Origin: Armatimonadota bacterium
GTDB lineage: Bacteria > Armatimonadota > UBA5829 > DSUL01
Length of the DNA: 64,000 nucleotides
Reading direction: 5' to 3'
Assembly (NCBI GenBank): GCA_025998755.1
Contig: AP024674.1
Location: 1,602,162 to 1,666,161, forward strand
In this document: positions 1-64,000 of the stretch, piece after piece
Numbering within the stretch: position 1 is the first letter of the stretch
Layout of the letters: each line of letters begins with the position of its first letter
Notes under the pieces: generated by a model
What the model was told of the DNA's origin: nothing
Seen by the model: only the letters and a program-made list of their open reading frames with translations
The model's database searches: none
Translations under genes and position numbers: made by a program

Positions 1-143
1 GATGTGTGTCGAGCGGCTCCGAGGTAAGGCCTGTGATCAGGCCAAGAAGCCCGGAGGACGTCGTGGTTTTCTGAAACGCGGTAAGAGCCCGCCCCTGCGC
101 GCCTGCCGGGGCAGGCAAAAGGTGAACCGGCCTGAAAAGGCTC
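1..143. other. Left-edge noncoding segment with hairpins
   Basis: No convincing gene lies left of the protease promoter. The segment holds two perfect hairpins: a 6-bp stem at 28-33/38-43 with a TGAT loop and a 6-bp stem at 101-106/111-116 followed by four A. A GGTAAGAG string at about 80-87 and GGTGAACC at about 121-128 recall conserved loops of RNase P RNA, but the rest of that RNA is not recognisable. It may be the end of a structured RNA that begins outside the window, or only the leader of the next gene. Confidence 0.3.
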
Positions 144-172
144 TTGACCGGAAAGGGTCTGGCTGGTATACT
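144..172 (+). promoter_or_regulatory. Sigma-70 promoter for the S8 protease gene
   Basis: A TTGACC -35 box (144-149) is separated by 17 bases from a TATACT -10 box (167-172). The match and spacing are close to the housekeeping consensus. Transcription would start near 179 and give a leader of about 77 nt before the protease start at 256. Confidence 0.7.
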
Positions 173-255
173 GCAACTGCTTCGCGACTGCATCGAGCCT
201 ATGGAGCTTGCGCAGGTCGCGCGGAGGAGGGTTGACGGAAAGGAGACCATCCCTC

Positions 256-3200
256 ATGGGAAGCTTTGCCCGCATCTTAATGCTGGCGTTCGCCTGCGTG
301 GCTCTTGCGGCTTCAACTCCCTGCGCCCAGGAGCTTGCGGAAGACGGGACGCCGTATCCATCTCTCGAACAGTCTTCGGCTGAGGTGGCGCTTAGCCGGG
401 TGCGCATCGGACAGTCTCTCGTTCCGAGGCTGAGCAGCAACGAGAGCATCCCCGTGATCATCTCGTTTGTTCATCAGCCATCAACGGAGATCGCTGAGGA
501 GGAGCAGGCGGCTTTTTCTGATGCTCTGCGTGAAAGGGAAGCCGAGGCACTGGCGATCCATCGGAAATACAGCACCGGCGCCAGGGCAGCCACCGCCGAG
601 GAGGCCAAGGCGCTCGCCGCGCACGAAGCGTCACTTTACACCAAGGCCGACCGCGCCAAACTCCAGAAGATCGTCACGGAGCTGAAGCAGCTGAAGGATC
701 AGATGCGCTCTCGCATCCTGCAGCGCACCCGGGAAGCGATCGCAGCCGAGCAGAGCGAGGTTGCCACGTTTGTCCGGGGTCTTGGCGGAACGGTCAGCTA
801 CACTTACGACTTCGAGAACACCGTGGCCGCCCGCGTGCCGGGAAGGGCGATCTCCGCGGTGGCCAACCACCCTCTGGTGCGATACGTGGTGGAGGACCAG
901 AAGACGGAGGCCCATCTCGACATCAGCGCGCCTGCAATGGGCGTGCAGACGTTCTGGAACGCCGGAGAGACCGGCGGAGTCTGGTACAACGCCACGATGG
1001 ACACCGGCGTGGACACCGGCCACCCTAATATGGGACGCACCGGTGGCTGGTGGCAGGTGGTCCGGCACACCACGGCCGCCGGGGACCCGAACTACAACGA
1101 CAACCCCTCCAGCACGGACGACCTTCAGGGGCACGGCACTCACGTGGCCGGGATAATGAACAGTAACCATACGACGTGGAGGGGTGTGGCGTTCGGTTCC
1201 ACACGGAGCACGAACCTCAAGGCCGGCTGGCGGACCTACGACGGCCGCGGCTCCATGTACCAGTCCGACGCTATGTCCGCAATGAACTGGGGGCTCTCAA
1301 ACGCCACGATCGACGTGGTCAACCTGAGCTTTGGGGCATCGGATCCGATGACGGCGGACGACGACGACTACACCCGATTCTGGGACGCCCTAATCCATGT
1401 TCATAACATCGTGTTGACGAAGTCCGCAGGAAACGAAGGCGGGACGAGCGAAACGTTGACATCGCCAGCTGGCACCTACAACGGCATCGTGGTGGCCAAC
1501 CTGGACGACCGCGGGACCCTCACCCGGACGGATGACGTCATCAACTCCGGCAGCAGCCGCGGCCCCACCCCGAACGACCGGAAGAAACCGGACCTGGCCG
1601 CACCGGGGACCACCATCAATGCCCCCAACGACAATTGGGAAGGGACTGCCCCCGACTTTGTGAACATGACCGGGACCAGCATGGCGGCCCCGCACGTGGG
1701 CGGGGCGGCCACCCTGCTCCACGACGTGGGCATCACCGATCCCCGCGCGGTTAAGGCGATGCTGATCAACACGGCGGATTTCCTGAGCGGCCAGACCACG
1801 TGGAACAACAGCGCCGGGTGGGGATATGTGAACCTGGACCGTGCCTACCTGCGGAGGTCCAACTGGTTTTTGCACGCGGTGACACCGCGAAACACCACCG
1901 GCGAGTATCGCCTGTACCGAGTGCCTAACCCGGCTATCGGAGACAAGACTACCATGGTGTGGAACCGGCGGGTAAACTGGAACGGGGCCAGCTACCCCAC
2001 CACCTGGCACGCCCTGAGCGACCTGAACCTGCGCTACTACGTGGAAGCCAACGGCGCGGCTCATTCCTCGTCGCTGAGCGGGATCGACAACGTGGAGCAG
2101 GTGATAGCCAGCACCACTCAGCCGCTCATCATCCGTGCCTACTCCTGGTCCACCAGCTTTGCGGGCGGCGTGTCCAGCGAGACCTACGCACTGGCCGTCC
2201 CGCCAGGGACGGTGGCTGTGAACGGTCCGTCCCTGGCAGCGGGAGCTACCAGCAGCAGCTATTCTCCGCCGCTGAACGCCAAGTTCCGCGTGCTGCTGCG
2301 GGTGACGAACTCGGGTGACATCAACGCCCCGAACTGCAACATCACCATCTCGCTGCCGGCCGGGGTACAGCTGGTCTCCGGCTCACTGACGACCAACGCC
2401 GGATCTGCTCCGGCAGGCGGGCAGACGGACACCGTGGAGGTATGGCTGCGGGCGACAACCTCGGGCACGAAGACCGTCAACGTCACCGGATCGTGCGACG
2501 CCTTCGGGATCACCTGGCCGGTGTCTGCATCGTCTTTCACCATCAACCCCGGACCGGCCGACAACGTGGCCCCGTACAGCACGTTGCAGATCGGCAGCGT
2601 GGGATACCGGACCGGCGGCGTCGAGCTTATCTCAAACGGCGGCTTCGAGTCCAACTGGGCCGGCTGGGTTACCTCCAGGACAGCTGCAATAGAGACGGGA
2701 TCGGCGGCCAGCGGCACCCGCAATGCGAAGCTGGGACCCGGTTCCGGCACGGCCAGCCAGACGCTGACCATCAGCAACTCGGCTTCGCGGGCGTTCCTGA
2801 GCTTCAGTTACAAATCCAGCGCCGGTGTTCTGACCGGTGTGAGCTGCACCATCCGTGATGGATCGGGCAACTTCCTGGTGACGGCGTTCTACACCACCGG
2901 TTCCCAGACGACGTGGAGGAATGTGACCGTTGACGTCTCCCGCTTCAAGGGCCAGACCGTTCAGGTCCGCTTCGCTTCCAGCGGCGGCATTTTCGGCGAC
3001 TCCACGATGTGGGTGGACGATGTCTCCATAAAAGAGGGCGAGACGGTCTGGGTGGACAACGCGGCCGCCACGATGACCCTTCGCAGCACCGACGACGCGG
3101 CCGGAGTGGACTTCAGCAGCTACCAGGTGGCCGGCGGGTCGTGGCTCGTGTACTCCTCGCCGTTCACTCTGGCGCAGGAGGGCTCCAACTCCGTCAAATA

Positions 3201-4860
3201 CTACTCCGTGGATAACAGCAACAACACGGAACCGACCATCTCGACGACGGTAAACCTGGATTCCCAAGCGCCGGCCAGTGTGCTGCGGGTGGGTACGCCC
3301 AGAGTCTTCTCCTCCGGCACGGAGAAGCTCACCAACGCGGGCTTTGAGTCCCTGTTGACGGGGTGGGATGTCTCTGGCGCCGTGACGACCGTTACCAGTC
3401 CGGTGCGCTCCGGGAGCCGCGCGGCGATGGTGGGCGGCAGCGCCGCTGGCACGCTGAGCCGCGACGTCGCCATCAGTGCCTCGGCCACCCGGGCCATCGC
3501 CTCGGCCTGGGTGCGGGCGACCGGCGGTGGCGGCCTGTTCGCATCCTATAGCGCTTCCATCGTGGATCCGGACACAGGGGAGGTTCTGGACGCAGGCATC
3601 TCCGGGTCGTCCAGCAACATCAACGAGTGGACGCAGGTGTTGTGGGACATCACCCGCTTCCGCGGCAAGACGGTCCGGTTGCGCTTCAGTGCCAACTCTT
3701 TGCTCTCGGGGTATCCCACACTGTTTGTGGACGATGTCTCGGTGAGGGAGAACGCCAACCTCTACATCACGCCTTCAACGTCGCTGCAGATCCGTTCCTT
3801 CGACCACGTGGGCGTTGACGTCTATCAGCGCAGCATTGATGGCGGTGCTTATGCGGATGGCCAGACGTTCTCTATCGCCACCGCGGGACTGAGGAATGTG
3901 GCCTACCGCGCGCGCGACCTGATGGGCAAGACGGAGACGGCGACCACCACGCAGATCAATGTGGATAACGCCGGACCTTCGGGCTCCGTGCTGATCAACG
4001 GAGGCGCCACGTTCACCACGTCCAAGAACGTGACGCTGACGCTGAGCGCCTCGGACGGCGCCGGTGTAACGCTGATGCGTCTGCGCAATGCCGGTGACGG
4101 GTTTGGAGCCTGGCAGGCTTACTCCACGTCAAAGGCCTGGGTATTGACCGACGGAGGCGGCACGAAGACCGTTTACGTCCAGTATCAGGATGCACTCGGC
4201 AACATATCGCCGGAGTATTCGGATTCCATCGAATACATTCCGCCGGCGTCCACGCCCATCGGCGAGGCGAAGCTGCTGGGTCCGCACCCGGTGGCCGTGT
4301 CGCTGACGGATAAGCGGGTCAGCGGTGTATTCACGGCCAAGAAGATGCTCTACATCCAGGAGGCCAACCGCTCCGCCGGCATCAAGGTGAACGTGGGCAC
4401 GCTGTCGCCGTCGCCGGCGATCGGTCAGTTCGGAAGCTTCGAAGGAGTGATTCAGCTGGATTCGAATCAGGAGCCCGAGCTCTACCTGACCAGCTTCACG
4501 CTGGGAAGCGCCGGACCGGCTCCCGTGCCGGTGGGCCTGATGAACCGTGAACTGGGCGGCGGCCCGTGGGGTGATTACATCCCTGGCGTGACAGACGGCC
4601 GCGGACTGCATAACATCGGACTGCTGGTGCGCACGTGGGGCAAGGTGACGGCCCGCGACACCATCGGGGCGACCATCCGCATTGACGACGGCTCCAACCT
4701 GCCGGGCGGTGGCGTTCTGGTGGATATGAGTCAGGCCGGCGCCCTTCCCGCTCTGGGAGCCACGGTGCAGGTGACCGGGAACCTGGGATGCGTCCTGGAA
4801 GGATCAGCCGTCAGACCGATTGTCCGGGCCAGGAACTCCGCCGACGTGACAGTGTTCTGA
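256..4860 (+). CDS. Secreted multi-domain subtilisin-like (S8) serine protease
   Basis: A 1534-residue secreted protease. The ATG at 256 is chosen because a GGAAAGGAG ribosome site ends ten bases upstream and the protein then opens with a signal peptide (hydrophobic core to about residue 23, ending before CAQE). A charged, helical region to about residue 190 is probably the inhibitory propeptide. The catalytic triad is visible: Asp249 in MDTGVD, His293 in GHGTHVAG and Ser475 in GTSMAAPH. After the peptidase come a CARDB/DUF11-like domain (~655-765), two copies of a jelly-roll, carbohydrate-binding-like domain (about 788-920 and 1021-1168, each ending in a VDDVS(I/V) motif), Ig-like segments, and a C-terminal double OB-like module (1335-1534) that recurs in the protein at 36892-39450. 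It probably cleaves proteins outside the cell; the C-terminal domains may bind glycans or the cell surface. Monocistronic: own promoter and terminator. Confidence 0.93.
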   Translation: MGSFARILMLAFACVALAASTPCAQELAEDGTPYPSLEQSSAEVALSRVRIGQSLVPRLSSNESIPVIISFVHQPSTEIAEEEQAAFSDALREREAEALAIHRKYSTGARAATAEEAKALAAHEASLYTKADRAKLQKIVTELKQLKDQMRSRILQRTREAIAAEQSEVATFVRGLGGTVSYTYDFENTVAARVPGRAISAVANHPLVRYVVEDQKTEAHLDISAPAMGVQTFWNAGETGGVWYNATMDTGVDTGHPNMGRTGGWWQVVRHTTAAGDPNYNDNPSSTDDLQGHGTHVAGIMNSNHTTWRGVAFGSTRSTNLKAGWRTYDGRGSMYQSDAMSAMNWGLSNATIDVVNLSFGASDPMTADDDDYTRFWDALIHVHNIVLTKSAGNEGGTSETLTSPAGTYNGIVVANLDDRGTLTRTDDVINSGSSRGPTPNDRKKPDLAAPGTTINAPNDNWEGTAPDFVNMTGTSMAAPHVGGAATLLHDVGITDPRAVKAMLINTADFLSGQTTWNNSAGWGYVNLDRAYLRRSNWFLHAVTPRNTTGEYRLYRVPNPAIGDKTTMVWNRRVNWNGASYPTTWHALSDLNLRYYVEANGAAHSSSLSGIDNVEQVIASTTQPLIIRAYSWSTSFAGGVSSETYALAVPPGTVAVNGPSLAAGATSSSYSPPLNAKFRVLLRVTNSGDINAPNCNITISLPAGVQLVSGSLTTNAGSAPAGGQTDTVEVWLRATTSGTKTVNVTGSCDAFGITWPVSASSFTINPGPADNVAPYSTLQIGSVGYRTGGVELISNGGFESNWAGWVTSRTAAIETGSAASGTRNAKLGPGSGTASQTLTISNSASRAFLSFSYKSSAGVLTGVSCTIRDGSGNFLVTAFYTTGSQTTWRNVTVDVSRFKGQTVQVRFASSGGIFGDSTMWVDDVSIKEGETVWVDNAAATMTLRSTDDAAGVDFSSYQVAGGSWLVYSSPFTLAQEGSNSVKYYSVDNSNNTEPTISTTVNLDSQAPASVLRVGTPRVFSSGTEKLTNAGFESLLTGWDVSGAVTTVTSPVRSGSRAAMVGGSAAGTLSRDVAISASATRAIASAWVRATGGGGLFASYSASIVDPDTGEVLDAGISGSSSNINEWTQVLWDITRFRGKTVRLRFSANSLLSGYPTLFVDDVSVRENANLYITPSTSLQIRSFDHVGVDVYQRSIDGGAYADGQTFSIATAGLRNVAYRARDLMGKTETATTTQINVDNAGPSGSVLINGGATFTTSKNVTLTLSASDGAGVTLMRLRNAGDGFGAWQAYSTSKAWVLTDGGGTKTVYVQYQDALGNISPEYSDSIEYIPPASTPIGEAKLLGPHPVAVSLTDKRVSGVFTAKKMLYIQEANRSAGIKVNVGTLSPSPAIGQFGSFEGVIQLDSNQEPELYLTSFTLGSAGPAPVPVGLMNRELGGGPWGDYIPGVTDGRGLHNIGLLVRTWGKVTARDTIGATIRIDDGSNLPGGGVLVDMSQAGALPALGATVQVTGNLGCVLEGSAVRPIVRARNSADVTVF

Positions 4861-4885
4861 TCCGGTAACACCACCCTTCCAATCC

Positions 4886-4926
4886 AAGAGGGGAAAGCCT
4901 GGCGAAAAGGCTTTCCCCTCTTTTTT
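4886..4926 (+). terminator. Rho-independent terminator after the S8 protease
   Basis: A perfect 15-bp stem (4886-4900 with 4908-4922) encloses a 7-nt loop and runs into six T. It sits 25 bases after the protease stop and is the strongest terminator in the window. Confidence 0.92.
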
Positions 4927-5038
4927 GGCTTTCAAGCCAGCATCAGCTCGAAGAATTCCGCCGGCAGGCCCGGCCTCACGCTACACCTTTTCAAGCCCCG
5001 GCCGCTCCCGGAGAACACTGTGTGAGCCGGCCGAGGAA

Positions 5039-6829
5039 TCAGGCGGGCGAAGGAGGCTCCTCGTCCAGCCGGAACTGCATGGCATACATCTGGGAGTAGA
5101 CACCATCAGCCGACAGCAGGGTGTGGTGGTCACCGATCTCCACGATGCGGCCGTGCTCCAGCGCCACGATCTGGTCCGCATGCTTCACCGTGGACAGGCG
5201 ATGGGCAATGACGAAGGTGGTGCGCCCCTCCATAAGACGGTCCATGGCGCGGTGGATGAGGTATTCACTTTCGGAGTCCACGCTGCTCGTGGCCTCGTCC
5301 AGTATCAGAATCCGAGGGTCGGCCAGAATGGCGCGTGCGATGGCAACCCGCTGCTTCTGACCACCCGAGAGCTTGACGCCCCGCTCGCCGATCTGAGTGT
5401 CATAACCGTTCGGCATCTCCGTGATGAATTCGTGGGCATTGGCTGCCTTCGCCGCCTGCTCGATCTCCTCATCTGTGGCGTCCAGTTTGCCGTAGCGGAT
5501 GTTCTCCTTCACCGTACCATTGAACAGGAAGGTATCCTGCAGGACCATTGCGATCTGGCTGCGCAGTTCGGACTGCCGGACGCTTCGGACGTCCACGCCG
5601 TCTATCAGCACCCTGCCCTGAACGGGATCATAGAAACGCGGAATGAGGTTGACCAGGCTGGTCTTGCCTGCGCCGCTGCGGCCAACCAGAGCAACGATCT
5701 GCCCCGGACGCGCCCGCAGACAGATGTCTTTCAGAACCTCCTCGCCGTCCTCGTAGCGGAACCAGACATGGTCGAACTCCACCTCGCCCCGGATGCGGCC
5801 GAGCGGCACCGGGTCCGGGGGATCCTTGATGGCCGGCTCCTCGTCAATGATTTCGAAGATCCGCTCCGCGGCGGCAAGCGAACGCTGGATTGTGTCGTTG
5901 ATGCGCGCCAGGCTCCCGACTGGCTGATACAGCATTCCCAGATAGCTGGTGAAGACCACAAGGGTACCCATGGTGGCCTCTCCGCGCAGAATGAGCACTG
6001 GCCCCACCACCCAGACTGCGATGTGTCCCAGCCGGACCAGCATATCCACGGACGGGAAGAAACTGGTCCACATCCGCACGGCACGGACGCGCTCATCGTA
6101 GTAGTTCTCCGCGTCGCGGCGGAAGTTCTCGAACTCGTAGTCCTCTCGGGCAAAGGCCTTCACCACCCGCACCCCGCTGATGCGCTCCTGGATGCCGGCG
6201 TTGATTTCACCCAGGCGCTCCCGTACGGCACGGTAGATGCTCTTGATGCGCCGGGCGAACCGGAACCCGGCGTAGAACAGAATGGGCACGGGCACAAGGG
6301 CGATGATGGAAAGGAGGGGAGAAATGAGGAACATCACCACGCACATCGCCACCATCTTGATGACGTCGGAGACCAGCGTGTCCGCGGCGTGGTTTACGAA
6401 CTCCTCCACCACCTGGGTGTCGCTGGTCACCCGGCTCATGATCTCGCCGGTCTGGCGCGAGTCGAAAAAGCTAACCGAGAGCTGCTGCAGGTGGCGATAA
6501 ACGTCCTTGCGCAGGGTCAGGATGAGCTTTTCGCCCAGCACGTGCATGATGTAGCCCCGCGCGAACGAAAGCAGGCTATTCAGGGCGTAGACTCCCGCCA
6601 ACAGAAGCGCAAGGAAGATCAGGAGACGGATGCGGGCCCCGGCCTCGCCAGCGGCCAGGATGACGTGGTCGGTGATGCGTCCGTAGATGAGAGGCGGGAC
6701 CAGCGCCACGAGCCCCAGCCCGATGTTGGAAGAGATTCCCAGCGCCAGCGCGACGCTGTGCGGCCGCAGATATCGCAGTAGCCTCAGGAATGCCGCCCGC
6801 CTGTTCCTGGGCACGTGCCTGTCGTCCAT
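5039..6829 (-). CDS. ABC exporter half-transporter, MsbA/multidrug type
   Basis: A 596-residue half-transporter with a fused six-helix membrane domain (about 1-330) and nucleotide-binding domain (about 345-590), the usual size for the ABCB/MsbA family. The ATPase is complete: Walker A GRSGAGKT, Q-loop, signature LSGGQKQR, Walker B ILILDEATS and H-loop AHRLS. It should work as a homodimer in the inner membrane, exporting a lipid, peptide or drug. The substrate cannot be told from sequence; MsbA-like lipid export is only one option. The ATG at 6829 has an AGGA site nine bases upstream; an in-frame TTG just before it (6832) is possible. It stands alone, convergent with the protease and upstream of a repeat-containing gap. 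Confidence 0.92.
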   Translation of the reverse strand: MDDRHVPRNRRAAFLRLLRYLRPHSVALALGISSNIGLGLVALVPPLIYGRITDHVILAAGEAGARIRLLIFLALLLAGVYALNSLLSFARGYIMHVLGEKLILTLRKDVYRHLQQLSVSFFDSRQTGEIMSRVTSDTQVVEEFVNHAADTLVSDVIKMVAMCVVMFLISPLLSIIALVPVPILFYAGFRFARRIKSIYRAVRERLGEINAGIQERISGVRVVKAFAREDYEFENFRRDAENYYDERVRAVRMWTSFFPSVDMLVRLGHIAVWVVGPVLILRGEATMGTLVVFTSYLGMLYQPVGSLARINDTIQRSLAAAERIFEIIDEEPAIKDPPDPVPLGRIRGEVEFDHVWFRYEDGEEVLKDICLRARPGQIVALVGRSGAGKTSLVNLIPRFYDPVQGRVLIDGVDVRSVRQSELRSQIAMVLQDTFLFNGTVKENIRYGKLDATDEEIEQAAKAANAHEFITEMPNGYDTQIGERGVKLSGGQKQRVAIARAILADPRILILDEATSSVDSESEYLIHRAMDRLMEGRTTFVIAHRLSTVKHADQIVALEHGRIVEIGDHHTLLSADGVYSQMYAMQFRLDEEPPSPA

Positions 6830-6988
6830 CAACTGTCATCCTACCACTTCAATGCGAAAACGGGAAGGGGTAGGAAGAGCGCCGCATCTAGTCGCAGTGT
6901 GTTCATTCCCCGCAGGAAGCCGCCCGGGCACTTACTGCGGGCCGACCTCCAACTTTGGGCCACGCTTACACCTCGCCGCAAACCCACT

Positions 6989-7085
6989 ACGGTGGTCGGG
7001 TAGCGCGGCGTCAGCCGCGCCTATCGAGACCTTTCCCATCCGTGGTTTCGACTCGCCCGCCTCGGGCGGGCAGCTCAACCACCGT
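6989..7085. repeat. REP-like palindromic repeat, copy 1
   Basis: A 97-bp element bounded by ACGGTGGT (6989-6996) and its reverse complement ACCACCGT (7078-7085). Inside are a GC-rich arm around 7002-7020, TCGAGACC (7024-7031), the facing GGTTTCGA (7044-7051), and a second arm CCGCC/GGCGG at 7057-7069. The same layout and many of the same bases recur at 56935-57034. It lies just downstream of the NagB-like gene and upstream of the ABC exporter. No coding sequence. Confidence 0.8.
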
Positions 7086-7110
7086 TGGCAGGCGAGAGCT
7101 TTCCGCAAGG

Positions 7111-8043
7111 TCAGTAGCACTTGTCCCAGATCGGCTCGATGTCGCGGGCGATGCTCTCAGACACCCAGACGTCCGTGCGCAGAGTCTGGAGAAGCGATGT
7201 TGGAACCTTCGGCGTCACCGGCCCATGCAGGCAAAGGCGCGTGATGAGCCGCTGCCACGACGCCTGCGACCCGTCTATCGTGATGCTGTGAACATCTATG
7301 CGGTGCTTTGCGGCAATGACCTGGGCGGGGCCGATCGTAGCCGCCTTCGGCGGTACCGCCCAGAGGTCGCCGCTCATCCCCACGCTCCCGTGCAGCGAGT
7401 TCTGGGCGATGGTGAACGGGCTGAGCGTGACAATGCGGGGCCCCATCGTTTTCCACTCCTCAAGGTTCGCGTCGAACTCGGGCGCGTCCGGTTCGATGAA
7501 AGCAAGATGCCCCGTCCATCCCGGCCCGCTGTAGCAGCAGTCCGCGCCGCCCAGGTCTTCCAGCATTTTCCCGTAGTCCGCCAGGTTTTCGTTCGAGAGT
7601 CCGTGGATCTGTTCCTTGGGCGGGCGAAGCTCCTGATCAATCCGTGCCCAAAAGAAATTCAGCATCGTGTAGTGGAACGCCCAGGGCCAGTCTTCCGGAG
7701 CGATCCTCCCGTCGTCGCTGGCATACTCGTCCATGTTGAAAGTATGCAGATGCCGACAGTTCACCCTGAACAAATTGATGAGATGAGCCAGCAGGCTGTA
7801 GCGGCGGTAGGGTTGCGGCACGATAAGAACGCACGTGCGGCCCTCATCGGCGCTGGTCTTGATCCGGTGGAACATGTCCATCAGCCAGCGGAACTCGATC
7901 TCGCTGTCTGGGAACACCTGAATGCGATAATCGGGATTCGGGTGTTTTGTAATGTCCTCCCGCCGTATTCGGCGGGCGCGCTCCACCGCTTCCATATCCA
8001 GAAACGGGATGAACGGCGCGGGGTTGAAACGGAACTCGCCCAC
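7111..8043 (-). CDS. Glucosamine-6-phosphate deaminase-like protein (divergent NagB family)
   Basis: A 310-residue protein of the NagB/6-phosphogluconolactonase fold. The NagB hallmark FNMDEY is intact; its Asp is the proton-transfer residue in NagB. The second hallmark, normally GxGxDGHIAFNEP, reads GPGWTGHLAFIEP: the His and Glu of the ring-opening site remain but the Asp is Thr. It is longer than classical NagB (about 266 residues), with extra N-terminal sequence. The GTG start at 8043 has an AAAGGG site nine bases upstream. It follows the nagA gene on the same strand after an 18-nt gap, so it is likely co-transcribed and acts on an amino-sugar phosphate; the altered site leaves open another substrate or loss of ring opening. 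Confidence 0.78.
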   Translation of the reverse strand: MGEFRFNPAPFIPFLDMEAVERARRIRREDITKHPNPDYRIQVFPDSEIEFRWLMDMFHRIKTSADEGRTCVLIVPQPYRRYSLLAHLINLFRVNCRHLHTFNMDEYASDDGRIAPEDWPWAFHYTMLNFFWARIDQELRPPKEQIHGLSNENLADYGKMLEDLGGADCCYSGPGWTGHLAFIEPDAPEFDANLEEWKTMGPRIVTLSPFTIAQNSLHGSVGMSGDLWAVPPKAATIGPAQVIAAKHRIDVHSITIDGSQASWQRLITRLCLHGPVTPKVPTSLLQTLRTDVWVSESIARDIEPIWDKCY

Positions 8044-8061
8044 TGTGTCTGGCCCTTTCTG

Positions 8062-9270
8062 TCAAATACTGTCTAGGTCTCGACCTTTATCATAGACAAT
8101 ATTGCCCGCGACCCACGTCTTCAGGGGCGTCAGGTCATCGTCCAGCAGAACGAGATCCGCACTCAGGCCGGGCTCGATGCGGCCGGTCTCGGTCTGCAGA
8201 CCCAGCACCGCGGAGGGGTTGGCGGACGCCATGCGGATGGCCTGCGCCGTATCCACTCCGAGCAGCCGGACGGCGTTCATGACCGCCCCGTCCATCGTCA
8301 GGCCGCTGCCCGCCAGGCCTCCGGCGAGCTCCGGATGTTCGTCCGTGAAGCGCGCCGGAGCGCCCGGATGCGCGAACTCCACCGTCCGCCCGCCGAAATC
8401 GTACCGTCCCGGAGGAAGCCCCGCTCCCCGGTTGGCATCCGTGATCAGGCACACCCGGCCGGGCCCCTTGCAGCGCAGAGCCATCTTCACCGCCACCGGA
8501 TGCACGTGCTCCCCGTCCACAATGAAATCCACGGAGACACGCTCATCGGCCAGAATCGCCTCCACCGCGCCCGCCGGCCGCACCCCGGGATCGGTCTCGG
8601 GCGGGGCGTAGAACACATCATAGAAGTGCGTAGCGTGTCTCGCTCCGAGTTCTATCGCGGCCTGCGTATCTTGGACGCCTGCGCGGGTGTGCGTGATGAA
8701 CGCCGGAATCCCGCCTTCGGTCATCTCCGGGAGCAAATTGTGCAGTCCGGGGAACTCCGGAGATACAGCAAACACGGCCGGGAGCGGAGACGCAGCCTCC
8801 TTGAGCTGCCGGACCCGCCTCGGATCAGGCGCGCCGAGCGCCTCCTGCGGCAGAGCCCCCGTGATGCACAGGAAAGGTCCTTCTAGAAGCAACCCGGCCA
8901 CCCGCGCGCCCTTCGGGCGGGCAGATGCGAGTTCGGCAACAAACTTGGCATCCTGTCCGGCGGGACGGGGAAGGACTGCGGGAAGAAACATCGTGACGCC
9001 ATAGCGCGGCAGAAGGGAGCTCAATGCTTCCAGCGCCGCCGGGCCGTCGTCCACCAGATGCTCGCCGCAGCCGTGGATGTGCAGATCCACGAAGCCGGGA
9101 GCAAGCAGAGCTCCCCGGGCATCCTCCACGAGGGCATCTCCTGCCAGCGGCACGTCGACGGCAGGGCCGGCATACAGTATCCGTCCGTCCCGGCACACCA
9201 CGGTCCACCCGGGCTCGACGCGGTCCGGCAAGACGACGCGGGCATTCGTGATGGCCAAGACTGGAGTCAC
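8062..9270 (-). CDS. nagA: N-acetylglucosamine-6-phosphate deacetylase
   Basis: An amidohydrolase-fold deacetylase that removes acetate from GlcNAc-6-P to give glucosamine-6-P in the cytoplasm. Visible features: the HIHG metal motif after the N-terminal beta-sandwich, LLLEGPFL with the metal-binding Glu, THTRAG and ATHFYD histidines, DGEHVHP, and the catalytic Asp in LITDAN. With the GTG at 9270 it has 402 residues, close to the family norm, and begins TPVLAITNARVV as NagA proteins do. The frame stays open to a start at 9414, but the extra 48 residues are not family-like and the ribosome site for 9270 is weak, so the start is uncertain. First gene of a pair with the NagB-like gene. Confidence 0.9.
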   Translation of the reverse strand: MTPVLAITNARVVLPDRVEPGWTVVCRDGRILYAGPAVDVPLAGDALVEDARGALLAPGFVDLHIHGCGEHLVDDGPAALEALSSLLPRYGVTMFLPAVLPRPAGQDAKFVAELASARPKGARVAGLLLEGPFLCITGALPQEALGAPDPRRVRQLKEAASPLPAVFAVSPEFPGLHNLLPEMTEGGIPAFITHTRAGVQDTQAAIELGARHATHFYDVFYAPPETDPGVRPAGAVEAILADERVSVDFIVDGEHVHPVAVKMALRCKGPGRVCLITDANRGAGLPPGRYDFGGRTVEFAHPGAPARFTDEHPELAGGLAGSGLTMDGAVMNAVRLLGVDTAQAIRMASANPSAVLGLQTETGRIEPGLSADLVLLDDDLTPLKTWVAGNIVYDKGRDLDSI

Positions 9271-9600
9271 GACCGAGGAGTTCCACGATACCGCAGCACG
9301 CTCCTGCTGAACATCCTGGAAATTCTGGAACTGCAGGATGGCCGAAGTTTCAGGAACCTTCTGGTCAGCGAAACCGCAGACATCACGCTGTCTCCGGACG
9401 CGTTCCGGCGGCACTGACCGGCTGCGATTGGCCCTAGACGGCTCCCTAATGAAAGCGAAACGACGTATAGGTTTCTGACCAGGACTGCTACAAAATAGTG
9501 AGGTGTAAAGGCAGACCGGATTGGCACCTTCCGCCGGCCTTCTGTTTCCCGGCCGTCAGGGGAGGGAAAGCGGCCCGGAGGCAATAAGAGTCGGCCTGAG
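9271..9600. other. Divergent intergenic region nagA / acetyltransferase-like gene
   Basis: 330 bases between two divergent genes. It may include an N-terminal extension of NagA (open to 9414). A weak minus-strand promoter may be read as TTGTAG, 18 bases, TATACG around 9461-9490. I see no other gene, repeat or strong hairpin. Confidence 0.4.
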
Positions 9601-10332
9601 ATGGGCTCTCCCGTCGCGGCGCGTCTGCAGATTCTCGATGTCTTCCGTGGCAGCGCCATCGTCCTGATGGTGGCCTACCATTTCTGCTTCGATCTGGGTT
9701 ACTTCGGGCACATCCGGGCGGATTTCAACCACGACTGGCGCTGGCTGAGCTTCCGGGCGATCATCCTTTCCAGTTTCCTCCTGACTGCGGGAGCCAGCCT
9801 CGGCATCAGCGCCGCTCGAGGCCTCAACGCTCACCGGTTCTTGAAAGGGCTGGGCCAAGTGGCGGGAGCCGCAGCGCTCGTCTCCCTGGGAAGCTGGCTG
9901 GTGTTCCCGCGGAGCTGGATCTTTTTCGGTGTGCTCCACTGCATCGCTCTGTCCCGCATCATCGGCCTGGCGTTCATCGGCAGGCCGCAGGCCGCGCTAG
10001 GTACGGGGGTGGCGGTCACCATTGCGGGGCACATCTTCCACATACCGGCGCTGGACGCTCCGGCCCTCCGGTGGATCGGTATGATGACGTTCAAGCCCTT
10101 GACGGAAGATTATGTGCCGCTCTTCCCCTGGACCGGCATGTTCCTGACGGGGATGTGGGTTGGAGATCAACTGCTTCGCTCAGAGCCCATGAAGGCACTG
10201 CGGCGGTGGGAGAGCCGTTCGACCGCGGTTCAACTCCTTGCCTGGGCAGGCAAGCGCAGCCTCATCATCTATCTCCTGCATCAGCCGCTGCTTTTCGCCG
10301 TGTTCTATGCGGTAAGGGCGCTGCGCGGCTGA
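9601..10332 (+). CDS. DUF1624 / heparan-alpha-glucosaminide N-acetyltransferase-like membrane protein
   Basis: A 243-residue polytopic membrane protein of the HGSNAT-catalytic (DUF1624) family. The family start RLQILDVFRG is present, followed by AYHFCFDL, whose His matches the conserved catalytic-region His. About seven hydrophobic helices follow, and LLHQPLL stands near the end. Eukaryotic members move acetyl groups across the lysosomal membrane onto glucosamine; bacterial members probably acetylate a glycan. It faces nagA divergently, so a link to amino-sugar or cell-wall sugar metabolism is reasonable but inferred. An in-frame ATG at 9601 is used; its ribosome site is poor. The 3' end nearly meets the nuclease gene (9-base gap). 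Confidence 0.85.
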   Translation: MGSPVAARLQILDVFRGSAIVLMVAYHFCFDLGYFGHIRADFNHDWRWLSFRAIILSSFLLTAGASLGISAARGLNAHRFLKGLGQVAGAAALVSLGSWLVFPRSWIFFGVLHCIALSRIIGLAFIGRPQAALGTGVAVTIAGHIFHIPALDAPALRWIGMMTFKPLTEDYVPLFPWTGMFLTGMWVGDQLLRSEPMKALRRWESRSTAVQLLAWAGKRSLIIYLLHQPLLFAVFYAVRALRG

Positions 10333-10341
10333 GGGAGGTCA

Positions 10342-11343
10342 TCACGCAAAGGGATCGAACTCGTCCTCCTGCGCCGCGGCGTGCGCGGAGGAAGGCGGCG
10401 ATGCAGGCCGGTCATGGCAGATCTCCTGAAAGGGACATCGGGGGCAAAGCTCCGGGCGCCGGGTGACCGGGAAATGCTCGATGCCCAGAGGGATGTTCTC
10501 ATCCACATCCGCCAGTACCGATTTCATCAACTCCCAGGACTCCAGCAGAACCCGCTTCCCGTCCTCAATCCCCTCCTGAGTCACCTCCACCGTTTTCTCC
10601 ACCGGAGAGGGGAACAGGTAGACGAGCCGGACCCGGACGGATTCCGGCTGGAAGCCCCACCGGCTCTCCGCCAGCAATGCATAAAAGCGGACCTGCAGCA
10701 CGTCGGAATCGCGGGGTGATCCGGTCTTCCAGTCGAATACTCGAAGCCTGGACTTTGGCGCATCGGGAGGCGAAGCGTCATAAGCAAGGTCAGGGCGGCC
10801 GTAGGTGGGAATGCCCAGAACATCGACTGTCTCGAAGGAATCGCCGTCCGTGGCCATCCAATTCGCGAGGCGGCCGCGGCGTAGTTCCTCCCACGTGCGG
10901 GACGCGCAGAAGCTCCGGAGACACACCTCCACCCGCTCTTTCCCTCGCGCCACCCTTCCATCGCGGTCGGGCAAGCTGTAATAATCTTCCACCAGACAGG
11001 TCACGCGTTTCGGATCATACTTCCATCGACCAGACTGTGATTCGGCGAGCTTGCGGTCCCACTTGACCAGCGCAGTGGCTACAAGCTCATCCACCCCCAC
11101 CACCAACCGGTTGGAGCGGAAGCGGCGCAGCGCATCCTCGATTCCCTGATGGACCAGTTCGCCGGCCAACTGGTCCGCGGAGGTCATTCGGCTGAGACGA
11201 TAGGCAACCCGGCGCTCCTCCGGCGCCCGCTCATCCCACCCGCCCCACTTCAGGTAATGCTGATAGTAGTATCTGCGGCGGCAGGAGTCGAACGTCCGCA
11301 TCCGCGAGAAGGACCAGGCCAGTTTGTTCTGCAGAGGAGGCAT
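10342..11343 (-). CDS. RecB/Cas4-like PD-(D/E)XK nuclease with probable Fe-S cluster
   Basis: A 333-residue PD-(D/E)XK superfamily nuclease. In order: SFSRMRTFDSCRRRYYY with the first cluster Cys (about residue 21), ELVHQGIEDAL (GxxxHxxxE-type motif), GRPDLAY with the active-site Asp, VFDWKTG (D-x-K), LQVRFYALL (the Q-x3-Y motif), and a C-terminal CxxCxxxxxC. One early Cys plus three late Cys is the arrangement that holds a 4Fe-4S cluster in AddB and Cas4 nucleases. No helicase motif and no Cas1/Cas2 are nearby, so this is a stand-alone nuclease. It lies 50 bases downstream of the DUF763 gene on the same strand and is probably co-transcribed with it. Substrate unknown; a role in DNA end processing or repair is inferred. 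Confidence 0.88.
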   Translation of the reverse strand: MPPLQNKLAWSFSRMRTFDSCRRRYYYQHYLKWGGWDERAPEERRVAYRLSRMTSADQLAGELVHQGIEDALRRFRSNRLVVGVDELVATALVKWDRKLAESQSGRWKYDPKRVTCLVEDYYSLPDRDGRVARGKERVEVCLRSFCASRTWEELRRGRLANWMATDGDSFETVDVLGIPTYGRPDLAYDASPPDAPKSRLRVFDWKTGSPRDSDVLQVRFYALLAESRWGFQPESVRVRLVYLFPSPVEKTVEVTQEGIEDGKRVLLESWELMKSVLADVDENIPLGIEHFPVTRRPELCPRCPFQEICHDRPASPPSSAHAAAQEDEFDPFA

Positions 11344-11393
11344 CAGGTGCGGTTCACTCCAGCCAGCCGGGGATGCTGGACCCGGCGGCCACT

Positions 11394-12482
11394 CTAGACG
11401 CCCTCCGGCCAGAAAGACGCCAGACGTCGCACCGCAGCCAGCTTCTCGCTGCGTCCCATCCCTGACTGCTGTATGGCCCGCTTGAGCAGGGCGACCGTGC
11501 CGTCGTAGAGAGGCCGGTCCACGGGATAGGGAATGCCGTCCTTTCCTCCGTGAGCAAACGAATACACGGCCGGATCCCGCCAGCTCGGAGCGGTTCCATA
11601 AACCAGCTCCGCCACCATCACCAGCGCGCGAAGCGCCTTCGGACCCAGACCCCGAACCTCCAGCACATCCTCGAAGCTCCGGGGAGCCTGTTCATAGGCC
11701 GAGATCAGAACGCGGTCGAATCCGCGGGGACGAATGTCCTCCGGGGCGATCCAGTGCCGGGCAGGCAGATCCAACCGCTGGACCAGCGCGAGTTCACGCG
11801 CTACGGAGGCGGGGCCCTGCGCCAGCAGATCCACCACTGCATCCCTAGCGGATGCGGACTCGGAGGCCACCATGTTCAGCACCCGGCTCGCCTTCTGCTG
11901 CGCAGCGATCCCCGAGTGTGGCTCGTTGACGAAGCCGGGCATCGTTGGCGAATGCCAGTGGTAGCGCCGCGCATAGCGGGCCGCCTCGTTCATCCCCTGC
12001 TGCACCACGGACCATGCTCCGGAACGCGTGAAGAAAAAAGCGTGATGGTAGAGCTGGTACCCGTCCTGCAGGGCGGTGTTGTCCACCTTGGCGGCCAGCC
12101 GGCTGGCGCGCACCAGCGAAGTGGCGTCGACCGGCAGAGCCGCCGCGTCCGCCTGCCGGAGGATCTCCTCCGGAGTCTTGCGGGACGCCGCCCCCTTGCC
12201 TCCGGCGGCAAAGAAGCCCAGATCCACTTCCCGCCCGCGGATGCCCTCCTTCACCGCTCCGCAGGCCGTGGTGGTGACGCCGGAGGAGTGCCAGTCGAAC
12301 CCCAGCACGCATCCGAACGCCTGAAACCAGCGGGGATCGCTGAGCCGCTCCAGCATCTTCTCCGGGCCGTATTCTGCTACAATCAGCTCAGTCATAAGCC
12401 CGGCGAGACGGCACATCCGCGAGAAGAGCCATCGCGGCGCTTTTCCCCCGTGCAAGGGCAGACTGGCGACTCCTGTCCTCAT
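11394..12482 (-). CDS. DUF763 protein with a helix-hairpin-helix motif
   Basis: A 362-residue DUF763 protein, a family of unknown function found mainly in archaea and thermophilic bacteria. The family opening MRTGVASLPLHGGKAP fixes the ATG at 12482; earlier in-frame ATGs at 12494 and 12512 are less likely. A typical helix-hairpin-helix DNA-binding motif is seen around residue 290 (FEDVLEVRGLGPKALRAL). Other conserved-looking parts are GFDWHSSGVTTT and QLYHHAFFF. It heads a two-gene unit with the PD-(D/E)XK nuclease. The motif and the partner suggest a nucleic-acid role, but no activity is established for the family. Confidence 0.88.
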   Translation of the reverse strand: MRTGVASLPLHGGKAPRWLFSRMCRLAGLMTELIVAEYGPEKMLERLSDPRWFQAFGCVLGFDWHSSGVTTTACGAVKEGIRGREVDLGFFAAGGKGAASRKTPEEILRQADAAALPVDATSLVRASRLAAKVDNTALQDGYQLYHHAFFFTRSGAWSVVQQGMNEAARYARRYHWHSPTMPGFVNEPHSGIAAQQKASRVLNMVASESASARDAVVDLLAQGPASVARELALVQRLDLPARHWIAPEDIRPRGFDRVLISAYEQAPRSFEDVLEVRGLGPKALRALVMVAELVYGTAPSWRDPAVYSFAHGGKDGIPYPVDRPLYDGTVALLKRAIQQSGMGRSEKLAAVRRLASFWPEGV

Positions 12483-12531
12483 GCCTGCCGTCATTCTACC
12501 ACGGTCGAGCAACGGACTGGCGCGTCAAACG

Positions 12532-12559
12532 AAAAAGGCCGGCCCTCATGGGGCCGGCC
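12532..12559 (-). terminator. Terminator of the duplicated secreted-protein gene
   Basis: Read on the minus strand, a 9-bp perfect GC stem (12551-12559 with 12537-12545) is followed by five T (12536-12532). It lies 35 bases after the stop of the gene at 12594-13547 and before the DUF763 gene, separating the two units. Confidence 0.88.
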
Positions 12560-12593
12560 GAAAAGCTCATCTGCAGGGGCTGATTGCCAAGGA

Positions 12594-13547
12594 TCAGTCT
12601 GTAACCGCCCGCTCCGTCTTGACGATGATGTCGCCCCGGACGACCGGACCTCCCGCGACATATTCCGGCGGACCCGGCCGGGGATCCGTGCTCAGCAGCT
12701 TCGCGTGGACCTCGAAGAAGTCCGGCGGCGGCGCCACAAGATACCGTGCTCGCGGATCGACATTGTCCTCTACCTTGACCACCACCATGGCGAGGCGGCC
12801 GTTCCAGTAACCCCGGCCAGCCATCTCCGCCTTGTTACCGGCAGCTGCGAACTTCTCCCAGCGGGGGACGAAGATATTGTTGCCGAAAGAGGCGGCATTG
12901 TAAGGCGAGTCGGTGTAGTGCAGCGAGCCGACCGGACCTGCGGGCGTTGTCTCGGCCTTGAACTGGAACACACCCAGCCTGGGCTTGTCCACGATGGGCC
13001 CCGGCAGGGCGATCGCCCCGGCGCCCATCGCCACCGCTCTGGGAGCGGGCTTCGTCCAGACCTTGATGTCGCCGCTGTTCAGACCTCCGGCGGTGTCCTC
13101 ATAGATGACCGTCAGCATGCAGCCGTTCGCCTGGAAGTGCGCCCAGTCACCGGAGGGAGTATCATCCAGGACCTCAACGAACATGCAGGCCGGCTTTCCG
13201 TTGTAGACCGCCTGCGCCCGGATGGTCGCGAAGTTGCCCTTGATCTCCAGCGCTTCGATGCGTGTGGAGAACATGTAGCTCTTCAGCTTCCCGTCCGGCG
13301 TGACCCGGCGGTAGTTCATACCGCCGTACAACAGCCCCCGGAAGTCCGTCACGTTGATGTGGAAGAAGACCGTGTCCGGCTTCGCGATGGTGGAGGCATT
13401 GTCAGCGGGAACGGGATAGCTTCCGAAGCCCCTCACATACGCATCGGGCAGCAGGGCATAGTCCCCGGTGTCCTGAGCGGCTGCAGGCAGAGAAAACGCC
13501 GCAACAGCGACAAGAAGAAGGATACTGCGAACAGTCCACTTGAGCAT
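12594..13547 (-). CDS. Secreted protein of unknown function with an internal duplication
   Basis: A 317-residue exported protein I cannot assign. A signal peptide is clear (positive start, hydrophobic core, AAAQ cleavage site near residue 25). The mature part looks like two copies of one beta-rich domain. Residues ~65-150 run from a R-G-L-L-Y-G strand through 'I..L.IKGN.A.I...A.YNGK' to 'F.VEV.D'; residues ~205-290 run from V-G-S-L-H-Y through 'F.AAGNKAEM.GRGYWNGR' to 'VVVKVEDN'. The second copy is better conserved. The pattern resembles the beta domains found beside COAP and cell-surface modules, but this is only a resemblance. ATG at 13547 with a GGTGGTG-like site; own promoter and own terminator. 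Product probably periplasmic or extracellular. Confidence 0.82.
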   Translation of the reverse strand: MLKWTVRSILLLVAVAAFSLPAAAQDTGDYALLPDAYVRGFGSYPVPADNASTIAKPDTVFFHINVTDFRGLLYGGMNYRRVTPDGKLKSYMFSTRIEALEIKGNFATIRAQAVYNGKPACMFVEVLDDTPSGDWAHFQANGCMLTVIYEDTAGGLNSGDIKVWTKPAPRAVAMGAGAIALPGPIVDKPRLGVFQFKAETTPAGPVGSLHYTDSPYNAASFGNNIFVPRWEKFAAAGNKAEMAGRGYWNGRLAMVVVKVEDNVDPRARYLVAPPPDFFEVHAKLLSTDPRPGPPEYVAGGPVVRGDIIVKTERAVTD

Positions 13548-13581
13548 GGCCCATTCACCACCTTTCGCATCTCAGCGGACG

Positions 13582-13615
13582 CGGGGCACCATTGCCCCGT
13601 ACCCTGGATTATATC
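13582..13615 (-). promoter_or_regulatory. Extended -10 promoter and 5' hairpin of the duplicated secreted-protein gene
   Basis: On the minus strand TGATATAAT (-10 at 13613-13608) forms an extended -10 element with a consensus TATAAT; no good -35 is seen. The transcript would start near 13601 and begin with a 6-bp hairpin, 13594-13599 with 13582-13587, then run 35 nt to the ATG at 13547. Confidence 0.5.
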
Positions 13616-13654
13616 ACTTTCTGCACCCGGGGGATTGAAAATGTCACAGTCCTG

Positions 13655-14563
13655 TCAAGAGAAAGCCTCGCCAAGCGCCGCGACGGCCTCCAGATGCTCA
13701 CTGCGGCACTCCTCAAGAGTGGGCTGCCAGACCGTCTGCAGGAATCCCAGAACACGCCCGGCGTCCAGCCTGTCGCGGCAGAACCGGACCGTCCGCGGAA
13801 AATTGTCCGGAGACTCCCAATTGCTGCCCGTGGGGATCTGATCGTAACCCAGCCTGTCCAGCTCCAGATATGTGCGGACGGGCGTCCTCTCTTCGCTGAA
13901 CTCGGTGGAGTAATACCAGTTGCTCTGGACGATGGTGCGGGGCATCCTGTCACGAAATCGCTCGGGGTTGAACCAGTAATAATCCGACCAGACCCAGGGT
14001 CTGGCCCCGCCCTTTTCCACTTCTGCAGCCAGAAACTCGAGATCCCGCCACCAGAGGTCTCCCTGCCGGATGGTGACGTGCTCGTTGAAACGCTGATTGG
14101 GAAGATCCTCTTCATCCATCCCGAGGTGGAAAAGCGGTGGCCCGTCAAAGAGTTCGATGGTCTCAGCGATGAGATCGGCGCATACCGCGTAGTAGGCGGG
14201 GGTGGAGACGCAGCGGTGGTACTCTCCCAGCCAGGTGTCGTGTGTCGTCGAGAAGTTCAATTTGGGGAGCGCTTCCATTCCCAGGTCACGGATGCGAGCG
14301 ATGGCGTCTTTGAGTTCGTCAACGCTCCAGGCCCCTTCCACGGCGATCTCCGGACGGCGGCGGTATCGGACGCCGTCCCCGAGATCTATCAGGACCGTAC
14401 TGGCTCCTGCGCCGGCCAGCTCGGCGATGATGTCGTCCCAAAGTGGTCGGTCGCACCGTAGATACGGCCGACAACCGATGAAGCGGGACTTGCCTCCCAC
14501 GCCGGGGTCGGCGACATCCGCCCACATGTTGTAGCTCAGGTGGATGAGATACCCTTTGATCAC
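13655..14563 (-). CDS. TIM-barrel protein resembling GH20 hexosaminidases
   Basis: A 302-residue protein likely to be a cytoplasmic TIM barrel. The strongest motif is FHLGMDEEDL (about residue 165), which matches the HxGxDE acid/base motif of family 20 beta-N-acetylhexosaminidases. Aromatic-rich strands such as WVWSDYYWF and IVQSNWYY follow, as in sugar-cleaving barrels. It lacks the GH20 N-terminal domain, and no signal peptide is visible. Homologues are often left as hypothetical proteins. The GTG at 14563 is chosen (GGAG site 12 bases upstream, protein opens VIKGYLIHLSYNMW); an ATG at 14593 would add ten residues. It is divergent from the DUF1080 gene. Substrate unknown. Confidence 0.65.
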   Translation of the reverse strand: MIKGYLIHLSYNMWADVADPGVGGKSRFIGCRPYLRCDRPLWDDIIAELAGAGASTVLIDLGDGVRYRRRPEIAVEGAWSVDELKDAIARIRDLGMEALPKLNFSTTHDTWLGEYHRCVSTPAYYAVCADLIAETIELFDGPPLFHLGMDEEDLPNQRFNEHVTIRQGDLWWRDLEFLAAEVEKGGARPWVWSDYYWFNPERFRDRMPRTIVQSNWYYSTEFSEERTPVRTYLELDRLGYDQIPTGSNWESPDNFPRTVRFCRDRLDAGRVLGFLQTVWQPTLEECRSEHLEAVAALGEAFS

Positions 14564-14805
14564 GTCTGAATGATGCTCCAAGCCGCGGCGCATTGGACAC
14601 CCGGCGTCGGAGTGCTTTTCAACCTGTCAGACGCCCCACCCTGCCCCGTTCGAAAAGAAATGCATGCCACCGCTGCCGGAGCGCAGGTTGTTGCCGCCGG
14701 GAAGAAGAACCCCCAGACGGAAACGACGCCCGGTGCCGGGAGCCTGCGGGCGCGGCCCTCAGGGCTGCTCACCGGGGCCGGCGATTACTCTGACGAGGTG
14801 AGACT

Positions 14806-15429
14806 GTGTCCAAACCACTGTTTACGGGTGACGAAAGCATTCCGGCGGACGCCATCGTACTGTTCGATGGAACCTCTCTGAACGCGTGGCACAAGCGCGG
14901 CTCCGATGAGCCGGCCGGATGGAAGGTGGAGAACGGCTATATGGAGGTCGTCCCGGGGACGGGCGACATCTGTTCGAAGGAGCTGTTCCACGATTGCCAG
15001 GTGCACGTGGAGTTCTGGCTTCCGCTAATGGCCGACTGCACGGGTCAGGCCCGCGCGAACAGCGGCGTCTATCTGCAGGGGCGCTATGAGGTGCAGGTGT
15101 TGGACTCCTACGGGCTGGACAGCCTGGATGACGACTGCGGAGGGATCTACCGCACCGCGGCCCCGATGGTGAACGCCTGCCGCCCGCCCGAGCACTGGCA
15201 GACCTACGACATCTTCTTCCGCGCCCCCCGGTTCAATCACAAGGGAGTGAAAGTGGAGCCGGCGCGCATCTCCGTGCTGCACAACGGAGTATGGATCCAC
15301 CACGACCTGGAGGTGCACGAGCCCACCGGCGGGGAGATTGACCACGAGTTCAGCAAGCCGGGCCCCCTGCTGCTGCAGGACCATGGTAACCTGATCCGCT
15401 ACCGCAACGTCTGGGTCCGCAAACTTTAG
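14806..15429 (+). CDS. DUF1080 (3-keto-disaccharide hydrolase-like) protein
   Basis: A 207-residue single-domain DUF1080 protein with a concanavalin-like jelly roll. Family hallmarks: LFDGTSLNAWHKRG at the N-terminus, ANSGVYLQGRYEVQVLDSYG in the middle, and GPLLLQDHGNLIRYRNVWVR at the C-terminus. Members hydrolyse 3-keto-glycosides or bind sugars. There is no signal peptide here, so it may act in the cytoplasm, unlike many exported relatives. The GTG at 14806 has a GAGGTGA site four bases upstream. A strong stem-loop follows the stop. Divergent from the GH20-like barrel, so the two may form one sugar-degrading cluster. Confidence 0.88.
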   Translation: MSKPLFTGDESIPADAIVLFDGTSLNAWHKRGSDEPAGWKVENGYMEVVPGTGDICSKELFHDCQVHVEFWLPLMADCTGQARANSGVYLQGRYEVQVLDSYGLDSLDDDCGGIYRTAAPMVNACRPPEHWQTYDIFFRAPRFNHKGVKVEPARISVLHNGVWIHHDLEVHEPTGGEIDHEFSKPGPLLLQDHGNLIRYRNVWVRKL

Positions 15430-15453
15430 CGCTCAGACGGGGCAGAAGTCAGA

Positions 15454-15486
15454 GGGGGCCGGCTGCAGCCGGCCCCCGTTTCTTTC
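15454..15486. terminator. Stem-loop terminator between DUF1080 and GNAT genes
   Basis: A perfect 10-bp GC stem (15454-15463 with 15468-15477) and 4-nt loop is followed by GTTTCTTT on the plus strand. It lies between convergent genes and could serve both, but the T-rich tail favours the plus strand. Confidence 0.8.
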
Positions 15487-15496
15487 CTGATCCGCC

Positions 15497-15976
15497 TCAC
15501 GGAGTCACGCAGTCCGGCGCGGAAGCTCCGAACATCTCCTCCATAACTACGTAACCGGTGAGGCTCATCCCAAGCCGCGCGTAAGTGTTCTGCGCGGCCT
15601 CGTTGTGACGCTCGACATACAGGCGCAGACCCACTGCTCCGGCCTCGATGGCCATCCGGCGCACCTCCGAGTGCAGTTGCCGGAAAACCCCGGCGCGGCG
15701 CATCTCAGGAAGCACATAGACGCTCTGGATCCACCAGACGTCTCCGTTGCGCCAGTCGCTCCACTCATGGGTGATCAGCAACTGTCCGCAGGGACGGCCA
15801 TCGGCTTCCGCTACGAAGTATGTCCCTTTTCTGGCATCCTTCAAGACCGCCCGCACTCCGTCCAGAACGGTCTGTCGGTCCAGTGACAGGCCTTCCGTTT
15901 CCCGCGCCAAGATGATGTTGCCCTCCGCCAGAAACTCAGAGTCCTCCAATCGGCCTTCGCGCACTTCGATGTTCAC
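15497..15976 (-). CDS. GNAT-family N-acetyltransferase
   Basis: A 159-residue GCN5-related acetyltransferase. It has the GNAT order: N-terminal strand NIEVREGRLED, the acceptor-side strand YFVAEADGRPCGQLLI, motif A with VYVLPEMRRAGVFRQLH (the R-x-x-G-x-x acetyl-CoA loop reads RRAGVFRQL) and motif B with LYVERHNEAAQNTYARLG. The start is decided by the ribosome site: GGGAGG abuts an ATG at 15982 too closely but stands six bases from the GTG at 15976. A longer open frame to 16117 adds a segment unlike the family. Substrate unknown. It is divergent from sodB. Confidence 0.87.
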   Translation of the reverse strand: MNIEVREGRLEDSEFLAEGNIILARETEGLSLDRQTVLDGVRAVLKDARKGTYFVAEADGRPCGQLLITHEWSDWRNGDVWWIQSVYVLPEMRRAGVFRQLHSEVRRMAIEAGAVGLRLYVERHNEAAQNTYARLGMSLTGYVVMEEMFGASAPDCVTP

Positions 15977-16130
15977 CTGCATCCTCCCGAAGGATACCCA
16001 TCCCGGATTCCGGGAGGTGAGTATAGCACCGCCCAGCGAGAAGCGGCTTCCTGCAAGGCAGAGATGCGCCGGGAAAGGAGTGAGTGACGGCTCTGGAACG
16101 GGTATGATAGATGACACAAAGCGACCGGAC

Positions 16131-16164
16131 GCGAATCGTCGCGATTAAAATGATTACGATTCGC
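16131..16164. promoter_or_regulatory. Inverted repeat upstream of sodB
   Basis: Perfect 9-bp arms GCGAATCGT (16131-16139) and ACGATTCGC (16156-16164) flank an AT-rich 16-base centre containing TAAAAT (16146-16151), a possible -10 box. It lies 58 bases before the sodB start. It could be an operator over the sodB promoter or a leader hairpin. Confidence 0.5.
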
Positions 16165-16221
16165 AATCCGAGGCGCTAAAGCTGATCATCGCAGCAGTCA
16201 ATCAAGAGAGGAGGTCACGCC

Positions 16222-16800
16222 ATGCAGTTCGAACTTCCGGCCCTTCCGTGGAGGAAAGGAGCCCTCGCACCCTACATCTCTGAGGAGACCATCGAGTACC
16301 ACTACGGGAAGCACCACGCCACATATGTTGCGAACCTGAACAGGCTACTGGAGGGCACGCCGCTGGCAGGCCACCCGCTCGAAGAGATCATCCGGGAGTC
16401 TCAGGGACCGCTGTTCAACAACGCGGCACAGGTGTGGAACCATACATTTTACTGGAACAGCATGTCTCCCTCGGGCGGAGGAGCTCCGAAGGGAGCCGTC
16501 GCGGAGGCCATTGAGAAAAGCTTCGGTTCGTTCGAGGAGTTTCGCAAGGCGTTCAGTGACGCCGCAGTGTCGCTTTTCGGCTCTGGCTGGTGCTGGCTGG
16601 TGAAGTCGGGAGACGGGCTGGAGATCGTCACGACCTCCAACGCCGGCACCCCCCTGACGGAAGGCAAGACACCCCTCCTCACGCTGGACGTGTGGGAGCA
16701 CGCCTACTACATCGACTACCGCAACGCGCGGGCGAAGTTTGTGGACGGTTTCTGGGATGTGGTGAACTGGGAGCACGCAGCACGGCAGCTCGCGGGATGA
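16222..16800 (+). CDS. sodB: Superoxide dismutase, Fe type
   Basis: A 192-residue Fe/Mn-family dismutase that converts superoxide to oxygen and hydrogen peroxide. Metal ligands are His27, His74 (NHTFYW), Asp156 and His160 (DVWEHAYY). Gln70 in AAQVWNH and Ala141 in the SNAGTP stretch are the residues typical of iron enzymes; Mn enzymes carry the Gln at the latter region. No signal peptide: cytoplasmic. An AGGAGG site stands a few bases before the ATG. Single gene with an inverted repeat upstream; a 9-bp stem-loop (16837-16845/16857-16865) follows the stop without a T run. Confidence 0.96.
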   Translation: MQFELPALPWRKGALAPYISEETIEYHYGKHHATYVANLNRLLEGTPLAGHPLEEIIRESQGPLFNNAAQVWNHTFYWNSMSPSGGGAPKGAVAEAIEKSFGSFEEFRKAFSDAAVSLFGSGWCWLVKSGDGLEIVTTSNAGTPLTEGKTPLLTLDVWEHAYYIDYRNARAKFVDGFWDVVNWEHAARQLAG

Positions 16801-17299
16801 GTCTGCAAAGCGGCCCGAGGCCGTCGGACCCGCTTCGGAGGTGGCTGCTCCATGCGGCCACCTCCAATGGTGTGAACGTTCTTTCGAGGCTGTCCATCAA
16901 CCTTTCCGGTCCGGTAAAGGCCCACGCCTCCCAGGATGCAACTGTGACAGCGTCGAACTGCTGACCGTGCCGCTCGAAAGAGATTCCCCATTGCAAGGTC
17001 CAGAGCTTCCGTCGCCGCGAAGCTTGTATAGTGGGCAAAGCTCGCGTCGTTGTGGGCAAGCTTGTACGAGATGCGCCGGGCCGCTCGAAACCTCATCTCG
17101 CTGAGTCTGGCTGACCCGGTGGACCAACGCGATCCGCCTCGGGATCATCGGCGCAACCGGACCTACTAACGCCACCAGAGGCTTCTCCGAGGAGGTCTTA
17201 CGACCATTCCTGCTCCAGCCTGAATCTTGCACGCATTCTGCGGGACAAGTGCGGACTGAATCGCTGCCACAAGGATCGCGGAAGCTCTCTTTCCTACAC
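16801..17299. other. Long gap with no clear gene
   Basis: About 500 bases without a supported gene. After the stem-loop at 16837-16865 the minus strand can be read from about 17096 as a protein-like stretch (YKLAHNDASFAHYTSFAATE) that continues in another frame near 16990 (FDAVTVASWEAWAFTGPE). This looks like a decayed, frameshifted gene, but I cannot name a family. Nothing else is recognised. Confidence 0.35.
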
Positions 17300-17329
17300 T
17301 TACCGGACGGCTGCGCGGGCGGCTATAAT
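17300..17329 (+). promoter_or_regulatory. Probable promoter of the ABC importer operon
   Basis: A consensus TATAAT -10 (17324-17329) has a weak -35 TTACCG (17300-17305) at 18-base spacing. It would start transcription about 30 bases before the first permease gene. Confidence 0.5.
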
Positions 17330-17366
17330 CCGCTTCCGGACGAGCGCTCACCGCGCACCCGGAACG

Positions 17367-18344
17367 ATGATGCCCGGTTCCAACCCAGATCCCATCCGAA
17401 CAACGCCGCGCCCCCTCCGTGCGCTGGCTGCCCGTGAAGCTCCGCTGCTGGGCGTGATGCTCCTGCTGGCCGCCGCATTTGCCTTGGGGGCGCCGGGTTT
17501 CACCAACCCTGTAAACCTTGCGGCTATAGGGCGGGATATCGCGGTCATCGGAATGCTGGGGGTCGGGCTGACACTGGTGGTGCTGACGGGAGGAATAGAC
17601 CTGTCCTGCGCTTCCGTGCTGGCGCTCTCCGCAAGCGTGATGGGGCTGTTGATGGACCGCACCGGCGCGATTGCCCTGCCTGTACTGGCCTGTCTGGGAA
17701 CCGCAGCGCTGCTGGGAACCGGTAACGCCCTCCTCGTGACACGCATGGGCGTTCCACCCATCGTGGCCACCCTGGCCACCCTGGGACTCTACCGGATGCA
17801 GGCCATGAAGATGGTGACGCTCATCAGCCCTCTTCCGCCCGGATTCAGCAAACTGGGCGCCGGATGGGCGGCGTTCGTGGCGTTTCTGGCCGTGCTCACG
17901 GCGGCCGCGCTGGCTCTGGTGCGCACTCCCTGGGGACGGCACGTGTACGCCGCGGGGGGCAACGCAACCGCCCTGCGGCTGAGCGGGGTGAGTGTGGGAC
18001 GCACCGTAGGATGGACGTATGTCGCCAGCGCTCTCTGCGCCGGAGCAGCCGCGGTGGTGGCCAGCGCCACCCTGAACAGCGTGCAGGGGAACATGTTTCC
18101 GGGCTACGAACTGGATGCGGTAGCCGCCGTGGTGCTGGGCGGCACGGCCATCACCGGAGGTCGGGGAGGTGTCATCGGGACAGCCCTGGGCGCAGGCGTG
18201 ATGGCCATTCTCAGAAACGGTCTGATCGTCGCCGGACTGGATGTCTACTGGTACCAAGCCATCATCGGGGCCGCCATCCTTCTGACGGGAGGACTGGATG
18301 TTGCGATCCCCCGTCTGCGCGCGCGGCGCGAGGCCGCCGGATGA
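17367..18344 (+). CDS. Sugar ABC transporter permease, RbsC/RhaP family (first subunit)
   Basis: A 325-residue inner-membrane permease of the branched-chain/ribose (BPD_transp_2) class with about nine hydrophobic segments. The family signature LTVVVLTGGIDLS-like stretch is seen at LTLVVLTGGIDLS, and the C-terminal VVLGGTAITGGRGGVIGT is the characteristic cytoplasmic loop that contacts the ATPase. It pairs with the next gene to form a heterodimeric channel for a monosaccharide or related compound. Its stop overlaps the next start (ATGA). First gene of a seven-gene run. Start ATG at 17367 (a second ATG follows directly). Confidence 0.9.
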   Translation: MMPGSNPDPIRTTPRPLRALAAREAPLLGVMLLLAAAFALGAPGFTNPVNLAAIGRDIAVIGMLGVGLTLVVLTGGIDLSCASVLALSASVMGLLMDRTGAIALPVLACLGTAALLGTGNALLVTRMGVPPIVATLATLGLYRMQAMKMVTLISPLPPGFSKLGAGWAAFVAFLAVLTAAALALVRTPWGRHVYAAGGNATALRLSGVSVGRTVGWTYVASALCAGAAAVVASATLNSVQGNMFPGYELDAVAAVVLGGTAITGGRGGVIGTALGAGVMAILRNGLIVAGLDVYWYQAIIGAAILLTGGLDVAIPRLRARREAAG

Positions 18345-19294
18345 CAAGGCTTGCAGACAGGAGCAGACTGCACTCCGCCGGGAGTCTGGTCATCCTGACC
18401 GCGCTGACGGTCTACTTCTCCATCGTGCAGGAAGGATTCCTGGACACGGGCAATCTGCTTTCGCTTGCCAGGCAGTATGCTGAACTGGGCCTGGTGGCAG
18501 TGGGGATGACGCTGGTCATCGCGGCGGGCGGCATCGACATCTCTGTGGGAGGCACAGTGGGGCTCACCGGGATGCTGCTGGGCGTGCTGGCCGTCCAACA
18601 TGGCTGGGAGATGCTGCCCGCGACGGCGGTCGCTCTTGCCGTAGCAGCGTGCGTGGGAGTTGTCAACGGCGCAGCGGTGGCTTATCTGGGTATGCAGCCG
18701 GTCCTGGTCACGCTAGCCACCATGTCGCTGACAAGGGGAGCCGCCTACGTGTTGACTGGAGGGGTGAGCCTCTCCGGCTTTCCGGAGCACTTCACGGATA
18801 TCGCCACAGCCGGGGTGGTCGGAACCGGCATCCCTGTGCCGGTGGCCATCACCGGTCTGGCATTCGCAGGCAGCGCCGTTCTGTTGCGTAGGACGGCCTT
18901 CGGGCGAGCCGTCCTGGCCTCCGGAGCATCCGCAGAAGCAGCGGAGCTCTCCGGGGTCCGCGTGCGCCGGGTGCGTTTCATTACCTACGTGCTGCTGTCT
19001 TTGCTGGCGGGAGTCGCGGGCATCCTGCTGACAGCGCGGGTTTCCACATCGTTCGCCGACGCCGGGCGCAACTACGAGTTCGAGGCCATCACCGCCGTGG
19101 TGCTGGGAGGAACAAGCCTGACCGGAGGGGAAGCAAGCGTTCTGGGAACGCTGGCAGGCGTTTGCACGATGGCCGTGCTGAGAAACGGCCTCTCGCTTGC
19201 CGGTCAGAGCGATCTGACCCGCACCCAGATGCTGGCCGTGGCGCTACTTGCGGCCGTGCTGATAGACAACCTGCGCCGGCGCCTGACCTCCTGA
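18341..19294 (+). CDS. Sugar ABC transporter permease, RbsC/RhaQ family (second subunit)
   Basis: A 317-residue homologue of the preceding permease. It carries LVIAAGGIDISVGG and VVLGGTSLTGGEASVLGT, matching the first subunit at the same places. The ATG at 18341 overlaps the upstream stop by four bases, so translation is coupled and a 1:1 heterodimer is expected. The open frame extends far upstream inside the first permease but that part is only a shadow. No ATP-binding subunit (RbsA-like) is encoded in the operon or elsewhere in the window. Confidence 0.9.
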   Translation: MTRLADRSRLHSAGSLVILTALTVYFSIVQEGFLDTGNLLSLARQYAELGLVAVGMTLVIAAGGIDISVGGTVGLTGMLLGVLAVQHGWEMLPATAVALAVAACVGVVNGAAVAYLGMQPVLVTLATMSLTRGAAYVLTGGVSLSGFPEHFTDIATAGVVGTGIPVPVAITGLAFAGSAVLLRRTAFGRAVLASGASAEAAELSGVRVRRVRFITYVLLSLLAGVAGILLTARVSTSFADAGRNYEFEAITAVVLGGTSLTGGEASVLGTLAGVCTMAVLRNGLSLAGQSDLTRTQMLAVALLAAVLIDNLRRRLTS

Positions 19295-19343
19295 CGCAAC
19301 CATCCGGGACCGGCAGGCGCCTGGCCATACCGGAGGCCACATC

Positions 19344-20342
19344 GTGAGAAGACTCTTCCTCCTTGTTCTGACCGCCGCTATCGTGGCGGCGGCTTCGGGC
19401 TGCGCCCGGAAGGGCGGCCAGGAGGGCGCAGCCGAGGCGGACCGCCCGCACGTCGTCTTCGTTTTCAAGGTTCTCGGCATCCCTTATGCGGACAGCCTGA
19501 AGCAGGGCGCGGACCGCGCGGCAAAAGAGCTGGGAATGAAGGTGGAGCTGCTGGGACCGGCCACCGGCAACGATATCCAGGGGCAGATCAATCTCATCGA
19601 GGATCAGATCGCCCGGAAGGTGGACGCGATCGTGGTATCCCCCAATGACGCGGACTCGGTGCGGCCGGTGCTCAAGCGGGCGGAGCAGGCAGGGATCGCC
19701 GTGTACACGTGGGACTCGGACGCTCCGGAGGATGTCCGCCGCTTCTATGTTGCGGGATGCGATGACGTGCAGATCGGAGTGGATATCGCAGAGCGGCTGG
19801 CGCGGGATCTGGGGGGCAAAGGCAAGGTGGCCATCATGACAGGAGGGTTGACGGCCAAGAATCTGATGCTCCACGTGGACGGCGTCCGCGAGGGCCTGAA
19901 GAAATACCCCGGAATCACGATCGTGGAGCCTCTGCTTGCCAACAACGACCAGAAAGATCAAGCCATCAAGGGAGCCATCTCCATGCTCCAGAAACACCCG
20001 GATCTGGCCGGATTCGCTTGCGTAAGCTCGCCGGGAGCACCGGGAGTCGCAGAGGCACTGATTCAGACGGGAAAAGCGGGGAAGGTAAAGGTCTGGGGCC
20101 TCTCTCTGCCAAGCGAGATTCGCGAGCATGTGAAGAACGGTGTGGTGAATGGAGCCATCCTGTGGAACCCCGCGGACCTGACCTTCGCGACGGCGTACCT
20201 GGTGAAGCAGGATATGGAAGGCAAGAAGCCCCAGGACGGACAGGAGATCCCAGGGGTCGGCAAGATCACGGTAAAGGGTTCGCAGGTTCTCATCCCCGGC
20301 ATCATCATCACGAAAGACAACATCGATGAGCTGGACTTTTAG
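19344..20342 (+). CDS. Periplasmic sugar-binding lipoprotein (type I, RhaS/LsrB-like)
   Basis: A 332-residue substrate-binding protein of the Peripla_BP_4 class. A lipoprotein signal peptide ends in AASGCAR. The fold-typical opening VVFVFKVLGIPYADSLKQGA, the DAIVVSPNDADSV strand, TWDSDAPED and GKVAIMTGG segments are all present. It delivers a sugar or sugar derivative to the two RbsC-like permeases upstream. The start is GTG at 19344 with a GGAGG site seven bases upstream. The next gene overlaps its end. Ligand unknown; rhamnose, autoinducer-2-like and other pentose/hexose binders share this class. Confidence 0.92.
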   Translation: MRRLFLLVLTAAIVAAASGCARKGGQEGAAEADRPHVVFVFKVLGIPYADSLKQGADRAAKELGMKVELLGPATGNDIQGQINLIEDQIARKVDAIVVSPNDADSVRPVLKRAEQAGIAVYTWDSDAPEDVRRFYVAGCDDVQIGVDIAERLARDLGGKGKVAIMTGGLTAKNLMLHVDGVREGLKKYPGITIVEPLLANNDQKDQAIKGAISMLQKHPDLAGFACVSSPGAPGVAEALIQTGKAGKVKVWGLSLPSEIREHVKNGVVNGAILWNPADLTFATAYLVKQDMEGKKPQDGQEIPGVGKITVKGSQVLIPGIIITKDNIDELDF

Positions 20343-21729
20343 CATGGCCGCCGCGATTATGGTTTGCGCGTGGAGCGCATCGGCAGCCGCATCCCGGCCG
20401 GATCCGGTCCGCACCCTGCCTTCCGCGGTGATTGACCCGGGATTCGCCTGGTTCTCCGGGCGTTCGGACAGGAGCATCGCAGAGGAGCTGAAGCACTACG
20501 GATTCCGCTCCGTGCGCTACATTGCGGTGCGGGGAAGCGCAGCCCGCTCGGAGTTGGTCCGGGCGCTGCATGCGGAGGGTTTGCCGGTCATCCTGAGCAT
20601 GTTCGGCAACGGTGTCTACACCACCAACGGTCTGCCAGAGGGATGGGAGTCCTGGAAGATGCGCCAGCGCGAGGGGGAGACCGCAGGATACACGTATCTG
20701 TGTCTGAATGAGCCGGCTTATCGTGACTGGAAGAAGCGCGAAGTTGTCGAGGCCGTGAAACGGTGCGGTTTCGACGCTGTGGAGATCGTGGAGCCGTTCT
20801 GGCCGGCGCACGGCGGACCGGAGAAGGCCGCGTATGGTTGTGTGTGTTCGCGGTGTCTGGACCGGTTCCGGAAGGAGACGCAGCTGGAGCCTCCCGAGTT
20901 CAACGACACGGACAGCCAGCGTTTCTGGCGGAAGGATGCAGAGCGTTACCGCAAGTGGGTGGATGCCCGGGCCGCCTGGTTGACAGAGTTCCTGGATGAG
21001 CTGATCAATGGCAAGGGCGGTCTGCGCGAGAGTTGCCCGGGGGTGAGGGTTCTAACGTGGGGCATCGCCTCGCGGAGCGCCTCGCCGGACCTGATGCGCG
21101 AATGGGAGGGCGTGGACGGTGCGGCCATAGCTCGCAGGGTGCGCCCCGACGGATACGTAGTCCAGACCGACTGGCCCGACTGGCTGGACCCGGAACTGCC
21201 GGCGGACTATGTGACGCAGTATGAGCCGTACATCCGTCAGGTGGGGCACGCGCGCCCCGGTCTGCCTATGCTGATCCAGACGGACCTGGGCTCCGACAGA
21301 AAGATGCTGCGCCCGGACTCGTGGATAAACGAGTGCGACGAAGCAGCCAGGAAGATAGGCGCTCTTGGCGTTTTCGGCTATATGCACAGCCTGCAGAGGA
21401 GCATCTACACCGCTCCCCTGCGATTGCTGGGGCACATCGACGAGGGGGATACGGTCCGGATCATCCTCAACAAGTGGCCCGCACCCGAAATCACCCGGCC
21501 AGATGCGTGGAAGGCTCAGGGAGCGCGGGTGGCCTCGGTGGAGAGGGATGGATGCACGCTGGTGATTCGGTTGGAAGGTCGGCGGCGGGGAAACGAGGTT
21601 AAGCTCTCCTGGAAACCCGTGACGGATGACCCCTCCAAGCGCTGGTTCCGCGATGTCGCCGGTCCTTGCGCGTGGGAGGGTCCCACTGAGGTGAGTTTGA
21701 AAAGTCCGGGTCCGCGCTCCGGCCGATGA
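20326..21729 (+). CDS. Secreted TIM-barrel-like protein of unknown function
   Basis: A 467-residue exported protein (signal peptide ending ASAAAS). I do not recognise a named family. The visible layout suits a glycoside-hydrolase-like barrel: strand FRSVRYIAVRG, VILSMFGNGVY, LCLNEPAYRDW, AVEIVEPFWP, then a small Cys cluster CVCSRCLDRF, as found in several unassigned barrel proteins. The C-terminal ~80 residues look like a beta domain. Glu in LNEP and EIVEP could be catalytic, unproven. The ATG at 20326 overlaps the binding-protein gene by 17 bases (a second ATG at 20344 gives no overlap), and the stop overlaps the next start (ATGA). Its place between two importer gene sets suggests it releases their substrate. 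Confidence 0.72.
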   Translation: MSWTFSMAAAIMVCAWSASAAASRPDPVRTLPSAVIDPGFAWFSGRSDRSIAEELKHYGFRSVRYIAVRGSAARSELVRALHAEGLPVILSMFGNGVYTTNGLPEGWESWKMRQREGETAGYTYLCLNEPAYRDWKKREVVEAVKRCGFDAVEIVEPFWPAHGGPEKAAYGCVCSRCLDRFRKETQLEPPEFNDTDSQRFWRKDAERYRKWVDARAAWLTEFLDELINGKGGLRESCPGVRVLTWGIASRSASPDLMREWEGVDGAAIARRVRPDGYVVQTDWPDWLDPELPADYVTQYEPYIRQVGHARPGLPMLIQTDLGSDRKMLRPDSWINECDEAARKIGALGVFGYMHSLQRSIYTAPLRLLGHIDEGDTVRIILNKWPAPEITRPDAWKAQGARVASVERDGCTLVIRLEGRRRGNEVKLSWKPVTDDPSKRWFRDVAGPCAWEGPTEVSLKSPGPRSGR

Positions 21730-23012
21730 AGCGCCGAGAACTGCTGCGGTTGGGAGTGTGCGCTGTGGCGGCCGGGGCGCTCGGCGGGTGCGGCCGGCGT
21801 AAGAGCGGGGAGGTATTGCTGCGCTACTGGACCGGCTGGACAGGCCACGAGCTACAGGTTCAAAGAAATCTCGTCGAAGAGTTCAACCGGTCCCACCCCG
21901 GTATCCGAGTGAAGATCCTCTGTGTCGCCGGAAGCTATCAGAAGGTGCCTATCGCCATCGCCGGAGGCGACACCCCGGACGTCTGCTCGGCGGTCTGGGC
22001 GGATCAGCTCTACGGTTATGCCGCGCGTGGAGCGCTCACTCCGCTGGACGATTATCTAACCCGCTGGGGCCGCAGTCTGGACGAGTGGATGCCGGGGGTC
22101 CGCAGGATGCTGCGCTACAATGGCCGGACTTTCGCGCTCTCCACGACAGCGAACTCCACCTTCATCGCTTACAACCGCCGTATCTTCGCGCAGTGCGGAC
22201 TGGACCCGAACCGCCCGCCGCAGACCATCGCGGAGCTGGAAGAGGCCGCCGAAAGGACCACGCTGCGCGATGCGCGGGGCAACTATCTACGATATGGCCT
22301 GCGGCCCGGAGGACTGCAGATCTGGGCCAGAGTCTTCGGCGGGGACTGGTATAACGAAGAGACGGGCGCCATCACCGCCGACCATCCGGGCAATATTGCG
22401 GCTCTTGCATGGCTGCAGCGGTGGTTCTCGCGCTACGACATCCGGAAGATGGAGACCTTCGAAGCGGGCTTCGGCAGCCTGGAAGCATCCACAGGAGCGT
22501 TCTACACCGGCAAGACTGCCATGTGGCAGACCGGCGAATGGGCCGGCGAGAACATTCGGCGCTACGCCCCTCACCTGGACTGGGGTTACTTTCCCCTGCC
22601 CCCTCCTCCTGGCGGCCGCAAGAACTGCGTGCAGCTGGGGGGGAGCGTGTTCGTGATGCCGGCCGCATGCCGCCACAAAGACGAGGCGTTCGAGTTCCTG
22701 AGTTGGATCTGCGGCCACTTTGCCAGCCGGCGCTTCTGCAGCGAGATCCACAACATCCCGCCCCTCATCGAAGCCGCGAAAGCCCCGGAGTTTCAGAGGA
22801 TCCCCTTGATGCGGGACGCTATCCGGCTGGCGGGAGGCCACAACGCCTTCGGGCCCGCACCTGTGGCGGTGTGGCCGATGTATCAGCGCGAGATCCAACG
22901 CGCCGAGGACCGGGCCATCCACGGCGGAGGAGATCCGGCCACCCTGCTGCGCGAGGTCCAGCAGCGGGTGCAGCGCGAGTTCGAGGAGGCAAAGCGCTAT
23001 GCGGTCTACTGA
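21726..23012 (+). CDS. Extracellular solute-binding lipoprotein, family 1 (UgpB/MalE-like)
   Basis: A 428-residue binding protein of the oligosaccharide/glycerol-phosphate class. The N-terminus MKRRELLRLGVC has twin arginines, and LGGCGRR supplies a lipobox Cys. Typical parts are LRYWTGWTGHE, LVEEFNRSHPGIRVKI and the GGDTPDV stretch. It belongs with the UgpA/UgpE-like permeases that follow and probably captures an oligosaccharide in the periplasm. Start overlaps the preceding stop by four bases; its end overlaps the next gene by 14 bases. Ligand unknown. Confidence 0.92.
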   Translation: MKRRELLRLGVCAVAAGALGGCGRRKSGEVLLRYWTGWTGHELQVQRNLVEEFNRSHPGIRVKILCVAGSYQKVPIAIAGGDTPDVCSAVWADQLYGYAARGALTPLDDYLTRWGRSLDEWMPGVRRMLRYNGRTFALSTTANSTFIAYNRRIFAQCGLDPNRPPQTIAELEEAAERTTLRDARGNYLRYGLRPGGLQIWARVFGGDWYNEETGAITADHPGNIAALAWLQRWFSRYDIRKMETFEAGFGSLEASTGAFYTGKTAMWQTGEWAGENIRRYAPHLDWGYFPLPPPPGGRKNCVQLGGSVFVMPAACRHKDEAFEFLSWICGHFASRRFCSEIHNIPPLIEAAKAPEFQRIPLMRDAIRLAGGHNAFGPAPVAVWPMYQREIQRAEDRAIHGGGDPATLLREVQQRVQREFEEAKRYAVY

Positions 23013-23904
23013 GCGGCGGCGCAACCTGCGGGCGCTTGCGGCGGGGCTGGCGTTCGCCAGTCCCTGGCTGATCGGCTTCGCCATCTTCACGGCCTACCCC
23101 ATCTGCGCGTCGCTCTACTACTCGTTCACCCGCTACGACACGCTGAGCACGCCGCACTGGGTGGGCTTGCAGAACTATATGCGTCTGCTGACGGAGGACG
23201 AGCTGTTCTGGAAGTCTCTGCGGAACACGCTGTTCACGGTTGCGTTCGGACTGCCCGCCAGCCTGGTGGCCGGGCTAGCGCTGGCACTTCTGCTCAATAT
23301 GAAGCTCCGCGGGATGGCGCTCTACCGCACCGTGTTCTACATCCCCTCCATCGTGCCTACCGTGGCATCGGCTGTGCTCTGGATGTGGCTGCTGAACCCG
23401 CAGATCGGTCTGATCAACCGTCTGCTGGCGCTGGCAGGCGTGCAGGGACCGGGATGGCTGACAGACCCGGCTTGGGCCAAGCCGGCGCTCATTCTGATGG
23501 GTCTGTGGGGCGTGGGCGGCTCTATGATTATCTATCTGGCCGGGCTTCAGGATGTCCCGCGCGAGCTCTACGAAGCGGCCGAGATTGACGGCGCGGGTGG
23601 GGTAGCCAAGTTCCGGCACGTGACCATCCCCATGCTGTCACCGGTCATCTTCTTCAACCTGGTGATGGGCCTGATTGGGACGTTCCAGTATTTCACACAG
23701 GTCTACGTGATGACGCAGGGCGGGCCACAAGACGCCACCCTGTTCTATGCGCTGCATCTTTTCAACCGCGCCTTCACCGACCTGCAGTTCGGATATGCCT
23801 CCGCCATGGCCTGGATCCTGTTTGCCATCACGGTGCTGGCGACGGCACTGGTGTTCCGGACGTCGGCCCGGTGGGTCTACTACCCGGGGGAGATGCGGCA
23901 GTGA
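22999..23904 (+). CDS. Sugar ABC transporter permease, UgpA/MalF family
   Basis: A 301-residue inner-membrane permease with six hydrophobic helices. The family N-terminus FASPWLIGFAIFTAYP and the EAA loop (LYEAAEIDGAGGVAKF) that docks with the ATPase are clear. It works as a heterodimer with the next protein. The ATG lies inside the end of the binding-protein gene, and the stop overlaps the next GTG start, so the three genes are translationally coupled. Confidence 0.93.
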   Translation: MRSTERRRNLRALAAGLAFASPWLIGFAIFTAYPICASLYYSFTRYDTLSTPHWVGLQNYMRLLTEDELFWKSLRNTLFTVAFGLPASLVAGLALALLLNMKLRGMALYRTVFYIPSIVPTVASAVLWMWLLNPQIGLINRLLALAGVQGPGWLTDPAWAKPALILMGLWGVGGSMIIYLAGLQDVPRELYEAAEIDGAGGVAKFRHVTIPMLSPVIFFNLVMGLIGTFQYFTQVYVMTQGGPQDATLFYALHLFNRAFTDLQFGYASAMAWILFAITVLATALVFRTSARWVYYPGEMRQ

Positions 23905-24728
23905 GATCTCCGCGCTGGAAGATCTTGGCAGGGCACCTGGCGCTGCTTGCGCTGTCGGTGGCGGCTTTGCTGCCGTTTCTGTGGATGTTGGGGACCTCCC
24001 TCAAGGCGGACGTCGAAGTCTTCTCGCCGCGCCTGCAGTTGTTCCCGGCAAGACCTGTATGGGAGAACTATCCTCGCGCCCTGGCTTACATTCCCTTCGC
24101 GCGGTATGCCCTGAACACGCTGTTCATAGCGGCGCTTTCAGCCGTCGGGGTGACTCTGGCCAGTTCACTGGTGGCCTACAGTTTCTCCCGGCTGAAGTGG
24201 CCCGGGCGCGACGCCGTGTTCTTCCTGCTTCTTTCCACCCTGATGCTCCCCGCTCAGGTAACGATGCTGCCGGTGTTCGTGGTGTTCAAGACGCTGGGAT
24301 GGGTGGGCACTTTTCGGCCACTGATCGTACCCGCGTTCTTCGGCAGTGCGTTCTTCATTTTTCTGCTGCGCCAGTTCTTCATGACCATCCCACAGGAGCT
24401 GTCGGACGCAGCCCGGATGGACGGAGCAAGTGAGCTTGACATCTGGCGGCGGGTGATGCTTCCCCTGTCGCGCCCCGCACTGACCACTGTTGCGCTGTTC
24501 ACTTTTATGGGAGCGTGGAACGACTTCCTTGGCCCACTGATGTATCTGAACGACGACACGATGTATACGCTGTCCCTAGGATTGCAGCAGTTCGTCACTC
24601 AACACGGAGCCCAGTGGAACCTGTTGATGGCGGCCAGCGTGGTGATGACGCTCCCGATCATCCTGCTGTGGTTCCTCGGACAGAGGACGTTCGTCCAGGG
24701 CGTGACTCTGACCGGGGTGAAGGGCTGA
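23901..24728 (+). CDS. Sugar ABC transporter permease, UgpE/MalG family
   Basis: A 275-residue partner permease. The EAA loop reads SDAARMDGASELDIWRRVM, and the start-side FLWMLGTSLKAD is typical of MalG/UgpE proteins. The GTG at 23901 is fixed by a GGGGGAGA site seven bases upstream and a GTGA overlap with the preceding stop; the longer open frame from 23871 is rejected. Last gene of the run. As with the first importer, no MsmK/UgpC-type ATPase gene is in the window, so both systems probably borrow an ATPase encoded elsewhere. Confidence 0.92.
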   Translation: MRSPRWKILAGHLALLALSVAALLPFLWMLGTSLKADVEVFSPRLQLFPARPVWENYPRALAYIPFARYALNTLFIAALSAVGVTLASSLVAYSFSRLKWPGRDAVFFLLLSTLMLPAQVTMLPVFVVFKTLGWVGTFRPLIVPAFFGSAFFIFLLRQFFMTIPQELSDAARMDGASELDIWRRVMLPLSRPALTTVALFTFMGAWNDFLGPLMYLNDDTMYTLSLGLQQFVTQHGAQWNLLMAASVVMTLPIILLWFLGQRTFVQGVTLTGVKG

Positions 24729-24743
24729 CGCTGCAGAGCGTGT

Positions 24744-25280
24744 CTAGAACTTCAGGTTGAACAGCCTGACGCCGGCTTCCCAGGAGAAGCCGCTGAAGTC
24801 CACTCCGCCCACCTTCGTGAAGGCATCGTAGCGAGCCTCCACGAAGACGATCTTCCCCAGCACCAGACCCAGCGAGGCTCCACCGTTCAGCGCCACGGTG
24901 GTGGTATCCACGCCCAGGGCGGCCGAGCTGACATCGGCATAGACCGGCCCGGCATGAACACCCACGTATGGCCGAACGCCGGACGAGCCGGGAGAAAGGG
25001 CGCGGACCAGTCCCCAGTTCACACCGAACAATGTGGCCGAGCCCGGTCCGTCGGCATTGAGGGAGATCAAACCGAAGGTGGGCTTCCAGTCGGAAGGGAC
25101 GTTGGTATCCACCCTGCCGATACCAACGCGATTCCAGCTCTTGCCGAAGTTGTTCTTCGTGGAAGAGCTGAGCGGACGGAAGACGCCGTAGGTCACGCCT
25201 ACGGGCACCCCATCCTCTTGCGCGGGAGCAGCACATGGCGCGAGAAACAGAACAATCAGGGTTGCTGTCAGAAGTCGCAT
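24744..25280 (-). CDS. Small outer-membrane beta-barrel-like protein
   Basis: A 178-residue exported protein with a signal peptide (MRLLTATLIVLFLAPCAAPAQ). The mature part alternates polar and hydrophobic residues in short strands and ends in FNLKF; a C-terminal Phe is the usual barrel-assembly signal. The size suits an 8-strand barrel. No family is recognised. The ATG at 25280 has a GGAAAGA site; the open frame upstream of it (to 25343) is not signal-like. It is convergent with the importer operon, 15 bases apart. The protein supports a diderm envelope. Confidence 0.7.
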   Translation of the reverse strand: MRLLTATLIVLFLAPCAAPAQEDGVPVGVTYGVFRPLSSSTKNNFGKSWNRVGIGRVDTNVPSDWKPTFGLISLNADGPGSATLFGVNWGLVRALSPGSSGVRPYVGVHAGPVYADVSSAALGVDTTTVALNGGASLGLVLGKIVFVEARYDAFTKVGGVDFSGFSWEAGVRLFNLKF

Positions 25281-25405
25281 ATTTTTCGATCTTTCCAGGC
25301 AAGGTCTTCGGTCCGTCAGGCGCAGCCGTGGGGACCGGCACACATTCTAGCACGGTGTGGGCGTCAGCGCGACGGCCGCAGCGGGGAAAAGGTAGGAGCC
25401 GCCGT

Positions 25406-27919
25406 CTATTCATCACGCTCCATCTCCATCAACAGAGCTGCAATCTCACTGCGGATGCATTGGGCAGCGTCGGCGTAGTCCGTGCCCGGAGCAAAGTGGA
25501 CCGGATGCCCGAAACGGACGTGGACCAGCGACCGGCGGGGCGGCATCAGGCGGTCAGCATCAGGAGGGATTACCTGGTCCGTACCCTTGACCGCCATCGG
25601 GACAACAGGCGCACCCAGTTCCACCGCCATCAGGCCCGCTCCCGTCCGGAACTCCTGCAGATGTCCATCCATCGAGATGCGCCCCTCCGGGAACACAAGG
25701 ATAGACCAGCCCCGATCCATCAGGCGCCCTGTATACTGCAGCGCCGAGCGGATCTGACCCTCCCGTGAGAACGGATAGATGTTGGCGAGCAGCTCCAGCA
25801 GGCCAGCGAAGCGCTTCAAACCCGGCTTCTCGTAAAGGACGTCCGCAGCCGCCGCGATAGCCAGTCTCGACCGCCAGGGCTCGGGGATGGCCTTCAGCAG
25901 GATGCCATCCGCCGGGGAGATGTGGTTTGGCATGAAAAGGACCTCCCCTTCCAGCCCCCGCAGGCGCTCTCTCCCGCTGACGCGCATCGGAGCGAAGATG
26001 TCAATTACCGGGAAGGCCAGTAGCCTTTGAAGAAGAAAACGCCAGCAACGCGCTTTCCTCGAAAGCGGGCGGGGGTTGAACTCGTAGCGGTCTTCCCTGC
26101 CCCGCTCCTCGGCCACGAGCTCCTTCAGTTCAGCCACTGTTGTGGCAGATCCCAGCCGACCCTCGTCCAGAATGACACCCATCTCCTCCTCGATGATCCC
26201 AGCCAGGCTCACGCGCCCAAGGGAGTCCAGCTTCAGGTCCGCCTCCAACCGGTATTCCGGCAGTACCTGCTCCGGTGAGATGCCCGCGGCCTGCGCGACC
26301 GCTCGCTCCAGCGCTCCCACCACGGTCAGGCGCGGTGCGGAGGTCTCGCCGGTCTGCCTTCCGAGCAGCCACGCGCGGACCTCATCCTTGCGGACCTTGC
26401 GGGTCACCGTGCGAGGGAAGTCCTCGCCCTCCCATACGCTGACCCCCTGAATGCGCTGGTGGGGCTGAAGCCGGGCGTTGACGCGCTCGACGACCGATCG
26501 GGGGTCGGGGATGCTGCTCCCCGGCGGAGGAAGCAGCACTGCGTGTACCTCAAAACGCCCGTCCGGGGCGATGGCAAGCACGGCCGAGTCGGCTACCTCC
26601 GGTTCGGAGTTCAGCTCCGCCTCAAGGTCTTCCGGATAGATATTCTCGCCCGCCGGCGTGACGATGAGGAACTTCTTGCGTCCGCGGATGTGGAGATGGC
26701 CGTCTGCATCCAACTCTCCCAGATCGTCCGTGTAATACCAGCCGTCCCGGAAACGTTTCGCGGTCTCCTCCGGACGGTTGTAATATCCGTCCGCCACATT
26801 CGGGCCGCGCACCAGGATCTCGCCGTCCTCGGCAATCCGCACCTCCACGCCGGGAAGCGGCGGCCCCACCGATTCCACCTTCCGGCCGCGCGGACGATTG
26901 ACGGAGACCACCGGAGATGTCTCGGTAGCCCCGTAACCCTGGAGCACCATCACACCCAGGGCCTCCCACTTGCGGCCCACCTCGGGATCCAGCGCCGATC
27001 CTCCGGACACCACCAGCCGCAGGCGGCCCCCGAACCGCTGCAGGATCTGCGAGGCCAGCCTGCGCCGGACAACGATGGGCAGTCGCGGCGCTAACTTGTA
27101 GAGTCTGTTGAGACGCTCCAGACGGCCCGTGGCCTGCGCCCTTGACTCGATGCGCTGGACAGCGCGCTTGAGGAACTCCGGCACGCTGGTCATCACGGTC
27201 GGCCGGTCCTCCTCCATGCACAGCCGTATATGCGACCCCGCCAGCGAGGCTGCCTGTGTGACCGGCACCCCCGCCGAGGTGGCAAGAAACAGGGAGACGA
27301 TCTGCTCGAACACGTGGGCGAGCGGCAGGTAGCTCATGAAGTGATCGTCCGGCCTCAGGATACCTAGCTCCGCCACTGCCCGCAGGTTCGCAAGGACATT
27401 GCGGTGCCGCAGCACCACGCCTTTGGGCTCTCCCGTGGTTCCGGACGTGAAGAGGATCTGCGCCACGCTGTCCGGAGAGACCCGGCCGGCGATATATTCC
27501 TCCCCCTGAAAGCCTTGCGGCCCGAGCACCTCTTCCAGACGCTCCACAGGAACTCCGCCGAAGTCATGCCCACGGGAGGAGCTAGCCAGGATGACCTTCG
27601 CCTCCGTGAACTTGGCAATGCGATCCACAAAGTCCGGCGTGTTCTGGACCATCATGGGAACGGCTGCCGCGCCCAGCAACTGACACCCCCAGAAGGCCGC
27701 AACCCAGTAGGGAGAGTTCGCCGCCCAGATGACCACCCGGTCGCCCTCGCCGACTCCCCGGCGCTGGAGCAGCGCGGCAGCCCGCCGGGACATCCGCCCG
27801 ATGTCGCCGTATGTGAAGCGCCGAGCGCGCAGACCCGGGCGCCAGATGTGAGATATCCGGGAAGAGTACTGCGTGGAAGCGGCTTCGATGAGCGCGTCTA
27901 GTGTCTCCGAGTAGATCAT
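25406..27919 (-). CDS. Acyl-CoA/ACP ligase - acyl carrier - acyltransferase fusion
   Basis: An 837-residue three-part protein. Residues ~1-545 are an AMP-forming fatty acid ligase (ILFTSGTTGEPKG phosphate loop, GYGATETSP, WYYTDDLGELD, and the GRKKFLIVTPAGENIYPE hinge). Residues ~560-640 are an acyl carrier domain with the phosphopantetheine Ser in LKLDSLGRVSL. Residues ~680-837 are a PlsC-type acyltransferase with NHISPAD (HX4D) and FPEGRIS. This order suggests that a free fatty acid is activated, held on the built-in carrier, and passed to lysophospholipid, as Aas does in two parts. The acyltransferase comes last, the reverse of Aas. ATG at 27919 with a GGAG site; the open frame continues to 28039 without family similarity. 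Probably membrane-associated. Divergent from the FAD oxidoreductase. Confidence 0.9.
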   Translation of the reverse strand: MIYSETLDALIEAASTQYSSRISHIWRPGLRARRFTYGDIGRMSRRAAALLQRRGVGEGDRVVIWAANSPYWVAAFWGCQLLGAAAVPMMVQNTPDFVDRIAKFTEAKVILASSSRGHDFGGVPVERLEEVLGPQGFQGEEYIAGRVSPDSVAQILFTSGTTGEPKGVVLRHRNVLANLRAVAELGILRPDDHFMSYLPLAHVFEQIVSLFLATSAGVPVTQAASLAGSHIRLCMEEDRPTVMTSVPEFLKRAVQRIESRAQATGRLERLNRLYKLAPRLPIVVRRRLASQILQRFGGRLRLVVSGGSALDPEVGRKWEALGVMVLQGYGATETSPVVSVNRPRGRKVESVGPPLPGVEVRIAEDGEILVRGPNVADGYYNRPEETAKRFRDGWYYTDDLGELDADGHLHIRGRKKFLIVTPAGENIYPEDLEAELNSEPEVADSAVLAIAPDGRFEVHAVLLPPPGSSIPDPRSVVERVNARLQPHQRIQGVSVWEGEDFPRTVTRKVRKDEVRAWLLGRQTGETSAPRLTVVGALERAVAQAAGISPEQVLPEYRLEADLKLDSLGRVSLAGIIEEEMGVILDEGRLGSATTVAELKELVAEERGREDRYEFNPRPLSRKARCWRFLLQRLLAFPVIDIFAPMRVSGRERLRGLEGEVLFMPNHISPADGILLKAIPEPWRSRLAIAAAADVLYEKPGLKRFAGLLELLANIYPFSREGQIRSALQYTGRLMDRGWSILVFPEGRISMDGHLQEFRTGAGLMAVELGAPVVPMAVKGTDQVIPPDADRLMPPRRSLVHVRFGHPVHFAPGTDYADAAQCIRSEIAALLMEMERDE

Positions 27920-28053
27920 GACGCGGCGGGCTCCTGGGTCCCGCAACTTGCAGGACCAGCGTTGAGTTCCCTCCGCGGAGGGTCCTCTCCTTCCCGCGAA
28001 CCGGCAGGTAAGAGGCCCCTGCCGTGTGGAAGTAGTCAAGAGGAGGACAAACC

Positions 28054-28082
28054 TGCGCTGGAGACCTCCAGCGCAAAGGAGG
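28054..28082 (+). promoter_or_regulatory. Hairpin and ribosome site deciding a TTG start
   Basis: A perfect 9-bp hairpin (28054-28062 with 28067-28075, GACC loop) is followed at once by AAGGAGG (28076-28082) and, five bases later, by the TTG at 28088. The strong ribosome site fixes the start of the FAD oxidoreductase. The hairpin next to it may influence translation. Confidence 0.55.
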
Positions 28083-28087
28083 CTGGC

Positions 28088-30382
28088 TTGCTGAGGGAAC
28101 CCGAGACGGACCGGCGTGTCCTCAGGACTGAGCGCATCGAGGCCGACCTGGTGGTGGTCGGCGGGGGAATGGCAGGCGTCTGCTGCGCCATTACGGCGGC
28201 GCGCGCCGGAATCCGGGTGGCGCTGGTGCAGGACCGGCCCGTACCAGGGGGCAACGCCTCAAGCGAAGTGCGCCTCTGGATCCAGGGGGCCACGTGCCAA
28301 GGCCACAGCAACAACCGTTGGGCGCGCGAGGGTGGCGTGCTGGACGAGATCCTGGTGGAGAATACCTTCCGCAACCCGGAAGGCAACCCCGTGCTGTTCG
28401 ACACCGTTTTACTGGAGAAGCTTTCGGGAGAGCCAAACATCCGCCTGCTGCTGAACACGGCCGCATTCGAAGTGGAGAAACGCTCGAAGGACGAGATCGC
28501 AAGCGTCCGGGCGTTCTGCAGCCAGAATTCCACCCTGTACGAGCTCCACGCTCCGCTGTTCTGCGACGCCTCCGGGGATGGCATCATCGGATACCTCTCC
28601 GGCGCGGCCTTCCGGATGGGAGCGGAAGCGTCGGAAGAGTTCGGAGAGAAGTTCGCTCCATCCAGGGAATACGGCGAGCTGCTGGGGCACTCGATCTACT
28701 TCTACACGAAGGATGTCGGGCGTCCCGTGAAATTCGTCCCGCCGTCCTTCGCACTGGATGACATCACAAAAATCCCTCGCTTTCGCAGCTTCAACGCGCA
28801 GACCCACGGATGCCGGCTTTGGTGGATCGAATACGGCGGCCGGCTGGACACCGTGCACGACACGGAAGCCATAAAGTGGGAGCTGTGGAAGGTGGTCTAC
28901 GGTGTCTGGAACTACATCAAGAACTCCGGCAACTTCCCCGAAGCCGAAAACCTGACCCTCGAATGGGTGGGACTGATTCCCGGAAAGCGCGAGAGCCGCA
29001 GGTTTGAAGGGCCGTACATGCTGCGGCAGCAGGACATCGTGGAGCAGAGGGAGCACCCGGACGCGGTCTCTTATGGAGGATGGTCCATTGACCTGCATCC
29101 GGCGGACGGTGTATTCAGCGAGCTGCCGGGCTGCACGCAGTGGCATTCCCGGGGAGTGTATCAGATCCCTTACCGCTGCCTGTATAGCAGGAACATCCGT
29201 AACCTGTTCCTTGCGGGACGAATCATCAGCGCCACGCATGTGGCTTTCGGCTCCACCCGCGTCATGGCCACCTGCGCCCACTCTGCCCAAGCGGTGGGAA
29301 TGGCGGCGGCACTTTGCATCCGGGACGGTGTCAAACCTGAAGATCTGACATCCCCGGGGCGGATGCGCGAACTGCAGATCCGGCTGATGCGCGCCGGACA
29401 GCATATTCCGGGTGTCCGGCTGGATGACACGGACGATCTGGCGCGCGCTGCGTCGCTCACGGCATCCAGTGAACTGGTTCTAACAGGTCTTCCGGATGAG
29501 GGCGACACACTGCCGCTGGACCGGCCGGCAGCGCTGCTCTTACCTCTTCCGGCCGGGCCGGTTCCCGAAGTTACGTTCACAGTGGATGCCACGCAAGACA
29601 CCACCGCGCGCGTGGAACTGCGGGCCAGCCTGAAGGCGGGCAACCATTCTCCCGATGTCATTCTCGAGACGGTGAGCGTTCCAGTGCGCTCCGGCAAGGG
29701 GCAGAGGGTCAGGGTGCGATTCGAAACAGCTTTGGGCGACCCCCGCTACGTCTTCATCGCCCTGGCCGCGAACGAAGCCCTGGCGGTGCATTTGTCCGGA
29801 CAACTTTTGACGGGGATCTTGATGGTGCGGCGCCGCTCTGTTCAGGCCCCGCAACAGGATGTCGGAGTGGAGGCGTTCGAGATCTGGGCCCCGGATCCTC
29901 GGCCCGGGGGCAAGCTCCCGGCGTTCCGGGTGGAGCCCGGTATCGCCCTGTTCGGTCCATCGAACGTCACCAACGGCGTGGCGCGGCCCACAACCGGCCC
30001 AAATGCATGGTTGCCGGCACTGGATGACGAGGATCCGTGGCTGGAACTGGAATGGAACGAGGCGAAGGAGATCCGGCAGATTGATCTCTGCTTCGACACG
30101 GATTTCGAACACGCGATGGCGACGGTCCTGGTGGGACACCCGGAACGGGTGATGCCATTCTGCGTGAAGGATCTCCGGATAGTTGACGATGCCGGACGGA
30201 CGGTGGCGGCTATCCGAGACAACCACCAGACGCGGCGTCGCATAGTCTTGTCCGAACCGGCGCGGACGCGCAAGCTGAGATTGGAGGGCATCCGGGCGAA
30301 CGGCGACTGCCCGCCCGCCGTCTTTGAGATTCGCTGCTACAGCGAGCCGGTGATTCGAGTGGTGCCACCAGCCAAACCCTGA
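28088..30382 (+). CDS. FAD-dependent oxidoreductase with C-terminal beta domains
   Basis: A 764-residue protein of the FAD_oxidored family. The Rossmann motif DLVVVGGGMAGVCCAI and the RPVPGGNASSEVRLW stretch bind FAD; NLFLAGRIISATHVAFGSTR and the AQAVGMAAALC helix complete the cofactor site near residue 430. The last ~300 residues hold two beta-rich domains; the final one, ending in LRLEGIRANGD...FEIRCY, resembles F5/8-type sugar-binding domains. No signal peptide. Relatives often lie in polysaccharide-use clusters and have unknown substrates; oxidation of a sugar or polyol is a guess. Starts at TTG. A 195-base gap follows before sucA. Confidence 0.85.
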   Translation: MLREPETDRRVLRTERIEADLVVVGGGMAGVCCAITAARAGIRVALVQDRPVPGGNASSEVRLWIQGATCQGHSNNRWAREGGVLDEILVENTFRNPEGNPVLFDTVLLEKLSGEPNIRLLLNTAAFEVEKRSKDEIASVRAFCSQNSTLYELHAPLFCDASGDGIIGYLSGAAFRMGAEASEEFGEKFAPSREYGELLGHSIYFYTKDVGRPVKFVPPSFALDDITKIPRFRSFNAQTHGCRLWWIEYGGRLDTVHDTEAIKWELWKVVYGVWNYIKNSGNFPEAENLTLEWVGLIPGKRESRRFEGPYMLRQQDIVEQREHPDAVSYGGWSIDLHPADGVFSELPGCTQWHSRGVYQIPYRCLYSRNIRNLFLAGRIISATHVAFGSTRVMATCAHSAQAVGMAAALCIRDGVKPEDLTSPGRMRELQIRLMRAGQHIPGVRLDDTDDLARAASLTASSELVLTGLPDEGDTLPLDRPAALLLPLPAGPVPEVTFTVDATQDTTARVELRASLKAGNHSPDVILETVSVPVRSGKGQRVRVRFETALGDPRYVFIALAANEALAVHLSGQLLTGILMVRRRSVQAPQQDVGVEAFEIWAPDPRPGGKLPAFRVEPGIALFGPSNVTNGVARPTTGPNAWLPALDDEDPWLELEWNEAKEIRQIDLCFDTDFEHAMATVLVGHPERVMPFCVKDLRIVDDAGRTVAAIRDNHQTRRRIVLSEPARTRKLRLEGIRANGDCPPAVFEIRCYSEPVIRVVPPAKP

Positions 30383-30506
30383 TGGGAGTTGCGAAGCATC
30401 TCGCGAACGTTAAATCTGACAGGCTTTAGACGCGCGAAGAAACGTGGCGGCATGGGCGCCGGTGAGTCATCATGTCAGGTAATCGCGAATGCCTTGCGAT
30501 AGCGGC

Positions 30507-30529
30507 GAGGCGGTGGGCGCAACCGCCTC
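30507..30529 (+). other. Stem-loop in the sucA leader
   Basis: An 8-bp perfect stem (30507-30514 with 30522-30529) with a 7-nt loop lies 48 bases before the sucA ATG. There is no T run, so it is not a terminator. Role unknown. I saw no convincing promoter in the surrounding gap 30383-30577. Confidence 0.4.
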
Positions 30530-30577
30530 TCAGGTTGTCGTGGACCGGTCGGGCCGGCCGGGAGGAAAATTGGGAAG

Positions 30578-33430
30578 ATGGCTACACATCAGGAACCGCT
30601 GAACGCTCTCAGCGTAGCATATGAAGAAGCGCTGTATGCGCAGTATCTGCGTGATCCTTCATCGGTTCCGGAGGACTGGCGACAGTACTTCGCACAGCTG
30701 GCGTCGGGCAACGGCGGGGCGTCATTTCGGGAAGGGCCCTCTTTTCGTCCTGCCTCGCTATTCAATCCTCCGTCGGCAGGCGGCAACGGAGCCACCGCCC
30801 TGGAGATGGCCTACAAGCAGGATCGCCTGGACGAGATGATCCGGGCGTTTCGAGTGCGAGGGCACACGTGTGCCCGCCTGAGCCCCCTGGACGAGCGACC
30901 CCCGGAGGACTGCTTCATCCGCCCCGAGGATTACGGCTTCACCGAGGCCGACATGGACCTGAAGTTTTCCACGCGCACCATTCACGGCCCGGATCTGCGC
31001 CCCCTGCGGGAGATCTTCCAGCGGATGCGCAATACCTACTGCCGCTCCATTGGTGTGGAGTTCATGCACATTTCCGATCTCGGAATCCGCACCTGGCTGC
31101 AGACACGGATGGAGAGCACAGAGAATCGCCTCCCCATGGATACCGAGCAGCAGGTGCGCATCCTGACCCGGCTGACGGACGCAGTCATCTTCGAGGAGTT
31201 CATCCAGAAGAAGTTCCTTGGGGCGAAGAGCTTCTCTCTGGAGGGAGCGGAGAGCCTGATCCCGCTACTGGACCTGGCGATCGAGAGCGCGGGAGAGCAC
31301 GGTGTCAAGGAGATCGTCATCGGAATGGCGCATCGGGGTCGCCTGAACGTTCTGGCGAACATCCTGGGCAAAAGCCCGCGGGAGATCTTCCGCGAATTCG
31401 AAGACATGGATCCCGACCTCCACCAGGGCGGCGGGGATGTGAAATATCACCTGGGCTACCACAACGACTGGATCACATCCACCGGCAAGGAGATCCACCT
31501 GGCGCTTTGCTTCAACCCCAGCCATCTGGAATTCGTAAACCCGGTGGCGCTGGGAAGGACGCGGGCGAAGCAGGAGCGCCTGGGCGACCACAATCGCGAA
31601 CGTTACGTCGTCATCCTTATCCACGGGGATGCCGCCATCGCCGGTGAGGGCATCGTACAGGAGACCCTGAACCTGAGCCAGCTGGAGCCGTATACCACGG
31701 GGGGCACCATCCACGTGGTGGTGAACAATCAGATCGGGTTCACCACGCCGCCAGAGCAGGGACGTTCCGGCGTTTATGCTACAGACATCGCCAAGATGCT
31801 GCAGGTGCCGATCTTCCACGTCAACGGGGAAGATCCGGAAGCCGTGGCGCAGGTGGTGAAGCTGGCGATGGAGTTCCGCAAGGAGTTCAAGCGGGACGTC
31901 GTGATCGACATGTACTGTTACCGCCGTCGGGGACACAACGAGAGCGACGAGCCATCTTTCACCCAGCCGCTGATGTACAAGATCATCGAAAAGCGTAAGT
32001 CCGTGCGGGATGCTTATCTTGAGCGGCTGCTGAAGCTCGGCGGCATCACCAAGGAGCAAGCGGATCAGATTGCTGAGGCGCGCAGGCAGGAGCTGGAAAA
32101 GGAGCTGTCGGAGGTCCGCTCCAAGAAGAAGCAGAAGACCGAGGAGCCTCCGCGGCCCAGCATCCTGGGCCGCGTGTGGAGCAACTACGTGGGCGGCCCG
32201 GAATCCGGGGTGCCGGATGTGGATACCGGTTTCGACCGGCAGTATCTGGCAGTTCTGCTGGACCGGCTGACGCACATTCCTCGGGATTTCAACCCGCACC
32301 CGAAGATCCAGCGTTTCCTGGAAAACCGACGCGAGATGGCCCGCGGGGAGCGGCCTCTGGACTGGTCGGCCGGAGAGGCGCTGGCCTTCGCCACGCTGGC
32401 AGTGGAGCGCTATCCGGTGCGTCTGACCGGACAGGACAGCGAACGGGGCACGTTCAGCCACCGTCACGCTGTCCTTCACGATGTGACCAACGGAGACCGC
32501 TTCCTCCCATTTATGCATCTTTCCGAGGACCAAGCTCCGGTTCACATCCACAACAGCCCCCTTTCAGAGGCGGGCGTGCTGGGATTCGAATACGGCTATA
32601 GCATCGCCTATCCGGATGCTCTGGTGATGTGGGAGGCGCAATTCGGCGATTTCTGTAACGCGGCGCAGGTGATCGTGGACCAGTTCATCACCAGCGCTGA
32701 AGACAAATGGCGGAGCCTTTCGGGTCTGGTGTTGCTGCTGCCGCACGGATTTGAGGGAATGGGACCGGAACATTCCAGTGCACGACTGGAGCGGTTTCTA
32801 ATGCTGGCGGCTGAGGACAACATACAGGTCACCTTTCCCACCACTCCGGCGCAGTTCTTCCATCTTCTGAGGAGGCAGGTGCATCGGCCCTGGCGAAAGC
32901 CCTTGATCGTGATGACCCCCAAGAGCCTTCTGCGGCACCCAGAGGTGATCTCGTCGCTGGACGACCTGGCTTCGGGCCGCTTCCGCCGCGTGCTGCAGGA
33001 TCCGCGTCTTTCCCGGCGCAAGAAGGTGAGCCGTGTGCTGCTATGCACGGGCAAGATATACTACGACCTTGACAGGGCCAGGGTTGACCTGGAACGGGAG
33101 GACCTGGCCATTGTGCGGCTGGAGCAGCTCTATCCGTTCCCGCACGAGGAGCTCCAGAAGGCGCTCTCGGTGTTCCCGGAAGGAACGAAGGTTGTGTGGA
33201 CTCAGGAAGAACCGGAGAACATGGGAGCGTGGCGCTACCTGAAAGTCATGTTCGGGGACAATCTTTACGGTCGGCACCCGCTTTCCTGCGTCTGCAGGCC
33301 GCCTTCGGCCAGCCCGGCCACCGGGTCGGCCAACAGTCATCACATCGAAATGGAGCGGCTGGTGCAGGAAGCGGTGCTGGGAGACGGGGAGCAGGCCGGT
33401 CAGCTTCCCGCGATGTACAAGATCCGGTAA
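30578..33430 (+). CDS. sucA: 2-oxoglutarate dehydrogenase E1 component
   Basis: A 950-residue thiamine-diphosphate enzyme that decarboxylates 2-oxoglutarate in the TCA cycle. The N-terminal E2-binding peptide ([20 protein letters not shown]) identifies full-length bacterial E1o. Active-site regions: [34 protein letters not shown], the diphosphate site [17 protein letters not shown], and [17 protein letters not shown]. Length matches the family. An AGGA-containing site precedes the ATG. First gene of sucA-sucB-lpd, which encodes the complete complex in catalytic order. Confidence 0.97.
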
Positions 33431-33448
33431 GAGGAAGAGGCGGACGCT

Positions 33449-34753
33449 ATGGCGGTTGAACTGGTGGTGCCCGAAGTGGGCGAATCCATCACCGAGGTCC
33501 AGATCGGTCAGTGGCTGAAAAACGAGGGCGAACAGGTCCAGGTGGATCAGGGAGTGGTGGAGATCGAGAGCGACAAGGCCACCCTGGAGGTGCCTGCTCC
33601 GGTCACGGGGATCATCTCGCGGGTGCTGAAGAAGGCGGGAGAGACAGCGAAGGTGGGGGAGGTGATCGCGTATCTGGAGGAGTCTTCTGGGGTTGTTTTG
33701 TCCGAAGAGAAGGCGGCTCCGCAGGCTGCGCCTCCGCCCCCGCAGCAGGAAGAGCAGGCATCGGAAGCGGCTCCGGATGCAAAAGGCGCTGAGGCTCCTG
33801 CGCAGGATGAGCCTTTTGTAATGCCCGCTGCCCGGCGAGCGCTCGAGCAGGCCGGGCTCGAACCGTCGGAGGTGACGGGCACCGGTCCGGGCGGGCGCGT
33901 CCTGAAGGAGGATGTGCTGCGGCATCTGGAAGGCCCGGCCGAGGGACGTTCCGCGGCCGCAACGCCTTCTGCTCCAGCGGAAGCTCCTGCGGCGCCGCCT
34001 CCTCCCCCACCTGCGCCTGCTGCGCCGGTCACGCATTCCGCTACGGTCGGGACGCGGATGGAAGAAGAAGTACCGATGAGCCCCATGCGGGCCACCATCG
34101 CCCGCAGGCTGGTGGAGGCGCAACAGACGGCGGCACTCCTTACCACATTCAACGAGGCGGACATGTCCGCGGTCATCGCCCTGCGCACCCGCCTGCGGGA
34201 GTCCTTCGAGAAGAAGTACGGTGTGAAGCTGGGCTTCATGTCGTTCTTTGTAAAAGCCGCCGTAGACGCTCTGAAGCAGTTCCCCGCAGTGAACGCGGAG
34301 ATCCGGGGCGAGACGATCGTCTACCGCAACTACTACGACATCGGCATCGCCGTAGGCGGCGGCAAGGGATTGGTGGTCCCCGTTTTGCGCAACGCCGAGC
34401 TGATGAGCTTTGCGGAGATCGAGCAGGCCATCGCGGACTTCGCGGCGCGGGCGAAAGAGAACAGAATCGGGCTTGAGGAGCTCAAAGGGGGAACGTTCTC
34501 CATCTCCAACGGGGGCATCTACGGGTCACTGCTGAGCACGCCCATCGTCAATCCGCCGCAGAGTGGAATTCTGGGTCTGCACGCCATTCAGGATCGCCCG
34601 GTGGCCGTGGATGGGCAGGTGGTGATCCGTCCCATGATGTACCTTGCGCTCACGTACGATCATCGGATCGTGGACGGCAGAGAGGCGGTCAGCTTCCTGC
34701 GACGCATCAAAGAGTGCATCGAGTCCCCCGAACGGATGCTGCTGGAGATCTGA
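33449..34753 (+). CDS. sucB: Dihydrolipoyl succinyltransferase (E2) of 2-oxoglutarate dehydrogenase
   Basis: A 434-residue E2 core protein. Residues 1-77 form one lipoyl domain with the modified Lys43 in ESDKATLE. An Ala/Pro/Glu linker leads to the peripheral-subunit-binding domain (~125-160, [19 protein letters not shown]), a second Pro/Ala linker, and the catalytic domain (~205-434) with His405 and Asp409 in TYDHRIVDG. It transfers the succinyl group to CoA and anchors E1 and E3. It lies 18 bases after sucA and four bases before lpd. Confidence 0.96.
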
Positions 34754-34757
34754 AACT

Positions 34758-36143
34758 ATGGCTTCTCAGGAATTCGACCTGGTCGTGATCGGTGCGGGGC
34801 CAGGCGGCTATACCGCCGCAATCCGGGCGGCCCAACTGGGAATGAGGGTGGCTTGCGTGGAGAAGGAGGATCGCCTCGGAGGAACGTGCCTGCGGGTGGG
34901 ATGCATCCCTAGCAAGGCTTTGCTGGAAGCCACACGCGTCTACAGTCAGATCCGGGGCGGCCACCTCTCAAAATGGGGCATCAAAGCCGGGGACATCTCC
35001 GTGGATATTCCTGCGATGATGCGCCAGAAAGACCGCACGGTGGACACGCTGGCGCGAGGTATCGAATCGCTCTTCCGTAAGAACGGCGTCGCCCATATCC
35101 GTGGGGCGGCCCGGCTGGCTGGAAATGGCCGGGTGGAGGTGGAGGGATCGGGGACTCTGCAAAGTGCGCGAATACTCATCGCCACCGGCAGCCACCCCGC
35201 AACCATCCCCGGTGTCCGTCCCGACGGTGACCGGGTGGGAACCAGCACCGATGCTCTCTCCTGGGACGAGGCCCCCGCGCATCTTGCGGTCATCGGGGCG
35301 GGATACATCGGACTGGAGCTGGGCTCGGTCTGGAGCCGGCTGGGCTCGAAGGTCACCGTGCTGGAGTTTCTTCCGCGGATTCTGCCGGGAGTGGATTCGG
35401 AGGTGGCGACAGAGGCGCAAAAGATCTTCAAGAAGCAGGGACTGGAGTTCCGGCTGCAAGCGCGGGTCTCTGGCGTGACCTGTCAGGAGGGGAGAGCCAT
35501 CGTTCACCTGCAGGGAGGAGACGACCTGGAGTGTGACAGAGTGCTGGTGGCAACCGGCCGTGTTCCGTGTACGGACAGTCTGGGCCTGGAAGAAGCCGGC
35601 GTCCAGACGGACGAGAAGGGCCGGATCATCGTCGACGAATCATTCCAGACCACCGCGCCAGGGATCTTTGCCATCGGAGACGTTATCGCCGGGCCAATGC
35701 TTGCGCACAAGGCTGAAGAAGAAGGCGTCGCGTGCGTGGAACGGATGGCGACCGGCCATGGGCACGTGGACCATAATCTCATACCCGGTGTGGTCTATAC
35801 CGATCCGGAGATCGCGTCCGTCGGCAGGACCGAGGACGAACTGAGAGAACAGGGAACAGAGTACCGGAAAGGAGTCTTCCCTTTCAAAGCCAATTCTCGC
35901 GCGCGCTGCACAGACGCGACGGAAGGCTTCGTCAAGGTGCTCGCCGACGCAAAGACCGACCGGGTGCTGGGGATCCATATCCTGGGATCTCACGCGGGAG
36001 ACCTGATCGCCGAGGCAACGGCCGCGATAACCTTCGGAGCGTCTAGCGAGGACATCGCCCGGACCTGCCACGCCCATCCCACCCTTGCTGAGGCCATCAA
36101 GGAAGCCGCGTTGGCGGTGGACGGAAGGGCCATCAATTTTTAG
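34758..36143 (+). CDS. lpd: Dihydrolipoyl dehydrogenase (E3)
   Basis: A 461-residue flavoprotein that reoxidises the lipoyl arm of E2 and makes NADH. FAD-binding VVIGAGPGGYTAAIRAAQLG, the redox-active disulfide GGTCLRVGCIPSK, NAD-binding VIGAGYIGLELGS, the second FAD motif GIFAIGDV and the catalytic CHAHPTLAEA (His-Glu pair) are all present. The start is the ATG at 34758, four bases after the sucB stop; the longer frame inside sucB is a shadow. It may also serve other lipoyl enzymes outside the window. Confidence 0.96.
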   Translation: MASQEFDLVVIGAGPGGYTAAIRAAQLGMRVACVEKEDRLGGTCLRVGCIPSKALLEATRVYSQIRGGHLSKWGIKAGDISVDIPAMMRQKDRTVDTLARGIESLFRKNGVAHIRGAARLAGNGRVEVEGSGTLQSARILIATGSHPATIPGVRPDGDRVGTSTDALSWDEAPAHLAVIGAGYIGLELGSVWSRLGSKVTVLEFLPRILPGVDSEVATEAQKIFKKQGLEFRLQARVSGVTCQEGRAIVHLQGGDDLECDRVLVATGRVPCTDSLGLEEAGVQTDEKGRIIVDESFQTTAPGIFAIGDVIAGPMLAHKAEEEGVACVERMATGHGHVDHNLIPGVVYTDPEIASVGRTEDELREQGTEYRKGVFPFKANSRARCTDATEGFVKVLADAKTDRVLGIHILGSHAGDLIAEATAAITFGASSEDIARTCHAHPTLAEAIKEAALAVDGRAINF

Positions 36144-36262
36144 GCAGGAGTCTGCGGTCGAGAGTTCAGACTTCAGGGTCTGGGTCCAAGTTGTCGGCTT
36201 TTCGGGGCTCAAAGGATTGCTGGGCTTTAGTGAAGTGAAATAGAGGCGCAAGCGGGCAGCCA

Positions 36263-36811
36263 GTGAAACGATATCCGTGCGGAGATGCGGTCGTTGAACT
36301 AACCCTGGGAGACATCACGGCGCAGGATACGGATGCCATCGTCAATGCGGCCAACCGTTCCCTGCTCGGCGGCGGGGGAGTAGACGGAGCCATACATCGC
36401 GCCGGCGGGCCGGCCATCGTGGAAGAATGCCGGAGGCTCGGCGGGTGCGAGACAGGCGACGCCAAGATCACCACCGGCGGCGCCCTCAAGGCCAGGCGTG
36501 TCATCCACGCTGTGGGGCCTGTTTACACCGGCAGATCACAGGATGCAGAGCTGCTGGCCAGCGCCTACCGAAGATCCCTTGAAGTCGCCGTGGAAAACGG
36601 CCTGAAGACCGTAGCGTTTCCATCCATCAGCACAGGTGCATACCGCTACCCCGTCCACCAGGCCGCACCGATCGCCCTCTCCACTGTCCGGGACTTTCTT
36701 CTGGCGGGAGCGCCCATTACCCTGGTACGGTTTGTTCTCTACGACTCCACCACTTTCCGCGCCTACGAGGAAGCAGCGCAACGCATCTTCGGAGATTCCG
36801 GGCAACCCTGA
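36263..36811 (+). CDS. Macro-domain protein, probable O-acetyl-ADP-ribose deacetylase
   Basis: A 182-residue single macro domain close to YmdB/MacroD. The ADP-ribose-binding motifs are clear: GDIT, IVNAANRSLLGGGGVDGAIH (catalytic Asn and Asp) and FPSISTGAYRYP. It should remove ADP-ribose or acetyl groups from ADP-ribosylated targets. The GTG at 36263 lacks a good ribosome site but gives the family N-terminus. It lies 120 bases after lpd and may have its own promoter. A second ADP-ribose hydrolase, of the ARH type, is at 50154-51518. Confidence 0.93.
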   Translation: MKRYPCGDAVVELTLGDITAQDTDAIVNAANRSLLGGGGVDGAIHRAGGPAIVEECRRLGGCETGDAKITTGGALKARRVIHAVGPVYTGRSQDAELLASAYRRSLEVAVENGLKTVAFPSISTGAYRYPVHQAAPIALSTVRDFLLAGAPITLVRFVLYDSTTFRAYEEAAQRIFGDSGQP

Positions 36812-36829
36812 CCCATTCACGCTGTTTTG

Positions 36830-36873
36830 AAAAACGGCCCCGGGTCTGGTGACTCCGGGGCCTGTTATCTTTT
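36830..36873. terminator. Bidirectional terminator between macro-domain and surface-protein genes
   Basis: An 8-bp GC stem (36836-36843 with 36855-36862) is followed by a T-rich tail on the plus strand (TGTTATCTTTT) and by GTTTTTC on the minus strand. It sits between convergent genes and can serve both. Confidence 0.75.
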
Positions 36874-36891
36874 CGTGCCGTGATGCGGCAG

Positions 36892-39450
36892 CTACGGCAC
36901 TGTCACCTTCCTCCACGATGTCGTCACCATGCGCTCTGTGCCGCCAGCGTCCCTGTAGCGCAGGGTCAGCTTCACGAAGAACGATGACAGATCCGTGGTG
37001 AACTGCAGGTCGCGCTCCAGAGTTCCGCCCATCGGCAGGTCTCCGTTCCCGAACGCCAGCGGAGATCCCTCCGAGGCCGGAGTGCCTATCACCACGGAAG
37101 TGGGAGACACCTGAATCCCGACGCACCGCACCTCGGTGGCCGGTCCGCCCGTGTTCCCCAGCTGCGCCGTTACCGTCACGCTGCCACCGGACCGCGACAC
37201 CACAGGGAACTCCAGCGTGAACGCCGGAAGCGCCGCACTCGGAGTCTGGAACGAATACTCCGCCGACGTGGTGGTTATGTTCGTATAGTAGTCTTTCGAC
37301 CTAACCACGAAGAAATAGGTGGTCCCCGGCGTCAGGCCTGTCAGGTTCACGATGTGCCCCGTCACGAAGTCCGGCCCGTCCACGGTCTGCGTGTAGTTGC
37401 CGCTCTCCGTTCCCAGGAGCACCTGCGAGCTGGACTGCCTGTCTGTGCTCCACGCGATGCTGGCTGTGGTGGCAGTGATGTTGGACACCTGGATATTGGA
37501 GATGATGGGCCCCGTGTTCTCGGGGAAGATGTCGCCCTCGCGGCGCGGCCGCAGCACCGGACGGAGCTGATCTCCATCCTTCTCGCAGGAGACCAGCGCC
37601 TTCAGAGTGACCACGGAGCCAACAGGCGGCGCGGCGGCGCCCTCCGGCAGAAGCACCTTCAGGTCATACTTGCCCGCTCCCTCGCCCAGCACGAAGCTGT
37701 CGGCAGCGGCGCTCATCACGATTCCGGTCACCTTCACGAACAGCCCGATGGCGTTGAGGCCGGCGCCGCCCGCCATTCCCTTCTGACCGGCACCCGTCAC
37801 CGGATCATAGAAGAAGTCGCCGCTGTGCAGAGCCCGAAGGTTGGTGACCAGCGGCTCCACTGTCCCGGACGCCACCCTAACCACACGGCTCGCCCGGATG
37901 ATACGCTCGCCGTTGCTATCCGTGTCCAGGGTTCCGGTGACGTTCACCCGCTCCCCTTCGAATGCCCCCATCTCCGTCACGCGGATGCCGCTTGCGCGGT
38001 CGAGCGACGCCACATACATCCCATCACTGAAGAGGCCCGTGACCGCCACGCCCTCCGTGCCGCCCAGCTCCACCTCGGCGCCGTCCGGCAGCAGCCTGGC
38101 CTGCCCGATGGTCTTCTCGCCTGCTGCGATCTCTTCGTAGATCAGCGTGTATTGGCCGGTGCTGTTGTAGTCGAAGATATGAAGCTTGTGCTCCCTGCGC
38201 ACCGGCTGTCCCACCAGCCGGATGGTGCGGTGCGTGGTCCAGGCGTTGTCGTCCAGACGCACCTCCCGGCCGTCGGAGCGCAGCACCTTTTTCAGGCGGT
38301 AGCGCTCCTGCCCCGGCTCCTCGGCCCGGATGTAGACGAACCCGGACGGTACGATGGCCGTCAGCAAAGCCTGCATCTTGGACGGACTGATGAACCCGTC
38401 TATCACCGGATTCAGCCCGATGTTCACCGGCGCGGTGGTCCCGTCGCTGTTGTAAAGCGTGTCCGGGTAGTGATCCGCGTCCGGGACGTCGTTGACCAGG
38501 AAGTCCGGCTTAAAGTCGTCGGTCGGGTCCTCCACCCGAACCACGTGGTTCAGCTCGTGGATGTTGACGCTGTCAATCAGCGACAGACGAGGGTCTCCCA
38601 AACCATCAATATGTTCGAATGTGGCCTTGTATTCTACGAAACGCCCCTGCAGGGTGCTGGTCATCATCCAGCGCGCCACCGCGGACTTTCCGGGTTCCAG
38701 ATCTCCCAGATTCACCGAGAGCGACGGCGACACCATGCTGGTGTTGACCTGCGTTCCGATGATCTTAAAGTCAATGAGCAGACCTTTCTCGTTGTCCACG
38801 ATCTCGGGCTGAGAAGACGTGATGCGGACGTTGCGCGCCACCCCCTTGCCCCGGTTGGTCATCAGCAGACCCAGAGGGAACGGCTCCGCCGGCTCGATCT
38901 GCGGGGTGAACGGGTCGTCGGAATACACATCCCGCACCAGGAAGTAGTCCAGATACAGCAGCGGGTCCGGACGCACCGTGATGCGCGCCGGAAACAGCGG
39001 GATGCTGACCTGCGTATCCCCCTGCCTGTATTCCAGAAGACCGCCGATGAAGTAGTCCTGCGGCTGATCAGGGGCCGCCTCGCGGTTCGGGATGATGGTC
39101 CACACCGCCCGGGCAGTAGCGCCGGGCGCAATAGTCCCGTTGCCGTCAACATCGCTGATGCCCGTTAGCTCCGGCGGCCGAATACCGAACCGGTCGTTGG
39201 CGCTGTTATCCTGCTGGTCTGTGATCAGGATTGCAACCAGCACGTTCTGAAGCGCCACGTTCTCCGGCAGATTGTTGATCTCCAGCGTGGCCCGGAACGC
39301 AGTGCGCGTCAGGGCAACCTCCTGGCTGATTTTGATGCGCACGCGCGCGCAGACTCCCACCTCCTCCGGCAACAGGTCGGCGGCGGCACCGGCCGCGAGG
39401 ACCGGAACGGCGATCAGGACGAACAGAAGGATGCGCACCATTCTCGACAT
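36892..39450 (-). CDS. Secreted multi-domain surface protein (double OB-like and FN3 modules)
   Basis: An 852-residue exported protein of no named family. Signal peptide: MVRILLFVLIAVPVLAAGAAA. Residues ~25-440 look like successive beta-sandwich domains of the CARDB/DUF11 kind. Residues ~448-637 form the double OB-like module (IGQARLLPDG, DRASGIRV, GLNAIGLFVKVTG, then an RPVLR end) also found at the C-terminus of the S8 protease. Residues ~650-735 are a fibronectin-III/purple-acid-phosphatase-like domain, followed by a final beta domain. No catalytic motif is seen; a structural or binding role at the cell surface is likely. It begins 16 bases after the giant gene and is the last of three co-directional surface genes. 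ATG at 39450 (39441 also possible). Confidence 0.8.
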   Translation of the reverse strand: MSRMVRILLFVLIAVPVLAAGAAADLLPEEVGVCARVRIKISQEVALTRTAFRATLEINNLPENVALQNVLVAILITDQQDNSANDRFGIRPPELTGISDVDGNGTIAPGATARAVWTIIPNREAAPDQPQDYFIGGLLEYRQGDTQVSIPLFPARITVRPDPLLYLDYFLVRDVYSDDPFTPQIEPAEPFPLGLLMTNRGKGVARNVRITSSQPEIVDNEKGLLIDFKIIGTQVNTSMVSPSLSVNLGDLEPGKSAVARWMMTSTLQGRFVEYKATFEHIDGLGDPRLSLIDSVNIHELNHVVRVEDPTDDFKPDFLVNDVPDADHYPDTLYNSDGTTAPVNIGLNPVIDGFISPSKMQALLTAIVPSGFVYIRAEEPGQERYRLKKVLRSDGREVRLDDNAWTTHRTIRLVGQPVRREHKLHIFDYNSTGQYTLIYEEIAAGEKTIGQARLLPDGAEVELGGTEGVAVTGLFSDGMYVASLDRASGIRVTEMGAFEGERVNVTGTLDTDSNGERIIRASRVVRVASGTVEPLVTNLRALHSGDFFYDPVTGAGQKGMAGGAGLNAIGLFVKVTGIVMSAAADSFVLGEGAGKYDLKVLLPEGAAAPPVGSVVTLKALVSCEKDGDQLRPVLRPRREGDIFPENTGPIISNIQVSNITATTASIAWSTDRQSSSQVLLGTESGNYTQTVDGPDFVTGHIVNLTGLTPGTTYFFVVRSKDYYTNITTTSAEYSFQTPSAALPAFTLEFPVVSRSGGSVTVTAQLGNTGGPATEVRCVGIQVSPTSVVIGTPASEGSPLAFGNGDLPMGGTLERDLQFTTDLSSFFVKLTLRYRDAGGTERMVTTSWRKVTVP

Positions 39451-39466
39451 CTCTCGTGAGCTCTTT

Positions 39467-42400
39467 CTAGAACACATCGACCCTGGTCCTTATCACCTTG
39501 CCGCCGTATTTCCTGATGACGGCATCACCATTGTCCTCGGGCCGTTCATCCTTACCGGGTTTCTTCACCGGCGGCCCGACAATCGACGTGGAGGTTGCCG
39601 CCAGCGAGTTTCCACCCGATGGCAGCGGACCGCAGGAACCGCCGCTCAGGCTGATCCCCCACCCGCCGCCGATGACGGGACGGAAGCCGGGACCCAAACC
39701 GCCGCTGCCACCAGAGCCTCCACCGGGCCAGGTACCTGAAGTATCTGAAGACGGAGGCGGCGCGGGAATGGGCAGACACTTGGCGGCATCTATCAGAGCA
39801 CCCGTGTCTCCCAGGATGGCCTCGGTCATCTTGCAGATGCAGCACGGAGCGCCTGTCAGAGCGCTGAGCGACTCACACGCGTACTGGAACAGGCAGCGGA
39901 TGGCATCCGGACACTTGGCCAGACCCACCCCGTCAACGATCCCACTGGCGCAGACCGCGACGTCAAAGCCGCACGAGACGGCATCCCATATGGCCTTTGC
40001 GACATTAAAGATGGTCGTGTCTATGGACTCGCTCCGCCAGCGGTTACCATCGCAGACGTAGTAGTAGATCACCTCACCATTGATGGAGAGGTCGCACGGC
40101 TCGTCCCACTCTCCGGCGGTGCGCACCCCTTCCGCCTGTGCCGTCGCCTGCAGCGCTTCAGCACCTGCGAGCGTCGCCACCTGCGGCACACCCGGCGGCC
40201 AACCGTCCGCCCTGCGCCGATAAAGTACCGGCACCACGATGGAGCTCTGTGCCGGGAGAACGCCGATGTCCCGAATCAGCGGGATGATGTAATAGTCCGG
40301 GTGCTGCCCGAAGTTGATCTGCGTTCCCAGCGCGGCGATCAGGCCATGGTTGGTGATGGTGAACTCCACGACGGAGGTCTGGCCCTCCAGCACGGGCACG
40401 AAGGCATATGGAGGATCCACCGTTACCACAGGCGCCGGCACGTGCGTCTCGAAAACGGCCTCGATGGAGATCTTGTAGCGGTCCTGGATCTCGATCTGCT
40501 CCACCGTCCACGTATAGGTGACGAGCTGCCTCGGCATGAATGCGATGACCTCGGTCAGCTTGCCCGCTTCCACGAGCACCGGCTGCTTGAAGGTGCCATG
40601 CCGCTCCGCCCGCACCTCCACGTCGTAGTAACCCTCCGTGATCCCCTCTCGCAGCACGATACCGGACTGGTCCGAGATCTCCTCGAAGACCTTCTGGCCC
40701 GTTATGGAATCGCGCACGATCACGGTGGCGTTGTTCACCCTCGGGGATCCGTCGGCGAAGTAGGTGAACTCGTCGTTGCAATAGATTTTGAGGTCGCCTG
40801 TCAGGTCCGAGATGGCCCGGAAGCGAAAGCCTATCTGTACCCCCGCATTGTTCCCGTTAACAGCCAACGCGCCGTTGTAGGGACCGAGCGGCAGGTCTGC
40901 ATCAGGCCGCAGTGCGAGCGTTATGGTGGCCTTCTCGCCAGGAGCCAGCGTCCCGATGGTGGACGGGCTGAGCAGGCTCAGCCAAGGCACGGCCGGAGCC
41001 AGAACCTGCAGGCCCGTTGCGGGAACGCCGCCCTGGTTCATCACTTCGCATTCAACGATGGTCTGCCTGCCGCGCGGCATTCCCGTCTCCAGGAAGCCAG
41101 GGTTCACCACCAGCTTCGGCTGGCGCGGGATGACATTCAGGTTGAAGCGCACCGCGGCAGTCCGACCCTCCGCCGTCTCGAATACCACCTCCGGAGCAGC
41201 CTGCAGCACGGACTCATCCGAAGCCAGCACGGAGTAGCCCACCCTGACGCCTGTGAGGGCGTTCAGAGACGGCGGAACCCCCGTAAGCTGGATGGATACA
41301 TTGGAAGGCGCGCCCGTCACCCGGAAGCTCAAGCCGGTCAGATTGGTGGTCCCCAGGTTGCTCAGAGTAATCTGGCCGGTCACCGGCACGGTCGGATTGA
41401 TGTTCAGCGGTATGGGATCCGGGGCCGCCACCAGTTGCTGCGCCAAAGCCACCACGATGGGCTGCGCAACGGTGTTGTCCTCCTCTTTCAGCTCACTGAC
41501 GGCACCTTCCGCGTCCGTCTTGGCGATCAGATAATACACCCCCGGCGCCACGATGGGCAGGCGGGCGTTCTGCGTCTGAGTGTAGGAGAACGGGGCAGCC
41601 AGCCCGGAGGGCACCGTGAGATCCACAATGAGCGTATCGCCCTCATCAAGCGCCTCATCCGTGGACAGATAGACCCTGTCCTTCCAAGGACCGGCGGCGT
41701 CGCCGAACGCCTGGTTCTTCACCGTCCAGGTGACCGAGAAATCTTGCTGAGCGGCCACCGATACGGGAGCGTTCAACGACTGGATCAGCAGGTTCGGCGG
41801 ACGGATCTCGGAAGTGGTCAGCGTGGCATCGTCGCTCGTCACCGTCTGGCAACCATCACTGGAGACGACCCGGAAGTGATACGTGGTGGACGGCGACAGT
41901 CCGGTGATGGTCATCCTGTGAGCGGTCTTGGGCGCGGTGTCCACGAACGTGCTCTGGCCATACTGATCCGTCAGGCCATACTCCACCTGCGACGTACACG
42001 GCTCGCTGGTGATCCAGCTCACGATGACACTGGTGGAGCGCGGCGAGACCGAGACGTTCCACAACGTGGGCGCGATCGTATCCACCCGGAAATTGCGGAC
42101 GGCGGGTGTGGCGTCCTCATTGCCGGAAGTATCCCGAGCCTTCACTCGCAGCACGTGCGGCCCTTCCGCCAGCCCCGTGAACTGCCGGCAGGTCTCCGTG
42201 GACCACGCGGACCAGTCACCGTCGTCCAGCTTCCAGGAGTACTGAAGCTGGTTGACGGGAGTGGCGTTGTCGGAGCCCGACCAGCAGAACTGCGGATCCG
42301 GCGAGCACGCCTTGCCGCCCTCCACGGGACCGGAGGTGAACCAGGTGTTCGGCACATCCTGATCGGCCGGTGTGCGGAAGGTCGCCACCTCCGACTCCGA

Positions 42401-45400
42401 CTGGCGCTCGCAGGTATCCCTGCTTATCACGCGATAGTAATAGAGCGTGTCCGGCGACAGCCCCGTAATGGTAACGCTGTGGCTGGTCCTGACGCCTCCG
42501 ATTGCCGGGCTGGCCAGGCCCAGAGAAGGATCCGTGCCATACTCCACTCTGGAGGTGGCCTGCCGGTCCGTCAGCCAGGTGATGGTGGCCTGCGACGGCT
42601 GCGCCGAGGCCGTGACATTGGTGATGACGGGCGCAGTCAGCGACACAAGGAAAGTACGGGTGGCCGGTGTGGGATCCACATTGCCGCTGCTGTCATGAGC
42701 CCTCACCGAAAACGTATGGCTGCCAGCGGACAGAGCCGTGAACTGATGGCAGGTCTCGGAGGAAGGTTCGCTCCAGACTCCGCCGTCCAGCCTCCAGGAG
42801 TAGCGCAGCTGCGCCACCGGAGTGGTGTTGTCGGAACCGCTCCAGCAGAAGCTGGCCGAAGACGAACACAGCGTGGAGCCCTCTTGTGGCCCCTGAGTCA
42901 GGAATGTGTCCGGCAGACCTGTATCCACCAGCGTGCGCACCGTGGCGGTCTCAGAGACCGACTCGCGCCCGCACGCATCCTTCGACCGCACGCGGAAGTA
43001 GTGCAACCGATCCGGCTCAAGCCCGGTCACCGTCATCGAATGCGACGTCCGCAGCGATGTGTTCACCGTTGTGAACGACCCCAGCGAAGCAGACGTGCCG
43101 TACTCCACCTGTGACGTGGCCGGCTCGTCCGTGGTCCAAGTGACGATGATGTCACTCTGCCCGGACACCGCCGAGACGCCTGTAATGACAGGCGGGTTCA
43201 GGTCCACCGTGAAGCTGCGTATGGCCGGGGTTTGATCCTCCTTGCCGGACGGATCCCGCGCCGCCACCTCGAAGGTGTGCGCGCCGTGCTTCAGGCCGGT
43301 GAATGCCTTGCTGGTAGCCGCGTCAAACGCCGACCACTCGCCGCCGTCCAGCCGCCAGCGATACTGCAGCTGGCTTACGTGCGCGGTGTCATCCGACCCT
43401 GTGAACGAGAATGTGGCGTTCCCTTCGCACAGCCTGGCTCCGTCCCCAGGTCCTCCCGTGATGATGGTCTCCGGCGGGAATACGTCCGGCGTTTCCACCG
43501 TGGTCTGGACGGTGTTGCTGGAGGCCCCGGACATCAGGTTGCTGCCGGATACATACGCAGTGTTGGAGATGACTGTACCGTTCGGCACCGCGCTCACCGT
43601 GACATCGAACGTGATGGTAGCGCTTGCGCCAGCAGCCAGCGTGCCAACATTGACCCCCGCAGCCACGGCCGGCTGGCTTCCCTGGTCCGGCACGGGACTT
43701 CCGTTGAGGCGCGTGGAGCCGGACACATAGGCGCAGTTCGCCGGGATGGGGTCCGTCACGCGGACGCCAAGAGCCACCGCCTGACTGTTGTTGGAGCAGG
43801 TGATGGTGTAGGAGATGACATCTCCGCGAGCAGCGGTGGAGAGGCTGGCCGACTTGGTCAGGGTCAGCGTGGCCACCGCCACCGTGAAGCTGCGCTCGAC
43901 CGGCTGGCCGACATTGCCCGCCAGATCCCTGGCCCGGACGCTGAAGGTATGCGGGCCGTCCGACAGGGTAAACACGGCACTGGTTGCGCTGGAGTACGCG
44001 GACCATTCGCCAGCGTCCATCCGGTAGCTGTAGACAAGCTGCGAGGAAGGGGTTACGTTGTCGGAGCCGCTCCAGAAGAACGAGACGTTACGGAGCACCG
44101 TACTCCCCTCCGAAGGACCGCCCGTAAGGAAGACCTGAGGCGGCGTGTTGTCCACGATGTTCAGCGTGGCCGTAGGAGTGTAGCGCTGCCCGGTAACGCT
44201 GTTATACAGGTAAACCGTGTGCTGGCCGGCCTGGATGAACACGCCCGGCGACACTTCCCCGTTCCAGATCGCCGTGAAAGCTCCGCTGCCGTCACCAGAC
44301 AGGGGAAGCGTCTTCAGGGTGCCGATGCGCGCTTCCAGATCCAGCGACACCCCTCCACCCACCTCGGCCGTGATGGTGATCGTGCGCCCTCCTCCGGGCT
44401 CGAACGGGTTGGGATTCAATATCAGCCCAGTGACCGAGGCAACGGTGAGGCTGCCCGTCTGCGGGAACTGCACACCGGCGGAAGTGTACACTCGGATGGT
44501 GTAGACGCCAGCAGAGGCCAAATCACCGCTGATGCGACCGTCCCAACTGGCTACGTAAGTCCCCTCGGATCCGACCTCCGCAAAAGATACCTCGGCATAC
44601 GAGCCGGAGGGCGCGAAGATACGAGCATACAGCCCGGACTGCCCGGCATCTGCCCGGAGGGTCAGCGTGACCTGATTTGCCCCGGTCGGCGCAAAGGGAT
44701 CCGGGTTGGCCTCCACGCTGAAGACAGCAGGGCGAACGGTGACATCTTTATAGTGATAATATGGCTTCTGACTGGCTCGAGCGTATGGCCTAAGGCGGAA
44801 GTTCCCGGCCCCAGCGAAGTTGCCGTATTCGTCCTTGCCGTCCCACGCTCCCGTATACGAACCGCTTGCTTCCACGAGCTGGATCTTGCGTGTCACCACT
44901 CCCGTGGCCAGGTTCGTCACCCAGACATCCAGGTCCAGCCCCGGTTCACCCGGAACGGTGATGTTCAGAACGTTGCCGCCGCCCGGCGTGAATTCGTTCG
45001 AGGCGGTGGAGATGTTGTGGGCGCCGCGGACGTCGAAGTAGCGGGACGTCTGAGCCTGGATGCCGTCCGCGTTGCGCACCAAGACTTGGGCCCGGTAATA
45101 GGGGTGCGCCGGGATATAGCCCTGGTAAGACCAACGTTGCACTCCATCCCAGGTACCGCGATACACTCCCGGAGACACCTCAGTGAGAGCGGTCCAGTCC
45201 AGCGAGGTGCCCAGCCACTCGTGACCAATGTAATACTGCAGACTCTGTCCCGGGTCGGAGTTGACAGTGATTGTGACCACGTTCTCGGGGGTGCCGTCAG
45301 GCACGAAGGGATCCCGATCCACGCTGATGGAATCCACGTCGAACAGCAAGTTGACGCTGGCGGTGGGGTAGTAACGGACATCGCTGGTGGCGTTGTAGAC

Positions 45401-47710
45401 GTAGGCAGTATATGACCCGGGCCTCTGATATTCACCCGAGTCATCCTTGCCATCCCAAACAAAGCTGTAGGTTCCGTCCCCGTTATCCGTCATCAGCGCA
45501 GTGCGCACCAGGGTAGACGAGCCGTAGCGGTAAATTCTGATGCGCACCGGGAAGCCGGAATAGCCCCGCGCAGTGAATGTTACTGTGGCGCCTCTGCGGG
45601 GGTTGAACGAACTGTTGCTCCGATCCAGGCGGTCAATCCCCCGGACTTTGAAGTAGCCCCGGACCAGGGATTCCACGTAGGACGCGTCCCATACCACCAC
45701 CTGGCAAAGGTTGTAACTGTGGTCCTCCCCGTAGCCGCTGTAAGTGTTGCCCATCAGCCCGCTGTAGTTATAGCGGCTGACTCCGTTCCAGGTTACCTGA
45801 TAGATCCCCGGCGTCTCCGTCTCCTGCAGCGGCTCCTGGTACACCATCCAGCCCAGCCAGTTGTTGTAGAGCCCATACCTCAGGCCGGTAAGGCCAGGCG
45901 GAGCGTGAACTGTGATGGTGGCCAGTTGCGAGCCGGTTCCATCCGGGGAATAGGGGTCAGGGTCAACGGTGATGGCGGAGACCGAGAACGTGATGTTCAC
46001 CCCCACCGTCGGGTAATAGCGGCGGTCGCTGGCGGCATTATAAATGTAAGCCGTGTAAGCTCCCGGGGCTACGGCCTGCCCGCCGTCATCAGTCCCGTTC
46101 CAGACAAAGGTGTAGGTGCCATCACCGTTGTCCGTCATCATCGCCGTCCGCACAAGCGTGGACGGGCTGTTGCGATAGATCCGGATCCGTACGTTGAAGC
46201 CGGAATAGCCGCGGGCGGTGAACGTGACATTGCCGGTCACGGCGGCAAAGGAGGATTTGTCGCGCTCCAGACGGTCCACCCCCCGGACCTTGAAGTAACC
46301 GCGGACGATGGACTCCTGTCCGTTGGCGTCCCACACCACCACTTCGCAACGGTTGGAGCTGTGGTCCTCCCCGTAGCCGCTGTAGGTGTTACCCATCATC
46401 CCGTTGTAGTTATAGCGGCTGACTCCGTCCCAGCTCGCCTGGTAGACCCCCGGTGTGCCGCTCTCCTCCAGTGGCTCCTGGTAAACCACCCAACCCAGCC
46501 AGTTGTTGAAGATGCCATACTTCAGGCCGGTCTGTCCGGAGGCGGCATTCACCGTGATGGTTGCAGTTTGGCCAGGTCCTCCCGTTCCATCCGGGATGAA
46601 CGGGTTCGGCGCAACGGAGATGGCATCCACGGTATAGAGCAGGATCAGCGACGTGGACGAGCTGACATAAGGAATCCCGCTTGAAGCATTGACGACCTGC
46701 AGGCGGTACTCTCCGGTCGGCTGGATCTCGTTGGATGCATTCCGCCCGTTCCAGGTGAAGACATATTGACCGTTGCCGGCGGCGGTCATTGGAAACTCAC
46801 CCACCAGCGCACCGTTGGCTTGGCGCGTGATGCGCACCAGCAGGCTCAACCCGTCGGAGCCAGTGGCGGTAAAGGTGGCGAACTCCCCCGAACGCGGCTC
46901 GATCTGGGATTTGTCGCGGCGGAGCGACCAGACACCGCGAACCTTGAAATATGCGCTGGCGGGTGAGGTTAACTGGGTCCCGTCGGGTGCCCAGAGAACC
47001 ACATAACACTGGTTGTAAGAGTGATCCTCGCCGTATCCCCCGTAGGTCGAGCCCATGTACCCTGAGTAGCTGGAACGGGAAACCCCGTTCCAGGAAACCT
47101 CGTACACTCCAGGGGAGGAGGGTGCCGGAAGGTTCTCATTGTACACCATCCAACCCAGCCAGTTGTTGTAGATTCCCCACTTGTAGTTGCCGCTCTCCAG
47201 CGGGGTGGCGTTGATGCGGATCTGCACCACATTGCCCGCCGTGCCGTCCGGCACAAACGGCGACGGGGTGATCTCCGCCGAGATGAAGCGCGGTCTGCGG
47301 CTGATGACCTCCACATCCCCCCACGGGCCGATATAGCTGGAGGTGGCCAGGTTGAAAACGCGGAAGCTGTATACGCCGGTCTCAACGACCTGGTTGCTGT
47401 CGTTCTTGCCGTTCCAGACGCACGAATAGACCCCCGGAGATGTCTCGGTCAGAGCGATGGAGGATCGGACCACCGTGGTCCGGTCGGCGCGCGTTACGCG
47501 CATGGCCAGGTTGGCGACTCCTGCAGTGCCTTGCGCCGTCAAGGTTGTGGACTGATTCTCGTCCGCGTAAAAGGCGGAAGGGTTGGCACTGACAGAAGTT
47601 ATGCTGGTCTGCCCCGTGGCCGGCGCACCCCAACAAAGCGCCAGAATCAAGGCCACGATTGCCACAGCCGGCAGACAGCTTCTCTTGATCCGTTCCTTCT
47701 CCTCAATCAC
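39467..47710 (-). CDS. Giant secreted repeat protein (2747 residues)
   Basis: One of the largest genes such a genome is likely to hold. The GTG at 47710 is chosen: AAGGG stands eight bases upstream and a signal peptide follows at once (IKRSCLPAVAIVALILALCW...ATGQ); the frame is open to 47830. In order: ~140-990, four ~215-residue units of FlgD-like Ig domains, each with PDGT and, in the first three, NNWLGW and GYGEDHS motifs; more FlgD-like domains; ~1190-1280 a GSDN...DGEWS unit; ~1290-1400 a DUF11 domain; ~1410-1967 three ~190-residue units pairing a GSDxTxPVxQLxY domain with an FN3-like domain; CARDB-like domains; a Cys-rich stretch (~2590-2680, CCICKM); a Gly-rich linker; and a basic tail. 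No enzyme motif, no sortase or PEP-CTERM tail. Probable extracellular adhesin, scaffold or sheath component. Confidence 0.85.
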   Translation of the reverse strand: MIEEKERIKRSCLPAVAIVALILALCWGAPATGQTSITSVSANPSAFYADENQSTTLTAQGTAGVANLAMRVTRADRTTVVRSSIALTETSPGVYSCVWNGKNDSNQVVETGVYSFRVFNLATSSYIGPWGDVEVISRRPRFISAEITPSPFVPDGTAGNVVQIRINATPLESGNYKWGIYNNWLGWMVYNENLPAPSSPGVYEVSWNGVSRSSYSGYMGSTYGGYGEDHSYNQCYVVLWAPDGTQLTSPASAYFKVRGVWSLRRDKSQIEPRSGEFATFTATGSDGLSLLVRITRQANGALVGEFPMTAAGNGQYVFTWNGRNASNEIQPTGEYRLQVVNASSGIPYVSSSTSLILLYTVDAISVAPNPFIPDGTGGPGQTATITVNAASGQTGLKYGIFNNWLGWVVYQEPLEESGTPGVYQASWDGVSRYNYNGMMGNTYSGYGEDHSSNRCEVVVWDANGQESIVRGYFKVRGVDRLERDKSSFAAVTGNVTFTARGYSGFNVRIRIYRNSPSTLVRTAMMTDNGDGTYTFVWNGTDDGGQAVAPGAYTAYIYNAASDRRYYPTVGVNITFSVSAITVDPDPYSPDGTGSQLATITVHAPPGLTGLRYGLYNNWLGWMVYQEPLQETETPGIYQVTWNGVSRYNYSGLMGNTYSGYGEDHSYNLCQVVVWDASYVESLVRGYFKVRGIDRLDRSNSSFNPRRGATVTFTARGYSGFPVRIRIYRYGSSTLVRTALMTDNGDGTYSFVWDGKDDSGEYQRPGSYTAYVYNATSDVRYYPTASVNLLFDVDSISVDRDPFVPDGTPENVVTITVNSDPGQSLQYYIGHEWLGTSLDWTALTEVSPGVYRGTWDGVQRWSYQGYIPAHPYYRAQVLVRNADGIQAQTSRYFDVRGAHNISTASNEFTPGGGNVLNITVPGEPGLDLDVWVTNLATGVVTRKIQLVEASGSYTGAWDGKDEYGNFAGAGNFRLRPYARASQKPYYHYKDVTVRPAVFSVEANPDPFAPTGANQVTLTLRADAGQSGLYARIFAPSGSYAEVSFAEVGSEGTYVASWDGRISGDLASAGVYTIRVYTSAGVQFPQTGSLTVASVTGLILNPNPFEPGGGRTITITAEVGGGVSLDLEARIGTLKTLPLSGDGSGAFTAIWNGEVSPGVFIQAGQHTVYLYNSVTGQRYTPTATLNIVDNTPPQVFLTGGPSEGSTVLRNVSFFWSGSDNVTPSSQLVYSYRMDAGEWSAYSSATSAVFTLSDGPHTFSVRARDLAGNVGQPVERSFTVAVATLTLTKSASLSTAARGDVISYTITCSNNSQAVALGVRVTDPIPANCAYVSGSTRLNGSPVPDQGSQPAVAAGVNVGTLAAGASATITFDVTVSAVPNGTVISNTAYVSGSNLMSGASSNTVQTTVETPDVFPPETIITGGPGDGARLCEGNATFSFTGSDDTAHVSQLQYRWRLDGGEWSAFDAATSKAFTGLKHGAHTFEVAARDPSGKEDQTPAIRSFTVDLNPPVITGVSAVSGQSDIIVTWTTDEPATSQVEYGTSASLGSFTTVNTSLRTSHSMTVTGLEPDRLHYFRVRSKDACGRESVSETATVRTLVDTGLPDTFLTQGPQEGSTLCSSSASFCWSGSDNTTPVAQLRYSWRLDGGVWSEPSSETCHQFTALSAGSHTFSVRAHDSSGNVDPTPATRTFLVSLTAPVITNVTASAQPSQATITWLTDRQATSRVEYGTDPSLGLASPAIGGVRTSHSVTITGLSPDTLYYYRVISRDTCERQSESEVATFRTPADQDVPNTWFTSGPVEGGKACSPDPQFCWSGSDNATPVNQLQYSWKLDDGDWSAWSTETCRQFTGLAEGPHVLRVKARDTSGNEDATPAVRNFRVDTIAPTLWNVSVSPRSTSVIVSWITSEPCTSQVEYGLTDQYGQSTFVDTAPKTAHRMTITGLSPSTTYHFRVVSSDGCQTVTSDDATLTTSEIRPPNLLIQSLNAPVSVAAQQDFSVTWTVKNQAFGDAAGPWKDRVYLSTDEALDEGDTLIVDLTVPSGLAAPFSYTQTQNARLPIVAPGVYYLIAKTDAEGAVSELKEEDNTVAQPIVVALAQQLVAAPDPIPLNINPTVPVTGQITLSNLGTTNLTGLSFRVTGAPSNVSIQLTGVPPSLNALTGVRVGYSVLASDESVLQAAPEVVFETAEGRTAAVRFNLNVIPRQPKLVVNPGFLETGMPRGRQTIVECEVMNQGGVPATGLQVLAPAVPWLSLLSPSTIGTLAPGEKATITLALRPDADLPLGPYNGALAVNGNNAGVQIGFRFRAISDLTGDLKIYCNDEFTYFADGSPRVNNATVIVRDSITGQKVFEEISDQSGIVLREGITEGYYDVEVRAERHGTFKQPVLVEAGKLTEVIAFMPRQLVTYTWTVEQIEIQDRYKISIEAVFETHVPAPVVTVDPPYAFVPVLEGQTSVVEFTITNHGLIAALGTQINFGQHPDYYIIPLIRDIGVLPAQSSIVVPVLYRRRADGWPPGVPQVATLAGAEALQATAQAEGVRTAGEWDEPCDLSINGEVIYYYVCDGNRWRSESIDTTIFNVAKAIWDAVSCGFDVAVCASGIVDGVGLAKCPDAIRCLFQYACESLSALTGAPCCICKMTEAILGDTGALIDAAKCLPIPAPPPSSDTSGTWPGGGSGGSGGLGPGFRPVIGGGWGISLSGGSCGPLPSGGNSLAATSTSIVGPPVKKPGKDERPEDNGDAVIRKYGGKVIRTRVDVF
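41810..43480 (-). repeat. Three tandem ~570-bp coding repeats (GSDN + FN3 units)
   Basis: Within the giant gene, three in-frame units begin near 43480, 42920 and 42350. Each encodes a beta domain with a W-S-G-S-D-N-type motif and YSWRLDGG-like strand, followed by an FN3-like domain containing EYG and ITGLSPDT-like strands. Copies are clearly related but diverged. A lone copy of the first half lies near 43870-44145. Confidence 0.8.
44740..47290 (-). repeat. Four tandem ~650-bp coding repeats (FlgD-like Ig units)
   Basis: Units begin near 47280, 46620, 45970 and 45330. The DNA around 46365-46435 and 45720-45790 is nearly identical over some 70 bases (the NYxGxMGNTYSGYGEDHS region), showing recent duplication or gene conversion between units 2 and 3; the unit at 47020-47095 is more diverged and unit 4 lacks the motif. 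Confidence 0.85.
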
Positions 47711-47821
47711 CTGCAGAGCCCTTTCGTCTTCCGCAAATCGTCGCAGAGAGTTCACAGTCGGCATAAACCTTTGCCCATCATTCGGATCCGTGAAATCCGG
47801 CAGCCGCCTGGCCGAACCACG

Positions 47822-47966
47822 CTGGCGCAACAGCGAAAACGGGCAGCCGGTGCGCCAGGGGACACGGTCAGGCCTCTACCCTCCACCCCGCAGCCGGGAA
47901 GCTGCGGGCCTCTCTTTGCGCGTGGCCCTGTCGCGGGCCACCCGTGACGCAAATGTATTGCGCCAG
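47822..47966 (-). other. Highly structured noncoding segment before the giant gene
   Basis: Between the PEP-CTERM gene and the giant gene lie several strong stems: 47887-47894 with 47901-47908 (8 bp); 47922-47928 with 47935-47941 (7 bp), extendable by 47915-47920 with 47948-47953; and CTGGCGCA (47822-47829), which can pair with TGCGCCAG at either 47851-47858 or 47959-47966. Some pairings exclude each other. It may be a terminator of the first gene, a leader of the second, or both. Confidence 0.5.
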
Positions 47967-47967
47967 T

Positions 47968-48513
47968 CTACCGCCGTCTTCTGAGCAGACCGGCAAGAGA
48001 TCCTAACCCGGCCGTCAAGGCGAGCAGAGATGCCGGCTCCGGCACCACCTGAATGGTTATGGGCGGAGAGACGATCTCCGGCGGATTGGCCTGGACCCCG
48101 TCAAAGCTGGCTGACGCGATCAACCGGAACGTGTAGGTTCCGGGCTCGGCATTCCGAAGGTCGAAATGCCCCAGCACGATGCCCGCTCGCTTCCCGGAAG
48201 CAGGCAGCAGGAAGGCCTCCGGCATCTCCATGGCAGGCTCCGGGATCCACAGACGCGCAAACAACCCCGGATCTGGTGGAAACAGGTCGTCCGTCTTCAG
48301 AGTGATGCCGTCAAAACTGAGCGTGTGAGAGGAGTCGTTGTTGAAGACGGAGGCGGAGATGGAGATGGGAGACGCGGCGCCGGCCGCTCCGGTGAAATGC
48401 ACCTTCCCCGCGCCGTTCCCGCCGTGCAAAAGGAAGACCCATTGCCCGAGGCCAGCCACCGAGCGCTGCGATAGCGCAAGGATCACCAGTCCTGCCAGCC
48501 AAGCCACCCTCAT
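47968..48513 (-). CDS. PEP-CTERM sorting-domain secreted protein
   Basis: A 181-residue exported protein. A signal peptide (MRVAWLAGLVILALSQRSVAG) is followed by ~120 residues with a beta-sandwich look, then the C-terminal sorting tag: VPEPASLLALTAGLGSLAG and a run of four Arg. Such tags are recognised and cut by exosortase in the inner membrane, and the protein is then released or attached to exopolysaccharide. No exosortase gene is in the window. The ATG at 48513 has a GAGGGTGAG site; the frame stays open to 48573. It is the first of the three minus-strand surface genes. Confidence 0.87.
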   Translation of the reverse strand: MRVAWLAGLVILALSQRSVAGLGQWVFLLHGGNGAGKVHFTGAAGAASPISISASVFNNDSSHTLSFDGITLKTDDLFPPDPGLFARLWIPEPAMEMPEAFLLPASGKRAGIVLGHFDLRNAEPGTYTFRLIASASFDGVQANPPEIVSPPITIQVVPEPASLLALTAGLGSLAGLLRRRR

Positions 48514-48614
48514 CCAACTCACCCTCTGATTCTGCCCAACAATCCGATTCGGAAGCGTCACATCCAGCGACATAGTCCCACAATGTCACGAACGGAACTC
48601 CTGAATCTGGTATT

Positions 48615-48643
48615 AGTATAGCTCTCGCTTCAGCGAAATGAAA
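48615..48643 (-). promoter_or_regulatory. Possible promoter of the PEP-CTERM gene
   Basis: On the minus strand a TATACT -10 (48620-48615) has a weak -35 TTTCAT (48643-48638) at 17-base spacing, about 100 bases before the PEP-CTERM start. Confidence 0.4.
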
Positions 48644-48667
48644 CCAGTACAATTACCGGTTTTGTTG

Positions 48668-49120
48668 TTATTGCGAAGCATTGGCGGACAGGCCAGGCTC
48701 CAGCTTCTGAATGCGGGGAATATGACGGCCTCCCTCGAACGGCGTCTCCAGCCACACTCGCACGATGTCCAGAACCCGATCCTCCGGGATGAGCCTCTCT
48801 CCAAGGGAGAGGACGTTCGCATCGTTATGCTCCCGCGAAAGGCGTGCGCTCTCCTCGTTCCAGGCCACCGCGCAACGGATCCCGCGGACCTTGTTGGCCG
48901 CCATCGCCTCTCCGTTGCCGCTGCCCCCCAGAACGATCCCCCGGTCGAACTCCCCCCGCGCCACGGCCTCCGCCGCCGGGCGCACGAAATCCGGGTAGTC
49001 GCACCGCTCATCCGAGTGTGTCCCGAAATCTTTCACTTCGTGCCCCTGCTCGCGAAGCCAGGATTCGATCTTCTCCTTGTAGCGGAAGCCTGCGTGATCC
49101 GAAGCCAGAGCGATCCTCAT
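48668..49120 (-). CDS. rpiB: Ribose-5-phosphate isomerase B family protein
   Basis: A 150-residue RpiB/LacAB-family sugar-phosphate isomerase. The opening RIALASDHAGF, the anion hole GGSGNGEAMAANK and SREHNDANVLSLGER are diagnostic. E. coli RpiB has a catalytic Cys in this loop; here Gly66 stands there and Glu71 is present, as in actinobacterial RpiB where Glu is the base. It interconverts ribose-5-P and ribulose-5-P, or acts on a related aldose phosphate. Its ATG shares one base with the upstream stop (TAATG), so it is coupled to the creatininase-like gene. Confidence 0.92.
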   Translation of the reverse strand: MRIALASDHAGFRYKEKIESWLREQGHEVKDFGTHSDERCDYPDFVRPAAEAVARGEFDRGIVLGGSGNGEAMAANKVRGIRCAVAWNEESARLSREHNDANVLSLGERLIPEDRVLDIVRVWLETPFEGGRHIPRIQKLEPGLSANASQ

Positions 49121-50046
49121 TAACCAATCTCCCTTGTGCGGAATACGGTGGCGGTCACATCCGGGACACGCCAGTTCTCGAACCAGACAGAGCCCTCCGG
49201 CACCGGCTGCTGTCCAGGCCAGAGATCCTGCATGGTGGCGAAGGAGGGAAGCTCGGGCAGGACAACCTCCCGCCACAGGCGCTCCACCTGCTCGAACGTG
49301 CGCAGAGTATGTGCAGGGCGAAGCCGCTGGTATTCTTCCAGAAGCTCGCGCGCCTTCTCGGCCAGATAGCGCGCCTCATCCTGCACCATACGCTCGCCTG
49401 TCCTGCGATCGGCCTGCCTGACCGTGGGACCCATCGCGAAATGGGGCCCCTCGACGTCCTCCGGAGGGATACGTGAGAGATCTACGCAGGACGGATCCAG
49501 AGCCCACATCAGAGAGGTCTCGACACGCCCCGCGTGGTCGCCACCGCTCTTGCCGTCCCCGTCGAATCCGGGCTGGTTGGCCTCGAAATCCGGCAGGGAA
49601 TACAGGCGTGTCCCCACGTGCGGACGCACCAGATCCACCATACGATTCAGATCATTCCAGTTCGGGCCGTAGTGACCGGTCAGCAGAATGGCCGCGTGGA
49701 AGCCCATGGAGTCGGCGGTGCGGATGTGGTACAGCACGTTGCGGAAATGCTGCCACGGCGGAAGCGAAGTGAGCCATTTGCGCTCCACCTGCCCGACGTG
49801 ATTGTGTGCCCAGAACGCCGAACCACTGCACTCGTGAATATGCCAGAAGTCCGGCGGGGCCACGATACCACCGTAGCGCCGGGCCGCCTCGCACGCCACG
49901 CCGTGCGCCTTGAGGGCATCCAGCCCCAGGGCGTTCTGAGGACCGTGAGGCTCACACAGACCGTAGGTGAAATAGACCACCGGGCACTCCTGGAACGCCT
50001 CCTCCAGCTGGTCCGGGAACATCCGCTCCCAGCGCACTTCCCTCAT
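49120..50046 (-). CDS. Creatininase-family amidohydrolase-like protein
   Basis: A 308-residue creatininase-fold protein. The metal-site motifs are recognisable but varied: EPHGPQNALGLD (classical EQHGxHLPLxTD), the AILLTGHYGPN strand and GGDHAGRVETSLM near residue 175, which matches the conserved G-x-HAG-x-x-ETS. Family members cleave cyclic amides (creatinine, formamides in mycofactocin or riboflavin routes). The substrate here is unknown; coupling to an RpiB-type isomerase suggests a sugar-linked substrate. The ATG at 50046 has AAGGAG ten bases upstream. It is divergent from the ADP-ribosylglycohydrolase gene. Confidence 0.88.
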   Translation of the reverse strand: MREVRWERMFPDQLEEAFQECPVVYFTYGLCEPHGPQNALGLDALKAHGVACEAARRYGGIVAPPDFWHIHECSGSAFWAHNHVGQVERKWLTSLPPWQHFRNVLYHIRTADSMGFHAAILLTGHYGPNWNDLNRMVDLVRPHVGTRLYSLPDFEANQPGFDGDGKSGGDHAGRVETSLMWALDPSCVDLSRIPPEDVEGPHFAMGPTVRQADRRTGERMVQDEARYLAEKARELLEEYQRLRPAHTLRTFEQVERLWREVVLPELPSFATMQDLWPGQQPVPEGSVWFENWRVPDVTATVFRTREIG

Positions 50047-50153
50047 CGTTGTCTGACTCCTTTGCCGGACATTGCTTCGCACCCACTTTAGCGCATTTTG
50101 AGCCATACTGCGCTGGTCCGGACGGCGAGCTGGACGGCGGGAGACCTGCGGCA

Positions 50154-51518
50154 ATGTCTTATTACTCTCACCTGGATGAAAGATGGATGGCCCTGCGCGA
50201 GTGGCTTGACCTGAAGCGCGAGCATGGCGCAGCGGCTGACACACTATCACAGGAAGTGGAACGGGAGCTGGAACGGCTGACAGCCCTTGTCCAGAAGGCG
50301 GAGCCAGATGCGGAACTTCTGCGCCGGGAGCCGGATGATCTGGAAGCCATCCGGGCGCTGAGGCCGGATGGCCCGCGGAAGCTGGATCCCCTGCCGGATG
50401 CCGAGGAGCTGGAGGAGCGCATTCTGGGAGCCTGGCTGGGACGCGGCGCAGGCTGCACCCTTGGGGTGCCGGTAGAAGGGTTTTCAAGAGAGGAGATTCG
50501 CGCGGCCGCGGCCGCGCTGGACCAGCCGTATCCGCTGGGGGGCTACTGGACGCGCCTGCCCAAGCCCACACTTTATGACAGCACATATAACGGCCTGCCA
50601 TACCGCCGCTTCCTGCGGGATGAGATGATCTTCATGATGCCCGACGACGACCTGCTGTACACGCTGCTCGGGCTGTTGATCCTGGAGGAGTATGGACCCG
50701 GCTTCACTCCCGAAGATGTGGGCAGAGCGTGGCTGCGTTATGTGCCTTTCGCATGCACCGCAGAGAAACACGCTCTGGATAATCTCCGGCGCGGCCTGAA
50801 GCCGCCGGAGACGGCCTATGCCAACAACCCGGATGGGGAGTACCTGGGCGCCGACATCCGCGCCGACCCGTGGGGATATGCCTGCGCCGGGTTGCCAGAG
50901 CTCGCGGCGGAGATGGCCTGGCGGGATGCCCGTGTCAGCCACACGCGAAACGGCATCTACGGGGCGATGTACTATGCGGCGCTCATCGCAAGCGTTCTCA
51001 CGACAGGGGACATCCGTCAGTCCATCCGCGTGGCGTTGACCGAAATCCCGGCGGAATGCCGGCTGGCTATCGCGCTGCGGGAAACGTTAGGGTGGTGCTC
51101 GGAGCTTCGCGACCTTGACAGCGTGCTGGACCGGATCTTCAACTCGCACAAAGGGATGCACATCGGGCACACAATCAACAACGCCGCGCTTGTGACGGCG
51201 GTGCTTGAGCTGGAGTCCCCCTCATTCGAAAGGATCATTACCCGTGCGGTGATGGCCGGTATGGACACGGACTGCAACGGGGCGACGGCGGGCTCCATCG
51301 CGGGGGCGGCCTGGGGAGCAAGCCGCCTGCCAGAGTGCTGGATCTTTCCGCTCGGCAGCATCCACCGGTCCTACCTGAACGGGCTGGACGTATGGGACTC
51401 CCGGGACATCGCAACACGATTTGTGCGCGAAGCGCTCCGGATCCGCAGGGAATTGCTGAGCGAAGCCCGCAAAGGCCCGGAAAATGCAGCACCAGAGGAG
51501 AATATCTCGAACCGATGA
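50154..51518 (+). CDS. ADP-ribosylglycohydrolase family protein
   Basis: A 454-residue ARH/DraG-fold protein. Magnesium-binding motifs flank the helical core: MPDDDLLYTLLGL near residue 165 and AGMDTDCNGATAGSIAGA near residue 370, with ILGAWLGRGAGCTLGVPVEG (~residue 88) as the family opening. Residues 1-85 are an extra charged helical region, making it longer than DraG (about 300). It may remove ADP-ribose from a target, though many such proteins act on small molecules. ATG at 50154 with a GGGAG site. Its TGA overlaps the pepF ATG by three bases. No ADP-ribosyltransferase is nearby. Confidence 0.9.
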   Translation: MSYYSHLDERWMALREWLDLKREHGAAADTLSQEVERELERLTALVQKAEPDAELLRREPDDLEAIRALRPDGPRKLDPLPDAEELEERILGAWLGRGAGCTLGVPVEGFSREEIRAAAAALDQPYPLGGYWTRLPKPTLYDSTYNGLPYRRFLRDEMIFMMPDDDLLYTLLGLLILEEYGPGFTPEDVGRAWLRYVPFACTAEKHALDNLRRGLKPPETAYANNPDGEYLGADIRADPWGYACAGLPELAAEMAWRDARVSHTRNGIYGAMYYAALIASVLTTGDIRQSIRVALTEIPAECRLAIALRETLGWCSELRDLDSVLDRIFNSHKGMHIGHTINNAALVTAVLELESPSFERIITRAVMAGMDTDCNGATAGSIAGAAWGASRLPECWIFPLGSIHRSYLNGLDVWDSRDIATRFVREALRIRRELLSEARKGPENAAPEENISNR

Positions 51519-53245
51519 GCAAGCTGCCCTTTGGGGACCTTCCCCCGTATCGTAACAGAACATTCGTGCCGCCCGAGGTTGACTGGGACGACCAGCAGGC
51601 GGTGACCCGGCTATTCGATTTGCTGGAAGAGAAGCTAGCCGCATGCAAGAATCCCGAGGATCTGGAGCGGTGGCTTCTTGAGGAGAGCGAACTAACGGCG
51701 GCCCTTTCGGAGGAGAGGACGCGCCGTTATATCGCCATGACCACACACACCGAGGATCCCGAGGCGGAGGCCGAATACCTCCGCTTCGTCGAGAACATCC
51801 AGCCGATCAGCCGTGAGCGGGGCTTCCGGCTGGCGAAGCTATACACGGAGCATCCACTCCGCCCGGAGCTTCCGCGGAATCGCTACTTTGTCCTGGACCG
51901 CGAGGCCGAGACCCAGGTTCGTCTGTTCCGGCAGGAAAACATCCTCCTGCAGACCGAGGAGACGCGCCTCGGGCAGCAATACCAGAAGCTGTCCGGATCG
52001 CTGACGGTCGAGTTCCAGGGACGCGAGCAGACGCTGGTCCAGATGGCGAAATATCTGGAAGAGCCGGACCGTGAGCTCAGGCGCGAAGCATGGGAGCTGA
52101 CCGCCCGCCGCAGGTTGCGGGAGGCGGATGAGTTCGAGTCCATCTTCGACCGGCTGCTGGAGATCAGGAACAGCATCGCCCGCAACGCTGGCTTCGAGAG
52201 CTACGTGGAGTATGCGTTTCTGGACCGCGGCAGGTTCGACTACACCCCCCGGGACTGTCTGGAGTTCCACGAAGCCATAGAGCAAGAGGTGCTGCCCCTG
52301 GTTCGCGAGCTTCAGGAGCGCCGCCGGAAAGAGATGGGCCTGGAGTCGCTGCGTCCTTGGGATCTTGCGGCGGACCCCAAAGGCCGCCCTCCCCTCAGGC
52401 CATTCCAGAATGCTCAGGAGCTGGAGCAGAAAGCCGAGCGTGTGCTTGACAGGCTGGACCCCGAGCTTGGCAGAGACTTCCGCACGATGCGCGAGCTGCG
52501 CCTGCTGGACCTGGATAACCGGAAAGGCAAGGCGCCAGGAGGATATCAGTCCACCCTTTCCGAAGCGCGGCTTCCGTTCATCTTTATGAACGCGGTGGGG
52601 CTTCAGCGGGATGTGGAGACCATTCTGCATGAGGCCGGGCACGCATTCCATGCCCTGGCTACGCGGGAGGAAGACCTGCACCCCTACCGCCACGCTCCGC
52701 TGGAGTTCGCGGAGGTGGCGTCCATGAGTATGGAGCTACTGGGAAGCGCTTTTCTGGAGGAGTTCTATCCCTCGCCAGAGGAGGCTGCGCGCGCGCGCCG
52801 CGCTCATCTGGAGGGCATCGTGACGTTCTTCCCATGGATGGCGGTGGTGGATGCGTTCCAGCACTGGATCTACACGCATCCTGAGCATACGCGGGAGGAG
52901 CGTGCGGAGGCGTTCGATGCGTTGATGGTGCGGTTCGGCGGTGACGTGGACTGGCGCGGCTTCGAGGATATCCGCAGGCAGATGTGGCACCGGCAGCTAC
53001 ACATCTTCCTGTCGCCTTTCTACTACGTGGAGTACGGAATCGCTCAACTGGGAGCACTCCAAGTGTGGCGTAACTGGAAGCTGCAGGGGCGAGAAGCGTT
53101 GAAAGCCTACCGAACGGCTCTTGCGCTGGGCGGGAGCCGTCCCCTGCCGGAACTGTTCCAGGCCGCCGGAGCGGAGTTCCGGTTCGACGCGAACACCATA
53201 CGGCCCCTGATGGAGATGATCCAGGCGGAGCTACAAGAACTGTAG
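51515..53245 (+). CDS. pepF: M3-family oligoendopeptidase F
   Basis: A 576-residue zinc peptidase of family M3, cytoplasmic, degrading oligopeptides. The zinc site HEAGH is at residues 372-376, followed by EFAEVASMSMELLG with the third ligand Glu. The helical substrate-channel region and C-terminal FYYVEYGIAQLGALQVW match PepF. No signal peptide. The ATG at 51515 overlaps the preceding stop (ATGA), so it is translationally coupled to the ARH-like gene, an unexplained pairing. Confidence 0.95.
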   Translation: MSKLPFGDLPPYRNRTFVPPEVDWDDQQAVTRLFDLLEEKLAACKNPEDLERWLLEESELTAALSEERTRRYIAMTTHTEDPEAEAEYLRFVENIQPISRERGFRLAKLYTEHPLRPELPRNRYFVLDREAETQVRLFRQENILLQTEETRLGQQYQKLSGSLTVEFQGREQTLVQMAKYLEEPDRELRREAWELTARRRLREADEFESIFDRLLEIRNSIARNAGFESYVEYAFLDRGRFDYTPRDCLEFHEAIEQEVLPLVRELQERRRKEMGLESLRPWDLAADPKGRPPLRPFQNAQELEQKAERVLDRLDPELGRDFRTMRELRLLDLDNRKGKAPGGYQSTLSEARLPFIFMNAVGLQRDVETILHEAGHAFHALATREEDLHPYRHAPLEFAEVASMSMELLGSAFLEEFYPSPEEAARARRAHLEGIVTFFPWMAVVDAFQHWIYTHPEHTREERAEAFDALMVRFGGDVDWRGFEDIRRQMWHRQLHIFLSPFYYVEYGIAQLGALQVWRNWKLQGREALKAYRTALALGGSRPLPELFQAAGAEFRFDANTIRPLMEMIQAELQEL

Positions 53246-53258
53246 GGCAAGACAGAAG

Positions 53259-53279
53259 GGGCAGGCCAGAGGCCTGCCC
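53259..53279. terminator. Stem-loop between pepF and a small secreted-protein gene
   Basis: A perfect 9-bp stem (53259-53267 with 53271-53279) with a 3-nt loop lies 13 bases after pepF, between convergent genes. T runs are weak on both strands. Confidence 0.6.
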
Positions 53280-53307
53280 GCGGCTTTAGGGGTAGTGGGC
53301 TTGGGTG

Positions 53308-53736
53308 TTACATTCGCACATCCACGATTGCGCTGACACCCACATCCTGCACGCGGTGAATCTTCGACACATCGATGGAGTTCACCGGCACCATCACCTC
53401 CGTGCGGAACCCTGCCAGCTTCAGCTCGAACTGCGCCACGCCTTTGACCTGATCCACATTCTCCTTGGGACCGGCCACTTGCGCAGCGCCAAGGTAAGCT
53501 CCTCGGCCTGCGCTGAAGATCGGCACCACCTTGGTCGCACCGTTGACGGCAGCGCCCTTGCCACCCAGAGCCTTGTTGATACCGCTATCGATCTGACCGC
53601 CGAACTGGCTGACGATCCCCACGATGGCGGCTCCCTTCAACACTCCGCCGAGCCTGGCGCCTGCAGAAGTAGCCAGGCCCACGGCGACGACTGCGACAAG
53701 GCCGAAAACGGCCATTCTCTTAAGAAACTTGCTCAT
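53308..53736 (-). CDS. Small secreted protein of unknown function
   Basis: A 142-residue exported protein. Signal peptide MSKFLKRMAVFGLVAVVAVGLATSAGA. The mature part begins with a Gly/Ala/Val-rich, weakly hydrophobic stretch (residues ~30-95) and ends in a beta-rich segment (FELKLAGFRTEVMVPVNSID). No family is recognised. A GAGGAG ribosome site precedes the ATG and an extended -10 promoter lies 70 bases upstream. Confidence 0.8.
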   Translation of the reverse strand: MSKFLKRMAVFGLVAVVAVGLATSAGARLGGVLKGAAIVGIVSQFGGQIDSGINKALGGKGAAVNGATKVVPIFSAGRGAYLGAAQVAGPKENVDQVKGVAQFELKLAGFRTEVMVPVNSIDVSKIHRVQDVGVSAIVDVRM

Positions 53737-53804
53737 CTGTCTTGGGTCTCCTCTCGGACCCTGCGCACATCAGGAGCTTGTTGCTCTGCAGGGTGAATGC
53801 CGGT

Positions 53805-53813
53805 ATTATACCA
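53805..53813 (-). promoter_or_regulatory. Extended -10 promoter of the small secreted-protein gene
   Basis: On the minus strand TGGTATAAT (53813-53805) combines a consensus TATAAT with the upstream TG. No good -35 box is visible, as is common for extended -10 promoters. Confidence 0.55.
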
Positions 53814-53858
53814 CTCTGCTCGAAAACGCAAACCTTCGAACATCCGGAAGCACGAAAC

Positions 53859-55067
53859 TTACAACAAAGCGACGCTCTGGAAGTAATCGAGATAGCGCAG
53901 CTTCAGAGGCTCCTCGGCATAGAGGCTTCGGCCCACTTCTCTACACACGGAAGAGCGCCGAGCATATAGTTGCTCATCATCCCAGAGAGCGCAGACTGCG
54001 TCGAACCAGGGCCCCACTTCACTCTCATCCGGGATTTGAACGCACGTGGAAGTCAACCACTCCGGAAGCGGCAGCACGATACCGGCTTCCGCCACGGTTT
54101 CCGGCAGCGCGCCTCGGTCGCTGACGATAGGAGGTATGCCGTTGATCAGAGCCTCGGCCGCCACCCGGCCGAACGGTTCGTGAAAAACCGATGGAACCAG
54201 GAGGATGCGCGTCAGTTCGAAGAAGTCACCCGGACGAGGTACGGGAGGAGCAGCCATGATCTGGGGATAGCGGCTGAAGTCTATGCCGGGAATGCTGTTC
54301 AGGCTGGAGGCGTCCGCGGCAGACTGGACCACCAATACCGGAATGTCGGGCCGCCTGCTTCCCAGCATATCGGCCAGCCGCGCGAACAGCGCGGCTCCTT
54401 TCTCCAGGGAAGGGTTTACAAACGTGACGAAACTGCGGGACTCTTCCGGGGCCAGAACATCCTCCCATCGGATGGGCGATGGAATGCCCTCACACTCGAC
54501 GCCCACCTTTGTCTGATAGTAGCGGGCCAGATAGGGACTGCAGGCCAACACGCTGTCGGCATGCGCAAACCAGCGCCGGTCTTCGTAGCCGTAGTTGCGC
54601 ACGCTGTAGACTGTCCGCACCCCGTGACGCCTGGCCAGGCGCATCATCTCCTGAACCGCCCCGTGCGGACCGTAAGACAGCAGGATGTGGGGCCTGAAGT
54701 CCCTGAGAATGTGGCGGCACAGGTTAACAACCTGCTCCGTCTCATCGCGGTCCGGGCTGCGCCAGTCGTTCTGCCGGGTAAGCACCATCGTCACCGGCAC
54801 ACCGTTCAGTTCAAACCTCCACACAGGCCGCCCGGCTGCGCCGGACCGGATGAGCCGCCGGGGCGTCTGCAGCGTCTGCGGCTGGATGCCAAGCGTGGAG
54901 AGGTGCTCCTCGAGGGAATCCGGAGCACGGGCGTCGAAACGCGCGGTGCACAGCACGCGGCATTCGTGCCCGGAGGCGTTCAGCCATTCGACGATGGTCC
55001 GCATGCTCCTCGCCGCGCCACTGGAGGTGTCCGTGTAGGCGTTGTGAATTGCCATCAGCAGCCTCAC
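53859..55067 (-). CDS. Glycosyltransferase family 4 protein
   Basis: A 402-residue GT-B glycosyltransferase. The N-terminal domain (LMAIHNAYTDTSSGAARSM) is the acceptor side. The C-terminal donor domain has the hydrophobic SFVTFVNPSLEKGAALF strand, the LLVPSVFHEPFGRVAAEALINGIPPIV stretch, shown here in parts, with the E-x7-E motif (HEPFGRVAAEA), and GALPETV. The GTG at 55067 is fixed by AAGGAGG eight bases upstream; the longer frame to 55256 reads through noncoding sequence. It stands alone, so the glycan it builds is unknown. Confidence 0.9.
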   Translation of the reverse strand: MRLLMAIHNAYTDTSSGAARSMRTIVEWLNASGHECRVLCTARFDARAPDSLEEHLSTLGIQPQTLQTPRRLIRSGAAGRPVWRFELNGVPVTMVLTRQNDWRSPDRDETEQVVNLCRHILRDFRPHILLSYGPHGAVQEMMRLARRHGVRTVYSVRNYGYEDRRWFAHADSVLACSPYLARYYQTKVGVECEGIPSPIRWEDVLAPEESRSFVTFVNPSLEKGAALFARLADMLGSRRPDIPVLVVQSAADASSLNSIPGIDFSRYPQIMAAPPVPRPGDFFELTRILLVPSVFHEPFGRVAAEALINGIPPIVSDRGALPETVAEAGIVLPLPEWLTSTCVQIPDESEVGPWFDAVCALWDDEQLYARRSSVCREVGRSLYAEEPLKLRYLDYFQSVALL

Positions 55068-55112
55068 GACCCGGACCTCCTTATCGCAGAGATGCGCCCT
55101 TCGGAAACACAA

Positions 55113-55146
55113 AACCGCCCGGAGGGCGCAGGCCATCCGGGCGGTT
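55113..55146 (-). terminator. Terminator of the secreted-protein gene at 55168
   Basis: On the minus strand a 10-bp stem (55146-55137 with 55122-55113), including A-T pairs at its base, continues into TTTTGTGTTT. It lies 22 bases after the stop. Confidence 0.75.
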
Positions 55147-55167
55147 GGCGGAAATCTGACAAGAGAG

Positions 55168-55971
55168 TCAGTTCGCTGAAGACACCTGCACTGAGGCCGC
55201 CTTCTGCAGCCCGGGACTGTTCGGGATGACCGCCTTGCCGGGCAGCGAGGCAACATCCTGCTGGTTGTAATACACTGGCAGGAACGGCGCTGCCGTCTCG
55301 GGATATTTGCTGGTGAAAGAGAAGCCTTTCATCATATCCAGCGAGCCCAGAGGGTTCACCGGCATCGGCTTCCCGCTCTCATCAGGCGCGGTGAGACAGT
55401 AAAAATGCAGCACATAGGGCGGCCTGGCAAAGACCGCCGGGTTGGGTCCGTAGGCCTTCGCCTCGTCCGGCTTCTTCAGCAGGGGGTCGGTCGCGGGAGA
55501 CCAGGTCCACGGATGTTTGCCAAACGGACTCTCCGGATTGTTGTAGCAGACCCCCTTTTCACCCGCACGGATGATCTCGTAAGCCCATCCTTCCGGCACC
55601 TTAACATCGCTGACGTCCGAAGGATCGAACAGCGGAAGCTGCCAGTTCACGATCCACGGACGCGCCGGCCCTCCGTCCGTTGGAGCCACGTCCACAGTCC
55701 CCTGCGCTCCGCCGGAAGCCCCCGGCAGAGAAGCGTTGATGAGAGTGAACTCATAGCGGTAGACATCCCCGGTTCTGGTGACCTGCACCTTCACGCGGTG
55801 GTTCTGCGGGGACTTGGCGGGAGCATCCGCCGCAACGCCGCTGGATGCGGCCGCGACGGCAAGCGGAACCAGAGCCGCTGCAAGCGCCGCCTTTTTGAGC
55901 CCTCCCAGCCGGGACTGCAGGATCTCCTGCGACCTGGCCCTCAGGTCCTTTTCCGCGACAGACTGGACCAT
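55168..55971 (-). CDS. Secreted protein of unknown function
   Basis: A 267-residue exported protein. A long N-region (about 28 residues, charged) precedes a hydrophobic Ala/Val core ending in SSGVAADA. The mature part starts with a beta-sandwich (HRVKVQVTRTGDVYRYEFTL) of the kind found in extracellular adhesion or matrix proteins, followed by aromatic and Pro-rich segments. No catalytic motif or named family recognised. The ATG at 55971 has GGAGG eight bases upstream; the frame upstream is open to 56205 but runs through the promoter region. Monocistronic. Confidence 0.78.
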   Translation of the reverse strand: MVQSVAEKDLRARSQEILQSRLGGLKKAALAAALVPLAVAAASSGVAADAPAKSPQNHRVKVQVTRTGDVYRYEFTLINASLPGASGGAQGTVDVAPTDGGPARPWIVNWQLPLFDPSDVSDVKVPEGWAYEIIRAGEKGVCYNNPESPFGKHPWTWSPATDPLLKKPDEAKAYGPNPAVFARPPYVLHFYCLTAPDESGKPMPVNPLGSLDMMKGFSFTSKYPETAAPFLPVYYNQQDVASLPGKAVIPNSPGLQKAASVQVSSAN

Positions 55972-56043
55972 TCGAAAAACCTCCGTTCTCCGGAGCGCGC
56001 GCCCTTTCGCTCCAGTCGTGTGGAAAGCCCCTCCCCCTCTGGT

Positions 56044-56049
56044 ATTATA
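56044..56049 (-). promoter_or_regulatory. -10 box of the secreted-protein gene at 55168
   Basis: A consensus TATAAT on the minus strand lies 73 bases before the ATG at 55971. No clear -35 box is seen at 16-18 bases. Confidence 0.4.
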
Positions 56050-56176
56050 GCAGAAACCCCTCCTCCGGGACAGGCCGGCTCCGCGCCAGCCCATTCCCGC
56101 AGAGGCGTTGCACTGAGGTGCATCCATCTGGTTCGACGGCCGATGCCCGCCGGACGTTTCGGAGAAGGCGACCACC

Positions 56177-56920
56177 TTGACTGGGGACTCGATTGCAGAC
56201 ACCAACTACCATGAGGCTACAGAGGCAGCCATCGCTGCTCTGAACCGGCACTATGCCGCAGAATTGGGCTGCCGACCGGAAGACCTTCGCGGCGACAGAA
56301 TAACGGTCACAGCAAGCGAGCGCCGCGATCTGCGGTTTGCCAAGGGTTTCCCGCTCCCGTTGTTCGGGATGGACACGGGAGAAGGGTGCGTCATCTCCGT
56401 GGCCCCGCATCTGGCGGAGCACGCGCGCGATGCGCTGCTGAGTGCCTCTGCCTGCGGGCTGACGGATGAGGTCTGCGAGATGCTGCGGGATGCGCTGGCC
56501 CCGTTTACGCCCGGGGCCGAGTGGTTCCAGGGTGAGCGCCTGTATCTGATCCCGGAAATGTTCCGGGACAGAGAACAGGGAGATGTCCGCGAGGTGTCCG
56601 CTCTGGATGAAAAAGCTGCCGCCAGACGGCGCATCTGGGGAGGACCGGTCTTCGCGCAGTTCGTTGGGGGCCGGGCCGTCTCGCTGGCCACGGTGAAACC
56701 GCTCTCGGACGTAGCGTGGGATCTGAGCATCGAAACGGAGCCGGAATACCGCGGAAGAGGCTACGCCCTGAGCGCAGCTTCGGCGGCTGTGAAGGAGATC
56801 TTCCGGGCGGGCAAGATCGCGATGTGGGGAACGGACCGAACAAACGAGGCGTCGCTGCGCACCGCTCGCGCCCTGGGCTTCCGGCACTACGCCTGGGAGG
56901 TCGGCTGCTTTGTGCGGTGA
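56177..56920 (+). CDS. GNAT-family acetyltransferase with a long N-terminal region
   Basis: A 247-residue protein whose C-terminal third is a GNAT domain: LSIETEPEYRGRGYALSAAS contains the acetyl-CoA loop R-G-R-G-Y-A, and NEASLRTARALGFRHY is motif B. Residues 1-140 are a second domain with a weak GNAT-like pattern, so this may be a tandem-fold enzyme with one degenerate half. The TTG at 56177 is preceded by a GGAGAAGG stretch. Substrate unknown. A REP-like repeat begins 15 bases after the stop. Confidence 0.85.
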   Translation: MTGDSIADTNYHEATEAAIAALNRHYAAELGCRPEDLRGDRITVTASERRDLRFAKGFPLPLFGMDTGEGCVISVAPHLAEHARDALLSASACGLTDEVCEMLRDALAPFTPGAEWFQGERLYLIPEMFRDREQGDVREVSALDEKAAARRRIWGGPVFAQFVGGRAVSLATVKPLSDVAWDLSIETEPEYRGRGYALSAASAAVKEIFRAGKIAMWGTDRTNEASLRTARALGFRHYAWEVGCFVR

Positions 56921-56934
56921 GCGGGGCGGGTTTT

Positions 56935-57034
56935 ACGCTGGTCGAGTAGCGCGCCGAAGGCGCGCGTGTCGAGACCTCGCAGTTGAAGATGTGGTTTCGA
57001 CTCGTCCGCCTACGGCGGACAGCTCAACCACCGT
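56935..57034. repeat. REP-like palindromic repeat, copy 2
   Basis: A 100-bp element matching 6989-7085 in layout: outer arms ACGCTGGT (56935-56942) and ACCACCGT (57027-57034); a GC-rich hairpin with GCGCGCC/GGCGCGC near 56950-56966; TCGAGACC (56969-56976) facing GGTTTCGA (56993-57000); and the arm GTCCGCC/GGCGGAC (57004-57020). It lies between convergent genes. Confidence 0.8.
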
Positions 57035-57035
57035 A

Positions 57036-57084
57036 GGGGGAGGTTCCGGGAACGAGTTCCCGGAGCACTGCTCCGATATCCCCC
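57036..57084. repeat. Nested palindromes next to REP-like copy 2
   Basis: Five G (57036-57040) and five C (57080-57084) enclose an 8-bp stem (57046-57053 with 57056-57063) and an overlapping alternative stem (57062-57066 with 57070-57074). Copy 1 of the repeat has no such extension. Confidence 0.55.
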
Positions 57085-57133
57085 TCAACGGCGGAGGAAG
57101 GGCGTGAGCAAAGAGTAGACGGGAAATGGCCGC

Positions 57134-57943
57134 TTACAGCGGAGGGGTGACGGCCAGGCGTTCGGCGATCTGCTGGAGTTGATCCGCAGGCAGATCGCCC
57201 ATAACCACGAAGCGAAGCCCGCCTCCCACGGCCACGCCGACAGGGCGCCCGCCGAATCGCATCATTCCGCCTCCACCGCCCTGTCCCTGCCGGCGCATCC
57301 AGCCAAATCCCCCGCCGCGGCCACGGCCCATCCCGAATCCTGGTCCGGACCCGGCCGGCTTCTGAAAGATTGACAGTCGCTGATCTCCCTTCGCATACAC
57401 CAGATGGGCTACAGGCAGGCCACGGGGACACGTGAGCTTGTCTATATTGATCAGCTTCCATCCTGGCGGAAGCGAATCCGGCAGGCGGACCGGGAGATCC
57501 GTCGCATCCCCGAAGACACGTACCGCCACAGGTGGGACTTCCTCCGACGCGGAGACCGCCGAAGCCGAACGGTGATGTTCGGCGAAGAGCGCCATCTCAT
57601 CCTGACCGTTCCGGGAGACCGGATGAACGTGCAGCAGAACGATTGCCGCCAGAATAAACGTGGCGGCAACCACCGCCAAGGTTCTGCGGCCGGGAATCAG
57701 AGCAAGCACGGAAGGCCGTGATGGCTTCGGCTCCAGCCGTGGTGAGATCCGCTCCCAGAGGTCCTCCGGCGGAGCTTCCAACCTCCCCGACGACGCGATC
57801 GCCTGCTCGCTCTGCTGGAGCAGCGCCACCTTTCGCCTGCAATCCTCGCAGGATGCGACGTGCCGGGCCAGGCGGCTGCGATGTCCGGTCGCCGCCCGCG
57901 TCAGATCCTCGGCCAGTTTTTCCAGACTGACTCTGCAGCTCAT
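57134..57943 (-). CDS. Anti-sigma factor with zinc-finger (ZAS) domain
   Basis: A 269-residue membrane-bound regulator. The cytoplasmic zinc anti-sigma motif HVASCEDC (HxxxCxxC) lies near residue 27-34. One transmembrane helix (LAVVAATFILAAIVLLHV, ~90-107) leads to an extracytoplasmic domain of the RseB/DUF4367 type (PDSLPPGWKLINIDKL, QRLSIFQKP). An unusual Gly/Met/Arg-rich insertion (about residues 200-245) splits that domain. It holds the ECF sigma factor encoded just upstream until an envelope signal arrives. The ATG at 57943 has a GGAG site and follows the sigma stop by one base. Confidence 0.88.
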   Translation of the reverse strand: MSCRVSLEKLAEDLTRAATGHRSRLARHVASCEDCRRKVALLQQSEQAIASSGRLEAPPEDLWERISPRLEPKPSRPSVLALIPGRRTLAVVAATFILAAIVLLHVHPVSRNGQDEMALFAEHHRSASAVSASEEVPPVAVRVFGDATDLPVRLPDSLPPGWKLINIDKLTCPRGLPVAHLVYAKGDQRLSIFQKPAGSGPGFGMGRGRGGGFGWMRRQGQGGGGGMMRFGGRPVGVAVGGGLRFVVMGDLPADQLQQIAERLAVTPPL

Positions 57944-57944
57944 T

Positions 57945-58514
57945 TCAGTCTCCGCCCGGCGATCCGCTCCCGATCCTCGGAGCAAGCCGCCTGGCAAGCG
58001 CGGCCCGTGCGCGAGCCAGCCGGGACAGCACGGTCCCGAAGGGCACTCCCAGTGCACTGGCTATCTCAGCGACGGGCATATTCTGGAAGTGATAAAGGAT
58101 CAATGGAGCCCGCTGGCTTTCCGGCAGAGACGCCACCGCCCGGCGCACCTCGCGCTCCAGCTCTTCACTTTCCACAGCCTTCAAGGGAAGATCTTGCTCC
58201 GGGTCAGCCAGCGCGCCGAGCTCCTCCAAGTCCACCCGGGGATGTCTGGAGCGATATTTAAGCAGGTCCTTCGCCTGGTTACGGGCGATACGGAACAGCC
58301 ACGACAGAAACTTCTCCGGTTCGCGCAACCCGTCCAGATTCTGCCATGCCTTCACGAAAGTCTCCTGGGTCAGATCCGCGGCTTCATCCCGCGAGAAGCC
58401 GAGGGCCCGGAACAGATTGTAGATGCGCACGTGCGTTTCGCGAAAGAGAGCCTCGAAGGCATCCCTCTCGCCCCGCCTGGCTCGCTCGACCAGGATCTGG
58501 ACCGGCAGGTTCAC
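57945..58514 (-). CDS. ECF-type RNA polymerase sigma factor
   Basis: A 189-residue sigma-70 family protein of the ECF group. Region 2 (~20-85) has DLTQETFVKAWQNLD and WLFRIARNQAKDLLK; region 4 (~125-178) has LPESQRAPLILYHFQNMP and the recognition helix VPFGTVLSRLARAR. Region 3 is absent, as usual. The GTG at 58514 has a GGTGAGG site five bases upstream. It is co-transcribed with the zinc anti-sigma factor, forming an envelope-stress switch. The fasciclin gene upstream reads the same way and could be a target, unproven. Confidence 0.94.
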   Translation of the reverse strand: MNLPVQILVERARRGERDAFEALFRETHVRIYNLFRALGFSRDEAADLTQETFVKAWQNLDGLREPEKFLSWLFRIARNQAKDLLKYRSRHPRVDLEELGALADPEQDLPLKAVESEELEREVRRAVASLPESQRAPLILYHFQNMPVAEIASALGVPFGTVLSRLARARAALARRLAPRIGSGSPGGD

Positions 58515-58614
58515 TGATGCCTCACCATACCACTGTGCGCACCCGAACTAACAGACGACACCGCTTGCGCCAGATTCCCTCATCCGGCGCCATTTTGCGC
58601 GGCTATGATAACAG

Positions 58615-58650
58615 AAAAAGCGGCGCACCCGTCGGACGGGAGCGCCGCTT
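58615..58650 (-). terminator. Terminator of the fasciclin gene
   Basis: On the minus strand a 9-bp GC stem (58650-58642 with 58626-58618), with an inner CCCG/CGGG helix, is followed by TTTTT. It lies 28 bases after the fasciclin stop and insulates it from the sigma gene. Confidence 0.85.
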
Positions 58651-58677
58651 CCGCTCAGGAAGGGACAGGGAAGCAAA

Positions 58678-59229
58678 CTATCTGCTGCAGCAACCTCCGC
58701 CGCCCTGCGAGCCGTGACTGGACGGCTTCTTGTCAGACTTCGACGGCAGAAGAACTGAGTCGATCACGTGGATGACTCCGTTGGATGCCACGACGTCGGT
58801 GGCGACAATCTTCGAAGTGTTCAGAAAGATACTGTTTCCCGACTTCTTGACCGTCACCTCGGCTCCACTGAGAGTCTTCACTTTGGTGCCGCTCTGCAAA
58901 CCCGCCACGTCGGCGGCCATAACTTTGCCGGGGATCACGTGATAAGTAAGAATCTCCACCAGCTTATCCTTATTCTCCGGCTTCAAGAGAGACTCCACGG
59001 TGCCCTTGGGCAGCTTCTCGAAGGCCTTGTTGGTGGGTGCAAAAACCGTGAATGGTCCTTCTCCCTTCAAAGCATCCACCAGACCCGCTGCCTTGACGGC
59101 CGCCACCAGCGTGGAGAAATCCTTGTTAGAGGCGGCGACGTCTACGATATCCTGCGCGCGAGACACAGAAGCGCCAGCCAGTGTAATGGCTACGGCAAGA
59201 AGAGCGACCATTATTTTCAACCGCATCAT
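58678..59229 (-). CDS. Secreted fasciclin (FAS1) domain protein
   Basis: A 183-residue exported protein with one FAS1 domain. Signal peptide to about residue 25 (GASVSRAQ). FAS1 motifs: FSTLVAAVKAAGLVDALKG, GPFTVFAPTNKAFEKLP (H1 region), LTYHVIPGKV (the conserved YH) and a VIHVIDSVLLP end (H2). A short Ser/Gly tail ends in GGGGCCSR with two adjacent Cys, which could form disulfides or bind metal. FAS1 proteins usually mediate adhesion. ATG at 59229 (or 59226) with a purine-rich site. Confidence 0.92.
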   Translation of the reverse strand: MMRLKIMVALLAVAITLAGASVSRAQDIVDVAASNKDFSTLVAAVKAAGLVDALKGEGPFTVFAPTNKAFEKLPKGTVESLLKPENKDKLVEILTYHVIPGKVMAADVAGLQSGTKVKTLSGAEVTVKKSGNSIFLNTSKIVATDVVASNGVIHVIDSVLLPSKSDKKPSSHGSQGGGGCCSR

Positions 59230-59487
59230 TTTGAGCGTTTCCCTTTCCTCAAGAAACGGACAGCGCCGGAGCGGCGGCCGCATATCCTGTGAATGATAGA
59301 CAGGCTTTTCAACCCTGCCGATAAAACAAACGCTCGCGCGTCTGCAGGGTTCCCGCAACCTGGTCGCGGAAATGATGATTGACACGCTGTCTACTCTCCC
59401 CTTGACGGGCTGAGGCCGGAACGCTACCATCATACGGGCCCGGGCGGCCCGGTATTACCGCACAATCAGGAAGGAAACTCTGGCGCC

Positions 59488-61929
59488 ATGGCACGAGACG
59501 GCCGACCCTTCAACGGCCCATACGAGGGTGAGTATCTGAGCAGGGTGGCGTTCCCGATGGGTGGGATCGGAGCGGGGATGATCTGTCTGGAAGGAACCGG
59601 CGCGCTTTCGCATGTGTCGGTCCGCAATGCTCCGCAGGTGTTCAACGAGCCCCTGATGTTTGCCGCCATCTCATTCCCCGGCACAAACGCCGCGGCCAGG
59701 GTGCTGGAGGGACCTGTCCCCATGTGGAAGGCGTTCGGTCAGCCTGGTTCCGGCAACGGACAGGGAGGGAAGAGCTGGGGCCTCCCGCGCTTCGCAAAGG
59801 CCCGCTTCGAGACGCGCTTCCCGTTCGGAACGGTAACCCTGGAAGACCCGAAGTCCCCTGTCTCCGCCCGAATCACAGGCTGGAGCCCCTTCATCCCCGG
59901 CAATCCAGATGACTCCAGCCTTCCCGTGGCGGCTCTGGAATATGAGCTGACCAACAACTCCAGGACCGAGGTGGATGCTGTGTTCTCTTTCCACAGCGCC
60001 AATTTCATGTCCACCCGATCCGGCGGAGACGCCGTCCGCGAGGGTCCCGGTCACGGCATCATCCTGTGGCAGCCCGGTCCCGAGGACAAACCGTGGGAAC
60101 AGGGCGCCTTCTGGGCAGCCGTGGAGTCCGGCGGGGACGTGTTTACAGACTGCGCGTGGTTCCGCGGCGGATGGTTCGACCCGCTGACGATGATCTGGAA
60201 CATGGTATCACGTGGGGAGTACCACTACGCCGAACCGTACACCGACGGCCCTCCCAGCCCGGGAGGATCCATCTATGCTCCGCTGCGACTCAAGCCGGGA
60301 GAGACGCGAACCGTCCGGCTGATGATGGCCTGGCATTGCCCGGTGACCAACCAGACCCAGGGTGGAACAGCGCAGAGCCCGGAAGACTGCTGCGAGGGGT
60401 GCGACTGCGAGCAGCCCGAAGAGCAGACGTACGCTCCGTTCTATGCGTCGCTGTTCCCGGCCATCGAAGACGCGGCACGCTACTGGATGGCCAACTACAG
60501 GCGGCTGCGGGACGAGAGCGAGAAGTTCGCGAACGCCTTCTACGACACCACTCTGCCTCCAGAGGTGGTGGAGGCGGTGGCGGCCAATCTCACCATCCTG
60601 AAATCACCCACCGTGCTGCGGCAGAAGGATGGCCGGCTGTGGGCGTGGGAAGGGTGCCACGACGGATCCGGATGCTGCTATGGCTCCTGCACACACGTCT
60701 GGAACTACGCGCAGGCCATCTGTCATCTGTTCCCCTCTCTGGAGCGCACCCTGCGGGAGACGGAGTTCCGCGTTTCCCAGAACCGCCGGGGGCATCAGAC
60801 CTTCCGCTCGGCGCTACCCATCCGGCCCACAACGCACGAGTTCCACGCCGCGGCTGACGGACAGCTTGGCGGGATCATGAAGGTCTACCGGGAGTGGCGC
60901 ATCTCCGGAGATACTGAGTGGTTACGGAAACTGTGGCCGCAGGTGCGCCAGAGTCTGGACTACTGCATCTCCACCTGGGATCCGGACCATACCGGCCTTC
61001 TGATGGAGCCACACCATAACACATACGACATCGAGTTCTGGGGGCCGGACGGAATGTGCACCAGCTTCTATCTGGGCGCTTTGAAGGCCGCCAGCGAGAT
61101 GGGACGCGCGCTGGGCGATGAGCAGCCACTGTATGAGGAGCTCCTCCAGAAGGGCAAGAAGGCCATGGAGAGCGACCTTTTCGACGGAGAATACTTCTTC
61201 CAGAAAGTGATGTGGGAAGGACTGCACGCGAGCCCTCCACGCTACGATACGCCTGAAGCGAACCGCCTGCTGGAACGGGAGGGGCCGAAGTATCAGTACG
61301 GGGCCGGGTGTCTCTCGGACGGAGTGCTGGGCGCGTGGATCGGGAAGGTATGCGGAGTGCCGGACTTCCTGGACCGCGCCAAGGTGGACAGCCACCTGAA
61401 GGCGGTTCACAAATACAACCTGAGAAAGGATCTCTCGGACCACGCAAATACCCAGAGGCCGACCTATGCACTCGGGACGGAAGGGGGACTGCTGCTGTGC
61501 AGCTGGCCCAAGGGGGGCCAACTCTCGCTGCCGTTCGTATACGCAAACGAGGTGTGGACAGGAATCGAGTATCAGGTGGCCTCGCACCTGATGCTGGAAG
61601 GCATGGTGGAAGAAGGGCTGGAGATCGTCCGGGAGTGCCGCAAGCGGTACGATGGGCGGTTCCGGAACCCGTTCAACGAATACGAGTGCGGACACTGGTA
61701 TGCCCGGGCAATGGCCTCCTACGGACTGCTTCAAGGGCTCTCCGGGGCGCGCTACGATGCCGTGGAGCAGGTGCTGTATCTGCATCCGTCCGTCCACGGA
61801 GACTTCCGGAGCTTCCTGGCGACGGCACAGGGATACGGCATCGTGGGAGTGAAGGACGGCAAGCCGTTCCTGGAGGTGCGCTCGGGCGAGATCCCCGTGA
61901 AGCGGATTGACTACCGGCCCGCAAAGTAA
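59488..61929 (+). CDS. Glycoside hydrolase family 116 protein (beta-glucosidase/GBA2-like)
   Basis: An 813-residue GH116 enzyme: an N-terminal beta-sandwich (~1-330; VAFPMGGIGAGMICLEGTGA is the family opening) and an (alpha/alpha)6 barrel (~360-800). Active-site landmarks: GSCTHVWNYAQAICHLFP, HNTYDIEFWGPDGMCTSFY, GAGCLSDGVLGAW and ALGTEGGLLLCSWPKGG. No signal peptide, as in TxGH116, so it cleaves imported beta-glucosides or related sugars in the cytoplasm. It is Cys-rich near residues 305-315 (CCEGCDCEQ) and 390-400, unusual for the family. Followed after 37 bases by a mutarotase-like gene. Confidence 0.93.
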   Translation: MARDGRPFNGPYEGEYLSRVAFPMGGIGAGMICLEGTGALSHVSVRNAPQVFNEPLMFAAISFPGTNAAARVLEGPVPMWKAFGQPGSGNGQGGKSWGLPRFAKARFETRFPFGTVTLEDPKSPVSARITGWSPFIPGNPDDSSLPVAALEYELTNNSRTEVDAVFSFHSANFMSTRSGGDAVREGPGHGIILWQPGPEDKPWEQGAFWAAVESGGDVFTDCAWFRGGWFDPLTMIWNMVSRGEYHYAEPYTDGPPSPGGSIYAPLRLKPGETRTVRLMMAWHCPVTNQTQGGTAQSPEDCCEGCDCEQPEEQTYAPFYASLFPAIEDAARYWMANYRRLRDESEKFANAFYDTTLPPEVVEAVAANLTILKSPTVLRQKDGRLWAWEGCHDGSGCCYGSCTHVWNYAQAICHLFPSLERTLRETEFRVSQNRRGHQTFRSALPIRPTTHEFHAAADGQLGGIMKVYREWRISGDTEWLRKLWPQVRQSLDYCISTWDPDHTGLLMEPHHNTYDIEFWGPDGMCTSFYLGALKAASEMGRALGDEQPLYEELLQKGKKAMESDLFDGEYFFQKVMWEGLHASPPRYDTPEANRLLEREGPKYQYGAGCLSDGVLGAWIGKVCGVPDFLDRAKVDSHLKAVHKYNLRKDLSDHANTQRPTYALGTEGGLLLCSWPKGGQLSLPFVYANEVWTGIEYQVASHLMLEGMVEEGLEIVRECRKRYDGRFRNPFNEYECGHWYARAMASYGLLQGLSGARYDAVEQVLYLHPSVHGDFRSFLATAQGYGIVGVKDGKPFLEVRSGEIPVKRIDYRPAK

Positions 61930-61966
61930 GATCCAGCGGAGCCTGAACAGGAGGAAGGGACGCGAA

Positions 61967-62965
61967 GTGAATGCGCGGACAGTGTTGAGAGGACTGCTGG
62001 CAGCGACGGCCGCGGCCGTCCTGACCGCGGCGGCCGGGGAGGCGAAGGTGAGCATTGAGAAGATCCAGTACTACGGGCAGCCAAACTGCTATCTGCTGAC
62101 AAACGGAAGGGTGGACGTCATCGTCACGACGGACGTCGGCCCCCGGATCATCGCCTACCGTTTTACCGGGGGGCAGAATATCCTTTCGGAGATGCCGTTC
62201 GACGAGGTGGTGCGGACGGATTTGGGTGACTGGCGTCCTATGGGCGGACACCGTCTCTGGCACGCCCCCGAGGCGGTGCCGCGAAGCTACTCCCCGGACA
62301 ACGATCCGGTGGAGGTGGAGGTCTCCGAGGACACCGTCACGCTGACGCAGAAGGTGGAGCCGGCGACGGGCATTCAGAAGCAGATCGCGGTGACGCTGGC
62401 TCCGCAGGGCTCCCGCGTCACGGTTCGGCATACCCTGACAAACCGGGGGCTGTGGCCTGTGGAACTGGCTCCCTGGGCGTTGACCATCGTCCGTCCGGGC
62501 GGAGAACAGGTGATCCCGCAGGAGCCGTTCATCTCTCACGACGAGAAGAAGCTGCCGGCCCGTCCGCTGGTACTCTGGCACTATACGGATCTCTCCGACA
62601 GCAGGCTGAAGCTGGGAAAGCGCTTCATCCGGGTGACCACCGACCCGGCCAACGACAACCCCACGAAGCTGGGAGTGCTGAACACCCTGGGTTGGACGGC
62701 CTATCAGGTGGACGGAGCCCTGTTCATCAAGCGCTATCCGTTCCAGGACGGAGCCCGCTACCCGGACATGGGCTGCAACTATGAGACTTTCACGAAGGGC
62801 ACGTTCCTGGAGCTGGAGTCGCTGGGACCGCTGGCACGACTGGAGCCGGGAGAGAGCGCAACGCACGTGGAGCGATGGTATCTCTTCCCGGCCGTCCGAT
62901 CCTCCGCCGAGGACGACGAACTGGCGGCAGCCCTCGCGCCCGTGATCGCGCAGACGGCGGACTGA
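61967..62965 (+). CDS. Secreted DUF4380 / galactose-mutarotase-like protein
   Basis: A 332-residue exported beta-sandwich protein. The GTG at 61967 follows an AGGAGGAAGG site and begins a signal peptide (RTVLRGLLAATAAAVLTAAAG). Family-like parts: NCYLLTNGRVDVIVTTDVGPRIIAYRF, shown in part, WRPMGGHRLWHAPE and PWALTIVRPGG, which place it with aldose-1-epimerase-like folds. The epimerase catalytic His/Glu pair cannot be assigned with certainty. It probably binds or epimerises a sugar in the periplasm and is co-transcribed with the GH116 gene. Confidence 0.82.
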   Translation: MNARTVLRGLLAATAAAVLTAAAGEAKVSIEKIQYYGQPNCYLLTNGRVDVIVTTDVGPRIIAYRFTGGQNILSEMPFDEVVRTDLGDWRPMGGHRLWHAPEAVPRSYSPDNDPVEVEVSEDTVTLTQKVEPATGIQKQIAVTLAPQGSRVTVRHTLTNRGLWPVELAPWALTIVRPGGEQVIPQEPFISHDEKKLPARPLVLWHYTDLSDSRLKLGKRFIRVTTDPANDNPTKLGVLNTLGWTAYQVDGALFIKRYPFQDGARYPDMGCNYETFTKGTFLELESLGPLARLEPGESATHVERWYLFPAVRSSAEDDELAAALAPVIAQTAD

Positions 62966-62982
62966 GGAACCCCACCCGACTT

Positions 62983-63011
62983 GCTGGCCTGACCCCAAAG
63001 GTCAGGCCAGC
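62983..63011. terminator. Stem-loop at the convergent end of the mutarotase and dioxygenase genes
   Basis: A perfect 12-bp stem (62983-62994 with 63000-63011) and 5-nt loop; its right arm contains the stop codon of the minus-strand dioxygenase gene. There is no T run on either strand. Confidence 0.55.
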
Positions 63012-63790
63012 ACCGGAAACAGGTCTCCCTGGAGCGGCTCACCCGGCTTCAGACCCAGAGGATCCGTCACGCAGTGGGGCGCGCCGGTATAGATGGTACC
63101 ATCCTCCATATAGATGGTGATGAGGGCGCGCCTCGGCCGGTCCGTCTGGTTGGGCCCGGCGTAGTGGAACAGCAGCGAATCGTGAAAGGTGCAGCTGCCG
63201 GCCTTGAGTGGCTGCGGCACGGGCGTGAAATCCTTGCCTTCCGGCTCCGGCACCAGTGAGAAGATGTCCTGTGGATCCGTGAGGCTGATGGGCTCCAGCC
63301 ATCCCCAGCGGTGCGATCCGGGAACGAACCACATGCAGCCGTTCTCCTCCGTCACATCGTCCAGCGCCATCCAGCAGGAGAGCGAGCCGGACCGGTCGTG
63401 TGGCCAGTAGGGGAGATCCTGGTGCCAGGGTGAGGGCTTGCTGTCGCCGGGCATCTTGACCAACGCGTGATCATGCCACAGGCGCACCCGGCTGAAGCCG
63501 GAGAGTCTCTTTGCAATGGAGGCCAGCTTGGCGGACAGCACGCACGGCCGCAGGATATCGCTGGCTTGCCAGAGATTGACCATCTGGACAAAGACGCGAG
63601 CGTAATCGGAGTCCAGCAGGTTGCCCTTCGAGATCTCCTCGCGTAGGCGGACAGCCTCGTCCACTCCTCTACGGGCCGCCTCCAGCTCCTCAGGAGTGAA
63701 CACGTCCGGCAGACGGACATAGCCGTTCTGGCGGTAGAACTCGATCTGCTCCGCAGTCAGCGGATATTCAGCGGTCTCTGTGATGCCCAT
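63002..63790 (-). CDS. Phytanoyl-CoA dioxygenase (PhyH) family protein
   Basis: A 262-residue Fe(II)/2-oxoglutarate oxygenase. Iron ligands are His123 and Asp125 in WHQDLPYW and probably His209 in LLFHYAGPN; Arg220 would hold 2-oxoglutarate. The GCMWFVPGSHRWG stretch is typical of PhyH proteins. Bacterial members hydroxylate varied small molecules, so the substrate is open. ATG at 63790 with a GGAGAG site. Single gene with its own promoter region. Confidence 0.92.
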   Translation of the reverse strand: MGITETAEYPLTAEQIEFYRQNGYVRLPDVFTPEELEAARRGVDEAVRLREEISKGNLLDSDYARVFVQMVNLWQASDILRPCVLSAKLASIAKRLSGFSRVRLWHDHALVKMPGDSKPSPWHQDLPYWPHDRSGSLSCWMALDDVTEENGCMWFVPGSHRWGWLEPISLTDPQDIFSLVPEPEGKDFTPVPQPLKAGSCTFHDSLLFHYAGPNQTDRPRRALITIYMEDGTIYTGAPHCVTDPLGLKPGEPLQGDLFPVLA

Positions 63791-63823
63791 GGCAGCTCTC
63801 CGGCCAATGATGTTATTGCGGTT

Positions 63824-63853
63824 ATTCTACCTTATTGCGACCCAATCGCGCAA
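63824..63853 (-). promoter_or_regulatory. Probable promoter of the PhyH gene
   Basis: On the minus strand TTGCGC (63853-63848), 18 bases, TAGAAT (63829-63824), about 35 bases before the ATG. Confidence 0.4.
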
Positions 63854-63872
63854 CAACGAGCCCGCACGTGCG

Positions 63873-63901
63873 TTGAAAGCGGCCCGGCGGTATGATAGGA
63901 T
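63873..63901 (+). promoter_or_regulatory. Possible promoter for a gene beyond the right edge
   Basis: TTGAAA (63873-63878), 17 bases, TAGGAT (63896-63901). About 100 bases on, the window ends in an ATG (63998-64000) preceded by GAGGTC, which may be the first codon of the next gene. Confidence 0.4.
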
Positions 63902-64000
63902 AAGAGGTCAACAAGGTCTGTTCCGGCTGCGCAGAGCGGCCTTGAGCATAACAGCGGGCGACGCGGAGGCGCCGCGCCCGCGAGGTCAAAACGGCAAATG

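Follow-up and report, generated by a model that had tools for sequence, protein, structure and literature searches.

In one genus of the Armatimonadota, the gene of a DUF763 protein is followed on the same strand by the gene of a stand-alone nuclease with a predicted Fe-S cluster, the two belonging to families that are usually found apart. We tentatively read this arrangement, with a probability of roughly 0.4, as a genus-specific transcription unit in which DUF763 would be a DNA-binding enzyme of housekeeping repair and the nuclease its optional partner, with no part in defence. DUF763 may bind damaged DNA, or DNA of unusual structure, through its predicted helix-hairpin-helix (HhH) region, and would use polar residues that are invariant in the family to recognise, open, act on or mark the bound DNA. 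The strand so exposed would then be removed by the Fe-S-type nuclease, and the gap filled by ordinary polymerase and ligase. The nuclease would serve as a local partner that can be dispensed with, and other lineages would pair DUF763 with other repair-type genes or with none. We infer DNA binding, catalysis and partnership from what was observed at these loci, namely gene order, conservation and motifs. Since the two genes usually lie apart, the pair amounts at best to a local partnership in repair rather than to a general system.

The two genes lie in a 64,000-nucleotide stretch of DNA, hereafter the window, from a genome of 3.29 Mb (Table 1). A preliminary description had placed DUF763 50 bases before the nuclease, and we confirmed this order and spacing. 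Both open reading frames are genuine, as the strength of their family matches excludes chance ORFs: the DUF763 protein matched PF05559 with 433.9 bits (E 4.7e-130, cut-off 35.5; residues 14-331 on profile positions 1-319) and the nuclease matched PF12705 with 70.5 bits (cut-off 22; profile positions 2-247 of 247). ORF prediction also opens the DUF763 frame at a TTG at position 12512; the ATG given in Table 1 fits the family start MRTGxA.

Table 1. Features of the DUF763-nuclease locus (positions within the window).
Feature	Position	Strand	Details
Membrane acyltransferase-type gene (HGSNAT_cat), convergent	9601..10332	+	PF07786, 214.9 bits
PD-(D/E)XK nuclease gene (RecB/Cas4/AddB-type, stand-alone)	10342..11343	-	333 aa; PF12705
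Spacer between DUF763 and nuclease genes	11344..11393	-	50 nt
DUF763 gene	11394..12482	-	362 aa; ATG start at 12482; PF05559
Terminator-like hairpin	12537..12559	-	9 G-C pairs, then TTTTTCGTTT; between preceding gene and DUF763
Gene preceding DUF763	12597-13547		ORF as scanned; gene end at 12594

Upstream, the terminator-like hairpin likely marks the border of the unit towards the preceding gene, for which the Pfam scan gave no family. A pattern scan found four terminator-like sites in the region and 3.5 were expected from shuffles, so that only the strength of this hairpin (nine G-C pairs and a T run), the strongest stem among the four, argues for a terminator. The convergent HGSNAT_cat gene, whose end is separated from the nuclease stop by 10 nt, is the downstream border and stands outside the unit. 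The hairpin on one side and the convergent gene on the other suggest a putative two-gene transcription unit. As for the earlier statement that no helicase, Cas or recombination partner accompanies the pair, it is true locally of the two flanking genes that were scanned, one (12597-13547) without a Pfam family and the other (9601-10329) of the HGSNAT_cat type.

The nuclease carries the motifs H65, D185, D204-x-K206 and Q217-x3-Y221, together with one N-terminal (C21) and three C-terminal cysteines (C300, C303 and C309). All these residues are invariant in an alignment of five homologues, and the four-Cys pattern described beforehand was thus found. This residue layout is that of an active Cas4/AddB-type Fe-S nuclease, of which both cluster and activity are predicted. 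By profile comparison its nearest relatives of solved structure are 9iac (4.4e-7) and 9iab (9.4e-4), titled hypothetical protein and PD-(D/E)XK endonuclease-like protein; literature naming either structure was not found. The nuclease gave no match in phages or plasmids. Two viral contigs from IMG/VR (L197 and L198) encode a relative with 25% identity.

Conservation of the pair was followed through the phylum. The gene order and the flanking genes recur in G201, a second genome of the genus, where the two genes again lie about 50 nt apart on one strand; DUF763 is 96% and the nuclease 93% identical. Two other genera of the family both possess DUF763, and the nuclease is absent from them. At 20 further DUF763 loci of the Armatimonadota sample, one of which (L021) is cut off on its downstream side, tblastn gave no significant match to the nuclease within 1.5 kb. 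DUF763 occurs in 21 of the 201 genomes of the phylum and the nuclease profile (E <= 1e-8) in 32; five genomes contain both, with 3.3 expected (Fisher p=0.34). These five are the window genome (G000) and G005, G069, G095 and G126, and in the latter four the two genes are far apart or on different contigs. Adjacency with the window nuclease therefore stops at the genus. As the nuclease is absent beside DUF763 elsewhere, it is best seen as an independent gene that became a neighbour of DUF763 in this genus.

Genome-wide scans with PF12705 in sets of 72 and 35 DUF763 genomes found no adjacent case beyond this genus and a group of Dehalococcoidia, part of whose family the profile misses. In a sample of DPANN-type archaea, where DUF763 matched in 25 of 194 genomes (four of them as weak fragments), inspection by eye and a Cys-pattern filter recognised no adjacent nuclease. 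The idea of a conserved DUF763-nuclease system was rejected, adjacency being limited to the genus and one Dehalococcoidia group and co-occurrence being at chance. The expectation that the two genes would be neighbours across genomes stood in the sister genome and failed at the 20 other loci of the phylum and in the co-occurrence count.

The second pairing was found in Dehalococcoidia, where a different PDDEXK_1 protein of 446 aa with C-terminal Cys clusters is encoded directly after DUF763 in five genomes (L027, L043, L044, L057 and L126; gap about 70-200 nt) and about 900 nt after it in a further one (L065). Two of these proteins matched PF12705 with 33.8 and 27.7 bits, and parts of the two halves of the protein match each other. 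In a sample of the class, 2 of 30 DUF763 loci had an adjacent PDDEXK_1 gene, one of them in the query's own genome, with four loci (L137-L140) cut or broken. When the window and Dehalococcoidia nucleases were compared by hhalign, from shallow alignments, the alignment was confined to the terminal Cys motif (probability 0.8%). The two have PF12705 in common, and the comparison gave no sign of a nearer relationship. In one genome (G347), the adjacent PDDEXK_1 gene is missing from the PF12705 matches; the profile fails to detect part of the adjacent proteins of Dehalococcoidia, so that a lack of matches elsewhere counts as weak evidence. A pairing of DUF763 with a nuclease was thus seen more than once, though only two of the sampled lineages have it. 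The adjacency is not confined to the genome of the window, given the sister genome and the different PDDEXK_1 protein of Dehalococcoidia, and the proposed pair is not simply refuted.

The two strongest alternatives to the repair mechanism are a chance neighbourhood and a role of DUF763 away from DNA. The former, in which a rearrangement joined two independent single-copy genes that remain together only because the event is recent and have no functional link, is a real possibility. It agrees with the lack of an adjacent nuclease at the 20 other loci of the phylum (L021 without visible downstream DNA), with the absence of the nuclease from both further genera of the family, although they have DUF763, with the co-occurrence value and with the many and varied neighbours of DUF763. 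It agrees less well with the maintenance of same-strand spacing in a second genome at 93-96% identity and with the choice of a different PDDEXK_1 protein by a second lineage.

DUF763 itself has at least 581 relatives in species-representative genomes of many bacterial phyla and of archaea, as found by a scan of genome contigs from which the best 80 were kept. An alignment of 60 bacterial and archaeal sequences contains 58 invariant columns, among them H11, D63, H65, K96, K132, D134, D140, H147, R172, D303, H311, K314 and D315, and these residues look enzyme-like. Divergent relatives in small-genome archaea (L166, L167 and L168) scored 174-279 bits and start unlike the canonical MRTGxAxLPLH; they possibly form a paralogous subfamily. 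Plasmids also bear the family, in 230 records that are mostly rhizobial; neither the phage collection nor viral contigs yielded a match. A search of 5.39 million papers found one naming paper only (PMC554113), and a search by COG1415 found none; a passage of that paper lists DUF763 among families common to plant-associated bacteria and archaea. The family is very conserved yet unstudied, and the protein is probably DNA-binding.

An AlphaFold2 model built from 60 sequences (pLDDT 83, pTM 0.82) shows an N-terminal alpha/beta region of about residues 13-205 followed by a helical C-terminal region. The HhH motif claimed in the preliminary description would correspond to a GxG turn near residues 270-295: G278 and G280 are invariant in the 60 sequences and lie between predicted helices 270-274 and 281-295. 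As no Pfam HhH model matched the protein, this assignment comes from the motif and the model. HhH motifs mostly bind DNA. Searches for relatives of known structure gave no match with Foldseek at E <= 0.001 in the PDB or in the viral structure library, none with phmmer against the PDB at E <= 1, and nothing at E 0.01 in a profile search of the PDB, in which matches appeared only from 0.036 upwards. The best row in VIA-align was the TEFM N-terminal domain for the whole model (weak; Z 4.9, rmsd 3.3, 76 aligned) and HutP for the N-terminal domain predicted alone (non-significant; Z 4.3, rmsd 4.6, 120 aligned). Such weak matches are no proof that the fold is new; nor does the fold reveal any catalytic activity, since no PDB match is significant.

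A bolder interpretation holds that DUF763 represents an undescribed class of DNA-lesion-processing enzymes in bacteria and archaea, with an unsolved catalytic fold and an HhH grip on DNA, and that a Cas4/AddB-type Fe-S nuclease was recruited to it separately, as a partner dedicated to excision, in at least two unrelated lineages. We regard this as doubtful.

A relation to repair can be examined through the neighbours of DUF763 in other genomes. Genes for PolX (L038), RarA/MgsA (L047) and DNA polymerase I (L068) lie within 100 nt of it on the same strand. Endonuclease V follows it directly on the same strand in four Dehalococcoidia loci (L111, L113, L130 and L135), likewise within 100 nt, and the same-strand neighbours at this distance further include the glycosylases Fpg (L133) and OGG1-type (L154) and an AlkB-type oxygenase (L142). 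For a controlled comparison, a fixed rule applied to 158 loci gave 113 near genes (89 after collapsing) and 388 distal genes (349 after collapsing), with spurious ORFs in both sets. Queried with 32 repair proteins of E. coli K-12, the collapsed sets contained 4/89 near and 9/349 distal repair genes (p=0.31) and the uncollapsed sets 7/113 and 9/388 (p=0.06), the distal numerators being uncollapsed matches in either case. Four of the seven near matches are endonuclease V from one class. The distal matches numbered 13 in raw form, from which four were dropped as AAA/ABC cross-matches (two to ruvB with 18% coverage, two to uvrA with 17% and 9%). The E. coli set misses AlkB, OGG1, PolX and PDDEXK_1 near DUF763. 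A post hoc count of all recognised repair genes, which adds these four types near DUF763 (including the PDDEXK_1 gene of L027) and PolX and UdgX distally, gave 8/89 against 11/349 (p=0.035). Base-damage and gap-filling genes gave 7/89 near and 3/349 distal (p=0.0008), a value that should carry no weight because the categories were picked after the near set had been seen. NCBIfam scans of the 89 near and of 89 distal genes matched 77-146 families each, with 25 per scan among the matches listed. An enrichment of repair genes beside DUF763 is therefore not demonstrated by an even-handed control, and the signal is weak.

Near neighbours with metabolic functions are many and comprise MTHFR, FolD, leuB, chorismate synthase and purH. 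In two metagenome-assembled genomes of different phyla (L028 and L039), DUF763 lies tightly between genes of the methylenetetrahydrofolate reductase type and the amidohydrolase type, and in L113 and L135, where endonuclease V follows, a FolD-like gene stands upstream. Within 100 nt of DUF763 and on its strand, ADP-ribosylglycohydrolases are encoded at L035:4199-5167 and L084:2545-3543 and a macro-domain protein at L080:7408-7965; a link of DUF763 with ADP-ribosylation is possible. A protein of 85 aa, which by eye resembles an EF-Tu domain-2 fold, is encoded directly beside DUF763 in bacteria and an archaeon (L047, L061 and L154:1077-1334). In another Armatimonadota genome, a DNA N6/N4 methyltransferase gene (L019:228-1334) lies 34 nt after DUF763.

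DUF763 might, instead of a DNA-repair protein, be an enzyme of RNA modification or of nucleotide or one-carbon metabolism, its HhH region binding structured RNA or contacting a protein. We judge this rather unlikely. The MTHFR-type neighbours (L039 by Pfam, L028 by eye) speak for such a role, as do the FolD neighbours of L113 and L135 (recognised by inspection; the set also contains an NCBIfam FolD match), a MazG neighbour (L011), m5C methyltransferase-like neighbours seen by eye (L056 and L087) and the ADP-ribosylglycohydrolases, and it would suit both a conservation at the level of housekeeping enzymes and the non-significant fold match to the RNA-binding HutP. However, neighbours of the endonuclease V, glycosylase, polymerase and nuclease types recur in different lineages, and the known preference of HhH motifs for DNA also favours the repair reading.

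The pair had been proposed to act in repair or defence. Repair stands as a possibility on the grounds of the neighbours elsewhere, whose enrichment is weak, and defence is not supported. An anti-phage module, with DUF763 as a sensor of foreign or modified DNA that the nuclease would destroy, is very unlikely. The best PADLOC profile for the nuclease, Aga_Cas4-like_Nuc, matched nearly over its full length (6.2e-17), and a patchy distribution in 21 of 201 genomes and the presence on plasmids would suit such a module; but DUF763 itself has no PADLOC match, was not found in phages or viral contigs and co-occurs with the nuclease at chance level, a Piwi gene was not found in the genome and the flanking genes that were scanned within the window include no defence gene. 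On a conjugative plasmid of Rhizobium sp. WYJ-E13 (L147:1-5254), DUF763 closes a tightly packed cassette whose other genes, all on its strand, are an XRE regulator, DUF4186, two hypothetical genes, an ASCH domain and a small AAA/kinase-like ATPase, with an N6 DNA methylase beyond it on the opposite strand. It resembles a DNA-modification or nucleotide cassette of an undescribed kind, and the place of DUF763 beside the methylase would suit defence.

A link with CRISPR was assessed from the genome positions. The nuclease (1612506-1613504) is located about 460 kb from cas1 (1152018-1152899) and not beside it, which argues against a CRISPR-associated Cas4. Another PDDEXK_1 ORF (1153033-1153497) adjoins cas1 and is probably the true Cas4, so that the adaptation module has a nuclease candidate of its own. 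A second, weaker Cas1-like match is present at 2937844-2938503. That the window nuclease is a solo-Cas4 serving CRISPR adaptation in trans is highly improbable: cas1 is present in the genome and the Cas4 profile TIGR00372 matches the nuclease weakly, but the score of 25.1 bits is far under the cut-off of 65 bits and the different PDDEXK_1 ORF occupies the place directly beside cas1.

Pairing with the nuclease is by itself a local curiosity, and DUF763 is the part that deserves attention. It combines dozens of polar residues invariant in bacteria and archaea and a large number of relatives with a single naming paper and no significant relative in the PDB. Should DUF763 act on damaged DNA, a repair activity of wide distribution would have gone unnoticed, and the two-gene unit together with the forms linked to endonuclease V, glycosylases and polymerases would provide ready-made test constructs.

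Compared with known systems, the DUF763 protein of the window is an ordinary full-length member of PF05559 and differs from it in nothing. Among nucleases, the Argonaute-associated Cas4-like proteins are the best PADLOC match, but the genome has no Piwi-domain gene (PF02171, 0 matches), and this identity was rejected. Cas4 proper was rejected by its curated equivalog cut-off. Solo-Cas4 proteins, for which a passage of PMC5704561 considers a possible role in defence or repair, resemble the window nuclease in their location outside CRISPR loci; the latter is longer than the 180-position Cas4 model, in addition to its low score. The nuclease domains of AddB and RecB belong to the same superfamily and have the same Cys arrangement. 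In AddAB and RecBCD, the nuclease is joined to a UvrD-type helicase, whereas the window ORF of 333 aa matches only the nuclease family PF12705, without a helicase part, and its flanking genes are not helicases, which speaks against membership of these complexes. A close likeness is to the stand-alone Cas4/AddB/RecB nucleases of PF12705, with which the window nuclease shares the H, D, DxK and QxxxY motifs and the arrangement of one plus three cysteines. Its Armatimonadota relatives, with about 30% identity, sit elsewhere in their genomes, and the window nuclease is distinguished from them by its place beside DUF763 in its genus.

What the first reader, a model, noticed from the sequence alone, without database searches (positions are those of the whole stretch)
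36892..48513. Three-gene surface locus built around a 2747-residue repeat protein
A PEP-CTERM protein, a giant exported FlgD-Ig/FN3 protein and an 852-residue companion lie in a row on one strand. None has an enzyme motif. The giant has no sortase, PEP-CTERM or type 9 tail, but has a Cys-rich patch, Gly-rich linker and basic tail of its own, so it may use an unknown anchoring route. The set may form a sheath, stalk or adhesin not yet described.
Basis: partly seen in the sequence, partly recalled or inferred. Interest (0 to 1): 0.7.

Follow-up and report, generated by a model that had tools for sequence, protein, structure and literature searches.

The report
Split two-gene giant surface protein
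The giant repeat protein and its neighbour are the two halves of a long exported protein that is one chain in most other bacteria, and the second half carries a double OB-fold domain that closes dozens of exported proteins in this Armatimonadota lineage and may hold them at the cell surface.

Summary
All three ORFs are real and lie on one strand. The giant and the companion are not two independent new proteins. The giant's tail (T block: CARDB, Ig and PEGA-like domains, conserved Cys pair) and the companion's first 410 residues (C block: β-sandwich domains, no Pfam or NCBIfam family) form one core. In 64 of 80 relatives from Verrucomicrobiota, Planctomycetota, Cyanobacteria and Pseudomonadota, T and C lie in one ORF, within chains of up to 6300 aa. 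In seven they lie in neighbouring ORFs; the other nine contigs are too short to tell. The window belongs to a supported split clade shared with Desulfobacterota and Nitrospirota. The Cys pair is family-wide, so it is not a private anchor; the last ~110 residues look disordered and end in a YGG[KR] peptide shared by split relatives only. The companion also carries a tandem-OB domain with 54 matches in this genome; 46 of 52 ORFs carrying it end with it. It is expanded in 24 of 28 genomes of the class. PEP-CTERM genes are absent upstream of the nearest homologue, yet they precede OB-domain genes more often than chance in two genomes. Most likely this is a split, lineage-specific variant of a widespread but uncharacterised giant surface protein. 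Assembly and anchoring are inferred.

The parts
47968..48573 (-).
   Evidence: TIGR02595 23 bits against cut-off 16 and PF07589 21.4 against 20.7; the genome has 33 PEP-CTERM matches and 3 exosortases
47887..47908 (.). 8-bp-stem hairpin CCCGCAGC...GCTGCGGG between the PEP-CTERM gene and the giant
   Evidence: terminator-like scan; the T-run follows on the + strand only, so it is weak evidence of a terminator for the - strand transcript
39467..47830 (-). giant exported protein, first half of the split core protein (2787 aa; GTG start at 47710 gives 2747 aa with a signal-peptide-like N-terminus)
44153..47605 (-). 11 FlgD-Ig-type repeats (G-x-Y/F-x3-W-N/D-G signature), residues ~76-1226
   Evidence: FlgD_ig 5.9e-36; 11 signature matches
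41807..44152 (-). OmpL47-type, DUF11 and FN3-like units, residues ~1227-2008
40166..41797 (-). CARDB + Ig + T block (Ig, PEGA-like, 'FETHVPAPVVT' Ig), residues 2012-2555; conserved half of the family core
   Evidence: T-block model hits in relatives; AlphaFold2 block means mostly 90-98, dipping around the PEGA/Ig junction
39776..40096 (-). Cys-rich segment, residues 2579-2685; Cys2579 and Cys2593 near-invariant in relatives
39470..39775 (-). Gly-rich then basic tail ending IRKYGGKVIRTRVDVF; predicted disordered; YGG[KR] end shared only with split relatives L053, L054, L058
36892..39477 (-). companion, second half of the split core protein (861 aa; likely start ATG 39450, 852 aa, own signal-peptide-like N-terminus)
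38134..39363 (-). C block: three beta-sandwich, Ig-like domains by strand pattern; no Pfam or NCBIfam family
37528..38100 (-). tandem-OB domain (OB2), about 191 aa, expanded across the class
37243..37500 (-). FN3-like domain (Pfam Pur_ac_phosph_N / fn3)
36895..37242 (-). C-terminal all-beta domain of the companion, no family match
   Evidence: low confidence except last strands

Best explanation
The giant and companion are the two halves of one ancestral exported giant protein, now encoded by two tightly coupled genes. Shown: in other bacteria the T block (giant tail) and C block (companion start) lie in one ORF, separated by a Cys/Gly-rich, often helical linker of very variable length; here, and in a clade of relatives, the chain is broken in that linker and the second half has its own signal-peptide-like start. 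Inferred: both chains leave by Sec, the T and C blocks meet again outside the cell (the variable linker was only a tether), and together they form the base of a long multi-Ig fibre or adhesin whose N-terminal repeats differ between species. Inferred: the companion's tandem-OB domain, which ends about 45 other exported proteins of this genome, mediates retention or docking at the surface, filling the place that dockerin or Ig domains fill after the C block in other phyla. The PEP-CTERM protein encoded upstream may be an exosortase-processed partner; this is the weakest step.
For: T and C in one ORF in 64 of 80 relatives and in neighbouring ORFs in 7; the 9 without T are short or cut contigs. 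Co-occurrence of T and C in the same 7 of 81 genomes. Split clade of 7 rows at 99/88 support, with fused Armatimonadota forms next to it. Variable head domains: FlgD-Ig here, beta-helix in L047, PKD/FN3-like in L044, Calx-beta/RTX in cyanobacteria. Variable domain after C: OB2 in most Armatimonadota homologues, dockerin in several Planctomycetota. OB2: 46 of 52 ORFs end with it and most have a signal-peptide-like N-terminus; 24 of 28 class genomes are expanded. PEP-CTERM gene upstream of an OB2 gene on the same strand: 7 of 33 against 1.2 expected here, 5 of 13 against 0.6 in G011.
Against: No physical interaction was tested; AlphaFold2 was run on each half alone. In this companion the OB2 domain is not terminal (211 aa follow). 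The PEP-CTERM gene is not upstream of the giant in L044. The placement test uses random positions, so general clustering of exported genes could explain part of the PEP/OB2 pairing; in G011 OB2 genes are also enriched on the other side (4 against 0.6). Signal peptides were judged by eye or a simple rule.
Confidence: 0.6

Rival explanations
1. The two proteins are independent exported multi-Ig proteins; the split simply separated two modules that now work apart, each with its own fate (giant secreted to matrix, companion retained by its OB2 domain).
For: Each has its own signal-peptide-like start; the linker between T and C in fused forms varies from about 150 to 880 residues, so a fixed T-C interface is not required.
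Against: Gene order and tight coupling are kept across the split clade, in Armatimonadota, Desulfobacterota and Nitrospirota, and T was not found without C in the genomes checked.
Confidence: 0.25
2. Three-gene surface organelle: the PEP-CTERM protein, giant and companion form a dedicated sheath, stalk or adhesin with a new anchoring route through the giant's basic tail.
For: PEP-CTERM to OB2 gene order is enriched in two genomes; the giant's tail ends in a YGG[KR] peptide shared by split relatives.
Against: The nearest homologue with upstream sequence (L044) has no PEP-CTERM gene upstream; the tail is predicted disordered; the Cys pair is family-wide.
Confidence: 0.1
3. The split is an assembly or sequencing frameshift in a fused gene.
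For: Fused relatives exist in the same class (G007, G003).
Against: The companion has a new signal-peptide-like N-terminus, the long linker is lost, and independent assemblies of several taxa show the same split, some with a shared YGG end.
Confidence: 0.02

Closest known systems
Fused T-C giant proteins of Verrucomicrobiota, Planctomycetota and Cyanobacteria (annotated, where names were seen in plasmid records, as Calx-beta or putative Ig domain-containing proteins)
   Same: T and C blocks at about 50% identity over the C block, CARDB before T, Cys pair, interchangeable head repeats
   Different: one chain with a long Cys/Gly/helical linker; no OB2 domain seen outside Armatimonadota in the relatives examined
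PEP-CTERM/exosortase cargo (PMC1569441)
   Same: the 201-aa upstream gene has the tail; the genome has three exosortases
   Different: the giant and companion have no such tail; that paper says most PEP-CTERM genes are single-gene operons
FlgD hook-cap protein
   Same: FlgD-type Ig domain repeated 11 times
   Different: scores far below the FlgD family cut-off (90 against 230 bits); exported repeat protein, not hook assembly
Proteins ending in dockerin type I
   Same: a domain after the C block in several relatives
   Different: here that place holds tandem OB, FN3 and an unassigned beta domain
OB-fold proteins (RPA14, YgiW/BOF type)
   Same: profile match of OB2 to RPA14 (5e-4) and weakly to YgiW
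   Different: duplicated, exported, C-terminal; no nucleic-acid role implied

Membership tests
T-C giant family (unnamed, defined here) | T block and C block both present and linked | tested here: met
T-C giant family (unnamed, defined here) | single chain | tested here: not met
   two ORFs with 11-bp overlap; split clade
PEP-CTERM (47968-48573) | C-terminal motif above curated cut-off | tested here: met
PEP-CTERM (47968-48573) | exosortase in the genome | tested here: met
   three PF09721 hits
LPXTG sortase substrate | sortase in the genome | tested here: not met
   none found, controls rang
Type 9 secretion cargo | SprA in the genome | tested here: inconclusive
   none found, but nothing rang in controls
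FlgD hook assembly protein | family score above cut-off | tested here: not met
   90.2 against 230 bits
OB-fold (OB2 domain) | match to an OB family or solved OB structure | tested here: inconclusive
   RPA14 at 5e-4 with the profile; Pfam tRNA_anti-codon matches all below cut-off; the AlphaFold2 model is low-confidence over this domain
OB2 as surface-retention domain | removal changes surface retention of carriers | not testable with these tools
   only position and spread shown

The most novel reading that the evidence does not exclude
The tandem-OB domain is an undescribed, class-wide C-terminal surface docking or sorting domain of Armatimonadota that works with PEP-CTERM partner proteins encoded just upstream, and the giant-companion pair is its largest client, rejoined outside the cell from two separately exported halves.
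Probability: 0.25. Interest if true: 0.75.

Novelty: new variant of a known kind. Interest (0 to 1): 0.45.

Why it matters
It ties a puzzling locus to a widespread conserved core without a Pfam or NCBIfam family, shows that the core has been split at least twice, and points to a testable lineage-specific surface domain on about 50 proteins. If OB2 docks proteins at the surface, it would be a further C-terminal attachment device beside dockerin, PEP-CTERM, MYXO-CTERM and type 9 tails.

Tried and rejected
Foldseek gave only generic Ig-chain matches with low TM-scores. Sequence search of solved structures found nothing for the C block and generic prealbumin/Ig hits for the tail. Paper searches found no description of the core or of OB2. 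Plasmid records gave only generic annotations. Private Cys anchor: rejected, since the Cys pair is family-wide. The 'purple acid phosphatase' label: rejected, since only its FN3-like domain is matched. The PEP-CTERM ectodomains near OB2 genes share little beyond the tail, so one conserved partner family is unlikely.

Full report
Observation. The three ORFs exist on the minus strand: PEP-CTERM protein 47968-48573, giant 39467-47830, companion 36892-39477. The giant's N-terminal part is 11 FlgD-Ig-type repeats, then OmpL47-like, DUF11 and FN3-like units, CARDB, further Ig-like domains and a Cys-rich end. No catalytic family was matched. The giant's stop lies 11 bp inside the first companion ATG, or 16 nt before the ATG that gives 852 residues. 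The giant and companion can be read as one transcription unit; the PEP-CTERM gene is 137 bp or more upstream, with a hairpin between. Regulation was not tested.

Relatives. With 80 relatives of the window genome, the giant's last 458 residues and the companion each found their strong homologues in the same seven genomes (G000, G003, G007, G011, G019, G026, G075), side by side or in one frame (contig ends prevent a full check in G003). In G007 and G003 they lie in a single frame, joined by a Cys/Gly-rich and helical linker; G026 has the same layout but its contig holds gaps and broken frames. Phylum-wide, 13 of 291 genomes hold the C block; G221, G227, G229 and G093 are fused, and G114 has linker and C in one frame.

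A scan of genome contigs gave 412 relatives of the C block, 80 of which were kept, from Verrucomicrobiota, Planctomycetota, Cyanobacteria, Pseudomonadota, Desulfobacterota, Nitrospirota and Bacteroidota. HMMs of the T and C blocks placed both in one ORF in 64 of these, in neighbouring ORFs in 7, and found no T in 9, all of which start at or near a contig end. One of the seven, Nostoc L104, breaks elsewhere in the linker and may be a frameshift. Two of the kept loci (L053, L054) are the same contigs as G011 and G019, and L074 the same as G075. A tree of the C block puts the window with six other split or apparently split rows (99/88), among Armatimonadota forms that are mostly fused; L074 is a separate split case, and L071, labelled split, is only a truncated contig. 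L051 lacks upstream sequence, so its split state rests on its signal-peptide-like start. The clade mixes phyla, which suggests transfer between them; the direction was not determined.

Domains. AlphaFold2 gives block means mostly of 80-98 for the C block, with strands arranged as three beta-sandwiches, and little confidence after it. For the tail it gives high confidence for four to five beta domains, about 50 for the Cys helices and under 45 for the last ~110 residues. None of 59 C-block rows matches a Pfam or NCBIfam family across the block beyond isolated TSP3-like and chance hits. Cys2579 and Cys2593 are conserved in 45 and 44 of 46 rows; the aligned Cys at 2664 and 2733 lie in a gappy region and are less certain. 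The end peptide YGG[KR] is shared by the window, L053, L054 and L058 and was not seen at any other ORF end in the loci scanned.

Tandem OB. Companion residues ~460-650 match 54 places in this genome. In 52 ORFs scanned (one protein counted twice, as window 148-4857 and L182), the domain ends within about 25 residues of the stop in 46, and most have a signal-peptide-like start found by a simple rule. The rest of these proteins varies: subtilase, beta-propellers, BNR, FN3, FlgD-Ig. OB assignment rests on weak Pfam matches and a profile match to RPA14 at 5e-4.

PEP-CTERM. The genome has 33 tails above cut-off and three exosortases. No PEP-CTERM gene is upstream in L044; L047 and L045 have an IPEWP/VPEWP-tailed small gene downstream of the fused protein. 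An OB2 gene lies within 4.5 kb downstream on the same strand for 7 of 33 PEP-CTERM tails (1.2 expected; none of 5000 random placements) and 5 of 13 in G011 (0.6 expected, P 0.00015), though in G011 the upstream side is also enriched. The 4.5 kb threshold was set after looking at the own-genome distances and after the G011 positions had been listed, so neither P value is from a fully prior test; the G011 contig lengths were approximated. An earlier two-sided test that shifts the whole PEP set around the chromosome was weaker (11 of 33 within 4 kb against 3.9, P 0.002).

Mechanism. The fused relatives are the main argument for a shared function of the two chains. The linker being the least conserved and most variable part makes it the expected place for a harmless split. 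Reassembly outside the cell, OB2-mediated retention and PEP-CTERM partnership are inferences in falling order of support. PMC10553843 reports a CARDB protein highly expressed by a syntrophic sulfate reducer and discusses it as an adhesin; that gives context, not proof.

Noticed in passing
window 148-4857 (+): A 1570-aa ORF with signal-peptide-like start ends in the tandem-OB domain; another tandem-OB ORF of 1546 aa lies just upstream of it, mostly outside the window (L182).
   Followed up: partly
own genome, 54 places: Tandem-OB C-terminal domain on about 50 exported proteins, no Pfam family; possibly a new surface domain.
   Followed up: partly
own genome and G011: PEP-CTERM genes often sit directly upstream of tandem-OB genes on the same strand.
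   Followed up: partly
L050 giant ORF 2-6727, C-terminal part: Insert with an HDRCC-type Cys/His pattern that recalls phospholipase A2; recalled, not tested.
   Followed up: no
L047 6131-6874, L045 1754-2452: Small exported genes with IPEWP/VPEWP tails (PEP-CTERM-like) downstream of the fused giant.
   Followed up: no
L052 14621-16180 (+): A second, partial C-block copy a few kb downstream of the first.
   Followed up: no
G008, G009, G013, G025: Four class members without the tandem-OB domain at the threshold used, against 24 with many copies.
   Followed up: no
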